A stretch of DNA of 64,000 nucleotides from Flavobacterium sp. CG_23.5 (GTDB lineage Bacteria; Bacteroidota; Bacteroidia; Flavobacteriales; Flavobacteriaceae), in the NCBI RefSeq assembly GCF_017875765.1, contig NZ_JAGGNA010000001.1, forward strand, positions 1 through 64,000. Direction: 5' to 3'. Positions 1 to 64,000 of the stretch are shown here, piece after piece. The notes below the pieces were generated by a model, which was not told where the DNA came from, did no database searches, and was given only the letters and a program-made list of their open reading frames with translations. Every line of letters starts with the position of its first letter. The stretch's first letter is position 1. Position numbers and translations under genes: made by a program.

Positions 1-380
1 TTTTAGATTATGTGCCTCGCTGCGCTCGGCACCCTACTATTTTTAAAAGAAAAAGAAAAAAAAGAAAGTCTTCATAGAAGTGGAGGATTCAAAAGGAGTC
101 AAGTTTTTTTGAAAAAATACTACCCGATTATCTACAGAAAATAGGAGGAGCGGCAGTCATGTGTAGCCAAAAAAATACCTGAAATGAATTCAGGTTGAAG
201 GGTGGAGATTTTTTTCAAAAACCCGGAGGGCTTGAACTTTACTTTTTGAAACCGGAACTTACCTTTACTTTCTTTTTTTTATTTTTTTTCTTGTATCACA
301 AAACATTCTCGTTACTGTTCTTCTTTTGGGGTCGTTCTTGTGAAATCGGCAATTAAACACCCCCAAGCACCGCAAGGAGC

Positions 381-426
381 AATAAAAAGTGGTCTCGTCT
401 TTTGGGACGAGAAGGAACTTTTTATT
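381..426. other. Conserved hairpin in repeat copy A
   Basis: The outer arms AATAAAAAGT (381-390) and ACTTTTTATT (417-426) pair perfectly. The inner arms TCTCGTC (393-399) and GACGAGA (406-412) also pair. In the other copy (51268-51312) the inner arms read TGTCCC and GGGACA: the sequence differs but pairing is kept. That is the pattern expected when structure, not sequence, is selected. Confidence 0.7.
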
Positions 427-855
427 GCGGATGAGGAGCGCAGTGGCGGGGTTGCGGCAATCGAATAGCCACCCTGGACGCGGGAGTTGAGCGTCCTTCG
501 ACTTCGCTCAGGATGACAAAAGTTGAGGACTAAATACTAACATATTAGTGCTACATAAATGGAGCGAAACGTAGCGGATAGGAGCGTGAAACGGCGGGAA
601 AAAAATAAAACAGTCCCGACTTTTTTTGGAGGGAAACCTTGATTTAGGGCACAGTGAGGTTTTTCACCGAACGGAGCCAACCCCGATGGCTGTGCGAAGG
701 AGCAACCGCTGAAAAAATAAGGGGCGACAGACATAATACTGCTGACTGCAGAGCAGCGTAGTTTACGAAGCGGAACGGAATGAAGCTGTATTGTGGCTGT
801 AATAGCCCCGACGAACGCAGGAAGTGACCGTGTGGAGATGAGGAACGGAACGGCG

Positions 856-909
856 CAAAAAAAATAGCTGTCCCGCCTTTTCTTTTAGCGGGACTGCTAT
901 TTTTTTTTG
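856..909. terminator. Terminator-like hairpin in repeat copy A
   Basis: A long symmetrical stem: AAAAAATAGC, a mismatch, GTCCCGC, an 11-nt loop, GCGGGAC, a mismatch, then GCTATTTTTT. The flanking A and T runs would let it end transcription in either direction. Copy B (51705-51759) changes one C-G pair to a T-G pair, so pairing is retained. Confidence 0.6.
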
Positions 910-1148
910 TGCTGTGTAGTGTCTGTGGAATGGAGGGAAACCAAGCTATTTATGATTAAAAAAGATCCCCTAAATTACACGAAAATTTGTTGTGGAAATA
1001 TTTGGTTGACCGACTGGAACTGCCGAGCGAAACAAAGGGAACGACCGTAGGGAGACCGCTTGATTGCTTTAAATAGAATGATAGACATCAAGGTCTAATA
1101 AAGGCTGTAAAGAAGTTCAACATTTTTGTTTATCCTAAATTAAAAGTT

Positions 1149-1463
1149 GTGAAAAACTATTTATTTTACGTAGGTATTGACATTTAAAAATCAAAATTAG
1201 ATGTAGTTATTTTAAAAAATAAATCAGCCAATGTAACTAATCATTTCATTGTAGAAAACAACTTAAAAGGTATTTAAGAAATTTTAAAATACTTAATAAA
1301 ACAGAAAATAGATTTGACTAATGTTTTGTTTTGTTGCGAAAAAACAGGTATTTATACATTTCCTTTGAGTAGCCATTTGTCTGAAATCAATCTTAATTTC
1401 TGGGTAGTTCAAGCCATAGAAATTAAACAATCTAAAAAGGGATTTGCAGAGGTTAAAAAGTAG
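1149..1463 (+). pseudogene. IS110-family transposase remnant (N-terminal part)
   Basis: The frame reads VKNYLFYVGIDI, stop, KSKLDVVILKN, and later CCEKTGIYTFPLSSHL and VVQAIEIKQSKKG. These match the N-terminal DEDD catalytic region of IS110-type transposases (GIDISK start, ExTGxY, and the P/A-x-x-IK-x-S-x-G stretch). Two in-frame TAA codons interrupt it, one at the conserved SK position and one about 40 codons later. It stops after about 104 codons where a full transposase has 300 or more. Nothing recognisable as the C-terminal transposase domain follows before 1650. It is an inactive fossil, and lies directly after the repeat. Confidence 0.7.
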
Positions 1464-1650
1464 CTTTTATCGCTTTTTCCTTCTCGATTAGTGGCTGTAG
1501 AAATGCAAAAATAAAAGGTTTAAAATCTAAAGCTTTTGCGAAATATAATCTGTTAGATTGAGTATGTCTCCATAATTGGTAGTAAAAAAACATTCGTTTT
1601 TATTATTTTTTTCTTTTCTGTTGAAGATTAAGAAAATTTCTTTTAAAATT

Positions 1651-2727
1651 TTAATCATCATAATTCCTGCCCCAAGGTCTTCTTGCCAAATAATTATTAC
1701 AACTATGACATTCCCTACCTATCTGCCAAGTTAGGGAAAATTCATGAACTCCCTGAGTATTCTCTATTTTTGAAGTGCTTACATCATAGGAATAACCAAA
1801 AGTGAAGTTATATATTTTAATGGAACCAATCAGATTTACTGAAGTCAGAAGATGGCTGTCAGCACTTTTCATCATAGGATTTGTTGCAGCAATTACGCCT
1901 ATAATAAATGGATTGAAATGTACTATACTACCAAAATCCAATCGATTGTATTGACCTTGTTTCATGAAATTTGATGTGAGGACTAATTTGGAATTATCCG
2001 GTAAGAACGAAAAACCGGGGCCACTGTCCAGATTGAATGAATAGCCACTTTGAAGAGTGAAATTCATATCTAACGGCAGTTTACCTTGGGAGTCAAATGC
2101 AATATTGGGTGTGTTAAGATGCTTCATTGAAGCTCCGAGCCAAAAATCATCGGTATAAAGCAAAAATCCCGAAGAAATATCAAAGAAATCTATTTTGTTC
2201 TGTAGGCGTAAAAGACTTGGATCTAAACTACCACCGCCAATGCTGCCATTGTTAGTATTGATTTGGTCTTCAAACAAAAGGCTTTTGAAATTAAAATTTT
2301 TAGTTCCATAACCTCCTTCTAATCCTAAAATCATTCTTAAACCGGAATAAAAATTATCAAGGTCAAGATTTAGGGAAAATACACCATTGATTTGAGTGTA
2401 ATTATAATCTGTAAAAACCTCATGCTGGTTTAGCACTGTCAGCCCTATTCCAATATTTTGAAGATTGGAATCGCTTGGACGTGAATCTTCTGATAAGTTT
2501 CCGATTGAGCCGTTGATAAATGCATAATCAGTATCCAGTCTTCTGGCTCCATCAGGCCATTGCGTTCTATGTAGAATTCCTGTGTTTAAAGTATTTACGG
2601 TTCCTGTAAACGCACCGTTCTGCGTTTCAGGAACAAAATAATACTGCGTGAAAACAGGGTCTTGCGCCTTAACTTCTACAATCGATATGGAAGCTAAGAC
2701 TACATATATAATAAATTTTAATTTCAT
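1651..2727 (-). CDS. PorP/SprF family type IX secretion membrane protein
   Basis: A 358-residue protein with a signal peptide (cleavage near VKAQD, about residue 22). QDPVFTQYYFVP and the following NGAFTGTV segment match the start of PorP/SprF proteins, and the alternating hydrophobic strands fit an outer-membrane beta-barrel. Family knowledge: SprF-like proteins help export, and attach to the cell surface, the T9SS type B substrate coded next to them. Here the gene lies 13 bp downstream of a giant adhesin with a type B sorting domain, as in the sprB-sprF pair of Flavobacterium johnsoniae. The C-terminus (CHSCNNYLARRPWGRNYDD) is unusually Cys-rich for a barrel end. It is most likely co-transcribed with the adhesin. 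Confidence 0.85.
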   Translation of the reverse strand: MKLKFIIYVVLASISIVEVKAQDPVFTQYYFVPETQNGAFTGTVNTLNTGILHRTQWPDGARRLDTDYAFINGSIGNLSEDSRPSDSNLQNIGIGLTVLNQHEVFTDYNYTQINGVFSLNLDLDNFYSGLRMILGLEGGYGTKNFNFKSLLFEDQINTNNGSIGGGSLDPSLLRLQNKIDFFDISSGFLLYTDDFWLGASMKHLNTPNIAFDSQGKLPLDMNFTLQSGYSFNLDSGPGFSFLPDNSKLVLTSNFMKQGQYNRLDFGSIVHFNPFIIGVIAATNPMMKSADSHLLTSVNLIGSIKIYNFTFGYSYDVSTSKIENTQGVHEFSLTWQIGRECHSCNNYLARRPWGRNYDD

Positions 2728-2740
2728 TCTCTTAGGGTGC

Positions 2741-5700
2741 TTATTTTATTAATACAAAAGGGCGATTTTCATTGACAATAGTTCCATAAAAGGTTTCTGC
2801 GCTCACTTTACAATAATAATTACCGTTTTCCGCAATCTGTCCTTTTATTTTACCATCCCATCCCCTTAAAGTGTCTCCGGTTTCTGAATAGATTAGTGAA
2901 CCCCAAGTATCATAAATATCCAATCGAACATTTTTTAATGCCTTAGTCACGGGTCTGAATGTATCATTCATATTATCATTGTTGGGTGTGAAGGCAGTGG
3001 GAACGACAAATAAATATCCTTTCTCAACATTAAAAGTAATTTTTTGCACATAGACACATCCAAAAGGATACGTAACAGTTTGTGTCACCACGTACTCTTT
3101 TGGATTTAGGAATGTATGCACCGGGTTGAGCTCGGTTGAAAAGCTACCATCGCCAAAATCCCAAACCATACTTATAAAATCACCAGTAGCGGTATTGGTA
3201 AACTGTATTGGATCGATTATAGAATAAGTGCCATATGTTACAAAAGAATAGGAAGTTGCATTAAATGAAGGTGTTCCAAGGGACTGCAGTTTAACATTGA
3301 ACGAGTAATTTGCTTTACAACCTAAAGCATCCGTTACGTATAATATTGCTGTTCCGTTTTGGCTGGTATTCATCATTTCATTATTCGAACCGCTTACCGT
3401 TCCGCTGGACCAGGCTAATTGGTAGGGTGGAACCCCACCCGAAACTTGTGCTACAAATGTTTGTTTTACGAACTTCGTTTCACAGTCAAATTCTGTTTTG
3501 GTAGCTACTCCAATTACTATAGGCGGCGGTCTGTTGATACTGTATTGTGCCTGTTTTGAACAGCCCCTACTATCAATTACGGTAACCAAATAATTTCCAG
3601 CAGGAATATTCACTAAATCTTCTGTTGTAGATCCGTTTGACCAAGCATAAGTGAAAGGTGGTGTACCTCCAGCAACGAGAAGATTTATTGCGCCACTATT
3701 GGCTTTGTCACAATCAAAGGCATTGTCTACATTGGCAGATAGAATTAAAGGTTGAGGTTCTAATATAATAAAACTCTTTTTAATGGTACAAGGCTTACTG
3801 TCAACAATAGTTACCGTGTAAGAGCCTGGTCCTAAATTATTCCTGACATTTCCAGCTACTGGACTGTCATCCCAAACTAATTTCACAGGAGCAATCCCTC
3901 CAATAATATTTAGATTGATACTACCATCATGGGCACCAAAACAAGAAATGTTTTTAACTACCGGATTGATTGTAAAAATGGGTGCTTCAGGGATATTTAC
4001 ATTCAGTGTTTTTACACAATTGTTAGAATCTGTAACGGTAATTAGATAATCCCCAGCCGATAGATTGTTTTGAAACGTGCCGCCTCCAAGATTACTCCAT
4101 GCAATAGTATAAGGAGTAACACCCCCATTTATAGCAAGAGTTATAGAAGCATCATTAGAACCATAACAGATTATTGGTGTGGTTGTGGCCGACAAAATAA
4201 TGGCAGTTGGTTGGGTAAGTGTAACACTTAATGCTTTAGAACATCCCGAATTATCGGTAACCAGTACATTATAAGTTCCAGCAGTAATGGCAGTGAGATT
4301 TTTATTGGAACTTGTAAATCCGTTAGGCCCAGTCCAAGAAAAGCTATATCCAGAAAGTGTGGGTGTTCCTCCAACAACAAAAATTTCTATAGCTCCAGTA
4401 GCTTCTCCAAAGCATAATATATTAGTTTGGCTTAATAGGCTTACCTCTAATATTGGTGGTTCGGTAATGGTAAATGTCGCTGTTTTTGGACCGCAATTGT
4501 TAGCGTCAGAAACTGTAACCATGTAAATTCCTGGACTTAAATTGGATAAGTCTTCGGCAGCAGAATAAGGAATTCCATCTTTCGACCAAGTATAATTGTA
4601 CTTTAATGTACCTCCACTGATTGTGATTTTAATTTCACCATTAGCATCATTAAAGCAAGTAATGTCTTTCTCTAAATCAGTAGTTATACTAATATCGTCG
4701 GGTTGCGTAATATTTACTGTTTCAACCTTGGTACAATTATTAGCATCGGTAACGGTCAAATGATACGTTCCTGCAATTAACCCTATTGCATTTAAAGAAG
4801 TTTGTACCGGAATGGTATCCCAGGAGTATGTTAATATTCCCGTTCCACCACTTGCTAAAACGGAAACTGAGCCTGTATTATTTCCAAAACATTTCACATT
4901 GGTTTGTGATGCTATTGAAATTACAATACCATTTGGCTCTGTGATAGTGGCTTGAGTGCTTGTAGTACAACCATTAGCATCTGTAATGATGGCTGTATAA
5001 GTACCAACTGCCAGATTTGTTGCTGTAGCTGATGTTTGAACTGGTGTTGTATTCCAAGAATAGCCATAAGGTGCTGTACCTCCGTTAACAGTCACAGTTG
5101 CTGAACCGCTGCTATTTCCTGAACAGTAAACATCTGTTTGAGCGGATATAGTTGCTGACATTCCTGCTGGTTCTGTTATTGTTACGGGGCTTGAATCTAC
5201 ACATCCATTAGCATCTGTAACCGTTACATTATAAGTTCCTGCTGTTAATCCTGTAGCTGTTACCGAGGTTTGAATTGGGTTGGTATTCCAAGAGTAGGTA
5301 TAAGGTGAAGTCCCTCCAGTAACTGAAACGGTAGCATTTCCATTATTTCCTCCAAAACAACTCACGTTAGTTGAATTCGAAATCATAGCGGTCAATCCTG
5401 CTGAAGGCTGAGTAATAAGTGCGGTCTGCACATTTGAACAACCATTAGCATCTGTTATGGTTACTTTATAAGTTCCTGCTACTAATCCTGTTGCTGTTAC
5501 CGTAGTTTGAATTGAAACCGTGTCCCATGAATAGGTTAAAACTCCTGTGCCTCCAGTGGCGGATACCGTTGCTGAACCCGTATTATTGCCAAAACATAGC
5601 ACATTGGTTAGAGAAGTGATTGATGCAACAATACCGTTTGGTTCCGTAATTACAGCCTGTTTTTGTATCGAACAATTATTGGCATCTGTTATGGTAACAG

Positions 5701-8700
5701 TATAAGTACCTGCTATTAAACCTGAGGCTGTCTCCGTCGTTTGAATTGGATTTGTATTCCAAGAATAAGTTAGAGTTCCGATTCCTCCACTGGCAGATAC
5801 CGTTGCCGAACCCGTTGCACTTCCAGCACAACTGATAATCGTAGGATATGATATGGTAGCTGAAATACCGCTGGGTTGTGTGATTTCTATTCCTAGAATT
5901 GTCTTACTACTTCCATTTGCATCGGTAACTTTAATGTCATAAATGCCTGCTGCCAAACTCGTAAAAGTATAATTTGTAGACGTTGCGTTAATAATGCTAC
6001 TGATTGTTCCACCTCCTTGCAAAGTCAATAAATAATCATAAGGTCCAACAGATTGCTGTGTAATATCAACTTTAATGGCTCCAGTCAAATAACCAAAACA
6101 CAATACATCTATTTGTGCTGCATTATCTTCTTGAATAAGCAAAGGTAATGGTGCCGTTAAGGTAAAATTTAAAATAACAGGATTACACAACGCATCGTTT
6201 ATGGTTAGCGTGTAATCGCCAGCTGGAACATTTGAAATGTCTTGGCTTAAAGCCGAAAAACCGGGTGGTCCTGACCATAAATAGGTATAAGTACCTGAAC
6301 CTCCTGTAACGGTGACATTTATTGCGCCATCATTTGCGCCAACACTGCTCACATTAAAACCATTATAATTAGACAGAATACTGGATGTAATAATAGCAGG
6401 GTTTACCGTTATTTTATAATCTAATGTCGGGCCCGAGCAAGAAACCCCATTGTTTTCGAAAGTTGCTGTCGCAGTATAAATTACTGTTAGTGGCGTTGTG
6501 GTTAAATTTAACAAAGTCTGTGTTGGAATTGTACCCGTTCCCGAACCAGTTCCTCCAGAAATTCCCGCAGGAATCGTTGCTGTCCAATTGAAGGTAACAT
6601 TTCCTGTAGTTAGAGTGGATAGAGTTATGGGTAAACTAGCACTTCCAGAACATATTGTTTGGTTGGCTGCCGAAAATTGAACTTTTGGAGAAGGATTGAC
6701 AGTAATCACCGTTGTAAATGTTGGTCCGGTACAAGTTCCAGATTTTGGAATGACGGTGTATGTTGCAGTTTGAACATCATTTGTTGGATTATTTAATGTG
6801 CCTTTAATGGTTGTTTGATTTGCCAATGCTACACCTCCTGTAATTCCGCCCGTAACCACAGGCGCCGACCATGAATAGGTGGTTCCAACCGGGACACTAT
6901 TTCCGCTGCCATCTAAAGGAACTACTGAAAAAGTAGAATTGGAACAGATGGTTTGAGCTTGTGTAGTCGTGATGGAAGACACTGGATTTACTGTAATGGT
7001 ATAAGGATAAGTTATCCCTTGACAGCTTACACCACTATTTGATTCTGCGGTAGCCAAATAAGTCACTACAATTGGAACATTAGTGGAATTGATTAATGTC
7101 TGAACCGGAATTGTGTTCGTTCCACTTGTCAACACCCCAAGTATTCCAGAGGGTTGCAACGCAGTCCAACTAAAACTTGTACCCGATGTACTGGTTAAAT
7201 TGACAATGGTAGAGGAAGATCCAGAGCACACCACTTGATTTGAAGATGTAAATGAAACTGTCGGAGATGGATTTATAGTGATGGTAAATGTTTTGGAAGC
7301 TCCTGGACAACCATTTAAAGTTGGAGTAACGGTAATAGTAGCAATAATAGGTGTAGTTCCGTTATTAATAGCATTAAACGCTGGAATATCTCCCACGCCA
7401 TTAGCTCCTAATCCAATATTTGAATTACTATTGTTCCAATTGTAACTCGTATTTGGAATTGCTCCCGAAAATACAATAGCGGTGGTTGATTGGACATTAC
7501 AAACCGTTTGATTTGATGCTAAATCAACTGTAGGTGTTGGGTTAACAGTGATGGTAAAAGTGGTTGGAGTTCCAAAACAGCCATTTGCTTTTGGCGTAAC
7601 GGTTATAGTCGCAATTACTGGTATTAATCCAGTATTTATTGTTGTAAAACTTGGAATATTGCCGTTTCCAGAAGCGGCTAAACCAATTGACGGTGTATCA
7701 TTCGTCCAGTCAAAAGTAGTTCCATTTACACTTCCAGTAAAAAGGATAGTGCCGCTGGCGATGCCATTACATTTTACCAGGTTGGTTATCGAATTAATGT
7801 TCGGTCGCGGATTTACTGTTATTTTAAATGTTTTGGATAAACCCGTACAACTGTTAGCTGAAGGTGTTACGGTAACTGTTGCAATTATTGGAGTTAAACC
7901 TGTATTTATTGCTGTAAATGTTGGAACGGAATTGCTGCCAGAAGCTGCTATTCCAATGTTTGTAAGATTGGATGACCAATTATAGGTTGTGCCTGAAACA
8001 TTTCCTGAAAAATTAATTAGTTGGCCCGTATCTCCAGCACAAAGTACAATGTCTGTGTTCGCATTTACATCGGGTTTTGGATTTACAGAAACCACAACAT
8101 CAAACGGTAAACCTGCACAACCATTTAATGATGGAATGACGGTATAAGTTGCTGTTTGAACAACAGTAGTTGTATTGTTTAATGTTCCACTTATATTAGT
8201 TTGATTTGTTCCAGAAATCCCACCAGAAATCCCACCCGTTACAATTGGAGTACTCCAAGAATAAGTGGTTCCTGTGGGAATATTATTTCCAGCACCGTTC
8301 GTTGGGATAATAGAGAATGACAAACCACTACAACTATTCGCAGCCATATTCGCAGCAATAATTGGTTTTGGTTTTACGGTTATGGTATAAAGAAATGTAG
8401 CTCCAGCGCAAGTTGCTCCACTTGATAGTGTTGACGAGGCATTATACGTTACAACGATATTGGCATTTGTATTATTGACTAAAGGTTGTGCAGGGATTGT
8501 ATTAGTTCCGCTTGTTGCGACTCCTGACATTCCTGATGGTTGGATTGCAGTCCAATTTAAAGTAGCTCCAGCAACAGTGCTTAATGTTACTAAAGCCGAA
8601 GTATCACCTGAACAAATGGTCTGATTTTGTATTGAAAAGGTGACTACTGGAGACGGGTTTACAGTAATGGTAAAGTCTTGCCATGTTCCTGTACATCCAT

Positions 8701-11596
8701 TTGCTTTTGGGGTAACACTTATAGTTGCTGTAATAGGGTTTCCACTCGTGTTTTTTGGTGTAAATGCAGGTATATTTCCCGTTCCGTTTGCGGCTAAACC
8801 AATAGCAACATTAGAATTAATCCATGTGTAAGTAGTTCCTGAAACGTTATTACTAAAAATTATTGGACTAGTTGCAACTCCATTACAATACTCTTGATTG
8901 GTCAAGACCAATGGAGTGGGAGTGGGATTAACAGTTATAGTAAATGTTTTTGGAATTCCATTGCAACCCAATGCATTTGATGGAGTAACTGTAATAGTAG
9001 CCACGACAGGGGAGATTCCTGCATTCGTAGCAGTAAAAGCTGGAATATTACCAGTTCCACTTGCCGCTAACCCAATGGAAGGGGCGTTATTGCTCCAAGA
9101 AAAGGTAGTTAATGCTGAAGAACTGCTAAAAGTAATTGCATTTTGCAGAGAAGTGTTGCAAAGAACCGAGTTACTGACAGTGCTTACTGTAGCCTCTGGG
9201 TTTACAGTGATAGTAAATGTTTTTGCAGGTCCTGAACAGCCATTAAGTGAAGGTGTTACTGTTATTGTAGCTGTCAAGACTGTTGTTCCTGTATTAGTAA
9301 GAATAAAAGGATTTATATCTCCAGTATCTGCAGCCATTAATCCTATTGCTGTATTGTTGTTTGTCCAATTGTAAACCGTACCAGTAAGACCCCCGCTAAA
9401 CACGATAGCATCCGATTGTTGTCCTTTGCACTTTTGTTGGCTTGTAATATTATCAACAGTTGGTGTGGGTTTGATAGTGATTGAACTGTTTACGGTTGTT
9501 GTTCCGCATTCATTTGTTACTTTCAAAGAAATTGGAAATGTTCCTGAACTAGTATAACTAATAGGACCAGGGTTCGCAGTTGTCGCAGTTGCTGGTATTC
9601 CATTTGGGAAACTCCACTCATACGTCAGGGGAGATTGTGTCCCACAGTTTATTATAGTCGCTGTTGGATTGATAACTGTTGCAACTCCCGTTTGACAAAG
9701 AGGTGCAATTGGCGCAATTGTAACCTTTGGGGGTTGTTTAACGGTGAACGTTTTAATTACAGATTGGGAAGGCGTACAAGAATTAGTTGCGGTTAGCTTA
9801 ATGCTATAAGTTCCAGGCTCAGTGAAATTAAATGAACCGTTTGCACTGGTTTGATTTGGAATTGGTGCAATAGTTGTTCCACAACTTGATGGAACAAAAG
9901 TTGTACTCCATACATAGGTTGGGGGACTGCAAGAATTAGATTCAACCGTTGTGTTTGTAGCGGTGATTGCTTGCGGTGAACAACCTGAACTTTCTGCGGT
10001 GAAGTTAGGAACAAGTGGAGGCTCAATACAAATTTCACCAGTTTTAATGCTTGTACCACAATATCCATAAGTGGTTAGTGTTACGGTGTACTTACCTGGT
10101 GATGTATAGGTATGACATGGAGGGTTTGGAGTCCCGGCTGCGGTTGTGGAATAAATACTTGAACCATCCCCAAAATTCCACTCGTATAATGTACTTTCAA
10201 GGCAACCTTCATTGGAAGCGGGTGTGGATGTATTAGTAAATTGAACACAAGTGTTGACGCAGGCTTTAGGAGGATTTGTGAAATTTGAAGTAGGAGACCT
10301 TAAAATAATAATTGGTGAAATTGTCGAATTGGTTGTTCCACATGAATTTGATATTTTTAATGTTGCAGTTATACTAGCATTGGGGCAACTACTTGTGCTG
10401 TAGATATGTGGAACGGGATAATTTGACGAAAGGGATGGATTAGCAGAATTATAGTACAATGAATTCTGCATTAAATCTGATTGTAAAAGTTGTATCATTG
10501 GTGAGGAATCTCCATAGTCTAGTGTGTATGTTGTTCCAGGTGAATTTAAAGCCCAGTTGGACAATGTGAATTTTAATTCTGGTGTAGGAGCACATAAGTT
10601 TGTTGTGCTTCCGGGACTAACAAGGCCTCCTGCTGGATTCGACTCATTTTTTATAATATATTTTTTTGTCGTCGAGCAGCCATTACCTCCAATAGCAGTA
10701 ATTGCCATCGTAAATGCCCCAAGAGTAGTGTAGGAATGCGTAAAAGGAAAAGAAGTAAATATTTGCGGTGTACCGCCATCATCCCATAATACACTATAGC
10801 TGTTTATACAACTAGAATTGGAAGCAGAAGGGCTAACACTTACATTATAATTTGGGTTTGCTCCAGCTGAATTACAATTATTAAATTGATTAGAGAGATT
10901 TAGAGGGTTGTAGTTAACACTACTGTCAATAAAATTTACGTTTGGTTGCTGATTTATTGTGATAATCTTAGTTATTGTACTTGAACAACCATTGGCATCA
11001 GTTACAGTTAAAGTAATATTAAAAGGTGCTGTACCACAACCTAATGAAGTAAATATATGAGTAGGATTTTTTTCTGACGACGTATTTCCATCACCAAAAT
11101 TCCAAGTATAAGAGTTTCCACTACTTGTTGTGTTAAACTGTACCGCAGTACCCGAACACTGTGTATCAATAAAAGTAAAATCAGCCGCTGGTAAGGGATT
11201 CACTATAATTGTTACTGTATTGTTACTTGAAACTACAACATTCTTGCCGTCTTTGTCCATCACACCAGTTAAAATATAGGAGAAAGTTCCCGTTACATTT
11301 GTTGGTTGAGAAACGGTCAGACTTTTATTATTAGCTGTTGTTGTTGCACTTATAAGTGCCCCTCCATTTATTGTATAAGTAAAGGTGTAAGGCCCTTTTA
11401 CATTATCGTCAACCTCAAATACTATTATAGGCTGCGCTGCATTCTGGCATACCGTTGTATTTCCTGTTATTTGCCCAGTTGGATCTGCTACTGTTTTTAG
11501 TTTTATGATTTCCTCTATTTTATTTGAAGAATAAACAGCACTAGCATTAAGAATTAATAGAACGAATAAAAATAGAACTTTGAAAAGGTGTTTCAT
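2741..11596 (-). CDS. Giant SprB-like surface adhesin with T9SS type B sorting domain
   Basis: A 2951-residue secreted protein. A signal peptide (about 1-24) is followed by PKD domains (for example near 135-210 and 440-525, with WNFGDGN and YEWNFGDGS signatures). Many PKD-like repeats of about 80-100 residues follow (about 700-1650; recurring TITVNP, CxG and TATITVTP). Then comes a run of SprB-type repeats (about 1750-2600; recurring CFGxxTG, GGTxPYTYSW, AGTYxVTITDANGC), a last PKD domain and a C-terminal gliding-type sorting domain (about 2855-2951; PTAFTPNNDNMNDTFRP, IYDTWGSLIYS, GWDGK, NGNYYCKV). Such proteins are exported by the T9SS and carried along the cell surface in gliding or adhesion. 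Internal repeats make copy-number change by recombination likely. Start ATG directly precedes the signal peptide. Confidence 0.9.
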   Translation of the reverse strand: MKHLFKVLFLFVLLILNASAVYSSNKIEEIIKLKTVADPTGQITGNTTVCQNAAQPIIVFEVDDNVKGPYTFTYTINGGALISATTTANNKSLTVSQPTNVTGTFSYILTGVMDKDGKNVVVSSNNTVTIIVNPLPAADFTFIDTQCSGTAVQFNTTSSGNSYTWNFGDGNTSSEKNPTHIFTSLGCGTAPFNITLTVTDANGCSSTITKIITINQQPNVNFIDSSVNYNPLNLSNQFNNCNSAGANPNYNVSVSPSASNSSCINSYSVLWDDGGTPQIFTSFPFTHSYTTLGAFTMAITAIGGNGCSTTKKYIIKNESNPAGGLVSPGSTTNLCAPTPELKFTLSNWALNSPGTTYTLDYGDSSPMIQLLQSDLMQNSLYYNSANPSLSSNYPVPHIYSTSSCPNASITATLKISNSCGTTNSTISPIIILRSPTSNFTNPPKACVNTCVQFTNTSTPASNEGCLESTLYEWNFGDGSSIYSTTAAGTPNPPCHTYTSPGKYTVTLTTYGYCGTSIKTGEICIEPPLVPNFTAESSGCSPQAITATNTTVESNSCSPPTYVWSTTFVPSSCGTTIAPIPNQTSANGSFNFTEPGTYSIKLTATNSCTPSQSVIKTFTVKQPPKVTIAPIAPLCQTGVATVINPTATIINCGTQSPLTYEWSFPNGIPATATTANPGPISYTSSGTFPISLKVTNECGTTTVNSSITIKPTPTVDNITSQQKCKGQQSDAIVFSGGLTGTVYNWTNNNTAIGLMAADTGDINPFILTNTGTTVLTATITVTPSLNGCSGPAKTFTITVNPEATVSTVSNSVLCNTSLQNAITFSSSSALTTFSWSNNAPSIGLAASGTGNIPAFTATNAGISPVVATITVTPSNALGCNGIPKTFTITVNPTPTPLVLTNQEYCNGVATSPIIFSNNVSGTTYTWINSNVAIGLAANGTGNIPAFTPKNTSGNPITATISVTPKANGCTGTWQDFTITVNPSPVVTFSIQNQTICSGDTSALVTLSTVAGATLNWTAIQPSGMSGVATSGTNTIPAQPLVNNTNANIVVTYNASSTLSSGATCAGATFLYTITVKPKPIIAANMAANSCSGLSFSIIPTNGAGNNIPTGTTYSWSTPIVTGGISGGISGTNQTNISGTLNNTTTVVQTATYTVIPSLNGCAGLPFDVVVSVNPKPDVNANTDIVLCAGDTGQLINFSGNVSGTTYNWSSNLTNIGIAASGSNSVPTFTAINTGLTPIIATVTVTPSANSCTGLSKTFKITVNPRPNINSITNLVKCNGIASGTILFTGSVNGTTFDWTNDTPSIGLAASGNGNIPSFTTINTGLIPVIATITVTPKANGCFGTPTTFTITVNPTPTVDLASNQTVCNVQSTTAIVFSGAIPNTSYNWNNSNSNIGLGANGVGDIPAFNAINNGTTPIIATITVTPTLNGCPGASKTFTITINPSPTVSFTSSNQVVCSGSSSTIVNLTSTSGTSFSWTALQPSGILGVLTSGTNTIPVQTLINSTNVPIVVTYLATAESNSGVSCQGITYPYTITVNPVSSITTTQAQTICSNSTFSVVPLDGSGNSVPVGTTYSWSAPVVTGGITGGVALANQTTIKGTLNNPTNDVQTATYTVIPKSGTCTGPTFTTVITVNPSPKVQFSAANQTICSGSASLPITLSTLTTGNVTFNWTATIPAGISGGTGSGTGTIPTQTLLNLTTTPLTVIYTATATFENNGVSCSGPTLDYKITVNPAIITSSILSNYNGFNVSSVGANDGAINVTVTGGSGTYTYLWSGPPGFSALSQDISNVPAGDYTLTINDALCNPVILNFTLTAPLPLLIQEDNAAQIDVLCFGYLTGAIKVDITQQSVGPYDYLLTLQGGGTISSIINATSTNYTFTSLAAGIYDIKVTDANGSSKTILGIEITQPSGISATISYPTIISCAGSATGSATVSASGGIGTLTYSWNTNPIQTTETASGLIAGTYTVTITDANNCSIQKQAVITEPNGIVASITSLTNVLCFGNNTGSATVSATGGTGVLTYSWDTVSIQTTVTATGLVAGTYKVTITDANGCSNVQTALITQPSAGLTAMISNSTNVSCFGGNNGNATVSVTGGTSPYTYSWNTNPIQTSVTATGLTAGTYNVTVTDANGCVDSSPVTITEPAGMSATISAQTDVYCSGNSSGSATVTVNGGTAPYGYSWNTTPVQTSATATNLAVGTYTAIITDANGCTTSTQATITEPNGIVISIASQTNVKCFGNNTGSVSVLASGGTGILTYSWDTIPVQTSLNAIGLIAGTYHLTVTDANNCTKVETVNITQPDDISITTDLEKDITCFNDANGEIKITISGGTLKYNYTWSKDGIPYSAAEDLSNLSPGIYMVTVSDANNCGPKTATFTITEPPILEVSLLSQTNILCFGEATGAIEIFVVGGTPTLSGYSFSWTGPNGFTSSNKNLTAITAGTYNVLVTDNSGCSKALSVTLTQPTAIILSATTTPIICYGSNDASITLAINGGVTPYTIAWSNLGGGTFQNNLSAGDYLITVTDSNNCVKTLNVNIPEAPIFTINPVVKNISCFGAHDGSINLNIIGGIAPVKLVWDDSPVAGNVRNNLGPGSYTVTIVDSKPCTIKKSFIILEPQPLILSANVDNAFDCDKANSGAINLLVAGGTPPFTYAWSNGSTTEDLVNIPAGNYLVTVIDSRGCSKQAQYSINRPPPIVIGVATKTEFDCETKFVKQTFVAQVSGGVPPYQLAWSSGTVSGSNNEMMNTSQNGTAILYVTDALGCKANYSFNVKLQSLGTPSFNATSYSFVTYGTYSIIDPIQFTNTATGDFISMVWDFGDGSFSTELNPVHTFLNPKEYVVTQTVTYPFGCVYVQKITFNVEKGYLFVVPTAFTPNNDNMNDTFRPVTKALKNVRLDIYDTWGSLIYSETGDTLRGWDGKIKGQIAENGNYYCKVSAETFYGTIVNENRPFVLIK

Positions 11597-11659
11597 AATT
11601 GTGCATTAATTCAACCAACGTCTACTATTGTATCTACGTAGGGAAAAAGAGGTTTTTGG

Positions 11660-11707
11660 CAAATATAACGTAATGATTTTCCATTCCTTTACGGTTTACC
11701 GTAAAAG
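11660..11707 (-). promoter_or_regulatory. Promoter and palindromic operator of the adhesin operon
   Basis: Read on the minus strand, TATATTTG (11667-11660) matches the Bacteroidota -7 consensus TAnnTTTG and lies about 64 bp upstream of the adhesin ATG. No -33 TTTG is visible at the usual distance. Instead a near-perfect palindrome, CTTTTACGG TAAA CCGTAAAG (11707-11687), ends 19 bp before the -7 box, where an activator would touch RNA polymerase. Part of it (CTTTACGGTTT on the + strand) recurs upstream of the operons starting at 28725 and 42248. The regulator is unknown; a LytTR- or LuxR-type activator is only a guess. Confidence 0.5.
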
Positions 11708-11950
11708 CGGTTATTTGCAGAAAAAAAATAATTTGGTTATTCTAAAAATGGGGGTTGTAGGAAGCTAGATTTCTAAAAGAGAATCCACTACGAGGCAATT
11801 AGCACGTTTTTCTTATTTTTTTTAAAATAAAAATTTTATAAACAAGTAACACTGCGGTGGACGGATTTTAATATAAAAAAACTCCCAAGAGAGGATACTT
11901 CGGAGAGATAGGTTTTTTAGTTGGAATAAATTATAAATCTTAATTTTAAT

Positions 11951-12610
11951 TTACAGTTGCATTAACTACATCCCAACCAATAGCAGTAACATTACTATAA
12001 TTGTTTACTTTCAATTTGAACTCCATATTTGTATTAGGAGCAAAAAAATCATAAATAGTATATTTTTCCCTAGCAATCTCCGAATCAGTTTTACTATAAA
12101 AAATTACCTCAATGATCACATCTTTATAATTAGTGACTGTTGCTTTGTTTTCAATAATACCATTTATTTTTAATTGGTCTCCTAAAAAGGTTGGTTTGTA
12201 TGTACCGGTTGCATTAAATATGAAGATGGGTCTACTGCTTCTATTTTTCCTATTGTTATGATACTTTCTTCATAAGATGAACCTCTATTTTTTTCATTTA
12301 TATAATCTACAAATGCAAAAATAGCAATAAATACAATAATTAGGATTGCTGAAACTCTAGTCATCCTCCAAAACCAATGTGTTTTTGCATTATTAACAAT
12401 AGGTTGTGGTTTAATTTCAGGCTTTTTTGCAATAAGAGGAGGGACAACTGACAAAAGGCTTTTTAGTTCGTCAACTTCTCCTGTATTTTTCCAATCTGCT
12501 ATGCCTTCATACCACACTTGTGTGTTTTTAGTTATTTTTTTAGATTTTAAATCTTCTAAGTTAAATGGACCAATGTTCTCAGAGCCGCTGTGTAAGTAGT
12601 ATTTGTTAAT
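11951..12610 (-). pseudogene. GYF_2 (DUF4339) membrane protein gene, frameshifted and without an ATG
   Basis: The N-terminal frame reads NKYYLHSGSENIGPFNLED and then TQVWYEGIADWKNTGEVDEL, a typical GYF_2 domain. One membrane helix follows (SAILIIVFIAIFAFVDYI). Near 12210 the frame breaks: IEAVDPSSYL continues in the +1 frame as NATGTYKPTFLGDQLKING and on to a TAA at 11951, giving an FxLYD-like beta domain. Adding one A at TATTTAATGC would restore a single protein. No ATG exists at the expected start: the codon before NKYYLH is ATT (12610-12608) and a stop lies five codons upstream. A GTG at 12517 could start only a piece that lacks the domain. Either the gene is dead, or an ATT start plus a sequencing error is involved. 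Confidence 0.7.
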
Positions 12611-12659
12611 AAATTTTAAAGTTTATTTTTTCTAGTTTTGAATCCAAAAGGGTTTTAAT

Positions 12660-12858
12660 TTATTTTTTCATTTCCTTGATAATCTTAGTTGTTCTGCGAT
12701 CTGCATACATTCTGTTAAGGGATGTAAAAGCCCAAATGCAAGCAGGTATCCAAGCGATTATGGTAATTTGTAATATCAAGCAAACTATGCCAGAACCTAT
12801 TTTACCTTGTAATATCAAGGGATAACTATGGTAGAAAAAAAGCTAAAACGTATCTCAT
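12660..12858 (-). pseudogene. YqaE/Pmp3-like small membrane protein, broken
   Basis: From an ATG at 12858 the frame reads MRYVLAFFLP and then TAG. After one extra T it continues as LILQGKIGSGIVCLILQITI and IAWIPACIWAFTSLNRMYAD, ending KEMKK at a TAA. The hydrophobic LILQxT-IxWIPAxIWA core matches the YqaE/Pmp3 family of about 50-65 residue membrane proteins. Changing TAG to TGG (a Trp usually follows FLP) and removing one T of CCCTTGATA would restore a normal 65-residue gene. With the broken GYF_2 gene next door, this looks like a decaying pair of small membrane-protein genes. Confidence 0.65.
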
Positions 12859-12873
12859 ATTATTTTATTTTTG

Positions 12874-12978
12874 GGAACGGATTATAAATCCGCGCCATCG
12901 GGCTAGACAGTTGATTGAGGTAAACAAGGCCTATTGTTTTACGATTGTAGGAACGGATTACAAATCCGCGCCATCGGG
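12874..12978. repeat. Two 29-bp direct repeats with internal dyad
   Basis: The 29-mers at 12874-12902 and 12950-12978 differ at one base (ATTATAAATCC versus ATTACAAATCC). Each holds the inverted pair CGGATT and AATCCG. They start 76 bp apart. They resemble short dispersed intergenic repeats of Bacteroidota genomes rather than a CRISPR, as there are only two units and no array. Confidence 0.7.
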
Positions 12979-13134
12979 TTGCCCGTGATATTTAACGGAA
13001 ATGTTCTTTTTAATACAGAAATACTTCATTAATACAGAGAAATACGCTGCTATTCTCACGGTATTAAATAGTCTTCATAGTTAAAATATCCATTAATCTG
13101 TGTATATTTAGAATCAATTACTTAAATTTGCACT

Positions 13135-13347
13135 ATGTTAATGACAAGGCAAGACATATTATCTTTAAAAAATCTTTCAACAGTAAAGGACTTCGTTTCT
13201 GTTGAGAGGATTCCCGCTGCTTTTAAAAATGATTTTCAAAGATTCTTTTTTGGAAAAACTTTGGTGAAAGATAATGACACTCTTTTTGCTTACCCTCACG
13301 ATATTAAGATGTGGGTTCGCTTTATATTCAATAAATATAAAGATTAA
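13135..13347 (+). CDS. Small protein upstream of Fic, possible partner
   Basis: A 70-residue, fairly basic and aromatic-rich protein (MLMTRQDILSLKNLS at the start, MWVRFIFNKYKD at the end). I do not recognise a domain. It ends 7 bp before the Fic start on the same strand, so the two are almost certainly co-transcribed. Many Fic toxins have a small antitoxin gene directly upstream. However, this Fic carries a possible built-in inhibitory motif, so the small protein may instead be a regulator or target adaptor. Confidence 0.6.
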   Translation: MLMTRQDILSLKNLSTVKDFVSVERIPAAFKNDFQRFFFGKTLVKDNDTLFAYPHDIKMWVRFIFNKYKD

Positions 13348-13354
13348 TTCGTTA

Positions 13355-14152
13355 ATGCTTCCCGACTACCTTCAACACTTTAATGAAGCCCTCCAAAAGT
13401 TCCAAGAGAAATTTCCAAGGGAAAAATGGTCTCCTGAATTTAAAGATAGCTTAATCAATAATTATTCTTTTTATTCAGCAAGAATAGAGGATGATAAATT
13501 GCATTATGGCGATACGATAAAATTTTTAAACAATGAGTTGGTAAGGGTTGGTAAAATGACCTCTTTGCTCAATATTTCCAACCATAAGGATGTTATGAAA
13601 TCTCTGTTGGATAAACTTGAAGATTTTCAATTGACAGAAGAAATTGTAAAAGGGATTCATCAAGATTTAATGGGGTCTGATTTGGCATGGGAAGTGGAGT
13701 TTAAACCAGAACTCATCGCGAATTACAGAAATATTCCAACAGTAGGATCGAGAGAGCCTTTTTTTGAAAATAAAGAATATGCCCCTCATTATAATTTAGC
13801 TGTTATTATGGCTTCGCATATGGGGTTATTTAACAACCGCTTTGAAAGGATTGACAATTCTAATGAAGCCACACATATACTTTCTGTTTTGGCCTATTTT
13901 CATAATACTTTTTTAAACAAAATTCATCCCTTTGCGGATGGTAATGGCCGAGTTTGCCGAATTATTATGGGAGCGATCATGATGCAATACAATTGCCCTC
14001 CGATATTTCCTCTTATCACAGATGAGGAACATCAATTTGAATATATTTCTACCATTGTGAAATGTGAATTAGAAAATAGTGATGATTTATTGGTTCGTTA
14101 TTTTGCCAAAGGAATGAGTGAAAGTTTACTTCAGAGAGTTTACGAGTTTTAA
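13355..14152 (+). CDS. Fic/DOC family protein (predicted AMP-transferase)
   Basis: 265 residues from ATG 13355. A longer frame runs upstream to 13274 but overlaps the preceding gene and codes for nothing Fic-like. The catalytic motif HPFADGNGRVCR is at residues 191-202 and fits HxFx(D/E)GNGRxxR, with the catalytic His and anion-hole residues intact. An N-terminal SARIED stretch (41-46) resembles the inhibitory (S/T)xxxE(G/N) helix of self-inhibited Fic enzymes, with Asp in place of Gly/Asn. Known Fic enzymes mostly transfer AMP from ATP to protein hydroxyls; the target here is unknown. It probably acts in the cytoplasm as a toxin or stress enzyme. Confidence 0.88.
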   Translation: MLPDYLQHFNEALQKFQEKFPREKWSPEFKDSLINNYSFYSARIEDDKLHYGDTIKFLNNELVRVGKMTSLLNISNHKDVMKSLLDKLEDFQLTEEIVKGIHQDLMGSDLAWEVEFKPELIANYRNIPTVGSREPFFENKEYAPHYNLAVIMASHMGLFNNRFERIDNSNEATHILSVLAYFHNTFLNKIHPFADGNGRVCRIIMGAIMMQYNCPPIFPLITDEEHQFEYISTIVKCELENSDDLLVRYFAKGMSESLLQRVYEF

Positions 14153-14268
14153 TTGAAGTTGCTCTTAAAAAAAAACAGTTAAAAACACAATATGAATATA
14201 CCTTAATAATCAATCAATATTTGGTAGTAAGTGGTCGACTGTTGCTATTTTTCTATTTCGTTTTTATC

Positions 14269-14420
14269 CTAGCTATCTAATAACTCATCAGGACTGTTGA
14301 TTAATGGATCCATCCAATCCGCTTTGGCCTAGTTTATCCATTCTTGCTTTTCTGGTGTTAAATTATTCATGTTTAATGCATGTTGCTTTTCTGCATCAAT
14401 GTATTTGCTCAACTATAAAA
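14269..14420 (-). pseudogene. C-terminal gene remnant with an internal stop
   Basis: A minus-strand frame reads AEKQHALNMNNLTPEKQEWI, N, stop, AKADWMDPLINSPDELLDS and then TAG. The acidic, Trp-containing tail is protein-like, and an internal TAG interrupts it. I cannot name the family. The remaining DNA between the Fic gene and the RT gene (14160-14741) shows no gene that I can support. Confidence 0.3.
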
Positions 14421-14741
14421 TAGCAGCGAATTAGAATATTTCAAGGGTCTTGAAATTCTACCTATACCAAGTCATCATGGCTCCTATGCTAACTCGCAGT
14501 TTCTATTGCTTTTTGTTTTCAACTCTCACATCAAACACCTATCACTTTCCATAATAATTACTAAAACGTCTTGCGAATGAACTCTTTTACCAACATTTCA
14601 ATGATTGCAGCTTTAATTTATACCTATTTAAAGAATTTAGTCTCTAATAAATAATGTATGAAATTGTTTTTTGCGCAATTTAAAAAAAAAATGAAAAACA
14701 AACAATATAATTAAAGTGAAAAATTTGGTTTAAGCTTGCAT

Positions 14742-16361
14742 TTATTTCAGATGTTTTTTTATAGCAGAGTAAACTATATGTTTCCTCTTCCTAACCTGAT
14801 GCTCGAAAATTTTTTCCCCAAAAACAGCTACACATCTTTTTACATATCCCATATAGTTAGAATCTCTTCTTTTGGAATTATGTTCAAACGAAATCGTTGA
14901 ATACTCCCCTCTTTCATTTATCTCCAATTTTGTTCGATTGCGTTGTTTTTGTTTTAAATCTTTATTCTCAGAATCCAATTCACGCAAAGGCTTATTATAA
15001 AGCTTCTTGATTTGATTAATGTAGATTGATTTTTTTTGCAACGGATCATTTACAATGACTTTACGAACCCTTTTTGCTCTTCTCTTAATAATACTAATCA
15101 ATCTTCTATAGTATTTTGCCAAATTTGTTGATTTCAAAACTACATTATACCCTCTAAACTCAAACCCTAGATAAATCAAAGGGGAGCCAATTGATTGAGT
15201 GCTATCTCCTTTTATTTTAATCGAAGTAAGCCTACTTTGACCAATTCTATTATACTCGAGGTGTTTAAATATAAATGTTTCTGTCTTTTCTCTACTTATT
15301 TTTAATTCACTTTCTAATATTAATTCTTCAATATAATTTTTAGTAAATTCAATTTCTTCAACTTTACAAATTACAATTATATCATCAGAATATCTTCTAT
15401 AATAGGAGTCCTTTTTCTCAACCAAATCTAATATTATAGACCTGTCAAAGTCGTATAAATAGATATTAGCTAAAATAGCACTAACAGGAAGTCCTTGTGG
15501 AATCCCTATTTTAACCTTTTTCCCATTGGGAGCTGTTTTCCTGAAGGGGTTATTGTATACTCTTAGTTTTCCTTGCTTAATATGATTTCTAAAATCTTCA
15601 TTTGACTCAAAAAAACATTTGAATCCTTTTTCCTTTCTTATTTTTGCTAATTTACTCTCATCAAACCCTGATTTCCGTTGTCCTTTAGTCTGTCTTCTCC
15701 TCAAATCGTTTGCAAGAACATAATTGAAATTTGTACACGATTTGAATACATTATAATGGTCGTCCGGAAGTTTTTCCTCATCAATAATATATGCCCATTT
15801 TTGTTTTAGAATAGTATGATCTAATGAAGGAAAAAAACCTTTAATATCAAAAGTCAAAACCGCAACCTCTTTACCATAATTGCTACGCTTTTTTACCTCA
15901 TCAAAAACATCTTTAGCAAAGTGTATAGTGCTTTTCCCTTTATCCAAGCCGTCTTCAATTTTAAGTTTACGGTAAGCTGTTACACTATCTGATAATCCAG
16001 GAACAGCATTTAATTTCTCTTCATATTTTTGATTCAACAAATGCGCATAATAACCATATATCAATGCATCATAATGACTAGCATAATGCAGAGGTCTTAA
16101 CTTCGCAGTCTTTTCTGTATTGCTTGTAATTTTGTTTATGTGCTTATGGGAGCGACCTATAGTAGCGTGTTTTGAACTATCTGCATTTTTATATTTTCTT
16201 TCCAGAATAAATGAATGAATCAATGGGTAAAAAGCATATTTCGATACAAAGTCTTTGTTTTCAATCTGTCTTTTATAAATACGCCAATTCTCACCAATTT
16301 TTAAACTTGGGGATAAGTGTAAATAACCTTTACTTTTTAACCAATCGGGGATTTGCATCAT
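14742..16361 (-). CDS. Defence-type reverse transcriptase (DRT2/UG-like), copy 1
   Basis: About 539 residues from the Met at 16361; a start at 16394 would add 11 residues. RT motifs are intact: FDIKGFF (catalytic Asp near residue 172), GIPQGLPVSAILANIYL, and YSDD (Asp pair near 326-327). The N-terminal pattern (DWLKSKGYLHL, FYPLIHSF, YASHYDALIYGYYA) resembles the unknown-group RTs of phage-defence systems. My best match from memory is the Drt2 group, and UG28/DRT9 is an alternative. There is no group II intron maturase domain. The basic C-terminus (RRLISIIKRRAKRVRK) suits binding its own RNA. A structured ~280-nt leader precedes the gene and a WYL-like gene diverges from the same region. It is homologous to the RT at 58723-60279. 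Confidence 0.82.
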   Translation of the reverse strand: MMQIPDWLKSKGYLHLSPSLKIGENWRIYKRQIENKDFVSKYAFYPLIHSFILERKYKNADSSKHATIGRSHKHINKITSNTEKTAKLRPLHYASHYDALIYGYYAHLLNQKYEEKLNAVPGLSDSVTAYRKLKIEDGLDKGKSTIHFAKDVFDEVKKRSNYGKEVAVLTFDIKGFFPSLDHTILKQKWAYIIDEEKLPDDHYNVFKSCTNFNYVLANDLRRRQTKGQRKSGFDESKLAKIRKEKGFKCFFESNEDFRNHIKQGKLRVYNNPFRKTAPNGKKVKIGIPQGLPVSAILANIYLYDFDRSIILDLVEKKDSYYRRYSDDIIVICKVEEIEFTKNYIEELILESELKISREKTETFIFKHLEYNRIGQSRLTSIKIKGDSTQSIGSPLIYLGFEFRGYNVVLKSTNLAKYYRRLISIIKRRAKRVRKVIVNDPLQKKSIYINQIKKLYNKPLRELDSENKDLKQKQRNRTKLEINERGEYSTISFEHNSKRRDSNYMGYVKRCVAVFGEKIFEHQVRKRKHIVYSAIKKHLK

Positions 16362-16394
16362 TTTGAAATAAAAAAACCTTGTGCATATAGCCAA

Positions 16395-16672
16395 GCAATA
16401 ATGATATTCATTTTACATAACACTCCTAAGAGCCGGACTAGTACCCAATTACTGAGTCATTGTGTTTATTCGTAAATACCTTAACAACAGCATTACATCT
16501 CAATTAATTAAATTTGATATGAACCTATTTATTAGTATATTTGCATTGATTCTAAGTTCCCTCATAGGGTCGGCTTTGAATAAATACGAAACCTGAATAT
16601 CTAAAATATTCAGTAAAGCTAAAAGCCCTTTAGTCCTAACTAGTTGTAAAAAATCTGCTTTTTTGCACAAGG
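16395..16672 (-). ncRNA. Candidate structured RNA upstream of RT copy 1
   Basis: Read on the minus strand. A -7-like TATATTTG (16684-16677) is followed by a 5' hairpin (16670-16644: TTGT, GC bulge, AAAAAA, 5-nt loop, TTTTTTACAA). Further on is an 8-bp hairpin (16613-16593: CTGAATAT, 5-nt loop, ATATTCAG). GGACTA (on the minus strand at 16636-16631) can pair with TAGTCC (16440-16435), enclosing about 200 nt. The hexamer ACTAGT occurs at 16639-16644 and 16437-16442, 202 nt apart. Known DRT2 and DRT9 systems keep an RNA template at this position. No protein frame of note is present. Ends are estimates. Confidence 0.5.
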
Positions 16673-16728
16673 TAAACAAATATAAGATTTTATTTGTTAA
16701 GTTTGTTTGTAATTAACAATTCAAATCT

Positions 16729-17940
16729 ATGGCATCTATCAAAATTGGAGCAATTTTTTCTCTAAAAAACCACCCTTACACTATTGGAAATACTGACGTT
16801 AAAATATCTGCACTTGCTCAGATGACACCACCATTATTAGTCGTTACAGAAATTTTAAATAATGTTAAAGAATTTGACACAGAAACTGGTGATAGAAAAA
16901 ATAAACAAATAAAATGTATTTTTTATTCTCACAAAACTCATAAATTTGAAAATTATTGGTTTAATCCAGAACAATTAACACCAATTACAGAAAAAAATAT
17001 TAATTCAACACTTTCTACTGATCATGACAATTTAGCTGAAATAGAAACTCGTGATGAAGATGTATTGACAAGTATAGGTATTGAATACAAAAAAACTACA
17101 TCTTTAGTTGATCTAAAAAAGGAGTTTTTAAACCGTCAAGTAATTTTAAAATCATGTGATTTCGAACTTGGAAAGCAAAAATCAACTTTTGAAAAAAATG
17201 GATATAAAACTTCTCAAAAAATTAATGCTCATTTAGATTTTGTACCTCCAGTACTCACGGTAATCGATGTAAAACAAAATGATGAGAAAATAACTCATAA
17301 TCCGAAGACCGGTAACCAAAAGAAGGTAAGTTCTTTCTTTTTATTAAAATGTAAATGGTACAACCCATCATTAGGTGGTTTTTCAGAAGATTTTTTACCT
17401 ATTGAAGCAGTAGATCTAATTCCTGAAATACAATCTATAAGTGCTATGAGCAATCTAATAGCAAGTAACAAATTGCTTCGATTTAGTCTTGAAAATCCCA
17501 TAGAACTTGAAAGTGGAATAGTCCTAAATCACACCTATCTTCAACTGATTGATCTAGAATTTAATCATTATAAATATAAATTGAAGTGCTTTGATTTTTT
17601 TACTAGTATTTATACTTTTATCGATTTATCAGAAGTTGATGTAGATGAAAACAAAATTAGTCTTGAAGATATTATTTCAGAAAAAATACCCGAGTACAAT
17701 AAAATCAAACAAAATTTTTCGTCTGTTAAAGAGTATGTATTTACAGCAAATGAATATTACAAAATAACTTACAGTGATGCGTTAGGTAAAGTTACTAAAA
17801 GAGTGATTTTAGTTAAGGAATTCATTAAAGATAAAATTGTTATTGCAGACTGCTTACTAAGAAATGGAGAAGAAAGACATTTCAAAATTGATAAAAGTAT
17901 TTTAAAAATAGAAGCATTAAAATCAGAGTTTTTTAAATAA
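16729..17940 (+). CDS. WYL-like protein with duplicated beta-rich domains
   Basis: A 403-residue protein. The C-terminus (about 345-400; YKITYSDALGKVTKRVILV, then IADCLLRNGEERHFKIDKS) fits a WYL-type ligand-binding domain. The N-terminal two thirds contain at least two related segments: PPLLVVTEI with DTETGDRKNKQIKC and later PPVLTVIDV with NPKTGNQKKVSSFF, each followed by an aromatic stretch and a PExLxPI-like end. No DNA-binding HTH is visible. WYL proteins often control or sense for defence genes. This one is transcribed away from the RT leader out of a shared ~60 bp promoter region and ends at a bidirectional terminator before hsdR. A role with the RT is inferred from position only. Confidence 0.6.
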   Translation: MASIKIGAIFSLKNHPYTIGNTDVKISALAQMTPPLLVVTEILNNVKEFDTETGDRKNKQIKCIFYSHKTHKFENYWFNPEQLTPITEKNINSTLSTDHDNLAEIETRDEDVLTSIGIEYKKTTSLVDLKKEFLNRQVILKSCDFELGKQKSTFEKNGYKTSQKINAHLDFVPPVLTVIDVKQNDEKITHNPKTGNQKKVSSFFLLKCKWYNPSLGGFSEDFLPIEAVDLIPEIQSISAMSNLIASNKLLRFSLENPIELESGIVLNHTYLQLIDLEFNHYKYKLKCFDFFTSIYTFIDLSEVDVDENKISLEDIISEKIPEYNKIKQNFSSVKEYVFTANEYYKITYSDALGKVTKRVILVKEFIKDKIVIADCLLRNGEERHFKIDKSILKIEALKSEFFK

Positions 17941-17960
17941 CAGCATTCGATTTACAAACA

Positions 17961-17997
17961 AAAAAAGGATTGATTTCATAAAATTAATCCTTTTTTT
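17961..17997. terminator. Bidirectional terminator between WYL-like gene and hsdR
   Basis: AAAAAAGGATT pairs with AATCCTTTTTT around a short AT-rich centre (ATTTCATAAAAT also partly pairs). The gene on the left (+) and hsdR on the right (-) converge here, and the A and T runs serve both directions. Confidence 0.8.
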
Positions 17998-18000
17998 GTT

Positions 18001-21000
18001 TTAACGTGCTTTATACACACTATTCCCGGCACCATAATAGTTAGAATAAATATGTTGATATATCGTAACGGTTTTGAGGCTTACTTCTTCGTCGGTGTAA
18101 ACTTCTTGAGGAAGCCATAGCAATTGATTGTAAATTTCACTTTTAACTTGTGCAGTCACTTCTCTTTTTTCTCTCCAATGATCGATCTTTAACTTTTCGG
18201 CTTTTAGTTTTTCTAAGGTTTCTGATGCTACTTTTTTAACTTGTTTAAGATCTTTACCTTCTAATTCTTTACCTTCTCTAAGTAAATCAAAAATAGCTAA
18301 AATTTCCTGGTCTTTCAAATTTTCTCTAATGGCTCGTTCTTCCTCAAAAGACAAATCGGTAACGTAATTACTTAATTTATCAAAGGTAGCAATCGTATCT
18401 TCCAAGGACTTCCCTTTGTTGTACTCTTCCACAATGTCTTTATACCTTTCATAAAAATCCAGTCGTAGCGGATTTTCTTTGAGCATTTGCTGTAGTTTTT
18501 GATCTATGGCTTGTTGTAAATCATACACTAAAGTGTTTTTATTAGGAGCTTTTGCAAAAGCAGCTTTCAGTTTTTCAAAATCCAACTTACTTAAATCGAC
18601 GTATATTTCCTCTTCTATCTCATTTGTTCCGTCTTTTTCTAAATGCACGCTTGCGTTAACAATACTTTGCAGTTGCATCATAATTTCTGTTACATCTGCC
18701 GATTTTACGTTTTGATTAAGCAGATTGTAAATAGCATCTATAGCATTAAATTCTCTGATGTATGATTTGGCCTGTTCTTCAGGAAATAAGGCTTTGTACT
18801 TTCTAAAAACACTGCGCGCCATCATTTCAAAACTCGTGCGGGTGGTTTCATTTAAACAAATACAATCTCCTGCATTCTTCAGTAAACTAATTTTTTCCAT
18901 GGGTTTCACATTAAAAAGTGTAGAGAGTTTGAAATCTAATGTTTTCAAATAATCCTTAACCTCTTTAATGGCTTGCTGTAACTGTTTTTCTAAATCAGCA
19001 ATTTCTTCAACGGCTTTACCAGTTCCTTTTCCTTGAGTCCCTTTTCCGCCTTGTCCATATACAGAGTAGGCTTGTTCTAATTTTTTATACACGTTTCCGT
19101 AATCTACAATCAGCCCGTTTTCCTTTTCATCATCATACACACGGTTAGCTCTAGCAATAGTTTGCATGAGCGTATGTCCTTTGATAGGTTTATCTAGATA
19201 AACAGTAGAAACACATTGTGCATCAAAACCTGTAATCCACATGGCGCAAACTATAGCTAAACGGAATGGATTTTCAGCATCTTTAAATTCTTTTTCAAGA
19301 TTTCGTTCCACCATTTTACGGCGGTGCTGCTCAATGTCTAAATTCATTTTACGGAATTTATCCACCTCATTCTGCTCACTACTCACCACCACACATACTT
19401 CGGTTTCAGCAACCTTGTTATATTTTCTTTGTAATTCCTGGGCTTCTTGTTGGTCTTGCGCATTAGCAATTCGTCCTTCTAATTCTTTTAAATACAAAGG
19501 CCAATACTTGATGATCAATTGATGCATGCGTACTGCTGTAGGTTTATCCAATGCAACATACATGGCTTTACCTTGATAGCCTCTTTCATTAAAATGCCAA
19601 ACAAGATCTTTAGCAATATCATCCAGCCTGGTTTCGGCAGTTAGAATGGGGTAATTCTTTTGAAATAAATAGGCTAACTTTTTCTTTTTATCCTCGTCAA
19701 TATTTTCATCTTCGAGAACCTCAGCCATTTTATCATCTAGTTCAGGATTGTCTATTCCTAGTTTTTTTCCTCTATTGACATAAAGTAATGGTAAAGTTGC
19801 GTCATCGTCAATGGCGCGTTTAAAGTCGTAGATAGAAACATATTCCCCAAATATATTTTTGGTCAATTCTTCTTCGTCTTTTATAATTGGGGTTCCTGTA
19901 AAACCAAGATAAGAAGCATTGGGCAAACCAAAGAAACGCATGTTCCTTGCATAGGTTCCGCCTTGTGTACGGTGCGCTTCATCTGAAATTACAATGATAT
20001 TTTTACGATCTGTAATCAGTGGGTATTCTGATTCTTTTTCGGGATCAATCGAGAATTTATGAATAAGGGTAAATACATAACGGTGGTTTTCTGAGAGTAA
20101 CTCCCTTAGATGGTCCCGTCCCGTCATTCCTTTTTTATTACCTGAAACGATGTTTTTGTCGTTGACGATTCCGGCACCAGAGAAGGTGTCATACAGTTGA
20201 TTTTCTAATTCGGTTCTGTCTACTGCAATCAAAAAAGTATAAGCACCGCCAAATTTACGATGTACTTTTTCACATAAAAAAACCATCGAATACGATTTTC
20301 CACTTCCTTGCGTATGCCAATACACTCCTAGTTTCCCTTGAAGATCATCGATATTACTAACGTTTTCTAAAACTTTGTTTACTCCAATATACTGGTGATT
20401 TTTAGCCATTAATTTGACTACCTCGCCGCTATTTTCATCAAATAAAAGAAAGTTTTCAAATAAGTCCATTAAACGGTGTGGTGCGCAGGTACCACGTAAC
20501 ATGGTATCTAAGCTTACCACACCTTCTTGCTCTTCTTCGATACGTTTCCAATCCAAAAAGAATTTATACGGACTCGTTACCGTTCCTACTTTGCTATCTA
20601 ATCCATTACTTAAAATAATAAAAGCATTAGTGTGAAACACTTGTGTAATGGTATCTTTATAATCATTAATATTGTCGTTATACGCATTGCGTAAATCACT
20701 ATGGTGTGCTTTGAGTTCAAAGAAAACTAACGGAATACCATTTACAAAACCAATTACATCCGGGCGACGACTGTACAACTCGCCTACTATTTCTAATTGG
20801 CGTACTGCTAAGAAATCATTATTGGCGTAATTATTATAATCAAATATTTTGAGCTTCTTTTTGATCAGCTCGCCTTTATCATTGGTATAACTTACTGGAA
20901 TGCCGTTTTTGAGTAGGTCGTATTTCTCTTTATTAATGCTACCTAATTTTTTATCTGCTACTTTTTGAGCTAGAATTTCATACGCTTGCTCATATGCTGA

Positions 21001-21204
21001 AAGCGGAATACCAACATTGAGTGTGGCCAAAGCCGCAATAACGTAACGCTTTAAAATCACTTCTGATTTGTTTTCACGGCCCAAAAGTCCTTGTTCGCCA
21101 AAACTTTCTTTGGTCCAAGCCGTAACCACTTTCCATCCCAACTCTTCCAATACATCTTGAGTGGCTTGTTCTATAAGGGCGTCTTCTGAATATTCGTAGC
21201 TCAT
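18001..21204 (-). CDS. hsdR: Type I restriction enzyme, R (motor/nuclease) subunit
   Basis: 1067 residues, normal length. The N-terminal nuclease site RRPDVIGF...PLVFFELK (about 149-170) gives the PD-ExK residues. The SF2 translocase follows: Walker A HTQGSGKS (about 298), DEAH in VISDEAHRTQGG (about 406), TGTP in LGFTGTP, and QTIARANR motif VI. The C-terminal helical region (about 870-1067) binds HsdM/HsdS. The complex reels in and cuts DNA unmodified at the HsdS target. It is the last gene of an operon starting at hsdM, and unusually it is separated from hsdS by an unknown gene and mcrBC. Confidence 0.95.
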   Translation of the reverse strand: MSYEYSEDALIEQATQDVLEELGWKVVTAWTKESFGEQGLLGRENKSEVILKRYVIAALATLNVGIPLSAYEQAYEILAQKVADKKLGSINKEKYDLLKNGIPVSYTNDKGELIKKKLKIFDYNNYANNDFLAVRQLEIVGELYSRRPDVIGFVNGIPLVFFELKAHHSDLRNAYNDNINDYKDTITQVFHTNAFIILSNGLDSKVGTVTSPYKFFLDWKRIEEEQEGVVSLDTMLRGTCAPHRLMDLFENFLLFDENSGEVVKLMAKNHQYIGVNKVLENVSNIDDLQGKLGVYWHTQGSGKSYSMVFLCEKVHRKFGGAYTFLIAVDRTELENQLYDTFSGAGIVNDKNIVSGNKKGMTGRDHLRELLSENHRYVFTLIHKFSIDPEKESEYPLITDRKNIIVISDEAHRTQGGTYARNMRFFGLPNASYLGFTGTPIIKDEEELTKNIFGEYVSIYDFKRAIDDDATLPLLYVNRGKKLGIDNPELDDKMAEVLEDENIDEDKKKKLAYLFQKNYPILTAETRLDDIAKDLVWHFNERGYQGKAMYVALDKPTAVRMHQLIIKYWPLYLKELEGRIANAQDQQEAQELQRKYNKVAETEVCVVVSSEQNEVDKFRKMNLDIEQHRRKMVERNLEKEFKDAENPFRLAIVCAMWITGFDAQCVSTVYLDKPIKGHTLMQTIARANRVYDDEKENGLIVDYGNVYKKLEQAYSVYGQGGKGTQGKGTGKAVEEIADLEKQLQQAIKEVKDYLKTLDFKLSTLFNVKPMEKISLLKNAGDCICLNETTRTSFEMMARSVFRKYKALFPEEQAKSYIREFNAIDAIYNLLNQNVKSADVTEIMMQLQSIVNASVHLEKDGTNEIEEEIYVDLSKLDFEKLKAAFAKAPNKNTLVYDLQQAIDQKLQQMLKENPLRLDFYERYKDIVEEYNKGKSLEDTIATFDKLSNYVTDLSFEEERAIRENLKDQEILAIFDLLREGKELEGKDLKQVKKVASETLEKLKAEKLKIDHWREKREVTAQVKSEIYNQLLWLPQEVYTDEEVSLKTVTIYQHIYSNYYGAGNSVYKAR

Positions 21205-21218
21205 ATCTATTCTTTTAC

Positions 21219-22640
21219 TTACTTACCATAACTAATTTCAAACTTAGCAATCAGGTATTCAATTCTGGATAAAAATTCATTCTCACTTCTTGCAATATCC
21301 TGCATTGTCATTCCTTTTTGAATAAAAACACCATCGACCACAAAGGAATGTACATTGTTGTCATTCCCAAAAAGACTTTTTGAATGTGCTTTTTCTGTAT
21401 TTATATTCTGAGAAAAAGGAAACAATAATCCCCCAAACAAAACATTAGGTTGGTAATATTGAATGTACGAGTGAATCTGGTAAAAATCAGAACGATCCAC
21501 ATCCTTTTTAATACTTCTCATTTTTTTAAATTTAGCATCAAAAACAATCACTTCATTCGTTTCCTTATGTCTCATCACTAAATCGGGAAACATTTTACGA
21601 CCGTAAAACATACTCTTATACACCAGTAGTTCTTCTTGACCATTTACATACCAATCGGTAAAATGCCTGCTTAACAATTTTTCAAGATAGACTTCAAACA
21701 GTTGAGAAATATCAAACAAATAGCCTGTAGTAGCTAAACTGTCTTTTTGATTTAAAGTTTCTAAACTCTGGTCTTTTAAAATAATTTCGGCATAGGTCAA
21801 TACATTTTTGAAAGGACCAAACATAGGATTCTGAAGTACACTGTGCTTTTTAGCTTTATCAATTGTTGTATGTTGTGCATATATACCAGAATAACTTTGT
21901 TTTAACAACTGATAGACACCATGAATTTTTCTATGAATCTCTTTACCGAAACTTTGTTCTAATTTTTTGCAAGCAAGATACAACACATCAACAATTTCTT
22001 GAACATATACTTGTTCTCTAAACGATGTAGTTAATTTTCCTTGAAACGGAAAATCATGTTTTAAATAGGCATTAACATCAATTTTCCCTCTTACTTTATG
22101 GCTGCGCTGCGTTTGGGTTTGGTACACTTTGGGCAAACCCATTACCGATGCTTTTTCTAGCGCTTGGATAAACAAATAAGCTATAATATTCTGAAACTCG
22201 TTCGTCTTGTTTGATTTGGATGCTTTGGCTTCTTGATTATCAATGTACACATCATTGATAAAGTTTAGCATTCTATTCAAAAAAGTTTCACCGTAAGCTG
22301 TGCTAATATTAAACTGACAACCTTTGTGATATAAAACACCTGCAAACAATCCTGTTTGAATGATATATTTTCGTCCTTCGGTTGGATGCTCTTTGGCATA
22401 CAATTTCATAATAAGTTGTGGGTCTTCCTCTAGTTTATTGCGATTGTTTTTAAAGCCAAAGATTTGTACTTGCTCTAAGGATTTATTTTCAGTCGTAAAT
22501 TCATAAGTTGAAGCAAATAAATTGTTCTTTATTTGTTCAACATCTCTGTTTGTGCGCACACCAAATTGCTCCCTTAACCCAATTTCGGTTAAAGCAGCTT
22601 CTTCATAAAAATTATGATTGGTTTGTACAGTTATACGCAT
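21219..22640 (-). CDS. mcrC: McrC family nuclease subunit
   Basis: 473 residues. The C-terminal PD-(D/E)xK nuclease core is visible as MFPDLVMRHK and VIVFDAKFKKM (about 345-370). The large N-terminal region fits McrC proteins that activate McrB and cleave DNA once McrB has recognised modified bases. Its ATG overlaps the mcrB stop by 1 bp, so translation is coupled. hsdR starts 15 bp downstream. Confidence 0.9.
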   Translation of the reverse strand: MRITVQTNHNFYEEAALTEIGLREQFGVRTNRDVEQIKNNLFASTYEFTTENKSLEQVQIFGFKNNRNKLEEDPQLIMKLYAKEHPTEGRKYIIQTGLFAGVLYHKGCQFNISTAYGETFLNRMLNFINDVYIDNQEAKASKSNKTNEFQNIIAYLFIQALEKASVMGLPKVYQTQTQRSHKVRGKIDVNAYLKHDFPFQGKLTTSFREQVYVQEIVDVLYLACKKLEQSFGKEIHRKIHGVYQLLKQSYSGIYAQHTTIDKAKKHSVLQNPMFGPFKNVLTYAEIILKDQSLETLNQKDSLATTGYLFDISQLFEVYLEKLLSRHFTDWYVNGQEELLVYKSMFYGRKMFPDLVMRHKETNEVIVFDAKFKKMRSIKKDVDRSDFYQIHSYIQYYQPNVLFGGLLFPFSQNINTEKAHSKSLFGNDNNVHSFVVDGVFIQKGMTMQDIARSENEFLSRIEYLIAKFEISYGK

Positions 22641-24772
22641 TAAACTTTTCCTTTAAAAGGTTTTGTAAATTCCTCTAAAGCATTTTGTAACTTGTCGTCT
22701 AATTCACTTTCGGCAAACATGGCTCTAAGGTATTCCTTTAGCGTAGGACTTAAATGCAATTGAAATAAGCTTTCTAGATTCTTAATCGAAATTTCTTTTC
22801 TGCTGGCCATAGCAGTCATTTTCATAAAGAAAGAATGTCCAAATTCATACGATTTCCCTAAGCCAAGTTGTATGTTGATATAGTCGTTTAATTTTTGACA
22901 AGCTTTTACATAGGTATCAATATTGGTAAAATCTTCACCATTTTTAAACTTAGTCTCTTCTATAACCTCGTAATCACAGTCTTTTCTGATCCATTTGAAT
23001 CTTCGGCGTAAAGCCAAATCAAAGGCATCAATACTTTTATCCACATCATTCATCATTCCTATGAAAAATACATTATTAGGCACGCCAAAATAAGCATTAC
23101 CCTCTTGAAAATGATACGCTAATTCTTCTCTAGAAGGATCTTCTTTTACCATTTCTTCGATTAAAGTGGAATACTGCGTTTTGATTAAATTTTCATCATT
23201 TTTATTTTGAACATCATGACGGTAGTCTTTTTCCAAGCACAATAAGGTTTCTCCAAATACAGAGGAAAGGTTGGCTCTGTTGATCTCATCAACTACAAAG
23301 TAAAACTTCTTGCTTGGATTTGCTTTGGCTTTTTTGCAAAAGCGCTTAAAAATACCATCAACCAATTCAAACTTAATGTTTCCGTCTGGCGTTACGCCTT
23401 TCGGCTTAATACCTTCAATAAAATCTTCGTAGGTAAAAGAAGGGTGAAACTGTACAAACTCATACCTACTTCTATCACCTTGACAAATAAAATCTAAACT
23501 TTGTTTTACAGCATAGGTTTTACCCGTACCTGGAGGACCATACAAAATTACGTTTGGTGTATTTTCATCTGCAATACTCTGAGTGTTAGCATACCTCCAT
23601 AAAAACCAAGATAGTAAAACCGATTCTACTACATTGTCCTTATCTAGTGCTAATATTTCGTTGGCTACTAGACGTATCTCATGGTTTTTACCTAGGTTCG
23701 TCGCTTCGGCACTTTCTACAAATTCGGCATGTAAAATATCAATAATGCTATTCGAATAGATAAACAAAAAATCGCCTTTTTTGTCCAATACTGCCATTTT
23801 ACGCAATATCTGCTTCGCAGCGTAATTGCTGTTTTCTACCGCATCAACTTTTTCTCTACTGTCATGAGTTTTGACAATTTTTTCTAAAATGGGTATTACA
23901 TTCTCCGTGAAAAAAGATAAAGATTTATCCTTTTCATATTTATTAAACCCTTTATCAGTAGCTTTCAATTCTCTACGAATAGTATAAGTTAACTCATCAC
24001 TATTCAATTTTATTTCGAAATTATTTGAATTCCCAGGTTTAGAAGATCCAAAAACACTCTTGGTATCTCTTTCTAAAAAATTACACATATAACTCCCTGG
24101 CATAATAGCAGTATCTGCATCTTTACGATTGGTATATTCGTCTAGATTTAGCGAGCCATCTTCAATTTTGCTGCGATATTGTTGCCATTCCGTTGCCAGT
24201 TTAATGGCTTCGTCATTAATTTCAGTTTTATCTTTGTCTGTGAATTTATCTTTAAATTTAATCCACATGTTTTTGATTTCCGACTGTCTTTCGGGACTCA
24301 ATTTTATATTATCCATAAGTGTTTCCATTCTTTTGTTACAAATAGCATTTTGAAGTTTGTTTACAATGCCCAAGTCTTTTGAATTTTCATTAGGTTTTAG
24401 GGCATACAAAGTAGCAGGTTGTTTCGATTCTCCCCAAGTACTATCAATAAAATCTAATCCTAATTTATCTAATTCTTTTCTTGAAATGCAATTTTTTAAT
24501 TTTCTATTTTGAGCTATACTTGGCGTCTTAATTAAATGTTCCCATTTAGCGCCTGAAGAAACAACACCACATAAATAGGGTGCTTTATTCGAATTTTGAC
24601 CCTGAGCCAGTAAAATAATATCACCTATTTGAATACCATTTTTAAATAATTCCCCAAATTTATGATCATCATTGTAACCTATAAAAGCATAACCTAGCTC
24701 TTGAATCGCATTTTTCCACTCTGATTCATTTTCTCCATTTTTCACATTAGGAGATAACATCCAATATTTCAT
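22640..24772 (-). CDS. mcrB: McrB family GTPase with N-terminal EVE-like reader domain
   Basis: 710 residues. The N-terminus (about 1-140; KYWMLSPNVKNGENESEWKN, GDIILLAQGQ, YLCGVVSSG) resembles EVE/YTH-like modified-base readers. The C-terminal AAA+ module has Walker A GPPGTGKT (about 410), Walker B FVVDEINRA (about 494) and MMNDVDKS (about 574) at the position of the McrB signature MNTADRS. Family knowledge: McrB binds modified cytosine sites, hydrolyses GTP and drives McrC. Here the signature keeps only MN, D and S, so nucleotide preference should not be assumed. It is nested inside the type I locus. Confidence 0.92.
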   Translation of the reverse strand: MKYWMLSPNVKNGENESEWKNAIQELGYAFIGYNDDHKFGELFKNGIQIGDIILLAQGQNSNKAPYLCGVVSSGAKWEHLIKTPSIAQNRKLKNCISRKELDKLGLDFIDSTWGESKQPATLYALKPNENSKDLGIVNKLQNAICNKRMETLMDNIKLSPERQSEIKNMWIKFKDKFTDKDKTEINDEAIKLATEWQQYRSKIEDGSLNLDEYTNRKDADTAIMPGSYMCNFLERDTKSVFGSSKPGNSNNFEIKLNSDELTYTIRRELKATDKGFNKYEKDKSLSFFTENVIPILEKIVKTHDSREKVDAVENSNYAAKQILRKMAVLDKKGDFLFIYSNSIIDILHAEFVESAEATNLGKNHEIRLVANEILALDKDNVVESVLLSWFLWRYANTQSIADENTPNVILYGPPGTGKTYAVKQSLDFICQGDRSRYEFVQFHPSFTYEDFIEGIKPKGVTPDGNIKFELVDGIFKRFCKKAKANPSKKFYFVVDEINRANLSSVFGETLLCLEKDYRHDVQNKNDENLIKTQYSTLIEEMVKEDPSREELAYHFQEGNAYFGVPNNVFFIGMMNDVDKSIDAFDLALRRRFKWIRKDCDYEVIEETKFKNGEDFTNIDTYVKACQKLNDYINIQLGLGKSYEFGHSFFMKMTAMASRKEISIKNLESLFQLHLSPTLKEYLRAMFAESELDDKLQNALEEFTKPFKGKV

Positions 24773-24774
24773 AA

Positions 24775-24897
24775 TTACTTAGTAGTTTGTATCGTTTCCA
24801 ACTCTTCCCCAACTTGTCCCGTAATTGTATCCACATCAATCATCCCACTCATTAACCTTGGTAACAAAATATCTCGGGCTTCTTTGAGTAATTCAAG
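24775..24897 (-). pseudogene. hsdS C-terminal remnant
   Basis: The frame reads LELLKEARDILLPRLMSGMI, then DVDTITGQVGEELETIQTTK and TAA. The intact HsdS ends LLKEARDILLPRLMSGMIDV followed by EELQIETLQTT. Over 58 bp (24831-24888 versus 25921-25978) only two bases differ. No start or specificity domain remains. It marks a former second hsdS or a recombination scar between hsdS genes, and lies directly upstream of mcrB. Confidence 0.8.
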
Positions 24898-24972
24898 GTT
24901 TAGACAGCTAGAAATTGGCGATTCCTAGAAATAATAGCATTAGTCACCTATTATTTTTTTTAATGGATAGGC

Positions 24973-25878
24973 CTATTTTTCCAATTTTTCCAATGTCAAT
25001 TTCAATACCTCTTCATCTATATCTTTCTCTAATTGTAATAGAGGTGATTCGTCTAAAGCATTAAAGTTTTGAAAAATATCGACATACAGCGTTCTGAATT
25101 TTTTTGGATTTTCAACTTTATACGTTTTGATATAATCAGTTACTTGCGCCCCTGCAATAATTGGATTGACATAATAGTAAAAGTCATCGTCATGCATTGC
25201 TTGCTCAAGATCATTATAATTTTCAGCTATGACCTCAGCAAAATCATAGGTAAATAAGTTTCTAAAACTTTCAGACTTGCTCTTTAGCACGGTTTTTTCA
25301 AAAGCCCATGCATAGGCCTTACAATAAATGTCAGCATATACGCCACCTGCTTTCTCTTTTGCATATACTTGTGAATACAGAAATGACTTGCCTTTTGACC
25401 GCTCCTTGTTAAATACATCAATATAGGTCTCCGACTTTTCGATACCTCTTTCCGAGAGAACTCCTTCGTCAATTAAATTAATATAATAGTTTACCTGCAT
25501 GGGGTCTGTAATTCCTAATGATTTACAATGTATGATAAGTTCATTTTGAGCCCATAAGGGGTCGATTTCTTTTATATCCTGATATGTATTGTATATAATA
25601 GAGTCTTCTTCTTCACAAGAAAATGCGTATTCATGAGCCCACTTTGCTGAATGTCCTTTGTCAAGCTGTTTCAAAAAGATAGGCATGTAATATTCAAAAC
25701 AAAAATTTAATGCTCGTTCTGCAGGTGTACCCGCCTCATCCTCATTTCCAATGTAATCATTAAATGCCTGATTGTATTGCTCTATAAAATAATTTGCAAA
25801 TTCAGCATCTCCTTTTACTTTTGAATAAGCATTCATTAATTCTTCCACGGTATGCTTTGTATATATTGGTGTTTCCAT
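24973..25878 (-). CDS. Helical protein of unknown function inside the restriction operon
   Basis: 301 residues, strongly acidic and apparently all helical. It begins METPIYTKHTVEELMNAYSK and is rich in Tyr, Phe and Glu. I see no catalytic motif, signal peptide or membrane helix, and do not recognise the family. It starts 7 bp after the hsdS stop on the same strand and is followed by the hsdS remnant. Possible roles are an anti-restriction control factor or a specificity-linked accessory protein; neither is supported by sequence. Confidence 0.65.
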   Translation of the reverse strand: METPIYTKHTVEELMNAYSKVKGDAEFANYFIEQYNQAFNDYIGNEDEAGTPAERALNFCFEYYMPIFLKQLDKGHSAKWAHEYAFSCEEEDSIIYNTYQDIKEIDPLWAQNELIIHCKSLGITDPMQVNYYINLIDEGVLSERGIEKSETYIDVFNKERSKGKSFLYSQVYAKEKAGGVYADIYCKAYAWAFEKTVLKSKSESFRNLFTYDFAEVIAENYNDLEQAMHDDDFYYYVNPIIAGAQVTDYIKTYKVENPKKFRTLYVDIFQNFNALDESPLLQLEKDIDEEVLKLTLEKLEK

Positions 25879-25885
25879 ATTTTTT

Positions 25886-27148
25886 TTAGGTAGTTTGTAA
25901 CGTTTCTATTTGTAATTCCTCCACATCAATCATCCCACTCATCAACCTTGGTAACAATATATCTCGGGCTTCTTTGAGAAGGCGATTTTGGTTATTTAAA
26001 GAATATTTTAAATTGAATAATGGAGTCATTACACCATTAAACCTAATTACTAATTCTTCATTACAAAACATATCTTTATAACCTCTTATAAAAGATAAAC
26101 TATAAAACTTTTGAGCAACTCCAGCAGCTTGATTGTCTAATTTATTCTTGGTGTTCGGATTTGATAAATAACAATATAAGAAGTAATCAAAGCCTTTTTT
26201 CTTCTTAAAAATCACAACATTTTTACAGCTATATTCGAAATCTTCTGTAACAACACCAATACTACCAAGTGTTCCAATATTTGAGAATAATAAATCACCT
26301 TTTGAAAGTCCACTCCTTTTTTTAATTTTTTCATGGTCAATTTCACTAATCAAATAAGCTGTTTCAAAATTTATAAATCCATCATTAATATGCTTACCCG
26401 TAATTAATTTAATTCCATTTTCAACTTGTTTTGGAGAATCATGAGTTCCGTCTGTTATTCTATCACATAAATATTCTAATGTCTTTTCACTCCACCCCTC
26501 AGGCAATCCCATAACTTCATCAAATTTGGCTGTTTCATACCCTGGGAAACGCATTTTTACAAACCATTCCTCATAAGTGAGTTGGGCTTTTTCTTCTAAT
26601 AATTTGATGCGTTTGAGGTTGTTTTGGATTAAATCATCATAAGACGATAAAATAGCCGCTATTTTGCGTTGGATTTTGAGTGAAGGAGCATTACAAGGAA
26701 GGCTTTTAATCATTCCTAAACTAAGAAAACTTTGTGCAACACCACTTTTAATATTATCTATTGATTTTTGAAAAAAATCGCTCTTTATCCAATAGTAAAG
26801 ATAATTTGGTAATATAATTTCTTGGTTTGGACGCAAAATCGAAACACTACTTGATAATCCAAAATCATCATTTTTTTTCACAACATACGGTGCACCCATT
26901 GAACCAATGATACTTAATACCACATCATTGTAATTTGGCTTTGTTAATGCTTTAGAATTTGAATTAAAATATTTTATAAAGTCGATCTCTGAGATATAAT
27001 CTACTTTATCTAATTTTAACCCATTTACGTCAAAATTTTTTGAAGTTAGATACATCACTCCTGTTTCTTGTCTTTTAATAGATGCATGTGCACCATCTCC
27101 AACTAAAGCAATATCTTCGATTTTATATTCTTTCCATCCCTCTCTCAT
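25886..27148 (-). CDS. hsdS: Type I restriction enzyme, S (specificity) subunit
   Basis: 420 residues with two target-recognition domains (about 1-165 and 220-380). They are separated by a conserved helical spacer (RIKLLEEKAQLTYEEWFVKM), and a second helix leads to the C-terminal LLKEARDILLPRLMSGMIDV. The two halves recognise the two parts of a split DNA target. The ATG overlaps the hsdM stop by 4 bp. A remnant of the same C-terminus lies at 24775-24897, suggesting past exchange of specificity. Confidence 0.93.
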   Translation of the reverse strand: MREGWKEYKIEDIALVGDGAHASIKRQETGVMYLTSKNFDVNGLKLDKVDYISEIDFIKYFNSNSKALTKPNYNDVVLSIIGSMGAPYVVKKNDDFGLSSSVSILRPNQEIILPNYLYYWIKSDFFQKSIDNIKSGVAQSFLSLGMIKSLPCNAPSLKIQRKIAAILSSYDDLIQNNLKRIKLLEEKAQLTYEEWFVKMRFPGYETAKFDEVMGLPEGWSEKTLEYLCDRITDGTHDSPKQVENGIKLITGKHINDGFINFETAYLISEIDHEKIKKRSGLSKGDLLFSNIGTLGSIGVVTEDFEYSCKNVVIFKKKKGFDYFLYCYLSNPNTKNKLDNQAAGVAQKFYSLSFIRGYKDMFCNEELVIRFNGVMTPLFNLKYSLNNQNRLLKEARDILLPRLMSGMIDVEELQIETLQTT

Positions 27149-28725
27149 AACCCTACATTTTGAATTTGTTGCATCAAGGCATTCGCTTCTTCGTTCAAAG
27201 TGGCTAGTTCGCTGTGAATTTCGGTCATGCGGCCATGGTAATCAAAATCCATGTCTAGCGTCACCACTACGCCTACATAACGACCAGGAGTTAGACTATA
27301 ATCTTGGGCAGCCACTTCTTCAATATCTACAATCTTGCAAAGCCCTTCTACATCTTCGTATTTTCCTGTTGGGAATTTGTCTTTAAACCAAGCGTTGTCT
27401 TTACCAACTACAGGTTTTTCACCTCGAAAAAGTTGCATGATGGCAGTCAATCCTTCTAGTTGTTCTTCGCTAAAATCATTGATCGTCGTGCTTACTTTTC
27501 TAAAAGTGTTGCGAGCATCAATCATTAGGATTTTGTTTTTACTTTCGGGCTTTTTGCCTTTGTTGTAAAACCAAACGTGGCAAGGCAAGGAACGGGTGTA
27601 AAAAAAGTTGTTTCCTACTGAGACAATACATTCTACCGCTCCAGTTTCTATCAGTTCTTTACGAATTCGTTTTTCGGCATTGCCCGCATCAGTAGCTGAT
27701 GAAGCCATTACAAAACCCGCACGCCCAGTAGCATTTAGATACGAATAGAAATACTGCATCCAAAGGTAGTTTCCGTTGCCAATAGATCCCGCACCCGTAA
27801 GAGGCGCGCCAAAAGGGAGGCGTTCGTCTTCGGCCAAGAACTTGTTTTTGGCATCGACCTTATCCACATTAAATGGCGGATTTGCCATGACAAAATCACA
27901 TTTTTCGGTTAGATTGTGTGGGTTGGTATAAAAACTATTGCCTTCAATGATCTTGCCTTCAATTCCGTGGATGGCTAAGTTCATTTTGGCTAGTTTGGTA
28001 TTGTTGCTCTTTAGCTCGGTACCATAAACCGTGATTGCTTCGTTGACGCTTTTATTTTCGTGATCGTGAATAAAATGCGCCGTTTGCACAAACATTCCAC
28101 CAGATCCACAAGCGGGATCGTGAATGATTCCGTGATTGGGCTGGATAAAATTAACAATCAAGTTGACCAATGATGGCGGCGTAAAAAACTCACCACCTTC
28201 TTGCGCACCCGCACCTTGCATAGAGAATTTCATCAAGAAAAACTCATAGATGCGTCCAAAGACATCGCCTTTGGCGTGACGCACGGCATCTTTATTAAAA
28301 ACACGAACTAAATCACGCAATAATTTATCGTCAAATTCTTGGTAGCTTTTTGGGAGAATACCCGCTAGATCGGGATATTCGGCCTCAATCAATTTCATGG
28401 CATTGTTGATGGCTTCGGCTATATCTTCACTTTCGGGCAAAGCGGCTAAGTGATCGTATTTGGCTTTTTCGGGTAGCATGATGGCGCCTGCTCCGGCATA
28501 ATCATCTTTGGTCGCTTCGCGTTGTGTGCCCGTACGTGGGTTTATGGGTAATGATTTTGCTATGCTAATTTTGGCATCTTCGTATCTGTTTTGCGCAAAA
28601 CTTAACAGTACTAATCCAAGTAAAGGGTCTTTGTATTCGGCTGCAGTAAGTTTAGAGTTTCCCCTTAGTTCGTCTGCGGCATCCCAGAGTTCTTTTTCTA
28701 AATTCTTGATTTGGTCTTGGGTCAT
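27145..28725 (-). CDS. hsdM: Type I restriction enzyme, M (methylase) subunit
   Basis: 526 residues. The SAM-binding motif DPACGSGGMF (about 205) and catalytic NPPF in VMANPPFNVDK (about 281) mark a gamma-class adenine N6 methylase. The N-terminal helical domain and the C-terminal ITPGRYVGV-like segment (SLTPGRYVGVVV) match HsdM. It is the first gene of the operon, and its upstream region holds two motifs shared with the operon starting at 42248. Confidence 0.95.
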   Translation of the reverse strand: MTQDQIKNLEKELWDAADELRGNSKLTAAEYKDPLLGLVLLSFAQNRYEDAKISIAKSLPINPRTGTQREATKDDYAGAGAIMLPEKAKYDHLAALPESEDIAEAINNAMKLIEAEYPDLAGILPKSYQEFDDKLLRDLVRVFNKDAVRHAKGDVFGRIYEFFLMKFSMQGAGAQEGGEFFTPPSLVNLIVNFIQPNHGIIHDPACGSGGMFVQTAHFIHDHENKSVNEAITVYGTELKSNNTKLAKMNLAIHGIEGKIIEGNSFYTNPHNLTEKCDFVMANPPFNVDKVDAKNKFLAEDERLPFGAPLTGAGSIGNGNYLWMQYFYSYLNATGRAGFVMASSATDAGNAEKRIRKELIETGAVECIVSVGNNFFYTRSLPCHVWFYNKGKKPESKNKILMIDARNTFRKVSTTINDFSEEQLEGLTAIMQLFRGEKPVVGKDNAWFKDKFPTGKYEDVEGLCKIVDIEEVAAQDYSLTPGRYVGVVVTLDMDFDYHGRMTEIHSELATLNEEANALMQQIQNVGL

Positions 28726-28805
28726 GATATGTTGTAAAAGCTTGTATTTATTCGGATTCTTTGTTGAATGGCTAAAGTAACTAATTATTTAAGAAAGACA
28801 ATTGA

Positions 28806-28927
28806 GGGAAACCGTAAAGCTGTGAGTGCTTAATGATAAATTCCATATCTTTTAACTCGGTTTGATTGTGTTTGTGTAAATAAACGATATTTTGTAAGAT
28901 TTTACTATACCCACTTTTAGTGATATT
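28806..28927. promoter_or_regulatory. Upstream motifs of the hsdM operon
   Basis: GGGAAACCGTAAAG lies at 28806-28819. A 21-bp segment beginning ATACCCACTTTTAGTG lies at 28907-28927. Both recur upstream of the operon starting at 42248: the 21-mer exactly and in the same orientation, the 14-mer inverted. The 21-mer contains the inverted pair CACT and AGTG. The rest of the 28726-28968 gap shows no gene. Confidence 0.5.
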
Positions 28928-28968
28928 GAAAAGTACTTTACATAAGACAGGCAATATTTTTATAAACT

Positions 28969-29277
28969 CTAAGATTTACGATTCAATTTTATTTTAGTGC
29001 CTTTGATGACAGAAATCAATAATCCTATACCAGTAATTGCATCTACTATATTCCAAATTGTTCTGCCCAAGGCGATCTTCATAAAGGGTTGAAATAATAT
29101 CGCCAAAGCAATATATAGAAACATCTCATTTTTCCTGTTTTGTTCCTTGGCCTTATATCCCAAATAGGCAAAACTGACCATTGCTGTAAAACGAACAAAT
29201 TGGTAGTAACCGTAAGGCATTTCGAGAAGGCAGAGTAGGAGCAGTATTGCCAGTATTATTTTCGTTGATTTTTCCAT
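28969..29277 (-). CDS. DUF6804-like small membrane protein
   Basis: 102 residues with three to four hydrophobic helices (IILAILLLLCLLEMPYGYYQ, FVRFTAMVSFAYLGY, FLYIALAILFQPFMKIALG, and the IVDAITGIGLLISVI segment). The MPYGYYQ-VRF and FQPFxKIALGRxxWNIVD patterns recall the DUF6804 family, often seen near restriction loci in Bacteroidota. It is the last gene of the long operon, 68 bp after the nuclease-like gene, and may be independent of it. Function unknown. Confidence 0.6.
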   Translation of the reverse strand: MEKSTKIILAILLLLCLLEMPYGYYQFVRFTAMVSFAYLGYKAKEQNRKNEMFLYIALAILFQPFMKIALGRTIWNIVDAITGIGLLISVIKGTKIKLNRKS

Positions 29278-29345
29278 AATGATTTAAATGAAAATTACTT
29301 TATGCCTGTTATTAAACTCTGTTTTATATTAGATCAAAGAGAATC

Positions 29346-30185
29346 TTAGTTTAAAGAAAACTCAAACCAGATAGGGATATGGTCTGAAATCATTCTCGCC
29401 TCTTTTAAGGAACCGAAATTCTTGTAAAAAGAAATGATTCCTTTATCTATTGTATTGATTTTGGCGCTGTTGTAAAACATATTATCATATTCGGAAGCCA
29501 GGTATTTACCCTTTTTGACTACTTGTTTTAACGAAGTTTTCTGGTTGACAAGAATTGATTGGTAGCCCATTTTTCTTAACGGGATGAATACCGTATGTGA
29601 TTGTGGGCAATTGAAATCGCCCGCAAATATCAAATTCAGGCTAGGATATTCCCCTGGTAAAAATTTAAAATATTTTATTTCACTTTCAGGTTGTTTGCTT
29701 TTTGTAATTGCATGGAAATTAACTACTGTAAATTTATTTTTTTTATATTCGAAGGTGCAATAAAAGGGTTCTCGATCTATTTCTAAATGATATTTTTTTT
29801 CTAACCAGGCTCTCCCAATTTTCTTTAGATTGGCTGTCTTCCAAATAAAAGCATAACGTTCCCTCTTATAGGCACTACTAGATGTAGGATCACTTATTAC
29901 ATAATCCCATTTACTTCCTTTACGATTCAATTCATCGGCCAGTTTGGCTACGGCTTGGGCCCCACCATGCCCAGCTACGACTTCCTGTATGGCTATAATG
30001 TCGTAGTTTTTTAAAGTATTTGCAATGAAATTTATTTCAACTTCAGATTTTGATTTTCCAAAGTTTTGAATATTCCATGACACTAGTTTAACTTGTGAAA
30101 ATAGGGTAGTAGTGCAAAGTAAAAATAACAGGAATGTTTTTCTATTGATTTTATTCAAAAGTGATTTCATTTTTTTTATAATCAA
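29346..30185 (-). CDS. Secreted endonuclease/exonuclease/phosphatase (DNase I fold)
   Basis: 279 residues with an N-terminal signal peptide (FLLFLLCTTTLFSQ). Hallmarks of the EEP fold are present: VKLVSWNIQNFG, IIAIQEVV (metal-binding Glu), a histidine in VVNFHAITK, LIFAGDFNCPQ (catalytic Asp/Asn) and ISDHIPIWF (catalytic Asp-His). It therefore probably cleaves phosphodiester bonds in DNA or RNA, in the periplasm or outside. The start overlaps the protease gene; a Met at 30170 would shorten the overlap. Being in an operon with membrane motor genes, it could be the effector that attacks incoming DNA. Confidence 0.8.
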   Translation of the reverse strand: MIIKKMKSLLNKINRKTFLLFLLCTTTLFSQVKLVSWNIQNFGKSKSEVEINFIANTLKNYDIIAIQEVVAGHGGAQAVAKLADELNRKGSKWDYVISDPTSSSAYKRERYAFIWKTANLKKIGRAWLEKKYHLEIDREPFYCTFEYKKNKFTVVNFHAITKSKQPESEIKYFKFLPGEYPSLNLIFAGDFNCPQSHTVFIPLRKMGYQSILVNQKTSLKQVVKKGKYLASEYDNMFYNSAKINTIDKGIISFYKNFGSLKEARMISDHIPIWFEFSLN

Positions 30186-30669
30186 TTGACACTCTACCGA
30201 ATTGGGCCAGTGCTGATTGTCCTAATAACAAAGGAGCTTCATTATTATGAACGATAGAAGCTTTTACATTCTTTAAAGTTCTATTTCCTAATTTTACAGT
30301 CCGAAGATTTATTATTGTTCCTTCAGCTATACTACCATCAGCAATTTGATATTGCTGCGACCCCAGGATATCCTCTTTTAAAAGTTTTCCTTGTCTGTAT
30401 AGGAACATTGCTTCTACATCTGAAATGGTAATATCTGATGCGCCAGTATCAAAAATAAAATTCATTTTTGTTTCGTTAATAAACACTGGTATTTTATAGA
30501 TACCCTGTTCTTCCGACATTACAATCATCGTTTTGCCATGTCCAAGAGAAGAGGATGTTTGAGAGCGATGTTCTCTTGAATTATTTCTTCCAGACCGAGA
30601 ACAACCATTACAGTCAACAAAAAACATAGACAAGATTATTGCCAAAACACTAAGTATAATTTTTCTCAT
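30151..30669 (-). CDS. Retropepsin-like aspartic protease lipoprotein
   Basis: 172 residues. The N-terminal leader ends in a likely lipobox (SMFFVDC), so the protein is probably anchored in a membrane facing the periplasm. The single catalytic motif FDTGASD is followed by a typical retropepsin-fold sequence (GTIINLRTVKLGNRTLKNVK, PLLLGQSALAQFG). Such proteases act as dimers. It starts 1 bp from the MotB-like gene and overlaps the nuclease gene, so the three are probably translated together. Its substrate may be another protein of the operon. Confidence 0.8.
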   Translation of the reverse strand: MRKIILSVLAIILSMFFVDCNGCSRSGRNNSREHRSQTSSSLGHGKTMIVMSEEQGIYKIPVFINETKMNFIFDTGASDITISDVEAMFLYRQGKLLKEDILGSQQYQIADGSIAEGTIINLRTVKLGNRTLKNVKASIVHNNEAPLLLGQSALAQFGRVSIDYKKNEITFE

Positions 30670-30670
30670 A

Positions 30671-31282
30671 TTAATTTTCTATTTTTCCTATTTTTGGAAT
30701 AATTTGAATCAAAAATTGTTGGTTTTTATATTCATTCTTAATTCCTTCAAACCTACCAACACCTTTAGTACCACTGCCGGCAATTTGTAGTTCACAAAAA
30801 GTGGGGTCAAAATAAATACTACTCTGATTCCATAGTTTCAACAGTGATAAAGCTCTTTGATAACTTAATTCATCATTGTATTTATAATTATCATTTGACG
30901 ACATTCCTTCAATGATTATCATATATTTTATATCATTATTTTGGTACTTGGTTTGTAATCTTTTGATTAAACTTTCTATGTTCCTTCCTACCTCTAATAA
31001 GTACTCTTTGTATTCAGGTTTAATAGTACTTTTTGCAGGGTCAAATTGAATTTGTTTCTTTAAAGAGAAACGTTTATACTCATCCTGATAATAAAAATAA
31101 CGTTTATCCAATTCTTTTACAGAGTTCTGAATTTCAACAATCCTTTTTAATTGTTCTACTGTTGCTTTTTGTTGTCTTTTCATCATGGCAATAGTAAGGA
31201 CAAATAAAACAAGCATAATAAAAAATAGACTGGTCATTAAATCGGCATAACTTGCCCAGAAAAAATTTGTTTTTTTTGACAT
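30671..31282 (-). CDS. MotB/ZorB-like membrane protein with OmpA-like domain
   Basis: 203 residues. The N-terminal helix FFWASYADLMTSLFFIMLVL matches the MotB ion-channel helix, including the conserved Asp of the YADLMT motif. A coiled-coil stretch leads to an OmpA-like peptidoglycan-binding domain (FDPAKSTIKPEYKEYL, IIIEGMSS, SYQRALSLLKLW). With the MotA-like protein it should form an ion-driven stator-type complex. ZorB of the Zorya defence system has the same build. No ZorC, ZorD or ZorE homologue is visible nearby. Confidence 0.8.
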   Translation of the reverse strand: MSKKTNFFWASYADLMTSLFFIMLVLFVLTIAMMKRQQKATVEQLKRIVEIQNSVKELDKRYFYYQDEYKRFSLKKQIQFDPAKSTIKPEYKEYLLEVGRNIESLIKRLQTKYQNNDIKYMIIIEGMSSNDNYKYNDELSYQRALSLLKLWNQSSIYFDPTFCELQIAGSGTKGVGRFEGIKNEYKNQQFLIQIIPKIGKIEN

Positions 31283-31289
31283 AAATATT

Positions 31290-32585
31290 TTAAAATAATT
31301 GATATATTGACCAAAAACAGTAACCTACGCCAATAATTGCACCAGATCCAAAAAAAGCATATGATAGATATATTATAGTGTCAGGTAGTTTAAAATCAAC
31401 TTGTTTTTGGTTTTTTAATACTTGTGTTAATTCTGTGATACCCTTACCTAAGTTATCTAATTTTTCGTTTTGAGTTGAAGTTGCTTTCTCAATACTAGAC
31501 ATCGTTTTTTCTAACTTACCTAATTTTTTAAGTTCATTTAGATTTCCTCTATCGTTTCCTAATAAATTCTCTAAAAAGCTTTCTTCTTTTATAGTAATAT
31601 TTCTAATTGATTCCATTTGAGCGTCAATATGTTCTTTCAGTTTTTCTAAACTTTTTGTAATAGAATTATCGACATCAATGACTGCATCTGAAACAAATTG
31701 TTTTCTATTAGACACTTCTTGTAATTCGGATTGTAAGATGCTTATTATTTCTTTATTTGCAGTAATATTTGTGCCAATAGCTTCAGCAACTAATTCTATA
31801 GATTGAGTTCTTTCCAGTTGATTGCCTATTTGAAAATTCAATTTCTGAGCATTGTCCACAAATGAATTTACTTGATGTAAATAGGTGTTAAATTTTTCAA
31901 ATTCTTTTGTGCTAGTGCGTAATTCCTTTAAAACGTCAACATTAATTTTTGCTAATTGTGCGACATCAACTTCCTTTAATTCATGCATTAAATTAACCTG
32001 GCTATCAAATGACTCTAGGATTTTTCCTAGCACACCATTAAAACTTACGACATTAGTAGAAAAAGTATCATTGAACTTTAGCAAATTGGCCTGAAGAGAA
32101 TAGATACTTGAGGAAGTATTTTGCGACAAAACGGGCAAAAGATGAGTTTGTAACCAAGTAAAAAAATCGTTTTTAAGATTTTCTGCTTTTGTTTTTGCTC
32201 CTTTATATCTCCAGCCAGAAAGTACTACAGTTAGTAGCAGCCCTGTAAAACTTGCTATCATAGCTATTTTTACTCCTCCAATCAGTATGTCAATTGCTTT
32301 TTCAAAATTCTCATCGCTAATACTTGGCATTGCAAAAAGTCCTACGACTATTCCTAACATAGTCCCCATTAACCCTAGATATAATGGAATTGGTAACATT
32401 GTATTAATTTCTTCATCAACAGCATCCGTATTTCTTTCTACAACGTCTTTTATTAAATTAAAGTCACTAACCGCTCCTTTATTTCTAAGTAAATAGGTGT
32501 TTACTGAATTCAAAACTTTATCGAAAACATCATTCGATTCCCCTTTTGATTTTATTAATGTAACTTCAATATATTTTGCTTCCAT
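31290..32585 (-). CDS. MotA/ExbB/ZorA-like channel protein with long coiled coil
   Basis: 431 residues. Two helices near residues 65-90 and 100-130 (PIPLYLGLMGTMLGIVVGLF, VKIAMIASFTGLLLTVVLSG) match the MotA/TolQ/ExbB channel core. A long helical tail (about 140-390; LESFDSQVNLMHELKEVD, KLGKLEKTMSSIEKATS) is followed by a last membrane helix at the very C-terminus (YLSYAFFGSGAIIGVGYCFW). ZorA also has a channel core with a long cytoplasmic tail, but this C-terminal helix is unexpected and may hold the tail at the membrane. It is 7 bp upstream of the MotB-like gene. Confidence 0.8.
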   Translation of the reverse strand: MEAKYIEVTLIKSKGESNDVFDKVLNSVNTYLLRNKGAVSDFNLIKDVVERNTDAVDEEINTMLPIPLYLGLMGTMLGIVVGLFAMPSISDENFEKAIDILIGGVKIAMIASFTGLLLTVVLSGWRYKGAKTKAENLKNDFFTWLQTHLLPVLSQNTSSSIYSLQANLLKFNDTFSTNVVSFNGVLGKILESFDSQVNLMHELKEVDVAQLAKINVDVLKELRTSTKEFEKFNTYLHQVNSFVDNAQKLNFQIGNQLERTQSIELVAEAIGTNITANKEIISILQSELQEVSNRKQFVSDAVIDVDNSITKSLEKLKEHIDAQMESIRNITIKEESFLENLLGNDRGNLNELKKLGKLEKTMSSIEKATSTQNEKLDNLGKGITELTQVLKNQKQVDFKLPDTIIYLSYAFFGSGAIIGVGYCFWSIYQLF

Positions 32586-32599
32586 GTTTTTTGTTCGTT

Positions 32600-33100
32600 T
32601 TATGAGATGTATTTTTTGTCCTTAAGTCTATACCATCCCATATCTTCATACTGATACATTTGTGATTTTGGTATTTTCTCCTCTAAATTACCCTTACTCA
32701 TCCAAATAGTTTCCTCTTCTATATCATCGATATCAATTGATTCAGGAAATAAGTCGGAATCAAATTCATCATCAGTATTTAATTCGTCATCAGTCTTTTT
32801 ATTTTTTATATTTTCAAGAATATTGAGAAGTTTTGGATTTTTATCTACGACTATTTCCTCTTGGATCTCTATTTCTAAAGATGGTGATGCACTACTAAAA
32901 CGATTAATATTGTTTAGTATTTCTTCGACTGTTATCGTTTTTATTTGATCTTCACGAATAAATACTTTTACAGTTTCAAAACTATCTATATCAGGAACAA
33001 TAGTTTTAAAAAGGGCTATTTTTTTTGAGGTTGTAATTGCCACCGTAAACTGTACAATCACAATTATTATTATTAGTGCGCCTATTATATAATCATGCAT
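32600..33100 (-). CDS. Single-helix acidic membrane protein
   Basis: 166 residues. An N-terminal membrane helix (YIIGALIIIIVIVQFTVAIT) is followed by a soluble, very acidic region (about 100-140; runs of Asp and Glu). The last part (MYQYEDMGWYRLKDKKYIS) is compact and aromatic. No known domain is recognised. It sits between a two-membrane-part protein gene (2 bp) and the MotA-like gene (14 bp), so it is probably a subunit or adaptor of the same membrane complex. Confidence 0.65.
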   Translation of the reverse strand: MHDYIIGALIIIIVIVQFTVAITTSKKIALFKTIVPDIDSFETVKVFIREDQIKTITVEEILNNINRFSSASPSLEIEIQEEIVVDKNPKLLNILENIKNKKTDDELNTDDEFDSDLFPESIDIDDIEEETIWMSKGNLEEKIPKSQMYQYEDMGWYRLKDKKYIS

Positions 33101-33102
33101 GT

Positions 33103-34302
33103 CTATTCGTATTTAATTTTAGCTTTTGTTTTTACTATCCATTGGTTACTCCTTTTCTCAACAATACCGGAAGTGATAACTAAACTGTTAGCACTCTGGT
33201 TTAATGCATTTAATTCTTCACAAACAGGTTTTATATATTTGTTAGGGTAATCTAGAATTAATTTTTTCTTTTCCTTTATAATTTCAAAACTCGCTAAATT
33301 AGGGTTGTTGTTATAAATTGTAAATTTAAATACCGCATCACCTAAACTAACATCATCTTCTGTATCAAAATATCCACTTTCATGCGGTGCATGTTTATAA
33401 AATATTTTATCGTCTTGTTGTACTATTGGAGTTTTAGGAACTTCGGTTATAGCAATGACGGGATTTGGAGCGTCATTTTTTGATTGTATTTCTAAACCTT
33501 TTATTTTATCTTCTAAATCCCTTATTTTACTTTTTAGAATATTCAAAGAATCTTCTGATACTATGTTTTGCTTATTCGAAGAAATAGGTGAATATGGTGT
33601 AGTATTAAATACTCTTTTTCCTTCATTATCTTTTAGCATAGATTCCAACTGTTTCTTAGTTGCAAAATTTCTTTGTTTTAGATAAATAAAATGAGCTGCG
33701 ATTAATATAAAAAGAATAAAACTAAACCCATAGTCTGTCATAAAATTTCTAATGCTATGGTTTGCTGTTTTAGTTTCAGTATTAATATTTTCGGTATATG
33801 CTGAAGCGGTTTCTTGCTCTACTTGTGATGGAGGGTCAGAATTATGAAGTTGACCTGAAGGATCTGAAGTTTGACTATCATTATTTGAAACAGCGTAATT
33901 TTCTGATGTAATTGAAGTTATTTTATCATTAATCTTTTGGATAATGTTTTTAATCTCAACACCTTCTCTTTTTTTAGCAAATGCTTTAATTTTTTCATAT
34001 TTAGACGAATTAAAAACATCATTAGTTAAAAAAATCACTGAGAATTCTTTATTGTTATTTGAGGTTTTAAGTTTTTGAAATTCTTTATAAAGATCCAGTG
34101 TTTTAGTGTCTGCCTTTGGAATATCGTTTTCTTGTATCGTTGTTTTTTCGCAGTCTACTGCACTATTTCCTAAAGCTTCGTTTATACACACGCATGTCAT
34201 GTTATCTACAACTTTTTTAAATTGTTCTTGACTTAATTGTACCTGTGCATTAGCTAAAAAAGTAGTCAGTAAAATGACTATCATCATTACTATTTTTTTC
34301 AT
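33103..34302 (-). CDS. Periplasm-to-cytoplasm bitopic protein of unknown family
   Basis: 399 residues. A signal peptide (MKKIVMMIVILLTTFLANAQ) is followed by a periplasmic part with two Cys (CVCINEAL) and a low-complexity Ser/Thr/Gln linker. A membrane helix (about 192-210; YGFSFILFILIAAHFIYL), a coiled coil (about 245-280) and a cytoplasmic C-terminal domain follow (about 300-399; FYKHAPHESGYFDTEDD, ending WIVKTKAKIKYE). The topology suits passing a signal across the inner membrane. It could link an outside sensor to the actin-like protein coded directly upstream. Confidence 0.65.
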   Translation of the reverse strand: MKKIVMMIVILLTTFLANAQVQLSQEQFKKVVDNMTCVCINEALGNSAVDCEKTTIQENDIPKADTKTLDLYKEFQKLKTSNNNKEFSVIFLTNDVFNSSKYEKIKAFAKKREGVEIKNIIQKINDKITSITSENYAVSNNDSQTSDPSGQLHNSDPPSQVEQETASAYTENINTETKTANHSIRNFMTDYGFSFILFILIAAHFIYLKQRNFATKKQLESMLKDNEGKRVFNTTPYSPISSNKQNIVSEDSLNILKSKIRDLEDKIKGLEIQSKNDAPNPVIAITEVPKTPIVQQDDKIFYKHAPHESGYFDTEDDVSLGDAVFKFTIYNNNPNLASFEIIKEKKKLILDYPNKYIKPVCEELNALNQSANSLVITSGIVEKRSNQWIVKTKAKIKYE

Positions 34303-34401
34303 GTTTTATTAGAAATTACGAATTGTTTCTGTTAAATAAATTATCATCATTATCATTATTCTCAAATAATTTTATTTTATGACAATGGATATATTAATAG
34401 T

Positions 34402-37400
34402 TTAAAGATTTTGATGTATTTTATAAGCTAAATTATTAAGACCTCCTATGAGAGGGTAAAAAAACAATGTTTCCATAAGCTCCTCGTCTTGATTTCCTTT
34501 TAACTCCGCTTTTTTAGAATCGATTCCTTTCTTAACATTGTCAACAACGTCCTCTTTTAGGTAATTCTTATAGTTTTCAAAGTGAGAAGGGTTTATACCA
34601 AGTTCATCACTAAATTTGAACTTACTATTAATGCTAAAGAACCAATCTATAAAGCTGATATATTCATCAGCGACATTTTTATAAAAGATGTCGTTTAAGT
34701 CGGGGTATTTTATTTTATTTTCATTGTTAAATGCAAGATTATTGCTTCCTATATAGATGGTTTCAATATCTTTAATGTTTAAATCTCTATCTTCAGGATT
34801 TTGAAATAAAGCACCAATACAACTAATTTCTTTCGGGTTATTAACTTTTTTTAAATCAATCTTTGTTTTATTCTCGTTAACCAGCACATCGTCAAAAATA
34901 GTTTGAGACAGCTTTTGTAATGCAGCATCACTACCTATTAAGTTTAGAATTTTAGAACCTGTCCCGCTAAAAGTTATATATCTTGGCGAAACAATATCCT
35001 TATCTTTCATTAATTTGGCAATATGATATAAAATTGCAGCGTAAAATAGTGTAACTACAACCTTCAAATCAATGTCTTTATTCAAATCTTTTGAAAATGA
35101 AATAGGTGCAGCTTTACTTACTACTTGATCATTTCCTTCTAAAGAAAGTAAGAATGAAATTATTTCTTCTGATTTTCTATTTTGATTTAAGACATCCAAA
35201 ACACTTTTCAATCCATACAATCCATTACTATCTAACAGACTCGAATATTTTTCTGTATATTTTTGTACAAAACCATTCATGTTTGAATTTCTGTCTCCAA
35301 AAGCATCTCCAAAAAGAGCATTTCCAGCAAAACGAAATGAAGTTGCCAAAAATGGCTTATTTCCTTTATAGATTACAACATCTGTCGTACCACCACCTAT
35401 ATCTATTGAAACAACAGAATTACTCCCAGCGGAAACCCCCATTTCGTTTCTGAAATAGTAAAATGGCGTTATAGATTCAGCAACCTTAATAGGCGCTTTT
35501 ACCTTATTGATATGTTTTTCAAATAATTCAGTCCAGATAACTTGCAATTGATTTATCTTGAAAGAAGACATACTAGTTGGATACATCCAAATAAGCTCCG
35601 TTTTTTCTAAACTGCCTTTTTCTAAAAGAACTTTATTTTTTATTAATAGTATAATCTTTTCCAGAAACGTTTCAATGCGTTTCTCGTTGTGATCTGTCGA
35701 TTCCCATTTTAAATTAGATACAATTTTAGTATTACTCGGAGCTACTTTTTTCCCGTAGTAAAAGGGAATATTTGTATCTGCCAACGAGTGGACGGCTTTA
35801 TTATAATCTAATTCTTCATTATTGCTTATAACAGTTCTGGTTGGAAAGAAATTAATTATTTTAGGTATTTGCTCAAGTTCAATATGCTCTTCAAGCAGTC
35901 CTAAGTTTGAGTTTCTGAATAATTTTTCAGTATGCTCATTCATTAAAAATAAAGGTTCAATTTGACTATCACTAGGAGAGATTTCAAATTTCATAGCGTT
36001 GCCATTATCTTTTTTATATTCGATATGAGTATTAGTTGTGCCGAAATCAATAGCAAAGGTAAACTGTGAAACACCAGAGGGTTCTTTTAAGAGTGGAATT
36101 AGAATTCCTTTTGCCCATTGGTGTCGTATTTCTATAAACTCAAAATTTTCAAGAACTGTATGGTAATTACTATCTAGTTGAGCTCCTTTTTTGCGGTCAC
36201 TTCGCTTTGATGGTAAAAGGTTATTTTTAACTTCTCCTCCTTGATTGTAAAAAGAGAGATTGTATTCGCTATGACTATAAAGGTTATGATTATCAATGTT
36301 CATAACTCCTACACGGTAAGACGGTGTACCTTGCGTGGATTTTAAAAATGGATAGATTGTAATGTTGAACCTGTTTTCAATGATTGCACCTACATTTCTA
36401 ATAGTATCTGGTTCTGCCAATTGATGTTCCTGAACAGCCCGTTTGTAAATTCTAGAATAAGTGATGTATTTATTGTCTCGGACGGGTACTCTGAGTGTAA
36501 CACTCACACTAGCATTAATACCTTCTTTAATTTCAACCGTCTTTTTGCCATCAGGCATAACCCCCATTAGATCTTTTATGTTGAAATAATCAAAATATAT
36601 TTTTTTTATTGGGAGCAAATATCCTTTATTTGACCCTTCTATAAGATTACCTGTGAAGTATTTTTCATGGTCAATAGAATAGGGAGTAGTAATGATATAG
36701 TCTTCAAAAAAATCTCCAATAGTTAAATAAGGATATATTGAATCATCGAAAGGAAGCTTTCTTTCTTTTAATGGTTTATCGTCAAAAAAATCTGCTCTAT
36801 TTTTTTTATCCCAAAGGGCAGTAGTATAAATAATTTTTTCAGAAAAATCATCAATTGGCAGTACTAAGGGTTTTATTACATCTTTACATTTATGAGAATC
36901 AATAACAAAACCACTATTATCCTGAATATTAGATGGGCGCTCCGTCTTTTTACGAAGTGGAAAGTCTAATATTTCTACAATACTTCCATCTGTGCCAGTA
37001 GTTAGTTTTTCAAATTCAGAATTGAAGTTTTCTAAAGTGTAGTTGTTTAAAATGTTTCTTTGTTCATGAGTCAGCATTTTATAATTCATTTCTAAATAAT
37101 CATCTACAGCTTTAAAAAGCGGATTAAATCTAGGCATGAATTTTCGGATACCGAAAATAAATTTCACGTAATTAAAATCTCTTTTATATAATGGTTGGTA
37201 CTGATCATCAAAAACAATATCAGTTCCAAATCTAATATCTATGTTTAATTTATTAGCGGAAGTAAAAAACAAACTTGCAGGTGAAGTACCTCCAATAATA
37301 TTCAGTTCATTGTTACCTAATTTATAATTTAAGAGATAAAGTCTTTCAATTTTATCAAAATTGTAAGCTTTAGCGTCTTGCTCTAAATACAGTTTTAGTG

Positions 37401-37779
37401 TTTCACCTAATAATCGATGTTTTTTACTCGAAGATTTTAATAGTTTATTTAAATCATTGGTTTTATCCCAAATTATTATATTTATTTTTTCTTTTAATTT
37501 ATCGATATTGAAAAATATTTCACCTACATCAAAACAATCGGATACCATTTTATGAAAAATAGTTTTGCCGTCAACTTCATTTGAATTTACCAAGTTTTCA
37601 AATGCAGTTTTAACTAGGTCTATTCTTGCAAAGGGACTAGGTATGGAGGTGATTTCTTTATTTGCAGATGATCCGCTAGGATCTTGGATAGCTTCTATGG
37701 CATTTTTACCATAGGCTGTTGATGTTTGCCAATCTTCAATATTATTGCTACCATCATGGAATCTAAATACTTTTGCCAT
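34402..37779 (-). CDS. Large actin/Hsp70-like ATPase (SrfB-like?)
   Basis: 1125 residues. The phosphate-binding loops of the actin/Hsp70 fold are clear: FAIDFGTTNTHIEY near residue 577 and VVSIDIGGGTTDVVIYKG near 790, plus an ITFSGTGSKIL adenosine motif near 935. About 570 residues precede the ATPase and have no recognised domain. The size and central ATPase recall SrfB-type proteins, but I cannot confirm that. The gene lies 5 bp after the tubulin-like gene, so the cell makes an actin-like and a tubulin-like protein from one message. A chaperone-like or filament role is possible. Confidence 0.75.
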   Translation of the reverse strand: MAKVFRFHDGSNNIEDWQTSTAYGKNAIEAIQDPSGSSANKEITSIPSPFARIDLVKTAFENLVNSNEVDGKTIFHKMVSDCFDVGEIFFNIDKLKEKINIIIWDKTNDLNKLLKSSSKKHRLLGETLKLYLEQDAKAYNFDKIERLYLLNYKLGNNELNIIGGTSPASLFFTSANKLNIDIRFGTDIVFDDQYQPLYKRDFNYVKFIFGIRKFMPRFNPLFKAVDDYLEMNYKMLTHEQRNILNNYTLENFNSEFEKLTTGTDGSIVEILDFPLRKKTERPSNIQDNSGFVIDSHKCKDVIKPLVLPIDDFSEKIIYTTALWDKKNRADFFDDKPLKERKLPFDDSIYPYLTIGDFFEDYIITTPYSIDHEKYFTGNLIEGSNKGYLLPIKKIYFDYFNIKDLMGVMPDGKKTVEIKEGINASVSVTLRVPVRDNKYITYSRIYKRAVQEHQLAEPDTIRNVGAIIENRFNITIYPFLKSTQGTPSYRVGVMNIDNHNLYSHSEYNLSFYNQGGEVKNNLLPSKRSDRKKGAQLDSNYHTVLENFEFIEIRHQWAKGILIPLLKEPSGVSQFTFAIDFGTTNTHIEYKKDNGNAMKFEISPSDSQIEPLFLMNEHTEKLFRNSNLGLLEEHIELEQIPKIINFFPTRTVISNNEELDYNKAVHSLADTNIPFYYGKKVAPSNTKIVSNLKWESTDHNEKRIETFLEKIILLIKNKVLLEKGSLEKTELIWMYPTSMSSFKINQLQVIWTELFEKHINKVKAPIKVAESITPFYYFRNEMGVSAGSNSVVSIDIGGGTTDVVIYKGNKPFLATSFRFAGNALFGDAFGDRNSNMNGFVQKYTEKYSSLLDSNGLYGLKSVLDVLNQNRKSEEIISFLLSLEGNDQVVSKAAPISFSKDLNKDIDLKVVVTLFYAAILYHIAKLMKDKDIVSPRYITFSGTGSKILNLIGSDAALQKLSQTIFDDVLVNENKTKIDLKKVNNPKEISCIGALFQNPEDRDLNIKDIETIYIGSNNLAFNNENKIKYPDLNDIFYKNVADEYISFIDWFFSINSKFKFSDELGINPSHFENYKNYLKEDVVDNVKKGIDSKKAELKGNQDEELMETLFFYPLIGGLNNLAYKIHQNL

Positions 37780-37784
37780 TATAC

Positions 37785-39224
37785 TTAAAAGTTAAATTTT
37801 TCTGTTACTAAAGCTTCTGTTGTAGTGTAAAATAAGTCCATGAACTGTTGTTCCTTGGATCCAGTATTAGTTGTTGTCTTATCTTGTTTAGAAAGCATAT
37901 AATTATAACGATTATAGTTTTTTCCACCAGATTCTAACCATCCAATATTTGGTCTAATACCTTTTACCATTTCAAATAAATTGGTGTCATTAACATCCAA
38001 GTTTAATGGGGAGAAACTTCTTTGATTATAATTCATTTCATTCAACCATTCTAAATAGTATTGATTGAATTTTTTTAAATAATTACTATAAAAAGGTTGT
38101 GTTAAAAGTGTAGTTGTATTTAAATTTTTTGCCCAAGTTTGGTCTGAACTACCTTGAATTTGATCCCTTAAATAAACTAAAAATTGAGTATATTGGGTTA
38201 ATGGTTTTTTTAGAAGTATTTGAGTTAGATCCCCTAGATTTTCATAAATAATAGATTGTGAATTAGATTTAATTCCAAATTCTTTATAAATTGGATTTTC
38301 TGCCTTTCCTTCATAATTACTTAATTCAGTTGATTCAGTTTTAGCGAAATCAATTATTGAAAGTGCCGCAACAATTTCAAGGAAATGGGCATCATTTTTT
38401 TGATTTACAGAACCCTCGACATTGGGATAGTCTTTTGTTAAATCATCACCTAAATAATATAAAGCATTTACTGAATTATTGCCACTAATATTTTCTTCAT
38501 AATAGGACAAAGCGGCTTTTGTTTTTGAGATAAAAGTAGATTTATCAATTTTACTATCTTCATCAGGAGCCACCCCAAAATAAGGAAGCATTGTGATAGC
38601 TCCTATAGGAGCATCTTGAAGATATTTCCATGTGGGCAAATCATGATCAGCTCCCCTTATATTTTTCACTAATAACGGAAAGCCAGCAGCACCAGTACCG
38701 CCAAAAATCGAACTTATGATAAAAATCCTATCATCTTGATTGAAAGACGATGCAAACTTTAGAAAATCTTCTGATTGTTTGAACTGGTTTAGTACTACGC
38801 TTCCAATATTTGGGTTTCCCTTGAAACCAACCTCCATGTCAGAGTTTAGGTTTTCTTCTGAAAACAATAAATTTATTAAAGCTTTATTATTGTCATCTAA
38901 ACCACTGTATTCAATATAATCTTTAAATCGATCGTTTTTAATATCGCTTAATGTAAGTCTAAAGTTTTGGGTAATATTAGAAATTTTAGTTTTGTAAAAT
39001 TGATTTTTATCTACATCAGAAAAGCTCAACTTATTGTGAATGTTTTGATAGTTTTTTAAAATATCTATTGTACGTGTAACGTCACCATTAGCTTCATCCG
39101 GATCAATAATAATAGGTACTACTTCATATTGATTAATATCTACACCAGTCGCCAAAAGCATTGCCAGTGATTTTATCACTCTTGAACCAGTCCCGCCAAT
39201 TCCAAATACATATAATTTTGCCAT
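37785..39224 (-). CDS. Tubulin/FtsZ-like GTPase
   Basis: 479 residues. The N-terminal YVFGIGGTGSRVIKSLAML and the central SSIFGGTGAAGFPLLVKNI correspond to the first nucleotide-binding loop and the tubulin G-box (GGTGxG). An Asp-rich IIIDPDEANGD strand follows the first loop. It resembles the Pfam group called tubulin-like rather than FtsZ itself, which is coded in the division cluster. Filament formation is unproven. It is tightly packed with the actin-like gene (5 bp) and a membrane protein gene (10 bp). Confidence 0.78.
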   Translation of the reverse strand: MAKLYVFGIGGTGSRVIKSLAMLLATGVDINQYEVVPIIIDPDEANGDVTRTIDILKNYQNIHNKLSFSDVDKNQFYKTKISNITQNFRLTLSDIKNDRFKDYIEYSGLDDNNKALINLLFSEENLNSDMEVGFKGNPNIGSVVLNQFKQSEDFLKFASSFNQDDRIFIISSIFGGTGAAGFPLLVKNIRGADHDLPTWKYLQDAPIGAITMLPYFGVAPDEDSKIDKSTFISKTKAALSYYEENISGNNSVNALYYLGDDLTKDYPNVEGSVNQKNDAHFLEIVAALSIIDFAKTESTELSNYEGKAENPIYKEFGIKSNSQSIIYENLGDLTQILLKKPLTQYTQFLVYLRDQIQGSSDQTWAKNLNTTTLLTQPFYSNYLKKFNQYYLEWLNEMNYNQRSFSPLNLDVNDTNLFEMVKGIRPNIGWLESGGKNYNRYNYMLSKQDKTTTNTGSKEQQFMDLFYTTTEALVTEKFNF

Positions 39225-39234
39225 AATTTATTTT

Positions 39235-39663
39235 TTAAAAAGGTGTTTTACTAGCACGAACACTTTTGAATTTTAATACTATTGAAAAAAAGAAACTGAA
39301 AATTACTGTCCACAGTAAGTTTACCATTGAGAAATTGATATGATCTGTTATAGAGTGGGGATTACCATCTGATGAAGTGGAATAAAAGTCTTCCATTGCG
39401 GTAACACTATAGAAGTAAGCGGAAATAAAATTCACTATACCAATTACCAAAAGCCAAATAAACCAATACCTTTTTTTAAAAAAACCATTATAATTTGAAA
39501 TGAAATAGTAATAGCTTGCAATAAGTACAAAAGACGTGCTGAGCATAATAAATCCTATTATTGAAAAGATTCCTGACTCGTACATGTCATCAGAAAAGTT
39601 TTGAATATAAAATAAATCTAAAGGATGAAATCCATCATATAAGGTTGCGAAAAAATCATTCAT
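39235..39663 (-). CDS. Four-helix membrane protein
   Basis: 142 residues with four predicted helices (GIFSIIGFIMLSTSFVLIAS, YWFIWLLVIGIVNFISAYFY, VNLLWTVIFSFFFSIVLKF and a weaker one before them). No family is recognised. It is packed between the lipoprotein gene (2 bp) and the tubulin-like gene (10 bp), so it is probably a membrane anchor or subunit of the same complex. Confidence 0.65.
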   Translation of the reverse strand: MNDFFATLYDGFHPLDLFYIQNFSDDMYESGIFSIIGFIMLSTSFVLIASYYYFISNYNGFFKKRYWFIWLLVIGIVNFISAYFYSVTAMEDFYSTSSDGNPHSITDHINFSMVNLLWTVIFSFFFSIVLKFKSVRASKTPF

Positions 39664-39665
39664 AA

Positions 39666-41147
39666 TTATTTTTTAATGTTAATGGTTAGTTCTAAATAGT
39701 TATTGTTTTTTGACTGTGTTTCGTATGCTTCACTAATTCCCTCAATTAAGTACTTTATTCCAAATGTACTATTAGGGCTTTTTAAAATATTACTATCATC
39801 ATTGGTACTGGTAGTATAAACCCAATTTGGAATTTGTTTGTTTAAAGTGAAAGATAGATTTGTGAAATTTGGTTTAGTAGATTCAAATACAATATAATGC
39901 GTTGGTTCTGCTTTAGCTTTGGAAAGCATATTTATTGAAGAAGCTCCAAGCTGTTTTTTGTCGAACTTATATATGCCTTTTATTTTATAATCACCTTCTC
40001 TAATTCTATAATTAGATTTGTCAGATACATAACTATCTTCAATAGGCACGTTGCTTAAGTCTAATGCTACTGAAAAAATAAAGCTAGAGCTATTTCTATT
40101 ATTTATTGAAACGTCTTCAATGCCCTGCACTGCTCCATTATTTTTGTATTCTCTGTCAGGTTTATATCTACCGGAATCTTCCTTCGTGTCTATTACAGAA
40201 TAATAAACTTCTTTAGAATAGTCTTTTAATGTTAAGTTGTATATATTCTCAAATCCTTCTACTTTGTTTTTTGATAGCTCAATATTTGAATTAAATTTCG
40301 TCATCGCTTTTTCACTTCCAATTATACTCATATAATAGGGCCTAGATATATTATTTAATTGTGTTTTTTTATTGTCTTTGTCATAATAGGTGCCATTAAA
40401 TGACGAGTTCAATTTCACAATAGTTGTAGCCAATGTCTCTTTGTTTTTGAATTTTGTCAAAAAAGCATCTTTGGTTAAACTTTTTTGGTCACTTAGTAAA
40501 TCCTCTGTTTTATTTCCTTCTATAGAATAAATGCAATCTGATAAAAGAATTGAAATTGTGTTTTGGGATGTTTTTGTCAATATTTGTTTGAAAATATTAT
40601 TCAAATTGCTTGAATAAGTGTCGCCTACTTTGAATGTTTTTGTGTTAAGAGAATTTGAAAAATTCACGATATTACCCTCAATATTAGTCGGATATATAGC
40701 AGAATTGATAAAATTTATTTTTAAATTCTTTTCATCATAATAATACTTTAGCATTACTAATAAATCACGAATTGCCCCTTTGAATTGAGTGTTTCCTTGC
40801 ACATAGCCATTCATACTACCCGAATTTTCGATATAAACATTGACAAAATAATCTTTAGATTCATCAACATTATTTCTTTTTTCAACTTTTTCGCCTTCTT
40901 TTTCTAAAAATGAAATCAATTTTACTTCATCAAAACTTCCATTTGTAAAAAATTTTTTAAATTTTCTTTCGTTGTCAAAAAGTTTTATGTGATCAATTAA
41001 TTTGTCTAATTCATCTACGGTTATTTTGGAGTCACTTTTAGAATATTCCAAATAGGAATCTTCAAAGACGTCATATTCGCCACCACAACCAATAGTAGTT
41101 AAGAGAAGAGTAAAGAGTAAGAATCTAAATAGTTTATTCATTGTCAT
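39666..41147 (-). CDS. VWA-like lipoprotein
   Basis: 493 residues. The leader ends at a lipobox (LLLTTIGCGG), so it is a lipoprotein. Residues about 100-290 look like a von Willebrand A domain: FVNVYIENSGSMNGYV aligns with the MIDAS DxSxS motif, with Glu in place of the first Asp, and ISILLSDCIYSI matches the later LSD strand. A beta-rich C-terminal half follows. VWA domains bind protein partners, often through a metal. Here it could sense envelope contact or an incoming particle. Its stop overlaps the DUF805 gene boundary by 1 bp. Confidence 0.7.
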   Translation of the reverse strand: MTMNKLFRFLLFTLLLTTIGCGGEYDVFEDSYLEYSKSDSKITVDELDKLIDHIKLFDNERKFKKFFTNGSFDEVKLISFLEKEGEKVEKRNNVDESKDYFVNVYIENSGSMNGYVQGNTQFKGAIRDLLVMLKYYYDEKNLKINFINSAIYPTNIEGNIVNFSNSLNTKTFKVGDTYSSNLNNIFKQILTKTSQNTISILLSDCIYSIEGNKTEDLLSDQKSLTKDAFLTKFKNKETLATTIVKLNSSFNGTYYDKDNKKTQLNNISRPYYMSIIGSEKAMTKFNSNIELSKNKVEGFENIYNLTLKDYSKEVYYSVIDTKEDSGRYKPDREYKNNGAVQGIEDVSINNRNSSSFIFSVALDLSNVPIEDSYVSDKSNYRIREGDYKIKGIYKFDKKQLGASSINMLSKAKAEPTHYIVFESTKPNFTNLSFTLNKQIPNWVYTTSTNDDSNILKSPNSTFGIKYLIEGISEAYETQSKNNNYLELTINIKK

Positions 41148-41776
41148 TATTTTATTTTAATAATAATATTTCCGTCACTCACGTCCAATATATTAATACC
41201 CTCTATTGTTTTTTTAAATTCATTAGAAAGATACTGACTAGTATTGTCATGCGTTATTATAATAGAACCTGTAGAATCCAATAAGGTATTATTTAAACTT
41301 TTAACAAAAGGTATGTTGCGAAGCTGACGCAGTACATCTTGAAAATTACTATGGTTTACATTTCTAACTTCCATGTTAGTAACATTGTTTTTTATTGTAG
41401 AATCATCGTAAACGGGAGGCTTAGCTACTTGTTCCGTTACTGTATTTACTTCAGTTTTTGTATACGCTTTTGGTTCGTTTTTTAATTTAGGATTCTCACC
41501 GTGTTTATTTAAATAGGTATCTCCTTCTATAAACAACATCCCTAACACATAAAATGGAATTATCTGGAACCATCCATTTTTGTCCATGTCATGACACCTC
41601 TTAGCCCCTTGTGCCCATAAAAACCATAACATTGGTATTATTGCCAAGCCCATTCCTGGATTGTCTTTTTTTGTAATTTCGATTATCGCAGTATAAAGTA
41701 TTATATAGATAATGATACTTATTCCATACTCAGTTCTTCTTATTCTACCGTCAAATGAAAAAGGTTTTTTAAACAT
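41147..41776 (-). CDS. DUF805 membrane protein with soluble tail
   Basis: 209 residues. The first ~90 residues are a DUF805 domain: FSFDGRIRRTEYG, three helices, and AKRCHDMDKNGWFQIIPFYV. An added tail (about 100-209) has no known domain and ends in a compact ILDVSDGNIIIKIK beta stretch. DUF805 proteins are small inner-membrane proteins of unknown role, common in prophages and defence loci. It overlaps the lipoprotein gene by 1 bp. Confidence 0.8.
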   Translation of the reverse strand: MFKKPFSFDGRIRRTEYGISIIIYIILYTAIIEITKKDNPGMGLAIIPMLWFLWAQGAKRCHDMDKNGWFQIIPFYVLGMLFIEGDTYLNKHGENPKLKNEPKAYTKTEVNTVTEQVAKPPVYDDSTIKNNVTNMEVRNVNHSNFQDVLRQLRNIPFVKSLNNTLLDSTGSIIITHDNTSQYLSNEFKKTIEGINILDVSDGNIIIKIK

Positions 41777-41921
41777 TTAATTCTGATTAAATTAATTTTT
41801 GATGTTTTCTGTTTATAATGATTACAACCAGTCTGTTTACATTAAGCGATGTAAAGAAGAGCATGCACGATTTTTTCACGAAGCTTTTATTTTGAAATAT
41901 TTTTTACCTAAGAAACAGTGA

Positions 41922-42248
41922 TTATAATAACTTTGCTTTTTTAATCTGAAATTCTTCAGCCGATATTATTCCTTTTTCCATTAATCCATGTAATTTTCCT
42001 AATTCTTCCGCGGTGTTTATGTTTCTTGTTTGATAAAGAACTGCGCCTAGATTATATTTTGCATTAAATTTATTTTCATCCATCGTCAGGAAAATAATAA
42101 AATCAACAAAGGCTATTATAGCTGGAATAAATGTCCAACAGAAAATAAGGTAAAGTAGCCCAAGACCACCTTGTCCTAGATAAAAACGATGAACACCGAT
42201 CCCTCCTAAAAAGAAAGCGAAAATTGCAGCTGTTGTTTTATTTTTCAT
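41922..42248 (-). CDS. TM2 plus SHOCT domain membrane protein
   Basis: 108 residues. An N-terminal TM2 domain (FFLGGIGVHRFYLGQGGLGL, second helix IPAIIAFVDFIIFL) is joined to a C-terminal SHOCT helix pair (TAEELGKLHGLMEKGIISAE). It is the first gene of the 13-gene operon, 145 bp before the DUF805 gene. A second promoter in that gap is possible. SHOCT segments are thought to mediate oligomerisation. Confidence 0.85.
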   Translation of the reverse strand: MKNKTTAAIFAFFLGGIGVHRFYLGQGGLGLLYLIFCWTFIPAIIAFVDFIIFLTMDENKFNAKYNLGAVLYQTRNINTAEELGKLHGLMEKGIISAEEFQIKKAKLL

Positions 42249-42412
42249 ATTTTAATGTTTAAGTAGGTCCTACTCGTAAGGATTTTCGGTTACTCCACGT
42301 TTTTGATGGTTTCTGGGCTCCATATGTTTAATAATCATAAAATTTATTAACGAATATCACTTTCGGTTAAGATTTTTTATCAGACCAAACCTACACCCAA
42401 TAAAAAACTATT

Positions 42413-42560
42413 CTTTACGGTTTCCCACATTTGAAGAAAATAAATATCTAATTTGAACTTTATTTACATTTGTTTTGCATCAAATTATAGTCTTTTGATT
42501 GGTAAATTGTAAATTAAGGTGGTTTTAAATGATTTCGCAATACCCACTTTTAGTGATATT
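42413..42560. promoter_or_regulatory. Upstream motifs of the 13-gene operon
   Basis: CTTTACGGTTTCCC (42413-42426) is the reverse complement of the motif at 28806-28819. The 21-bp segment at 42540-42560 is identical to 28907-28927. In both places the 21-mer lies further from the start codon than the 14-mer (starts at 42248 and 28725). The first 11 bases, CTTTACGGTTT, also occur in the adhesin operator at 11687-11697. The rest of the 42249-42608 gap shows no gene. Confidence 0.5.
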
Positions 42561-42608
42561 TAACATTTTTTTAATAATCATTAATTGAGTTTTTCTTTTA
42601 TTAATTAT

Positions 42609-43250
42609 TTAAAAATTAGATGTTTGGATTTGATTATAGTTAAAATAGTTCAAGTATTCTTGGAATTCATGAAAATGAACTATTTCATTTTTCTTACAAT
42701 TGCTTTGTGCAAGTTGTACCAAATGGATGTTTTTGAAGAATATCGTATTTCCTGAAAATTTTTCCAAACTAATGAATATCGCCTGCTGTAGCGTTTTGTT
42801 ACTGCACCGGATAATGTGGTTTTTGAGATGGATATGAATGGTCTGTTTTTTACCGTAATTCTCCACGTTAATTGTAATGAATTTTACCTGATCCTCTTTG
42901 AGATTTATTTCTTGAATGATAAATGGATGATCTAGTTTGTTTATCCTTTTTTCAATGGTTTCTTTTGAGTCTATAAAGGCCGTGAATTTCCATGTTTTTA
43001 ATACTGGAGCATTGTCCACGAGGTCAATAACTTGTTTGAATAATTTTTGATTGCCCTTAGTGGTAATTATTAATTCGAAGTGGTCAGTAGTTCTTTTAGG
43101 AAAGACAATGATAAAGTCTATTTTCCTGTAGTAGTAGTTTAGGTTTTGCTTGATCCAATAACAGATTGTCTCTTGGTTTTCAGTGGAATGATTTAGTAGG
43201 TTTTTGATGGTGTGGTGGTTGTCAAGGAACCAGTTCCAGAAGTTTTTCAT
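42609..43250 (-). CDS. Hypothetical protein
   Basis: 213 residues, basic, rich in Ile, Asn and Phe. Several beta strands alternate with helices (IDFIIVFPKRTTDHFELIIT, VKFITINVENYGKKQTIHIH). There is no signal peptide, membrane helix or known motif. It starts 118 bp downstream of the helicase-loader-like gene on the same strand, and so may belong to the mobile-element module. Function unknown. Confidence 0.55.
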   Translation of the reverse strand: MKNFWNWFLDNHHTIKNLLNHSTENQETICYWIKQNLNYYYRKIDFIIVFPKRTTDHFELIITTKGNQKLFKQVIDLVDNAPVLKTWKFTAFIDSKETIEKRINKLDHPFIIQEINLKEDQVKFITINVENYGKKQTIHIHLKNHIIRCSNKTLQQAIFISLEKFSGNTIFFKNIHLVQLAQSNCKKNEIVHFHEFQEYLNYFNYNQIQTSNF

Positions 43251-43368
43251 TTAATTTTTGTTTCAGGTTTAAAGTTTAAAGTTTTGGGCTGCTTCTCGAT
43301 ATACTTTTTAAGTAAAAAACTTAAAAATCACTCGAAGTGACTCCGTTGTTTATTTCAAACAATCATTG

Positions 43369-43980
43369 TTATCGTTTGTCTTTGTCCGCTTTGTCAAAAG
43401 CGATTAAGTTCAGCATGTTTCTCAAGCGAGATCTGACTCGATTGCCGTAGGCGGTTTCTATTTCGGATGCGGAGAGGTTTGTGGTGATGTGGGTGTAGAT
43501 TTTCTTAGATATAAAAATGTCGTATCTGGAGAGAATAATTTCTGCCATGACATTGCATTCGTTTCCAAAGTATTTGAGGTTCTTTTCGGTGCCTAAATCA
43601 TCGAAACAGTAGTTTTTATGTTCAGCATGGGTGTTGTGTCCATGGCTGTAGCGCTGAATTACTTCATATCCATCTTTGATGAACTCAAAACTAATGTCCC
43701 GGCACGTTTTCATAAAGAACTTTTTATTTGGTTGAGGTACGTAGCGCATCAGAGCCATCAAAGAGGTTTTACCGCAGCCTACTGGGCCAGAAAGAAGAAT
43801 TCCTTTGCTGAGGTCGATTTCAAACTTAGCTGCAGTATATTGATCATCCAGAAAATAGCAAATCAGTTTTGTGATAGTTGTGGTGTCTTGTTCTAAGAAG
43901 TGAAATTTTTCTCCAAAATCCTTTTTGCCTTTTTTTTCTAACCAAGCAATAATTTCTGGATAATTGTATTTTGATGTCAT
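43369..43980 (-). CDS. DnaC/IstB-like P-loop ATPase of a mobile element
   Basis: 203 residues from the Met at 43980. The frame stays open to 44109, but that would overlap the next gene and add an unlikely leader. Walker A is GPVGCGKTSLM, Walker B is YCFDDLGTE, and an ITTNLSASEIETAYG sensor/arginine-finger region follows with RVRSRL. This fits helicase-loader-type ATPases in Bacteroidota elements. Together with the replication-type protein directly upstream it probably supports element replication or mobilisation. Confidence 0.8.
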   Translation of the reverse strand: MTSKYNYPEIIAWLEKKGKKDFGEKFHFLEQDTTTITKLICYFLDDQYTAAKFEIDLSKGILLSGPVGCGKTSLMALMRYVPQPNKKFFMKTCRDISFEFIKDGYEVIQRYSHGHNTHAEHKNYCFDDLGTEKNLKYFGNECNVMAEIILSRYDIFISKKIYTHITTNLSASEIETAYGNRVRSRLRNMLNLIAFDKADKDKR

Positions 43981-44105
43981 AAGGTAGTGGTAAAAGGTTA
44001 GAGATGGGGTTGATAGGTGGTTCTCGATATATTTTTTGTTTCGTTTCACTACACAAAAAAACACTTTCCGAAATAAATTCGAAATAAACGAGACTGACGA
44101 AGAAA

Positions 44106-44969
44106 TCATAAAGGCTCCGAGTAGTTTTTATCCGTAACTGCGTGGAGATTATACGCTCTCGTTTGCTCTTTTAATGGTATGTTTTGTGGTGTTTTTAGAT
44201 TAAATTTATTAGTGTTCAGCATCCAATTTCGCGCCGCTGCTTTCCAATCTTTCATTTTGGTTTTCCCACCAATGAGCCATCCGTTGCTGGAGTAATAATT
44301 GAAAAAGCGCTCTGCTTCGAACTCGGAATATTCTTGAAACTTGAAATACTCTTTGGTTAAGTCCACCGATGGGTTTTCGTCCGTTGTATCTTGTCTCTCG
44401 TCTCTCGACTGCGCTCGAGATGACACGCTCGAGATGACAGCTTTACTTTTTTCTTTTTTGGCGCAACTTTTTTTCTTTTCTTCTTTTTCTGGATTTTCAA
44501 AAATTGAATTATTATTAAAAATTTCAAACTCGGGTGTTCTCTCTATATTGTTTATATTGTTTTTAGATGTTTTTTTATTCTCTATATAGAGCTGACTATT
44601 AACCTGTTCAGTTACCTGACTATTTACTTGTTCAATTTTTGAGAAGGTAGATTCATTTTGTGAACTTGTATTTGCTGTTTCGCTTAGGTTGTAAATTTCT
44701 ACTTCGGAACCCAAATAGGGGTTGAATGATGGCGTGTATTTTATAAAACCTAATTCTTGTAACTCTTTCATACATTTGTGATAGGTAGCTTTTGATTTTA
44801 TTTTGGACGAAATCATAATTTCTTCTCGATTGATGGTGATCGGATTTTTGAACCGGTTGATGTTCCAGCATTGAAAGAGTGCTAAATACAGACTTATGTG
44901 AGAAGGATTGATGTTTTTTAGTGAGGCTGTTTTTTTGAAAAAGCCAGTGAGGTGTTTTATGTAATTCAT
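44106..44969 (-). CDS. Replication-type winged-helix protein of a mobile element
   Basis: 287 residues. The N-terminal part (SLYLALFQCWN, ITINREEIMISSKIKSKATY, KELQELGFIKYTPS) looks like a winged helix of the DnaD or replication-initiator type. The C-terminal part (FERFFNYYSSNGW-like, KTKMKDWKAAARNWMLN) matches the tail often seen in such proteins. Between them lies a disordered linker holding SSVSSRAQSRDERQDT, which is coded by an inserted dispersed palindromic repeat (44395-44440). The repeat keeps the frame. Precise role is inferred. Confidence 0.65.
   Translation of the reverse strand: MNYIKHLTGFFKKTASLKNINPSHISLYLALFQCWNINRFKNPITINREEIMISSKIKSKATYHKCMKELQELGFIKYTPSFNPYLGSEVEIYNLSETANTSSQNESTFSKIEQVNSQVTEQVNSQLYIENKKTSKNNINNIERTPEFEIFNNNSIFENPEKEEKKKSCAKKEKSKAVISSVSSRAQSRDERQDTTDENPSVDLTKEYFKFQEYSEFEAERFFNYYSSNGWLIGGKTKMKDWKAAARNWMLNTNKFNLKTPQNIPLKEQTRAYNLHAVTDKNYSEPL
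44395..44440. repeat. Dispersed palindromic repeat inside a gene
   Basis: CTCTCGACTGCGCTCGAGATG followed by a second shortened CTCGAGATGACA unit. It is related to the element at 499-522 (TTCGACTTCGCTCAGGATGA). This kind of palindromic repeat usually lies between genes in Bacteroidota; here it is in frame within the linker of the 287-residue protein. Confidence 0.65.
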
Positions 44970-45001
44970 ATTCTGGTGATTAGTGAAAAATGATTCTAAT
45001 T

Positions 45002-45304
45002 TTATTGATTTAGCATTTTGGCTATGTCGTCGTATTTATAGTATAGGATGCCTCCGATGCGGTTGTAATTTAGTGTTCCGTTGACGCGAAGGTTTTGGAG
45101 TGTGCCGGGTGAGATCTTGAGCAGTTTTCTAACCTCGGAAGATTTTAGCCATTGGGTTGGCTGCTCTTTTAGTGCCACTATTTCTTTAATTTCAGAAAGA
45201 ATGATGTTGCTAAAGTTTAGCAAGTCTCTTTTTGTAATGGGTTGGTGGTTTAGTAGTTCTAAATTTTCTACTTCAGGGAATAGTTTTTTCGGATGTAAGT
45301 TCAT
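45002..45304 (-). CDS. HTH (excisionase-like) DNA-binding protein
   Basis: 100 residues from the Met at 45304 (10 more if started at 45334). The C-terminal half is an HTH_17/MerR-type domain: WLKSSEVRKLLKISPGTLQN, LRVNGTLNYNRIGGILYYKY, DDIAKMLNQ. In Bacteroidota elements such genes sit between rteC/int and the mobilisation genes and act as excision or control factors. Short direct repeats lie directly upstream and may be its binding sites. Confidence 0.8.
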   Translation of the reverse strand: MNLHPKKLFPEVENLELLNHQPITKRDLLNFSNIILSEIKEIVALKEQPTQWLKSSEVRKLLKISPGTLQNLRVNGTLNYNRIGGILYYKYDDIAKMLNQ

Positions 45305-45374
45305 CGTAATTTGTTTTAAATTGTTACAAGACAAATTACTTTCAATTGATTGGTTTCTTTACCCAAGGTAATCG

Positions 45375-45528
45375 CAAGGTGGGTGTTGTTTTAGGGTAAA
45401 TTAATAGATTTCCCTTTGTTTCTTGAGCTGATTTTATGGAGGTATTCGAAAACGCGTTTTTTATGAATTGGTTTTTTTTAAGTTTTAGCCTAAATGGTCT
45501 GTAAAAGAATGCTAACCCAAGGTGGGTG
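45375..45528. repeat. Short direct repeats upstream of the HTH gene
   Basis: CAAGGTGGGTG occurs at 45375-45385 and 45518-45528, each followed by a TTGT and AGGG context. A partial CCCAAGGTAATC lies at 45363. The two full copies are 143 bp apart in the gap between the rteC-like gene and the HTH gene. They could be excisionase sites, an origin or an operator. Confidence 0.45.
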
Positions 45529-45564
45529 ATTGTAGGGAACTAAATCCAAGTTAAAGACCTGGAA

Positions 45565-46407
45565 TTAGTTTTGTTCTTCTTCTACGATTTTGTTGTTGAA
45601 GTTCTCGGATAAGGAATGCAAGAATTTTGTTTTTATCGTTTTTCTGTTTTTAATGTCTTGGAAGCATCGGTATATGCTGTCGTCTAAAACAATATTAAAC
45701 GTTTTGCTAAATTGACCTGCAATTTCCTTGATGTCCGTATTTCCACCATTGAACATTTTTAGGTTGTGTAAACCGTAAATAAGTTCCACCATTTCAATTT
45801 TGGAACCCGTCCAGTTGAGGTTAGATTTTGCAGTTTGATGATTAGAATTGGGGCTACTGTTTATCTCTTCAATCTTTTCTTCCAAGTATATTTCCAATAT
45901 ATCATTTGCAATAATGTTAGCAACCTTCACATCATGAGAAGTACATAGTTTTTTATCAAAATTTATTAAACTTATATCCAAATTGGATGTCTGTTTTTCA
46001 GAGTTTCTAATGAAATATAAATGATCATTGTGGATGCTACCGGAGCGGTAGTATTTATAAAATTCTTTGTCTTGTTTTGAAAATTGAAAACAATTGTTTA
46101 GCGCTTTTTCGTAATGCTTAATTTTAAGTTTTTTGCTATTGGACGGAGACTTGGATTCGATGTCCAAGATGCGGTTAAAGAAAATATACTTAGACGTTAT
46201 CTTAAATTTCAGTTCCTTAAAAAAGTGAATTTCATCTTCTTTCGAATTGAATATAAATTTTTCTAACCATAGGAAAAGTTCTTTGAGTTTTATTTCGATA
46301 TACTCTAAAGCCAATTTTGCCTGAGTGATAGGGTTTGCGTTTGTTTTTTTAATATGTTCAACTTCTAATTCAAATTCGTAAAAAAAATCATTACAACATC
46401 CCTGCAT
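45565..46407 (-). CDS. rteC: RteC domain protein
   Basis: 280 residues. The arrangement (N-terminal FYEFELEVEHIKKTNANPIT with helices, central KFKITSKYIFFNRILDIES, and the C-terminal WTGSKIEMVELIYGLHNLKM, FNGGNTDIKEIAGQFSKTFN) matches RteC proteins. RteC was first described as an activator of excision in Bacteroides conjugative transposons. It is 106 bp downstream of the integrase gene, as usual for this element type. Confidence 0.88.
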   Translation of the reverse strand: MQGCCNDFFYEFELEVEHIKKTNANPITQAKLALEYIEIKLKELFLWLEKFIFNSKEDEIHFFKELKFKITSKYIFFNRILDIESKSPSNSKKLKIKHYEKALNNCFQFSKQDKEFYKYYRSGSIHNDHLYFIRNSEKQTSNLDISLINFDKKLCTSHDVKVANIIANDILEIYLEEKIEEINSSPNSNHQTAKSNLNWTGSKIEMVELIYGLHNLKMFNGGNTDIKEIAGQFSKTFNIVLDDSIYRCFQDIKNRKTIKTKFLHSLSENFNNKIVEEEQN

Positions 46408-46513
46408 ATGTTACTAAATTAGTTGTCAAATATTAATCTAAACTATGCTTTTTTTATTGCGGTAAATCTTATTTATAAGTTAAATTTTTTATAATTTCTT
46501 ACAATATGTTAAA

Positions 46514-47770
46514 TTATGCCTTTATTTGGCCTGATTTGTTAGATAATGCGGTATTTGTATTTTTAAATTTTTCCTTTAAAATCATCATGTCATTACTGAT
46601 TTTATGATCCAGAATTTTTGCGTAATGTTGGGTAGTTTTCAAATTGGTATGTCCGAGCATTTTACTCACCGTTTCGATAGGAACGCCATTAGAAAGAGTA
46701 ACTGTTGTGGCAAAAGTATGTCGGGCGATGTGAAAAGTAAGGTCTTTGTTAATTCCACAGACATCGGCAATTTCTTTTAAATAGGCATTCATTTTTTGAT
46801 TACTCAAAATAGGTAAGAGGCGGTTTTCATTTAAGCATATGGGATGGTTTTCATATTTGTCCACAATCTGCTGTGCGAGCGGCAGTAATGGAATTTTGGA
46901 AGCGGTGTCTGTTTTTTGTCTGGTGGTAAAAATCCAATTATCGCCATCAATACCAAGGCTAATATGGGTTTTGGTTAATTGCTTTACATCGATGTATGCT
47001 AAGCCCGTAAAACAGCTAAAAACGAATATGTCGCGAACTAAGTCCAATCGCTCTGAAACAAATTCCTTATTAATCATACTTTCAATATCCGCTTCTGAAA
47101 GGAATTCCCTAACCACCTCTTTTACTTTTGCTTTGTAATTCACAAAGGGGTCTTTGTTAAGCCATCCATTGGATAAACATTGGTTTATGATTTTATGGAA
47201 GTTTTTTACATATTTGACAGCAGTATTGTTATTGCATTTTCTAACGCTTCGTAAATAAAACTCATATTCCATGATAAAGGCATGATCAATCTTTTCGATA
47301 TTAATATCGGTAAGGTTGTATTTCCAAAATAGGAAGTCTTTCGTGTGTTTTAAGGAAGTCTGGTAGCGTTCTAATGTGCCGGGGGCGTATTCAAATCCCA
47401 CCAGTTCTTTTATTTTTCGGTTGTGCTCCTCGAAAATAGGGATTAGCATTCGCTCGCGTTCTTTCTTTCCTTGGTATTCATTCTTGAAACTTTCATAAGT
47501 AATTTGAACTTGGTTCATGAAAAGTTTTTTCTCAGTTTCATAAACGGTTGCTCTCATTATGTCAAGTTGACCATTTATCAAACGAGCTTCCTCGCTGTTG
47601 CCTTTCATTTTAGATGCTTCTGACGACCACTTGGCTTCATCTACATAATGGCCTGAGCTACAATCAAAGCGTTGGCCGTTGATAGTTATGCGTTGATAAA
47701 TTGGCATTTGTGCTTGTGCATTGACTTTTGATTTTCTCAAATAATACAGAACGGTGATTTTTGTTTTCAT
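46514..47770 (-). CDS. int: Tyrosine site-specific integrase
   Basis: 418 residues. It has an N-terminal arm-binding beta domain, a SAM-like core-binding domain (about 100-200; YQTSLKHTKDFLFWKYN) and a catalytic domain. Catalytic residues seen are HIARH (His and Arg) and GHTNLKTTQHYAK (His and the Tyr nucleophile). The usual first Arg position reads FTGLAYIDV, as in many Bacteroidota integrases. It lies about 250 bp from a tRNA-end-like sequence that fits an att site. It recombines the element that extends to the left. Confidence 0.93.
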   Translation of the reverse strand: MKTKITVLYYLRKSKVNAQAQMPIYQRITINGQRFDCSSGHYVDEAKWSSEASKMKGNSEEARLINGQLDIMRATVYETEKKLFMNQVQITYESFKNEYQGKKERERMLIPIFEEHNRKIKELVGFEYAPGTLERYQTSLKHTKDFLFWKYNLTDINIEKIDHAFIMEYEFYLRSVRKCNNNTAVKYVKNFHKIINQCLSNGWLNKDPFVNYKAKVKEVVREFLSEADIESMINKEFVSERLDLVRDIFVFSCFTGLAYIDVKQLTKTHISLGIDGDNWIFTTRQKTDTASKIPLLPLAQQIVDKYENHPICLNENRLLPILSNQKMNAYLKEIADVCGINKDLTFHIARHTFATTVTLSNGVPIETVSKMLGHTNLKTTQHYAKILDHKISNDMMILKEKFKNTNTALSNKSGQIKA

Positions 47771-47870
47771 GTTGGTAGCCTTTAATTGATAATTAATTTA
47801 CTTTAATTGTCAATACAAGTCAAGATGTTCATTCTTTGAACCCCTTTATCTGTTGGGGTTAAGAAGAAAA

Positions 47871-47917
47871 TCGGTGCACCAGTTTTTCTCAGTGTCCCTG
47901 TGCACCGATTGTGCACC
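47871..47917. promoter_or_regulatory. GTGCACC repeats upstream of the integrase
   Basis: GTGCACC occurs at 47874-47880, 47900-47906 and 47911-47917. The first two form the inverted pair TCGGTGCAC and GTGCACCGA (47871-47879 and 47900-47908). They lie between the integrase start and the att-like sequence, where arm-type integrase sites or an operator would be expected. Confidence 0.45.
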
Positions 47918-47963
47918 TATTTTTTGAGAAATAATGAATAAAATGAATGATTGGTAAAAAGAA

Positions 47964-47997
47964 AAAACCCTTTAAATCATACGATTTAAAGGGTTTT
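47964..47997. terminator. Strong bidirectional terminator
   Basis: A perfect 15-bp stem, AAAACCCTTTAAATC with GATTTAAAGGGTTTT, around the 4-nt loop ATAC. It lies between the integrase promoter region and the att-like sequence and would insulate the element from host transcription. Confidence 0.85.
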
Positions 47998-48017
47998 AAT
48001 TCAATTTGTATTTATAC

Positions 48018-48036
48018 TGGCGGAGAAAGAGGGATT
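48018..48036. other. tRNA 3'-end-like att sequence
   Basis: TGGCGGAGAAAGAGGGATT is the reverse complement of a tRNA T-arm and acceptor end (AATCCCTCTTTCTCCGCCA). The rest of a tRNA is absent: the following bases do not form a T-loop. Elements that integrate into tRNA genes leave such a piece at the far end, so this is a candidate attR/attL core. I found no second copy inside the window. Confidence 0.5.
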
Positions 48037-48286
48037 TTACAATTCTCTATATATCACTTATAATCAGCAGTTTAAAATGTAAATTATAATTGGGTAACCG
48101 AAATCACCCCCTTTTTTATCGTAATGTATTCTATCAATTTGTGTTCAGTAAATATACAAAATATTGCAGATTTATTACAATTTTTGAGGATAAACCACAC
48201 TAAAAAATGAACATGTAAATGAACCGATGATTGAACAAGTTATTAGCCTAGTAAAGTTCAAAATTTGACGAGGTTAAATAAAGTTA

Positions 48287-48490
48287 CTACCCAATAATTA
48301 ATGGTTCAACTTGTTCAATTTTTAGGCTTGTATATTGGCAGAACTCTTCTATAGATACAAGCTCATTTTGGAGCTTATTGCGTTCCTTTCGGATGTTTTG
48401 TAACAATCTAATACTTTGGCGATAGCTCTTTCCGGTAATGCGTTGTATATCCTTCGGGTAAATACACAATCTCTTATATTCTGCTTTCAT
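48287..48490 (-). CDS. Small HTH-like hypothetical protein
   Basis: 67 residues, basic. LCIYPKDIQRITGKSYRQSI suggests a short helix-turn-helix (an ITGKSYRxSxRxLQxIR pattern common in small Bacteroidota proteins), followed by a second helical segment. Function unknown. It is the only gene in the 515-bp zone between the integrase and the cassette at 48802 apart from regulatory sequence; 48491-48801 shows no supported gene. Confidence 0.6.
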   Translation of the reverse strand: MKAEYKRLCIYPKDIQRITGKSYRQSIRLLQNIRKERNKLQNELVSIEEFCQYTSLKIEQVEPLIIG

Positions 48491-48801
48491 ACTCTATCTA
48501 TAGCTTTGATTGGGCTTTGACTTACTTGAAACTCCTGTAATCCAATTTATTTGACTAGATAAAATTAGTAAAAAATCTCTTTTGTTCAGAAGGGACAATT
48601 GTTGCGGTTTTTTGGGTGGTGGGATGAGACATTTGTGCTATTTCCTGTCATTTATACCTAAAAGGGACATATGGAATAGGGGAGTGTTTTTTATGCGATT
48701 TAATTGGCTAAAATTTGTTTTAGGATTCATTGGAATTGTTGCAACGGAAAGTGGATCGAGAGACTATTTAAAACAAATTATAAACTTAAATTTTAGGAAT
48801 T

Positions 48802-49557
48802 ATGGCAAGACAAAAAGGCATAATTAAGTTGAAAGGTACTATTGGAGATATTACTTTTTACAAAACCCAAGATGGGCATTTGGCACGTGAAAAAGGAGGC
48901 ATCGATGCCAGCAGAATCAAAAATGATCCTGCGTTTCAAAGAACGCGTGAGAACGGTTCTGAATTTGGAAGAGCTGGCAAGGCTGGGAAAATTTTAAGAA
49001 CGGCTCTGAGAGTCTTACTTCTAAATTCTGCGGACGGTAGAGTGGTGAGTCGACTTACCCAAGCGATGGTGAAAGTGATCCAAGCGGATACGATTAGCGA
49101 GCGTGGGTTACGAAATGTAATTGATGGTGAGGCTGAATTGCTTATTGGTTTTGAGTTCAACATCAGAGGGAAACTGGGGACCAGTTTGTTTGCTCCCTAT
49201 GTAGGGATAATCGACAGAGTATCTGGAGATATCAGCGTTGATTTGGATTCGTTTATTCCCGCTAATATGATTGCAGCTCCAGGAGGAACGACACATTTCA
49301 AAGTTATTTCAGCTGGTGCTGAAATTGATTTTGAGGCAGAGACTTTCGTTTCGACGAATTCTGAAACTGCTATTCTTCCATGGGATATGACAGCAACAGC
49401 GGCGATTAGTCATGTAAACCCGGTCACCCCAAACAGCACAAAACCGTTGTTTTTGGCTTTAGGTGTTGAATTTTATCAACAGGTAAATGGCCAGATGTAT
49501 CCTTTGAAAAATGGATCCTACAACCCTTTAGCTTTGGTTAGCGTAAGCGGATTGTAA
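48802..49557 (+). CDS. Conserved phage-like cassette protein (MARQKG type)
   Basis: 251 residues. It begins MARQKGIIKLKGTIGDITFY, then a basic helical region (FQRTRENGSEFGRAGKAGKI) and a beta-rich C-terminal half. It belongs to a recurring Bacteroidota cassette with a DUF5675 gene directly downstream (1 bp gap). I do not know a function; virion-like or secreted roles are guesses. It is the first gene of the cassette, and one of the few + strand genes here. Confidence 0.65.
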   Translation: MARQKGIIKLKGTIGDITFYKTQDGHLAREKGGIDASRIKNDPAFQRTRENGSEFGRAGKAGKILRTALRVLLLNSADGRVVSRLTQAMVKVIQADTISERGLRNVIDGEAELLIGFEFNIRGKLGTSLFAPYVGIIDRVSGDISVDLDSFIPANMIAAPGGTTHFKVISAGAEIDFEAETFVSTNSETAILPWDMTATAAISHVNPVTPNSTKPLFLALGVEFYQQVNGQMYPLKNGSYNPLALVSVSGL

Positions 49558-49558
49558 G

Positions 49559-49954
49559 ATGGTTTTGGTATTAACCAGAATCTATTTTCCTGATGGAACG
49601 CAAGGGATGCTAGAATGGAACGGCACACTAGTTTGTTATACCATCGAATTGCCTTGGTTGGGAAATCAAAGGCGTATCTCTTGTATTCCGGAAGGAGAAT
49701 ATGTTTTGCAGAAGCGGTTTAGCCCAAAATTTAATTGGCATTTGCATTTGAGAAATGTTCCAGGAAGAGATTTTATATTAGTCCATCCCGCCAATGACGC
49801 CAAAAAAGAATTGTTGGGCTGTATTGCTCCTGTAACGCAACATAGCGGAGTAGGAAAGGGCCGTTGCTTCCGAAAAGCGTTTGAAAAGCTAAAATCTTTG
49901 GTTTACGCCGCTTTAGATCGTAATGAAGTAGTGAAAATAAGTGTTCAATCTTAA
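49559..49954 (+). CDS. DUF5675 family protein
   Basis: 131 residues. LTRIYFPDGTQGMLEWNGTL, VCYTIELPWLGNQRRISCIP, EGEYVLQKRFSPKFNWHLHL and ILVHPANDAKKELLGCIAP follow the DUF5675 pattern (conserved E-LPW, R-SCIPEG-Y and HxGN-like region). Such genes lie in prophages and small elements beside holin-like genes. An enzymatic role in cell-wall release has been suggested by context, without proof that I know of. Confidence 0.82.
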   Translation: MVLVLTRIYFPDGTQGMLEWNGTLVCYTIELPWLGNQRRISCIPEGEYVLQKRFSPKFNWHLHLRNVPGRDFILVHPANDAKKELLGCIAPVTQHSGVGKGRCFRKAFEKLKSLVYAALDRNEVVKISVQS

Positions 49955-49965
49955 AAAGTAGTACT

Positions 49966-50226
49966 ATGAAATTAGTAGAAAGAGTAAAATCGCCAACTCC
50001 TAAATTTTTTAGGATTTTGAGAGCCATTGGATTGGCTTTGTTGGCCATAAGCGGAAGTGTGATTTCGGCGCCGGTTGTTTTGCCTGCTGCTGTGGTAAGT
50101 ATTGCAGGATATATGGCTGTGGCCGGAGGTGTTATTTCTGCTGTCAGTCAGATTACAGTTGATGAAGCAGCCCTGTTGAAGGTAGAACAAGAAATAATTC
50201 CAAAATCTAGAAGCGATGGAGACTAA
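49966..50226 (+). CDS. Small membrane protein of the cassette
   Basis: 86 residues with two hydrophobic helices (ILRAIGLALLAISGSVISAP, VVSIAGYMAVAGGVISAVSQ) between short basic and acidic ends. The size and two-helix layout recall holins. It is 11 bp downstream of the DUF5675 gene and overlaps the next small gene by 11 bp. Confidence 0.65.
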   Translation: MKLVERVKSPTPKFFRILRAIGLALLAISGSVISAPVVLPAAVVSIAGYMAVAGGVISAVSQITVDEAALLKVEQEIIPKSRSDGD

Positions 50227-50389
50227 TCTTACTTTAAAATCGGGCACCATTTTAGGAACGTTGTTGAGTATTGCATCCAATATCTTTTCTGAAGATATCG
50301 TAAAAACTATTATCTTAGCAGTTGTTGGAGCGATAGTTAGTTTTCTGGTTTCACTTCTTTTAAAGCGGTTGACCAAAAATAAAAAATAG
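50216..50389 (+). CDS. Very small membrane protein of the cassette
   Basis: 57 residues: METNLTLKSGTILGTLLSIA, then SNIFSEDIVKTIILAVVGAI and VSFLVSLLLKRLTKNKK. It has one or two membrane helices and a basic tail. Its ATG lies inside the preceding gene (11 bp overlap), which suggests coupled translation. Together the two could be a holin pair. Confidence 0.6.
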   Translation: METNLTLKSGTILGTLLSIASNIFSEDIVKTIILAVVGAIVSFLVSLLLKRLTKNKK

Positions 50390-50431
50390 AGATTCAGTTT
50401 TTGTGTGGTAACCTTTACTGAATTTTATAAG

Positions 50432-50460
50432 AAAGCCTAAATCGCGAGATTAGGCTTTTT
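50432..50460. terminator. Terminator after the cassette
   Basis: AAAGCCTAA pairs with TTAGGCTTT; the stem is extended by TC/GA with one bulged A and closed by GCGA, a GNRA-type loop. A T run follows. It separates the + strand cassette from the minus-strand gene ending at 50467. Confidence 0.8.
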
Positions 50461-50466
50461 TTTTGT

Positions 50467-50886
50467 TTACCGACAGTACCTAGACAAAATACATTTTTTT
50501 AGTTCATTAATCAGTTTTAGATTTTTCTCCAGATGTTCTTTTTGTAGTTCTAGCGCTTTGATTGCATCAATATCTTTCTGATGCTGCTCGAAGTCGTAAA
50601 GTAATTGATTGACTTTTTGGTCAAATTCAGTTTTGAATTTTTTAATTCTGATAAATGGAATAACGGACCCAATAAGGTGCTGATGCCAAAATTTCATTTG
50701 CCATAGGCTGTATGCTAGCCAGTAAATCATTTCGCCGTCTTCGTCGGATGAAAAAATGATCACATAACTATTGGTAAAAGGCTCTTTTTGGGGCTTGCCG
50801 CTGTTCATTCCTTTGTTGAGAATAAAGATTTGGTTTCCCTTGTAAATGGTTTCTTTCTGATGGGTTTTGATGATGAAGTTTGGCAT
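50467..50886 (-). CDS. DUF6943-like protein
   Basis: 139 residues. FIIKTHQKETIYKGNQIFIL, NKGMNSGKPQKEPFTNSYVI and HLIGSVIPFIRIKKF fit the pattern I associate with DUF6943, a protein family of Bacteroidota mobile elements. The C-terminal half is a coiled coil. It starts 9 bp from the second ~1 kb repeat, so gene and repeat may travel together. Function unknown. Confidence 0.65.
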   Translation of the reverse strand: MPNFIIKTHQKETIYKGNQIFILNKGMNSGKPQKEPFTNSYVIIFSSDEDGEMIYWLAYSLWQMKFWHQHLIGSVIPFIRIKKFKTEFDQKVNQLLYDFEQHQKDIDAIKALELQKEHLEKNLKLINELKKCILSRYCR

Positions 50887-50895
50887 GATTTCGGA

Positions 50896-51917
50896 TTTTA
50901 GATTGTGTGTCTCGCTGCGCTCGGCACCCTTATATTTTTAAAAGAAAAAGAAAAAAAAGAAAGTCGTCTAAGAAGAGGAGGTTTCAAAAGGAGTCAAGTT
51001 TTTTTGAAAAAATACTACCCGACTATTGCAATGGAAACCGATGCTTATCGACGGAGAAAAAGAGTTGTACTGAAAATGTAAGGGTGGAGATTTTTTCAAA
51101 AACCCAGAGGGCTTGAACTTTACTTTTTGAAACCGTAACTTAAATTTGCTTTCTTTTTATTTATTTTTTTTTCTTGTTAGCACAAAATATCATTGGTAAG
51201 CATTGTTTTTTAGGAGAACGTTCTTATGGAAACGGCAATCAAACACCCCCAAGCACCGCAAGGAGCACAAAAAAGTGGTGTCCCGTTTTTCAGGGACAAG
51301 GAACTTTTATTTGCGTATGAGGAGCGAAGTTGGCGGTGTTGCGGCAATCGAATAGCCACCCTAGACGCGAGAGTTAAGTGGAGGAGACCCTGATTTTTAT
51401 CAGGGTAAACGGAGCGAAACGTAGCGGATAGGAGCGTGAAACGGCGGGGAAAAAATAAAACACTCCCGACTTTTTTGGAGGGAAACCTTGATTTAGGGCA
51501 AAGTGAGGTTTTTCACCGAACGGAGCCAACCCCGATGGCTGTGCGAAGGAGCAACCGCTGAAAAAATAAGGGGCGACAGACATGATACTGCTGATTGCAG
51601 AGCAGCGTAGTTTACGAAGCGGAACGGAATGAAGTTGTATTGTGGCTGTAATAGCCCCGACGAACGCAGGAAGTGACCGTGTGGAGATGAGGAACGGAAC
51701 GGCGCAAAAAAAATAGCTGTCTCGCCTTTTCTTTTAGCGGGACTGCTATATTTTTTTGTGATGTGTAGTGTCTGTGGAATGGAGGGAAACCAAGCTATTT
51801 ATGATTAAGATAGATCCCCTAAATTACACGAAAATTTTTTGTGGAAATATGTGGTTGACCGACTGGAACTGCCGAACGGAACAAAGGGAACGACCGAAGG
51901 GAGACCGCTTGATTGCT
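50896..51917. repeat. ~1 kb non-coding repeat, copy B
   Basis: Same orientation as copy A (1-1068). Differences include a missing ~45-bp insert, a replaced segment near 51372-51412, and many single changes, several of which keep hairpin pairing (51268-51312 and 51705-51759). The right edge is sharp: GGGAGACCGCTTGATTGCT is shared and then both copies diverge. To the right lies a minus-strand gene at 51999. Nothing in the repeat looks protein-coding in both copies. Confidence 0.85.
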
Positions 51918-51998
51918 CGTAATGCTTAACGGAAACGTTGTTGTGATATTATCCTCTTTTCGTGGTTTGGCACACCCTTTATGATTTGTGATTCCTTT

Positions 51999-52565
51999 CT
52001 ACTTTCGTATTTTACTGTTGAGTAATTCTTCTATTTCTGCTGCAGTTACACCATAAATTTTAAGTAACTCCTTTGTTTTTCTGACTGTAAGTTTGAATTC
52101 TTTTTTTGCTTGATGAACCGCAAATTCTAAGCCATTAAAATCAATTTCTTCTGGAGTAAAACCTCTGTTTTCTAACTGTAACAGATGATAAACCGAATAG
52201 TTCATTGGTAACTTAATACTTCTTAAAATTCGATCTGACTCAAAAAAAGTGGATTTTGCTTTAAAGGAAGTGACCCCTATTTTAATGACATTATCCAATA
52301 TAAAACAATCTATTATTAAATTGTTCCAAGTTTGAACAATGTTTTTGAAATAAAAGAAGCCTATTGTTGCTTTAGCAGTACTTTTTGTTTCACATTTGAC
52401 CTCAATTCTTGATCCAGGAACAACCAATGTTAGTAGACCATCTGTGATTGTTAATTCAATGACTGTGCTTTGATCCCACTTGGATGCAGCTCCTAGCGTT
52501 TTAGCTATTTTTATTAACTCACTTTCTAATTTTGATTTTCTAATGGTAAAACTTGCCTGATTCAT
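51999..52565 (-). CDS. Hypothetical protein, possibly clamp-like N-terminal fold
   Basis: 188 residues. The first ~120 residues are beta-rich (ELTITDGLLTLVVPGSRIEV, IGFFYFKNIVQTWNNLIIDC, VIKIGVTSFKAKSTFF) in a pattern that recalls a half sliding-clamp domain, but this is only an impression. The C-terminus is helical and basic (FAVHQAKKEFKLTVRKTKEL). No partner gene is close: 52566-52797 holds no supported gene. Function unknown. Confidence 0.6.
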   Translation of the reverse strand: MNQASFTIRKSKLESELIKIAKTLGAASKWDQSTVIELTITDGLLTLVVPGSRIEVKCETKSTAKATIGFFYFKNIVQTWNNLIIDCFILDNVIKIGVTSFKAKSTFFESDRILRSIKLPMNYSVYHLLQLENRGFTPEEIDFNGLEFAVHQAKKEFKLTVRKTKELLKIYGVTAAEIEELLNSKIRK

Positions 52566-52797
52566 ACTTTGAACGTTTAAATAAAAAATCTCCTTACTGA
52601 TTTATAGAACTAAGATATACTAAAAAACAGACAAAATATTGTTATCCAAATTTAAAAAGTACTGTTATTCATCATCTATGACATCATCATTTTACGAGAT
52701 AAATCAAATTAGCGAAATGACGCAACCGGCAGCATTGCGCTATGAATACATATGCAAGAAGGGATTTTTGACCAGTTGAATGAGATTATTAAATCAA

Positions 52798-53118
52798 CTA
52801 ATCTAGATACATTGTTATACGAAATGCTAGTTTTTTGGCTTTGCAACTGGGGCAGTAATTTCCTTCTTCATTAAAATATAGATCAAAATTATTGAATCTT
52901 TTATCATTATAATTATCGCCTTTTAATTCATCATTTGAATAAAATAGATATTTCCCAGAATCTTTATGATCAAAATGATTGATATTTTCGAATTCTAGAG
53001 TTTCCTTATTAATAGCAGGAACGGGGCAATTAGTTTTATAGCTAAATCTACCTCCTCCAACTCTAAATTCATTTTTAAAACCGCAGTTACGGCATAATGA
53101 AGCTACTATATTTCCCAT
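52798..53118 (-). CDS. Zinc-ribbon-like small protein
   Basis: 106 residues. Two knuckles frame the protein: LCRNCGFKNEF near the start and YCPSCKAKKLAFR near the end, giving a likely four-Cys zinc site. The middle is acidic and Asn/Tyr-rich. It lies 61 bp downstream of the TPR/OB gene on the same strand and probably ends that operon. Zinc ribbons often bind nucleic acid or a partner protein. Confidence 0.65.
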   Translation of the reverse strand: MGNIVASLCRNCGFKNEFRVGGGRFSYKTNCPVPAINKETLEFENINHFDHKDSGKYLFYSNDELKGDNYNDKRFNNFDLYFNEEGNYCPSCKAKKLAFRITMYLD

Positions 53119-53179
53119 TTTAGATTTACTTTTTTTTATAAAACTTTATTACACTTTTTGCACTACTTCATTAATTGAA

Positions 53180-55723
53180 TCATCTTTTTTTAAGTCCAAA
53201 AACTTTCCATTTTTCACCATTGAATACAACTTTAGCATCTACACCACAATTACTATCAATTTTACTATTTTCAATAATTTCTTTTGGAACATAATAATCT
53301 CCAATAAAACCAAACGATGGGTTTAATTGTATCTCATCTTCTTGATCTAAATCTTCCCAGTCTAAAGTAGAGCCATATTGCTTAAATTTTAGTTTTAATA
53401 AACCAGAGATGTCTTTCCTTAAAGCAGTTGTTGTCTCTTCAGTTGTATTAACTTCAATAGCTTTAAATATTATCCTATTCTGTTTTTTGTCTAATTTATG
53501 AACTAGTCTGATTTGAATAAAATCGCCTTCAATAGGTTTCAATTCAGTTTCTTCAAATCTAACTATTCCATGAATTCTGTTATTCACAACGTAATGAAAT
53601 AATTTTTTATCCTCATTTATACTATCGATTATAGCTAAGTGTGAAATGAAATTATTAATTACTTCCTCCTGATTAACTTTCGTTATTTCTTTTAAGTCAA
53701 TTCTTATTTCTTCTCTAATTTTCTTTTGAAACTTTTTTGCCTTTATAAAATCGCCTTTAAATAAGCATAAATTTTGCATCGGAAAAAACACTTCTTTATT
53801 TTCACTTGAAATTGCATGCACTATGTTTTTTTCAACATTTATATAATCCACAACTGCAATAATATCTTCCAAACAACTCCATTTGGGTTTATCAGAAACC
53901 TCGGCAAGCAATGGGAAATATTCTTGTTTAAAATGGTGTAAATTATTTTTATCTTCTACTAATTTGTTGTGAATTTTAAACTTAATAACTTGACCAACAT
54001 CAATACTTTTCAAAATTGGAAAACGACTTGCATTTATTGATAAACTTAAATTATTACCATCTGTAAAACTTAATTTTTCTTTGTTTTTATCGTTTTTCCA
54101 TTTCTCAACAAAAACTAATTCAGACCACGAAATATCTTGATAAGCAAAATTTTCTGCAACTGTTATATATTCATTATATAATACTAGATTGTCTTTCTTT
54201 TGAGTTTGAATATCCTTAACAAATACAGTTAATTCATGGAATTTATCTGCAACATTTTTATTATTTGTAATTCTATATTCTTGGTATCTATTTAGCTCTA
54301 CTAATGCTTCTTCTAACTTGTTTTTTTTAATTAATTTGTCTGCTAAATCCAATCGCGTACTACCTAAAAAGTTTTCGTCTTTTTGAAGCTTAATTGCTTT
54401 TGATAACATTCCAATTGATTTATCTATATCCTCATCTGAGAACAATAAAGCAAATTCATGCCATGCGTAAGCTTGATCACCCAATTCAAGAACTAATTCT
54501 TTATATATTTTAATTGCTTCCTCAGTAGTCTCGCTTTTAGCTAACAAAATAGCATACTCACGTTTCAACCAAATATCTTTTGGGAACTTTGTAATAGCAG
54601 TTTTATAAACACTAATGATTTTATCTAAATCACTATAATGTGTACCTACCTTGATTAATTCGAAAGCTTTTTTTAATGCCTTGGTTGCTAAAGAAGGATA
54701 AATTTTATCCTCTTTTTTAATTTCTTTCCAATCGCTTTCAATAAAATTTTCTGGATTCCAATTTTCAAAGAAATTTAAAAAACGCCATTCCTCATTTTCT
54801 TTCATTGAAAACATAGCTGAATTTAAAATTTTTGAATGGATCTCTGAACCAGTTTGGTTTTTAAAAAGTAAATTATACTCCTCAAATATTTTCCAAAGGT
54901 CTGCTTTTCTATTTTCTTTATCGGCACTGAACAAATTCCAATAATAAGGTTCACGGAGTAATTCTATAATTTTTACTGGTGTGAGATATGGGATTCTTTC
55001 AAATAAAATATTACAATCAATTTGAACTTTTTTATCAATGAATTCTCTAAATATTCTTGAAATTAAAGATGGATACGTCTTACCGTCATTATGACTTTCA
55101 TATACATCTTCTCTTCTAAGATTTTTAGGACCCCAAAGTAAAAGAAAGTTATACAAGTTAAATTCGGAATGTTCTTTGGAGAAATGTAATGCAAAATTTA
55201 AAAAAACAGAATGAACCATCGAAGGTCTTCCGTTTTTTAAATTCATATAATCTCTCATTAACGAACGTATTTCAAAAGAACTAATATTATTTTCTTCTGC
55301 CTTTATATAACGGTAAATTACCCACCCATACGCTTCGTGATGAACATCTAGCAACTCTTTGTTAATAAACATTGCTTTCATTTTACTTAAAGCAAGTTTG
55401 TGATTACCATTTTTACTTAAATTTTCAGCTTCTTGAATTTTAGAATAATTTATATCTATTTTAGGTCTCAAAAAGGTAATTTGACCACTGATAATATCAT
55501 CAACATCCGTAAAATTTATTGCTGTTAATTGATTAAAATATTTTTGAGCTTGATTAAGGCTGTTTTGTGTTAAAGATGCCTTACAAAGATCTATTAAAGG
55601 CCATGCTAATGCACTTTGAGTCCAACTGTCATGTGGGTCAATTTGATAAAGTTTTAAGGCCATATCGAGTGCTTCTTGGATTTTTCCTTCTCTTCTTAAT
55701 TCATAAACTGTTCTACTATCCAT
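53180..55723 (-). CDS. TPR protein with C-terminal OB/S1-like domains
   Basis: About 847 residues from the Met at 55723, whose ATG forms a TAATG overlap with the stop of the upstream gene; a start at 55735 would add 4 residues. The N-terminal ~540 residues are TPR-type helix pairs (EGKIQEALDMALKLYQIDPH, EEAIKIYKELVLELGDQAYA, KLEEALVELNRYQEYR). The last ~300 hold several OB/cold-shock/S1-like beta barrels (DVGQVIKFKIHNKL, IIAVVDYINVEKNIVHAISS, IHGIVRFEETELKPIEGDFI). The build resembles proteins annotated as TOTE-conflict-system S1/CSD-like. The domains suggest an RNA-binding scaffold for the RT operon. Confidence 0.7.
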   Translation of the reverse strand: MDSRTVYELRREGKIQEALDMALKLYQIDPHDSWTQSALAWPLIDLCKASLTQNSLNQAQKYFNQLTAINFTDVDDIISGQITFLRPKIDINYSKIQEAENLSKNGNHKLALSKMKAMFINKELLDVHHEAYGWVIYRYIKAEENNISSFEIRSLMRDYMNLKNGRPSMVHSVFLNFALHFSKEHSEFNLYNFLLLWGPKNLRREDVYESHNDGKTYPSLISRIFREFIDKKVQIDCNILFERIPYLTPVKIIELLREPYYWNLFSADKENRKADLWKIFEEYNLLFKNQTGSEIHSKILNSAMFSMKENEEWRFLNFFENWNPENFIESDWKEIKKEDKIYPSLATKALKKAFELIKVGTHYSDLDKIISVYKTAITKFPKDIWLKREYAILLAKSETTEEAIKIYKELVLELGDQAYAWHEFALLFSDEDIDKSIGMLSKAIKLQKDENFLGSTRLDLADKLIKKNKLEEALVELNRYQEYRITNNKNVADKFHELTVFVKDIQTQKKDNLVLYNEYITVAENFAYQDISWSELVFVEKWKNDKNKEKLSFTDGNNLSLSINASRFPILKSIDVGQVIKFKIHNKLVEDKNNLHHFKQEYFPLLAEVSDKPKWSCLEDIIAVVDYINVEKNIVHAISSENKEVFFPMQNLCLFKGDFIKAKKFQKKIREEIRIDLKEITKVNQEEVINNFISHLAIIDSINEDKKLFHYVVNNRIHGIVRFEETELKPIEGDFIQIRLVHKLDKKQNRIIFKAIEVNTTEETTTALRKDISGLLKLKFKQYGSTLDWEDLDQEDEIQLNPSFGFIGDYYVPKEIIENSKIDSNCGVDAKVVFNGEKWKVFGLKKR

Positions 55724-58704
55724 TACATTAACCATGATTTTAATTTATTACATAAATCCACTTCACTCTTTTCTAAAACCACTATTTTATTAATGAATCC
55801 TTTGGTTTTTTCTTTTTCACTAGTTCCATACCAAACACGGAACTTAATTTTACTTTCATTGTTATTAGCAGAAAAAATGTCTTGATTGTTATGACTTTCT
55901 AACAATTTCAGTTGGTAATTGTTTTCTTTAAGAATTTTAGACCATTTTGAATAAATAACTTTTCTAAAATCATTTGGGATTTCTAATGAAAAATCTTCCT
56001 TAGGCAAATTTTTTACTACAAATAAGCTTGCAATTACTTCTTCAATAATTTCTTTTTCTTCATTTTCTAATTTATCAATTCTAACATTACTAACTGCATA
56101 TTGATCTTTCTCACCTTTGTTATCAATATTAAAAAAACATTTCTTATCAATAGACTGTGGTATTGAATAAATCACTTTTGTTAAATAGTCTGATTTTTTT
56201 TGGACACTTTCTAAAATATACCCTTTAGGTTCAATCTGTTTTGTTAAAGTGCATATTGTTCCTATGACATTTTCATTATTTAAGTCTGCTACTTTGTTTG
56301 AGTAAATGTTTTTTGGAATGAAATTTTGAAATTTAAGATAACCTCTTTTCGTTTCCTTAACTTCATTAAATCCATTAGAAGAATCTTCAAATTCACAATT
56401 CATTAAAGGATTTATTTCTTGAGGATTAATTATTGAAACAAGGTTTTCCGTAGTGGCGATTGATGTATATAGCCATCTAAAATATTCTGCATTATTGATG
56501 CCTTTACTTTCTCCTTGATAGCTGTTTATTATTGTTTCATTGAATGATGAGCCCAATGCTTTATGTACTGTTAAAGCCCAACCATAGTTTAAAAATACTG
56601 CATTTACGAAAGGATCATTTTCCCTAATGTAAGCTAATAATCTTCTGTCATATTTAGCTTTACATTTTGCAAGTATTTCTTTTCGAACTTTATTATTTGT
56701 TTTAATTACAATTTTTTTATCCTTAGGTAAATTGTAATTTGTTGCTACAATAACTAAAGCCTCTTTTTCTTCATTAGATAATTCAATGTATGCTTTATCC
56801 TGTTTTAAAAGTTTAAATTCTGCACTATCAACAAATGGGTTTTCCCCTTTTTGTTCATTCAATTTTCTATTAACGAAAACTCTGAAAGCAATTTTTTCTT
56901 CTTTAGAAAGACCATCATTACTTATAAAATGATTTTCTAGCATCCAGACATCTGTTTCTGGTATGCCATTTAAGTTTAAACACTTTACATTAATTTTTAT
57001 AAAATTTAGATTTATAGGTAAAACACTTTGATTTATTTTTATTGGAAAACTCAAAGACTGCTTTATTTCATTTAATGTAAAATACATACCATTGATGACT
57101 TTTTTAGGTTGATTAAAGCCAGTGTCATCAGGAATATTTACATTGTTGTTTGCTATCAATAAATCTCCTTTTGAAAACTTTGTACTGTTATTTAAACAAT
57201 TATTTTTTATCCACAAATTCGTTTTTTTTGCATCCCTTTTAGAATACATTAAAATTGCCTCTTTAGGTTCTATTAGTTTTGGTTCACTAAACCATTTCTT
57301 TAATTTAATTTCAACTTCCTGTTTTGTTATGTGGTATAAATCTGAACTATTCCAGTTGTATTTTAATTCATTAAAAATAGTATCTTCAATACTTTTAGCA
57401 ATATTATAAACTATATCGATTTTACCATCATAATCCGTTTGAATTTTAGTATCTCTATGATGATTTATAGTACCAGTAAATAATTCAGATAATGTTTCAA
57501 TATTTAGAGCTGCATCTTCATTTTTGCCGAATGATAATGAATAAGGATCTCCGATACAAATTACTTTTCTATTACTTTTTTCAAGATTTAAAAATTTAAA
57601 AATATCCTCTAAAAGTCTTCCACTTCCAAAGCGTAGCAAATCTGACTGGTTAAGACTTCTATTTATTAAATGTGCTTCGTGAAGAATAATCAGAGCATTT
57701 TCATCTATATATTCATTTGTTTTTATTGGGATTATTTCAAGTAATTTGGAGTTTTCATTTTCACCATCTTTTTCTACTTCCTCTTCATCTGATTGACTTA
57801 TACCACCATAAATTGTTTTATAGATACTATTTACTTCTGTTCTAGTTCTGTCTGTGATTTTTTTACAAATTCTAGCTGAATGTCCCCAAAGTTCTATTTG
57901 AGGAATTCCGAAATTAGTTGCTTCCGCAAGCAAATGCTTCATCCATGCATCGCGACTTTTTATATTCATAGATTCTAAAACAAAAACACCGCTTTTCTTG
58001 TCTTTTAAAAAGTTATTTAATTCTTTTTCAACATCTTTTTCAATTTCTTGAAAGGTATCAATTATTATTGATGGTTGAACTAAAGCCTTTCCGTCATCCC
58101 ATTTTTCAGCAGGAAATATTTTTTTTAAAGTGTCTGCGATGTCTAAAGTAAATGCATTTTTACTGGCAAATTCGTATAGAGGAGCTGCAATATCATTTTC
58201 TTGTATAATCTTGTAATAAGGTAAACTTCGTGGAATATCATTTTTTAAATCTAAGGGGCCTGAAAACACATTTGCAATGCATACTCTTGATGGATCTATA
58301 TAACTGTTTAAGAAAATATCGTGTTCAACAATTTCATAAAAGGCTTGGCGATATGCTTTTAATTGTCTGAATGGATTGTTAAAATGAGAACCTGCTTTAA
58401 TTTCAATTCTACCCTTGTCGATATTATTTTCAATATTCCAAGGATCCTTTTGAAAGCCATCAACATTGTCTGGAAGAATAATTGTTCCTTTATAATCTTT
58501 AAAATCAATTAATATTATACCATGATTGTAGCATAATATTGCATCTGCTCTAAACCTATGGTAGTTATCATTGAATGGATTCCCAATAAGAATACCTTCC
58601 CAATTTCTTTGAGAAAATATGCTTTTTAATTCCAAAGCAAATCTCCTGAATTGTTCATTCTCGTGGGTATGTTCCGCTCTATTATGTAGTATTTCTAAAC
58701 TCAT
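55723..58704 (-). CDS. NERD nuclease-domain protein with degenerate SF1 helicase
   Basis: 993 residues. The N-terminus (about 15-75) is NERD-like: RFRADAILCYNHG and IILIDFKDYKG give Asp54, Asp67 and Lys69. The rest follows a UvrD/RecD-like SF1 plan, but ATPase motifs are altered: where GxxGxGKT is expected (about 239-255) the sequence is FVLESMNIKSRDAWM, and Walker B DEAH is HEAH (342-345). Motif III is GDPYSL. The later ALTVHKALGSSFNETII (motif V) and WLYTSIATTEN (motif VI, Arg lost) remain recognisable. It is probably a DNA/RNA-binding nuclease subunit that no longer hydrolyses ATP. Coupled to the TPR gene downstream and 18 bp after the RT gene. Confidence 0.75.
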   Translation of the reverse strand: MSLEILHNRAEHTHENEQFRRFALELKSIFSQRNWEGILIGNPFNDNYHRFRADAILCYNHGIILIDFKDYKGTIILPDNVDGFQKDPWNIENNIDKGRIEIKAGSHFNNPFRQLKAYRQAFYEIVEHDIFLNSYIDPSRVCIANVFSGPLDLKNDIPRSLPYYKIIQENDIAAPLYEFASKNAFTLDIADTLKKIFPAEKWDDGKALVQPSIIIDTFQEIEKDVEKELNNFLKDKKSGVFVLESMNIKSRDAWMKHLLAEATNFGIPQIELWGHSARICKKITDRTRTEVNSIYKTIYGGISQSDEEEVEKDGENENSKLLEIIPIKTNEYIDENALIILHEAHLINRSLNQSDLLRFGSGRLLEDIFKFLNLEKSNRKVICIGDPYSLSFGKNEDAALNIETLSELFTGTINHHRDTKIQTDYDGKIDIVYNIAKSIEDTIFNELKYNWNSSDLYHITKQEVEIKLKKWFSEPKLIEPKEAILMYSKRDAKKTNLWIKNNCLNNSTKFSKGDLLIANNNVNIPDDTGFNQPKKVINGMYFTLNEIKQSLSFPIKINQSVLPINLNFIKINVKCLNLNGIPETDVWMLENHFISNDGLSKEEKIAFRVFVNRKLNEQKGENPFVDSAEFKLLKQDKAYIELSNEEKEALVIVATNYNLPKDKKIVIKTNNKVRKEILAKCKAKYDRRLLAYIRENDPFVNAVFLNYGWALTVHKALGSSFNETIINSYQGESKGINNAEYFRWLYTSIATTENLVSIINPQEINPLMNCEFEDSSNGFNEVKETKRGYLKFQNFIPKNIYSNKVADLNNENVIGTICTLTKQIEPKGYILESVQKKSDYLTKVIYSIPQSIDKKCFFNIDNKGEKDQYAVSNVRIDKLENEEKEIIEEVIASLFVVKNLPKEDFSLEIPNDFRKVIYSKWSKILKENNYQLKLLESHNNQDIFSANNNESKIKFRVWYGTSEKEKTKGFINKIVVLEKSEVDLCNKLKSWLM

Positions 58705-58722
58705 TTGTTAACTGTTTAAAAA

Positions 58723-60279
58723 TTAAATTTTTAGTAGCTTTTCTAATTTATTCCAATGTCTTTTTGTTTGAGACTCAATTTTATTTGGAAACTTTATTTG
58801 CTGTGCTTTTTTGGCATATGAAATGAAATTACCCCAATCAAAATGCTGTGATATTTCAAAATACGTTTTACTTGGATTCCAAATGTATTTATTCCTTCTA
58901 TCGGCACCTTTGTATGAAAATCTTTTTAACAATCTTGATTTGAATAGTTCTCCAGTATATTTGTTTAGAGGTTTATTTGAAAAATATTTTCCTCTTTTAA
59001 TAGTTCTCTTCATTTTGCGATAATATCCCGAAATACTTGCGGATTTTATTTTTGCATCGAAACCATCAAATTCTAACCCTAAATAGATAAAGTTTTTATT
59101 ATAATTTATTCCATTAGGAAATTCTTGACCACATTTTAAAATTCTCGAATGTCTTTCAAAATGAAAGATTTGTGTTTTTTTATCTTGAATGGTCAAACAA
59201 CTATTCTTTATGTTATCTGCGAATTCCTTTATTACATCCTCTTTTTTATCTAATGGACAAATCGCTACCATATCATCGGAATACCTTCGGTAAATCCCTC
59301 CAATACTCTCCAAATATCTATTTATTTCATAATCAAAATCAAGCATGTAAATATTTGCTAATACAGCACTTATTGGAGAGCCTTGCGGAATTCCAAAGTC
59401 TTTTGTCACAGTATTTCCAGAATCATCTTTTACGAATCTTTGTTTTTTAACTAAACTTTTCCTTTTTGCTAAATACTCGTCTTTTGTACAGAAAGCAATT
59501 GCATTTGATTTTTTTAGGTATTTGATTTTTGAAACTCTCTTTCTTGTTATTACAGGTTTACAATTTGCAAAAGCTTTTACAAAAATTTGATTTTGAAATT
59601 CTTGAAAAATATCTACCAAATCAATGTAACTGAATCTAGTGATGTTTCTAAATACATTGAAATGATCATCGGGTAAAGGTTCGATTGTTAAACCTAAAAC
59701 TTTTTTCCATTTTTCACGTAACAATTTGTGATTAAGATTGTCAAAAAAGCCTTTTATATCAAAAGCTATAGCTACAAAATTATCTTTTGGATATTCATTT
59801 ATTGATTTAAAAACATCTACAGCAAAGTCGATATTACATTTGTGTTTTTTTGCACCAACTTTTACTGGTATCTTTCTATAAGCAGTTACCACATCTGTTA
59901 AGTTTTTATGTGACAGAATTGTTTCGTATTCTTTTGTCAATAACTCAGCATAATAACTATACACTAAAGCATCTATATGCCCTGCATAGTATAATTCTCT
60001 TTCTTTAGGTTTAGCAGCTTTACGAAATGTTTTTTTACCATTTAGATTAGTGTAAAGTAGTTTTCCACATACTTCACAATATTCTCTGCGGAACTTTCTA
60101 ACTTTACTTTTTTTATGGATAAGTGGATAAAAATTATGAGCTGCTACTTTTAGTGGATTTGTAACGTAGGGTTCTATCCATATATGACGGTCTTTAGCCA
60201 ACAAAGGATTGTCTATGTGTGGATATCGTTTTAGTTTAAACCAATCCTTTTCCTTTTTTATTAATTTGTTGACAGCCAT
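58723..60279 (-). CDS. Defence-type reverse transcriptase (DRT2/UG-like), copy 2
   Basis: 518 residues. RT motifs are intact: FDIKGFFDNLNH (Asp174), GIPQGSPISAVLANIYM (about 297-312) and YSDD (Asp335/Asp336). The N-terminus (WFKLKRYPHIDNPLL, NFYPLIHKK, YYAGHIDALVYSYYA) parallels RT copy 1 at 14742, so the two are paralogues. An extra CEVCGKLLY knuckle (68-76) is present only here. Unlike copy 1 it heads an operon with a NERD/SF1-like gene, a TPR/OB gene and a zinc-ribbon gene. A ~340-nt structured leader lies directly upstream. DRT2 membership is my best guess; the partners are not part of the DRT2 system as I know it. Confidence 0.82.
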   Translation of the reverse strand: MAVNKLIKKEKDWFKLKRYPHIDNPLLAKDRHIWIEPYVTNPLKVAAHNFYPLIHKKSKVRKFRREYCEVCGKLLYTNLNGKKTFRKAAKPKERELYYAGHIDALVYSYYAELLTKEYETILSHKNLTDVVTAYRKIPVKVGAKKHKCNIDFAVDVFKSINEYPKDNFVAIAFDIKGFFDNLNHKLLREKWKKVLGLTIEPLPDDHFNVFRNITRFSYIDLVDIFQEFQNQIFVKAFANCKPVITRKRVSKIKYLKKSNAIAFCTKDEYLAKRKSLVKKQRFVKDDSGNTVTKDFGIPQGSPISAVLANIYMLDFDYEINRYLESIGGIYRRYSDDMVAICPLDKKEDVIKEFADNIKNSCLTIQDKKTQIFHFERHSRILKCGQEFPNGINYNKNFIYLGLEFDGFDAKIKSASISGYYRKMKRTIKRGKYFSNKPLNKYTGELFKSRLLKRFSYKGADRRNKYIWNPSKTYFEISQHFDWGNFISYAKKAQQIKFPNKIESQTKRHWNKLEKLLKI

Positions 60280-60301
60280 ATTTTTTTATTAAAGTGAAAA
60301 A

Positions 60302-60641
60302 AGAGGAGGTCGACGACGAAGCATTGCTTTTACTTATTTTTTACAACAAGTGAAGAATACATGCGTTATTGATGCCTAAACATCGCTCCTTCAAGTCGGG
60401 TAATTATTATTATATATTTACAAATTAAATTAATGAAAATGAAATCATCAACTATTTATAAGTCTATAACGGCTATATTATCTCTGACTGAACTGTTATG
60501 TTCAGCGCTGGAGATAACAGTTCTGCTCAGAGATAATTGTTATCAATTCTCTTGCATAACTGGAATTCAGTCATCACAACAGCGTTTAATGTTGCGCTAG
60601 ATTGCTCTATACCATAAAACGTATTCTCCGGCTCCTCCTCT
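60302..60641 (-). ncRNA. Candidate structured RNA upstream of RT copy 2
   Basis: Read on the minus strand. AGAGGAGG (60641-60634) can pair with CCTCCTCT (60309-60302), closing a ~340-nt unit that ends 22 bp before the RT start. Inside is a two-part hairpin: TTATCTCTGA with TCAGAGATAA (60536-60527 and 60487-60478), a small internal loop, then AACTGTTAT with ATAACAGTT (60522-60514 and 60499-60491) around a 14-nt loop. A GATG/CATC hairpin lies near 60383-60372. There is no sizeable reading frame. Known RT defence systems place their template RNA here. The remaining DNA up to 60843 is AT-rich and holds no gene that I can support. Confidence 0.6.
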
Positions 60642-60843
60642 AATTTACTATTTCATATTTTTTATAATTTATAATTTAACCTATCTCAATCCAGCTGAAT
60701 TATTTATTCCCTTCTGGATTGAATCTATTAAACCTTCAAAAATCATTGCCGTAAAATCTTCTTTGTATTAGATTTTATTTCTTTACCTTGTTAGTATTAT
60801 GATCATAGCATTATAACCATTATTAACCAACCATGCTTCTATA

Positions 60844-62424
60844 TTATATCAAATGTCTAACCTTGATTTTTTTATATTTTTTGCCAAAGCCCATTAAGAT
60901 CGCATCATTATTTTTGATGATTAGTTCCCCTTTTTGAAGTCCTGCTATTGCTTGTTTAATATCGTTTAATTCATTGCCTGATACACCGTACATATCTTTC
61001 AGTACGCCATCGTTTATGGATTGCTGCTTCATGATTAAAGGGTATTGTGCATTAGCATAGAAATCAAAATATTTGCTCTTGTATGCATCCATATTTTGAG
61101 TTGCCAGAATGATACTCATTCCTTTGTTACGTCCTACAGCAATCAAATCACGAAGTGGTTTATTGTCAAAGCCTAACATATAATGTGCTTCATCAATAAT
61201 CGTGAAATGTCTTAGTTCTACTTTTTCTTTATCATTGGCTTGTACCGGTAAGTTTTCGTAGATTGAGTTCAGTTTGGAAACAATAAAATAAACTATGGCT
61301 TTTCCTAATGGACCATCGTTTGGAAATTTGTCCATCTTAACAATAAAACTATTTCCAATCAAATCGATTCGATCTTCATTTGAAAATAGATTAGAGCGTT
61401 CTAATTGACTTAATACTGATTTTACACTATCTACTCTATCTTTTTCATTTTGAGGCTGTAAGTCAGTATAATGATCAATTATGATGGTGAAATTTATTGG
61501 TTTACCCTTCGTTTCTTTATATGCGTTTATAATTGCTTCTGATAGGCGATTACTCATGTTTGCACTAATCTTTGCACTATCGATTGCTAAAAGGGCATTA
61601 GCCAATGCGGTAGAATACATGTTGATTTCATTTTGTGTCTTACCCACAAAATCTTTAAACGGAGTAAATGGTAATGGCTCTACCATTGGATCTAAAATAG
61701 CGGTACGATCTAACTCAAAATGTTGCAACCAATCATTATTCGCTATATCTGAAAACTCTCCTTTGTAATCGAAGAAAAGGAAATTTACGGGATAGTTACT
61801 TTCTATTGAAAGGGAACGCATCTCGTTCATTAAAACGGCCAATAGATTTGATTTTCCTGAACCAGTAGTACCCGCAATCAATATTTGAGTATTGGTAACG
61901 TTCTTACTATTCATATCTAAGTAGGCACTTATATCTCCATCATAACTACCAATATTTAAGTTTAGCAACGGTATTTGACCTGCTTTGATGGATGCTGTAG
62001 TACTGACTTTTAACCAATCGTGTAATGTTTCGCCTTTCATCAGTAAATCATAACCTCTGAATATCTCAGCGTTTACAACTTTACTTTTTGTTATATTGTC
62101 TTCCCAATTGATGTCTAAATCGTGGTAACGTAACTTAATCATCGAGGACAAAATGCCATTTAAATTATGTACCGTAAATAGTGTTGGGTGAATACTATTA
62201 GACGACATTTGAATATTGAGGAGTTCCTTGTTTCTTTTCTCGGTATCTGACAACCCAGCAATTAAACAAATACGCATCAGTTTTGCATTACCTTTTGGAG
62301 TAACGTTTTTATGATTGTCTGTGTACTGTTTTAAATTGATGTGTTTTTCCAATCGCTCGCGCAAATCATTCATTTTTGAATTTAATGCCTCTGCTTGTCT
62401 TAAACCTGTTTCTATTGCTGCCAT
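60844..62424 (-). CDS. HerA-type ATPase, possibly with N-terminal DndE-like domain
   Basis: 526 residues. The ATPase is of the HerA/FtsK class: Walker A ILIAGTTGSGKSNLL (about 180-195), Walker B HFTIIDEAHYML (about 408) and the ATQN sensor segment MSIILATQNMDAY. The first ~100 residues (LRERLEKHINLKQYTDNHKN, AKLMRICLIAGLSD) recall DndE, a small nicked-DNA-binding protein of phosphorothioation systems. It lies 6 bp downstream of a DndD-like gene, which supports a Dnd locus. The protein probably works as a ring-shaped DNA translocase. Confidence 0.75.
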   Translation of the reverse strand: MAAIETGLRQAEALNSKMNDLRERLEKHINLKQYTDNHKNVTPKGNAKLMRICLIAGLSDTEKRNKELLNIQMSSNSIHPTLFTVHNLNGILSSMIKLRYHDLDINWEDNITKSKVVNAEIFRGYDLLMKGETLHDWLKVSTTASIKAGQIPLLNLNIGSYDGDISAYLDMNSKNVTNTQILIAGTTGSGKSNLLAVLMNEMRSLSIESNYPVNFLFFDYKGEFSDIANNDWLQHFELDRTAILDPMVEPLPFTPFKDFVGKTQNEINMYSTALANALLAIDSAKISANMSNRLSEAIINAYKETKGKPINFTIIIDHYTDLQPQNEKDRVDSVKSVLSQLERSNLFSNEDRIDLIGNSFIVKMDKFPNDGPLGKAIVYFIVSKLNSIYENLPVQANDKEKVELRHFTIIDEAHYMLGFDNKPLRDLIAVGRNKGMSIILATQNMDAYKSKYFDFYANAQYPLIMKQQSINDGVLKDMYGVSGNELNDIKQAIAGLQKGELIIKNNDAILMGFGKKYKKIKVRHLI

Positions 62425-62430
62425 AACCGC

Positions 62431-64000
62431 TTAATTATATTTTTCAAAATACCCTTCGACAACATGTGTCAATTGGTTTTCTTTGTCTCTAACGAGTGTA
62501 TATTTCTTTGAAATGAAGTTCTCAATTTTAGCCAAATCAATCGATTTTCTAATTTCACTATCGGTGCTTAATAAAATGGTTTGATGTGAAAGTTTTGGAA
62601 AATAATTTTCTAATAGTGAAGCCCTGCTGTTTTCATCTAGATAACCGAAAACGGTGTCTATCATTACTGGTGGATTGTAATCACCAAAATAATGCAATGA
62701 TTTTAGTAATACTTGAATGATTATTTGTTTTGACGCAGCATTTAATTCGTCTAGATATATTTCGTTTCCTGCTTTGTGGTATATTTTAAAGGATAGATTA
62801 CTTAAATCCTCTGAAAGAACTACGCGATCTATTTGGTCTTTATACACGACTAAGGTTGTATTCAAATCATTTTTCATTTCCTCTTCAATACGTGCTTTTT
62901 TGTTTATCAACAAAGCATTTGAAATTTTAGAAAATAAAGGGCCTAATTTTTTAAGTGCTTCCAGTTTAGGATTGGGTTCTTCCTCGTCAGACAAATCAAA
63001 CCTTTTAATTTTAGCATCTAGTTTGTCGCTTTCAATTTTATAATTATGAAGAGCGTCTTTGTAGTCTTTAATTTTTAGTTCATTGGCTTCAAAGCTTTGT
63101 ATTATATCTTCACTGCCACCAATATCGTTTTTTCTTAAATCTAGCAGCTGAATTCTTAAATTAGGCAAGGTGGCCAATTCCTTTTCTAGACTGCTTTTTT
63201 GTTGTTCTAGGGTAGTGTACTGGTTAATACTTGACCAACCCAATAACTGTTCAAAATAAGTGACATCTTTTTTATCAATGAAGTCGTATTCTGTTTTCTT
63301 ATTGTTCTGGCTTGATTTTGTTAAGATGAATTTTGCAAGTGCAGTTTTTTGTTCTTTAGATAATTCCCCTAAGATTAAATGATGTTCTTTTAGGAATTCC
63401 AATACTCTGTCCGTCAATTTATTGATTTGTTCAGGGTCTATAAAATCACTGCTGATTTGTTGTCCTTTTTCTGAAAGGATTAGTTCTATTTCGTATTGAA
63501 CAATGGTAACCAACTTTGGAATAAAAACCTGAATCTCAATATCATTTAGAAATTTTTCTGATTGCTCGATGAAGAGTGATTCTTTATTTAAAATATCTTC
63601 AATCTTTCTATCAACGATTAGGATTTGTTCTTTGATATCTGCTTGTAGATTTTTACCTTCTTTGGCACTTTCATAAAATTCCTTTTGAGAAATAGAGTAA
63701 TTTAATGCTCTTTCATTTAGTGTTGCTGTAGATTCGATTAATTCCTGGTACTTCTTTTGCTCCTCTATCAGGTTTTTGTACTGTGTTCTTTCTTCCCCAA
63801 TTTCTATGCTTTGCGCAATGTATTCTTGCGTAAGGGTATGAGTGGCATTTCCTAACTGGATGTATTTATTGAAACCCATTACATTTTCAATATTTTCTTT
63901 AATAACACGGTTTAGGTACTCGTCTTTCAACAAATTACCTGCTTCCATTGCATCAAAAAGGAAATATTTACTTAATTCTTGTGGCAGATTGGCTTTGATT
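62431..64000 (-). CDS. DndD-like SMC/ABC ATPase, 3' part (runs off the window)
   Basis: The frame stays open to the window edge, so the N-terminus is missing. The visible part begins IKANLPQELSKYFLFDAMEA, like the FFFDGE region of DndD. Long coiled coils follow (IEEQKKYQELIESTATLNER, TLEQQKSSLEKELATLPNLR). The end is an ABC head: ELNAASKQIIIQVLLKSLHY (signature-like), PPVMIDTVFGYLDENSR (Walker B and D-loop) and HQTILLSTDSEI. The pattern matches DndD, the ATPase that with DndC and DndE swaps sulphur into the DNA backbone. dndC and dndB would be expected beyond the right edge. Confidence 0.75.
   Translation of the reverse strand, partial: IKANLPQELSKYFLFDAMEAGNLLKDEYLNRVIKENIENVMGFNKYIQLGNATHTLTQEYIAQSIEIGEERTQYKNLIEEQKKYQELIESTATLNERALNYSISQKEFYESAKEGKNLQADIKEQILIVDRKIEDILNKESLFIEQSEKFLNDIEIQVFIPKLVTIVQYEIELILSEKGQQISSDFIDPEQINKLTDRVLEFLKEHHLILGELSKEQKTALAKFILTKSSQNNKKTEYDFIDKKDVTYFEQLLGWSSINQYTTLEQQKSSLEKELATLPNLRIQLLDLRKNDIGGSEDIIQSFEANELKIKDYKDALHNYKIESDKLDAKIKRFDLSDEEEPNPKLEALKKLGPLFSKISNALLINKKARIEEEMKNDLNTTLVVYKDQIDRVVLSEDLSNLSFKIYHKAGNEIYLDELNAASKQIIIQVLLKSLHYFGDYNPPVMIDTVFGYLDENSRASLLENYFPKLSHQTILLSTDSEIRKSIDLAKIENFISKKYTLVRDKENQLTHVVEGYFEKYN

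Follow-up and report, generated by a model that had tools for sequence, protein, structure and literature searches.

An operon of Flavobacterium sp. CG_23.5 links a ZorAB-type motor pair with tubulin-like and actin-like NTPases

Introduction

The first 64,000 nucleotides of contig NZ_JAGGNA010000001.1 of Flavobacterium sp. CG_23.5 (hereafter the window) hold an operon in which a subunit pair of the ion-motor type is encoded together with a tubulin-like and an actin-like NTPase. A first-pass annotation proposed it as a new envelope-level conflict system. Do these genes form a genuine unit, does this unit belong to a system already described, and is its role in conflict? Within the open-licence literature, searched at the level of listings, no paper was found that joins an ion motor with both actin-like and tubulin-like NTPases.

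Operon organization

All 13 ORFs of the run (28969..42248) were confirmed at their coordinates on the minus strand, to which all positions given below for operon genes refer. The intergenic gaps range from -35 to 145 bp: 11 out of 12 are shorter than 100 bp, and 9 are below 15 bp or overlaps, the wider ones separating TM2-SHOCT from DUF805 (145 bp), the ATPase from u399 (99 bp) and EEP from DUF6804 (68 bp). The closely packed 13-gene cluster first described is thus confirmed, as are most gene assignments; of its "three unknown membrane proteins", two remain, u166 being the N-terminal segment of the ZorA-like protein. The core comprises a vWA-like lipoprotein, TM142, the tubulin-like GTPase TubL and the ATPase, with u399 as a usual part of it, while TM2-SHOCT, DUF805, AspP and EEP are accessory.

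The vWA-like lipoprotein (39666..41147) returns no Pfam match and carries an ENSGS MIDAS-like motif; its assignment is based on the [DE]xSxS-type motif and on gene position. This motif occurs anywhere in 36 of the 40 family ORFs, in register in 20, and 29 of the 40 display a loose lipobox pattern. TM142 (39235..39663) is a small protein with three predicted helices. The u399 protein (33103..34302) possesses a signal-like first segment, a further helix near residues 190-208 and a conserved C-terminal domain.

Regarding the accessory genes, the first of the operon encodes a TM2-SHOCT membrane protein (41922..42248; TM2 63.6 bits, SHOCT 29.1 bits), matched at a single other locus (L023) among the 22 mapped. 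The ensuing DUF805 membrane protein (41147..41776; Pfam, 45.0 bits) is also encoded at loci L001, L002, L006 and L031. At the other end, AspP (30151..30669; 56.2 bits) is a gag-type/clan-AA aspartic protease and EEP (29346..30185; 34.5 bits) an enzyme of the DNase I fold (endonuclease/exonuclease/phosphatase), whose best NCBIfam match is MnuA (80.6 bits, cut-off 185). Both have a signal-like N-terminus, and both had been regarded as exported effectors integral to the system. They are accessory instead: of the 22 loci, 6 gave an AspP and 4 an EEP (split into two ORFs at L002), and neither was mapped at 20 further Hymenobacter loci. The last gene encodes a DUF6804 protein (28969..29277; 125.2 bits) that was matched at none of the others among the 22 mapped loci, which makes the EEP gene the probable last member of the unit.

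Two elements lie upstream of the operon. An exact-copy search reports a 21-bp element, AATATCACTAAAAGTGGGTAT (42540..42560, minus strand), with an exact second copy upstream of the hsdM operon (28907-28927); the search gave these two exact copies, and 100 shuffles gave none. Its 15-bp core has 9 exact copies in the genome, 5 of which precede genes that, judged by eye, do not look like defence genes. Just upstream of the first gene is a DUF805 RNA motif (RF03081; 42263..42328, minus strand; 67.2 bits against a gathering threshold of 51.1). Its use as an operon marker is not supported: six related loci returned no match, and the genome holds two further copies ahead of genes of other types.

The motor pair

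The ZorB/MotB-like subunit (30671..31282) contains an OmpA-like domain (27.4 bits, cut-off 27.2) and a motor-type helix with a conserved aspartate, the invariant Asp14. The ZorA/MotA-like subunit core (31290..32585) bears a long tail and falls below the MotA_ExbB cut-off (20.4 versus 22.9 bits). The best PADLOC matches of both proteins are ZorA/ZorB models (ZorA2, 37.3 bits; ZorB1, 63.4 bits), although both scores lie far below the NCBIfam cut-offs; the ZorB profile matches only solved ZorB-type chains in the PDB (E 1.6e-12 and 1.2e-8). The LGL..T motif came out low, in 23 of 33 ZorA-like ORFs. Upstream, u166 (32600..33100) is the N-terminal helix segment of the ZorA/MotA-like protein, encoded here as a separate ORF. 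BLASTP searches with two full-length ZorA-like proteins gave weak matches (E 0.013 and 0.003); the profile comparison decided, with an hhalign probability of 79% (P 1.7e-5) against 0.3-1.3% for three controls.

The tubulin-like GTPase and the actin/Hsp70-like ATPase

TubL (37785..39224) has 479 residues, of which residues 1 to about 345 are FtsZ-like, with GGTGSR and GGTGAAGFP loops, and are followed by a helical C-terminal part. In the predicted model, no helix beyond residue 331 exceeds 23 residues, and no extended coiled coil follows the FtsZ domain. The window protein reaches 22.1 bits with Tubulin_2 (PF13809, cut-off 27), a threshold that a cyanobacterial relative passes with 40.8 bits.

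The adjoining ATPase (34402..37779) comprises 1125 residues. Its actin/Hsp70-type domain (residues about 570-1001) presents the nucleotide-binding fold with the phosphate motifs DFGTTN and DIGGGTTD, and scores 17.8 bits against the FtsA profile (cut-off 31.8), whereas the N-terminal half is assigned to no family. An SG[TA]GSK motif is found in only 7 of 40 ATPase ORFs. Both assignments are below cut-off by sequence but are backed by the structure models, which predict the two NTPase domain folds; the structural matches listed hardly extend into the N-terminal half of the ATPase or the C-terminal part of TubL.

Genomic setting

The operon sits on a mobile element rich in anti-virus genes, a defence island. 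On one side lies a type I R-M region (hsdR, hsdS, hsdM; 18001..28725, minus strand) with three intervening genes: one of the McrC family, one AAA_5 gene that resembles McrB in domain and position, and one for a 301-residue protein without assignment. It is preceded (13274..17940) by a Fic-like gene (plus strand), a Drt2 reverse transcriptase (minus strand) and an RT-associated WYL-YodC-type gene (plus strand). On the other side, a mobile-element module (43369..47770, minus strand) encodes an AAA-type P-loop protein, with sub-threshold matches only, u287, HTH_17, RteC and a tyrosine integrase. A 20-bp att-like direct repeat, the 3' end of a tRNA-Ser (48017..48036, plus strand), has exact copies at genome positions 85372 and 3667466.

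In several other genomes the surroundings differ. The neighbours scanned at L003, L025, L027, L028 and L032 are ordinary genes. Ten proteins encoded next to eight of the loci were run through PADLOC, which left six without match, two with weak matches and two with PDC-M72A; these last are of the repeat type, in three stretches each, one protein also matching an ankyrin model. A constant residence in defence islands is not supported.

Conservation and exchange among genomes

Co-occurrence was mapped at 22 loci, L007-L020 being omitted as short stretches of genomes already mapped by longer loci; the maps show ORFs of at least 70 residues, and the profiles were iterated on the same loci. At 21 of these loci TubL and the ATPase are neighbours; 13 have a ZorA-like gene, and at the other 9, one of which is cut, the motor does not adjoin the core. 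The same order recurs in other phyla, which makes a chance arrangement implausible. The core also occurs without ZorAB, and TerD genes follow it at L034. The cluster is thus modular, a constant core with an exchangeable output.

TubL and the ATPase are found in all 101 Hymenobacter genomes examined, ZorB in 99 of the 101, and TubL in 94 of 120 genomes of the family of Hymenobacter. Presence drops to 44 of 101 genomes in family f10, over 16 of 36 genera, and within Flavobacterium 247 of 249 genomes are devoid of the system. The locus occupies fixed, group-specific positions in Hymenobacter. The gene trees of this genus conflict in AU tests, a result of horizontal allele replacement between species. 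As a counterpoint, the groupings C+H (p 0.155) and D+H (p 0.0545) remain compatible with the ZorB trees; groups A-H were named after the identity table had been viewed, and hence the AU p-values do not stem from a blind test. Tables and trees cover 21 of the 23 Hymenobacter genomes with fetched loci, leaving out G696 (ATPase and GyrA split) and G674 (contig ending before ZorB); the trees are of the "quick" type, without bootstrap, with GyrA as the sole proxy for species phylogeny.

A PHROGs search reports weak matches only, and TubL finds no counterpart among phage records at E 1e-5. Three IMG/VR contigs, putatively viral, match TubL and show the core gene order. Six plasmid records also match, five of them cyanobacterial, while the sixth (Prevotella, 1.77 Mb) may be a chromosome.

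Discussion

The association of the motor with a pair of cytoskeleton-type NTPases is conserved as a unit, and this part of the initial proposal stands; the conflict role is putative. The mobile defence island, the 21-bp element common to the hsdM operon and the exchanged alleles argue for it, whereas near-universality in Hymenobacter, unusual for a defence system, and the ordinary neighbours in several other genomes argue against it. The cluster could serve either as a new guard of the envelope or as part of its basic machinery.

The closest precedent to the latter is the FtsZl1 (Tubulin_2)-vWA-OmpA system, proposed to remodel membranes (Makarova and Koonin 2010, PMC2875224). It shares with our operon an FtsZ-like N-terminal domain with GGTG loops, a helical C-terminus, a vWA protein, an OmpA-type domain and membrane proteins. 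In contrast, FtsZl1 has an extended coiled coil, and its operons often encode a P-loop GTPase or protein kinase, for which Pfam reports no match among the 13 operon proteins; that paper presents these partners as frequent, not obligatory. No actin-like ATPase partner was noted there, and the terms Hsp70 and MotA are absent from its main text. A branch of this system with a housekeeping role in the envelope or in membrane remodelling, resident in Cytophagales-type lineages and incidental on mobile elements elsewhere, would follow that proposal and account for the Hymenobacter and f10 distributions, the fixed positions and the ordinary neighbours; it fits poorly with the conflicting trees, the near-absence from Flavobacterium and the defence island of the window, and we consider it a real but somewhat doubtful possibility.

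At the membrane end the likeness is to Zorya (PMC11890865), with its ZorA/ZorB-type pair, peptidoglycan-binding-type OmpA-like domain and long tail. A Zorya subtype using the two NTPases as effectors would agree with the PADLOC and PDB matches of the pair. However, Zorya employs ZorCD, ZorE or ZorFG in place of an NTPase core, its ZorA gene is not split as in the window lineage, and PADLOC, run on ten operon proteins (EEP through vWA), gave no hit to ZorC, ZorD, ZorE, ZorF or ZorG at E 0.1, in line with the reported absence of C/D/E-type effectors. Together with an NCBIfam ZorB1 score far below cut-off (35.8 versus 400 bits) and cores devoid of ZorAB, this makes the subtype very unlikely. Only slightly better placed is a Ter-type or DO-GTPase-type conflict system minus its usual switch. 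DO-GTPase/GAP1 systems (Kaur et al. 2020, PMC7159879) likewise combine tubulin or HSP70 proteins with vWA, partly at the membrane, and TerD genes adjoin one core; yet tubulin and HSP70 are non-overlapping themes in DO-GTPase neighbourhoods, that paper lacks the term MotA, and neither TerD nor DO-GTPase/P-loop GTPase domains were matched among the 13 operon proteins. The least probable reading is a partition system in which a TubZ/ParM-like pair segregates its carrier: tubulin-like and actin-like NTPases and the cyanobacterial plasmid copies suit it, but most loci lie on chromosome-sized contigs, and a lipoprotein, membrane proteins and a motor do not.

We give about an even chance to a modular, envelope-anchored NTPase machine, Zorya-like at its membrane end, that guards the envelope. 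The wall-anchored, ion-driven ZorAB-type motor and the periplasmic vWA lipoprotein would sense an envelope disturbance, such as phage entry, and the signal would reach the cytoplasm by way of u399, TM142 and the ZorA tail. There, TubL and the actin-like ATPase would change state or polymerize on the inner membrane, walling off or repairing the spot; in Flavobacteriaceae, the exported protease and nuclease may act in the periplasm. For this machine we infer stoichiometry, ion flow, filament formation, signalling direction and antiviral purpose. A bolder version, which we hold to be unlikely, is an immune machine of two cytoskeletons whose motor gates actin-like and tubulin-like co-assembly where the inner membrane is attacked. 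Its vWA-TubL-ATPase core would stay constant and accept interchangeable output modules, such as the motor or TerD/OmpA; every Hymenobacter genome examined would keep it, with alleles exchanged between species.

If the guarding machine is real, bacteria would couple an ion-motive-force motor with the two major families of cytoskeletal NTPases in a single apparatus, and the orphan FtsZl1-vWA context of 2010 would gain a testable machine. The ZorAB motor, separable from Zorya, would be a general envelope sensor plugged into different cytoplasmic outputs. Hymenobacter, with TubL and the ATPase in every genome examined, would be a natural host for studying its function.

A constant core with exchangeable followers

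The motor-NTPase operon (28969..42248, minus strand) is among the 22 loci mapped using profiles built in this analysis. The tubulin-like GTPase TubL adjoins the ATPase, with its actin/Hsp70-type domain, in 21 of them, the exception (L026) being broken, and the vWA-like lipoprotein, the small membrane protein TM142, TubL and the ATPase are all matched in 16. The place of TM142 is held in L022, L023, L034, and L035 by a small membrane protein without profile match; the vWA gene of L022 lies on the opposite strand, that of L034 is replaced by a 517-residue protein without match, and L033 starts at a contig end. A ZorA-like gene is present in 13 mapped loci and ZorB in 12, the match in L035 being weak (8e-4); the ZorA-like gene is missing from L021, L022, L023, L024 (where the contig ends), L025, and L031-L034. 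Of the first-pass proposal, the joining of motor, ATPase and GTPase in a conserved unit is supported (TubL-ATPase pairing 21/22, ZorA-like gene 13/22). In L034 the motor gives way to an OmpA protein and three TerD-like genes (173.5 and 229.5 bits for the two scanned); an OmpA protein stands in place of the ZorA-like gene in L033, and L129 and L130 carry the core followed by different genes. The core is constant and the output exchangeable.

The TerD-family genes behind the TubL-ATPase core of L034 (4175-6063) link Ter and tubulin-like systems. L022 and L023 are cyanobacterial plasmids with vWA, membrane protein, TubL and ATPase, the latter 18% identical to the window ATPase, and L126-L128 are IMG/VR contigs carrying vWA, TM142, TubL and an ATPase, whose ORF (940-974 residues) stands last in the stretch fetched.

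The motor subunits

A PDB search with the ZorB-like profile returns three chains, every one of MotB/ZorB type: 8vvn_B (E value 1.6e-12), 8qyd_F (1.2e-8), and 8vvi_A (3.2e-4). We take 8vvn and 8vvi to be Zorya proteins; 8qyk, named ZorAB by its depositors, shares its sequence with 8qyd_F. Asp14 of the ZorB-like protein is invariant (10/10 sequences), and a D.MT-type motif occurs in 29 of 30 ORFs. The ZorA profile matches the solved ZorA weakly (8qyk_A, 0.0015, ranking under two designed proteins). A hydrophobic helix and the stretch following it form the N-terminus of the ZorA-like protein in L003, L004, L005, and L027-L030, and are a separate gene, u166, in the window, L001, and L002; u166 is also present in L006. 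Because the u166 profile matches the ZorA-like N-terminus of other loci (probability 79%, P 1.7e-5; three controls 0.3-1.3%), the motor gene is split in the window's lineage.

Genomic setting and upstream elements

The operon adjoins hsdM, hsdS, AAA_5 (McrB-like), a McrC-family gene, and hsdR (18001-28725); the McrC-family and AAA_5 genes and a 301-residue unassigned protein sit between hsdR and hsdS of this type I R-M operon. Further away are a Drt2-type reverse transcriptase (E 4.8e-121) with a divergent RT-associated WYL-YodC-type gene (1.2e-102; together 14742-17940), and a Fic-like gene nearby. At 1651-11596, a 2951-residue repeat protein lies beside a PorP/SprF-like gene (by eye), possibly within the operon's putative element. 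The other side of the operon carries a P-loop protein, an HTH_17 gene, RteC, and a tyrosine integrase, of a kind also carried by L001. A 20-bp att-like repeat matching a tRNA-Ser end has exact copies at 48017, 85372 (with the complete tRNA-Ser), and 3667466. If the single contig is circular, they would make an element of ~52.8 kb with the operon and, after it, one of ~37 kb; the three copies suggest a tandem pair of integrative elements sharing a tRNA-Ser.

An exact 21-bp directional, promoter-like element, AATATCACTAAAAGTGGGTAT, lies upstream of the hsdM operon (28907-28927) and of the motor-NTPase operon (42540-42560). Its 15-bp core has nine exact genome copies, the other seven being in L131-L137, and every copy is followed within ~520 bp by an ORF on its own strand. 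By eye, two of the other seven, both lying on the second element, stand ahead of one methyltransferase-like and one nuclease/ATPase-like operon, and five precede other genes. The DUF805 RNA (RF03081) is found at 42263-42328 of the window and at genome positions 3273611-3273678 and 1304364-1304435. Since it precedes three kinds of gene (TM2-SHOCT, a 93-residue protein, and a 115-residue membrane protein), it may control a broader set of genes than the name implies.

Distribution and comparison with published systems

TubL was found in 13 of 395 genomes sampled from the phylum, with the ATPase beside it in 12. In the window's genus, Flavobacterium, 2 of 249 genomes have it, one copy being that of the window and the other divergent. 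All 101 Hymenobacter genomes carry TubL and ATPase, and 99 carry ZorB; in the two that lack it (G668, G682), both ATPase and TubL score lowest. TubL occurs in 94/120 genomes of Hymenobacter's family and in 44/101 of family f10. Twenty further Hymenobacter loci all hold vWA, TM142, TubL, ATPase (two ORFs in L074), ZorA, and u399, a protein with a signal-like start and one further helix; 19 hold ZorB, L080 ending before it.

The gene company resembles FtsZl1, for which Makarova and Koonin 2010 (PMC2875224) place OmpA, vWA, and tubulin-like genes together and name a GTPase, kinases, vWA, and OmpA as partners. Hsp70 and MotA are absent from that paper's main text, many FtsZl1-associated families without recognised domains sitting in an additional file. 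No paper on the combination of motor, actin-like and tubulin-like proteins was found in search listings of the open-licence literature.

A proposed guard of the envelope or a housekeeping machine

Beyond gene content and fold, we infer the mechanism. In the likeliest reading the wall-anchored motor and the vWA lipoprotein would sense envelope disturbance, and TubL and the ATPase would be the cytoplasmic responders. The sensing role is proposed by analogy with Zorya, for which PMC11890865 puts forward that ZorAB senses the envelope and signals through its tail. A response by NTPase assembly is plausible because tubulin and HSP70 themes appear in DO-GTPase conflict systems as described by Kaur et al. 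2020 (PMC7159879).

The same genes might serve as a housekeeping envelope machine. Surroundings outside the window are mixed: among ten flanking proteins from eight loci, Pfam identifies one integrase, the named ones being mostly ordinary enzymes or envelope proteins, and of ten scanned with PADLOC two match PDC-M72A in repeat fashion and two match weakly, six being without match. These ordinary neighbours, with the near-universal presence in Hymenobacter, keep the housekeeping explanation a substantial, if somewhat doubtful, possibility.

Bearing on the envelope guard is the history of the alleles in 21 Hymenobacter genomes, whose operons were sorted into groups A-H, named once the identities had been seen, with quick trees. 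TubL and GyrA diverge alike inside groups (A 89/89, D 95/92), whereas across groups TubL averages 43-69% and GyrA 79-92%. The GyrA tree pairs C with H (support 100) and D with F (99), both rejected by TubL (AU 7e-41 and 1e-139); TubL pairs D with H (100), rejected by GyrA (7.5e-45). ZorB trees reject neither C+H (p 0.155) nor D+H (0.0545), and give 0.0102 for D+F. Among B, D, and E, ZorB identity is 78-83% and that of TubL 45-58%, therefore motor and NTPase modules are partly separate in history. While this is no proof, a locus kept in every genome yet swapped between species is what we would expect of conflict-type selection.
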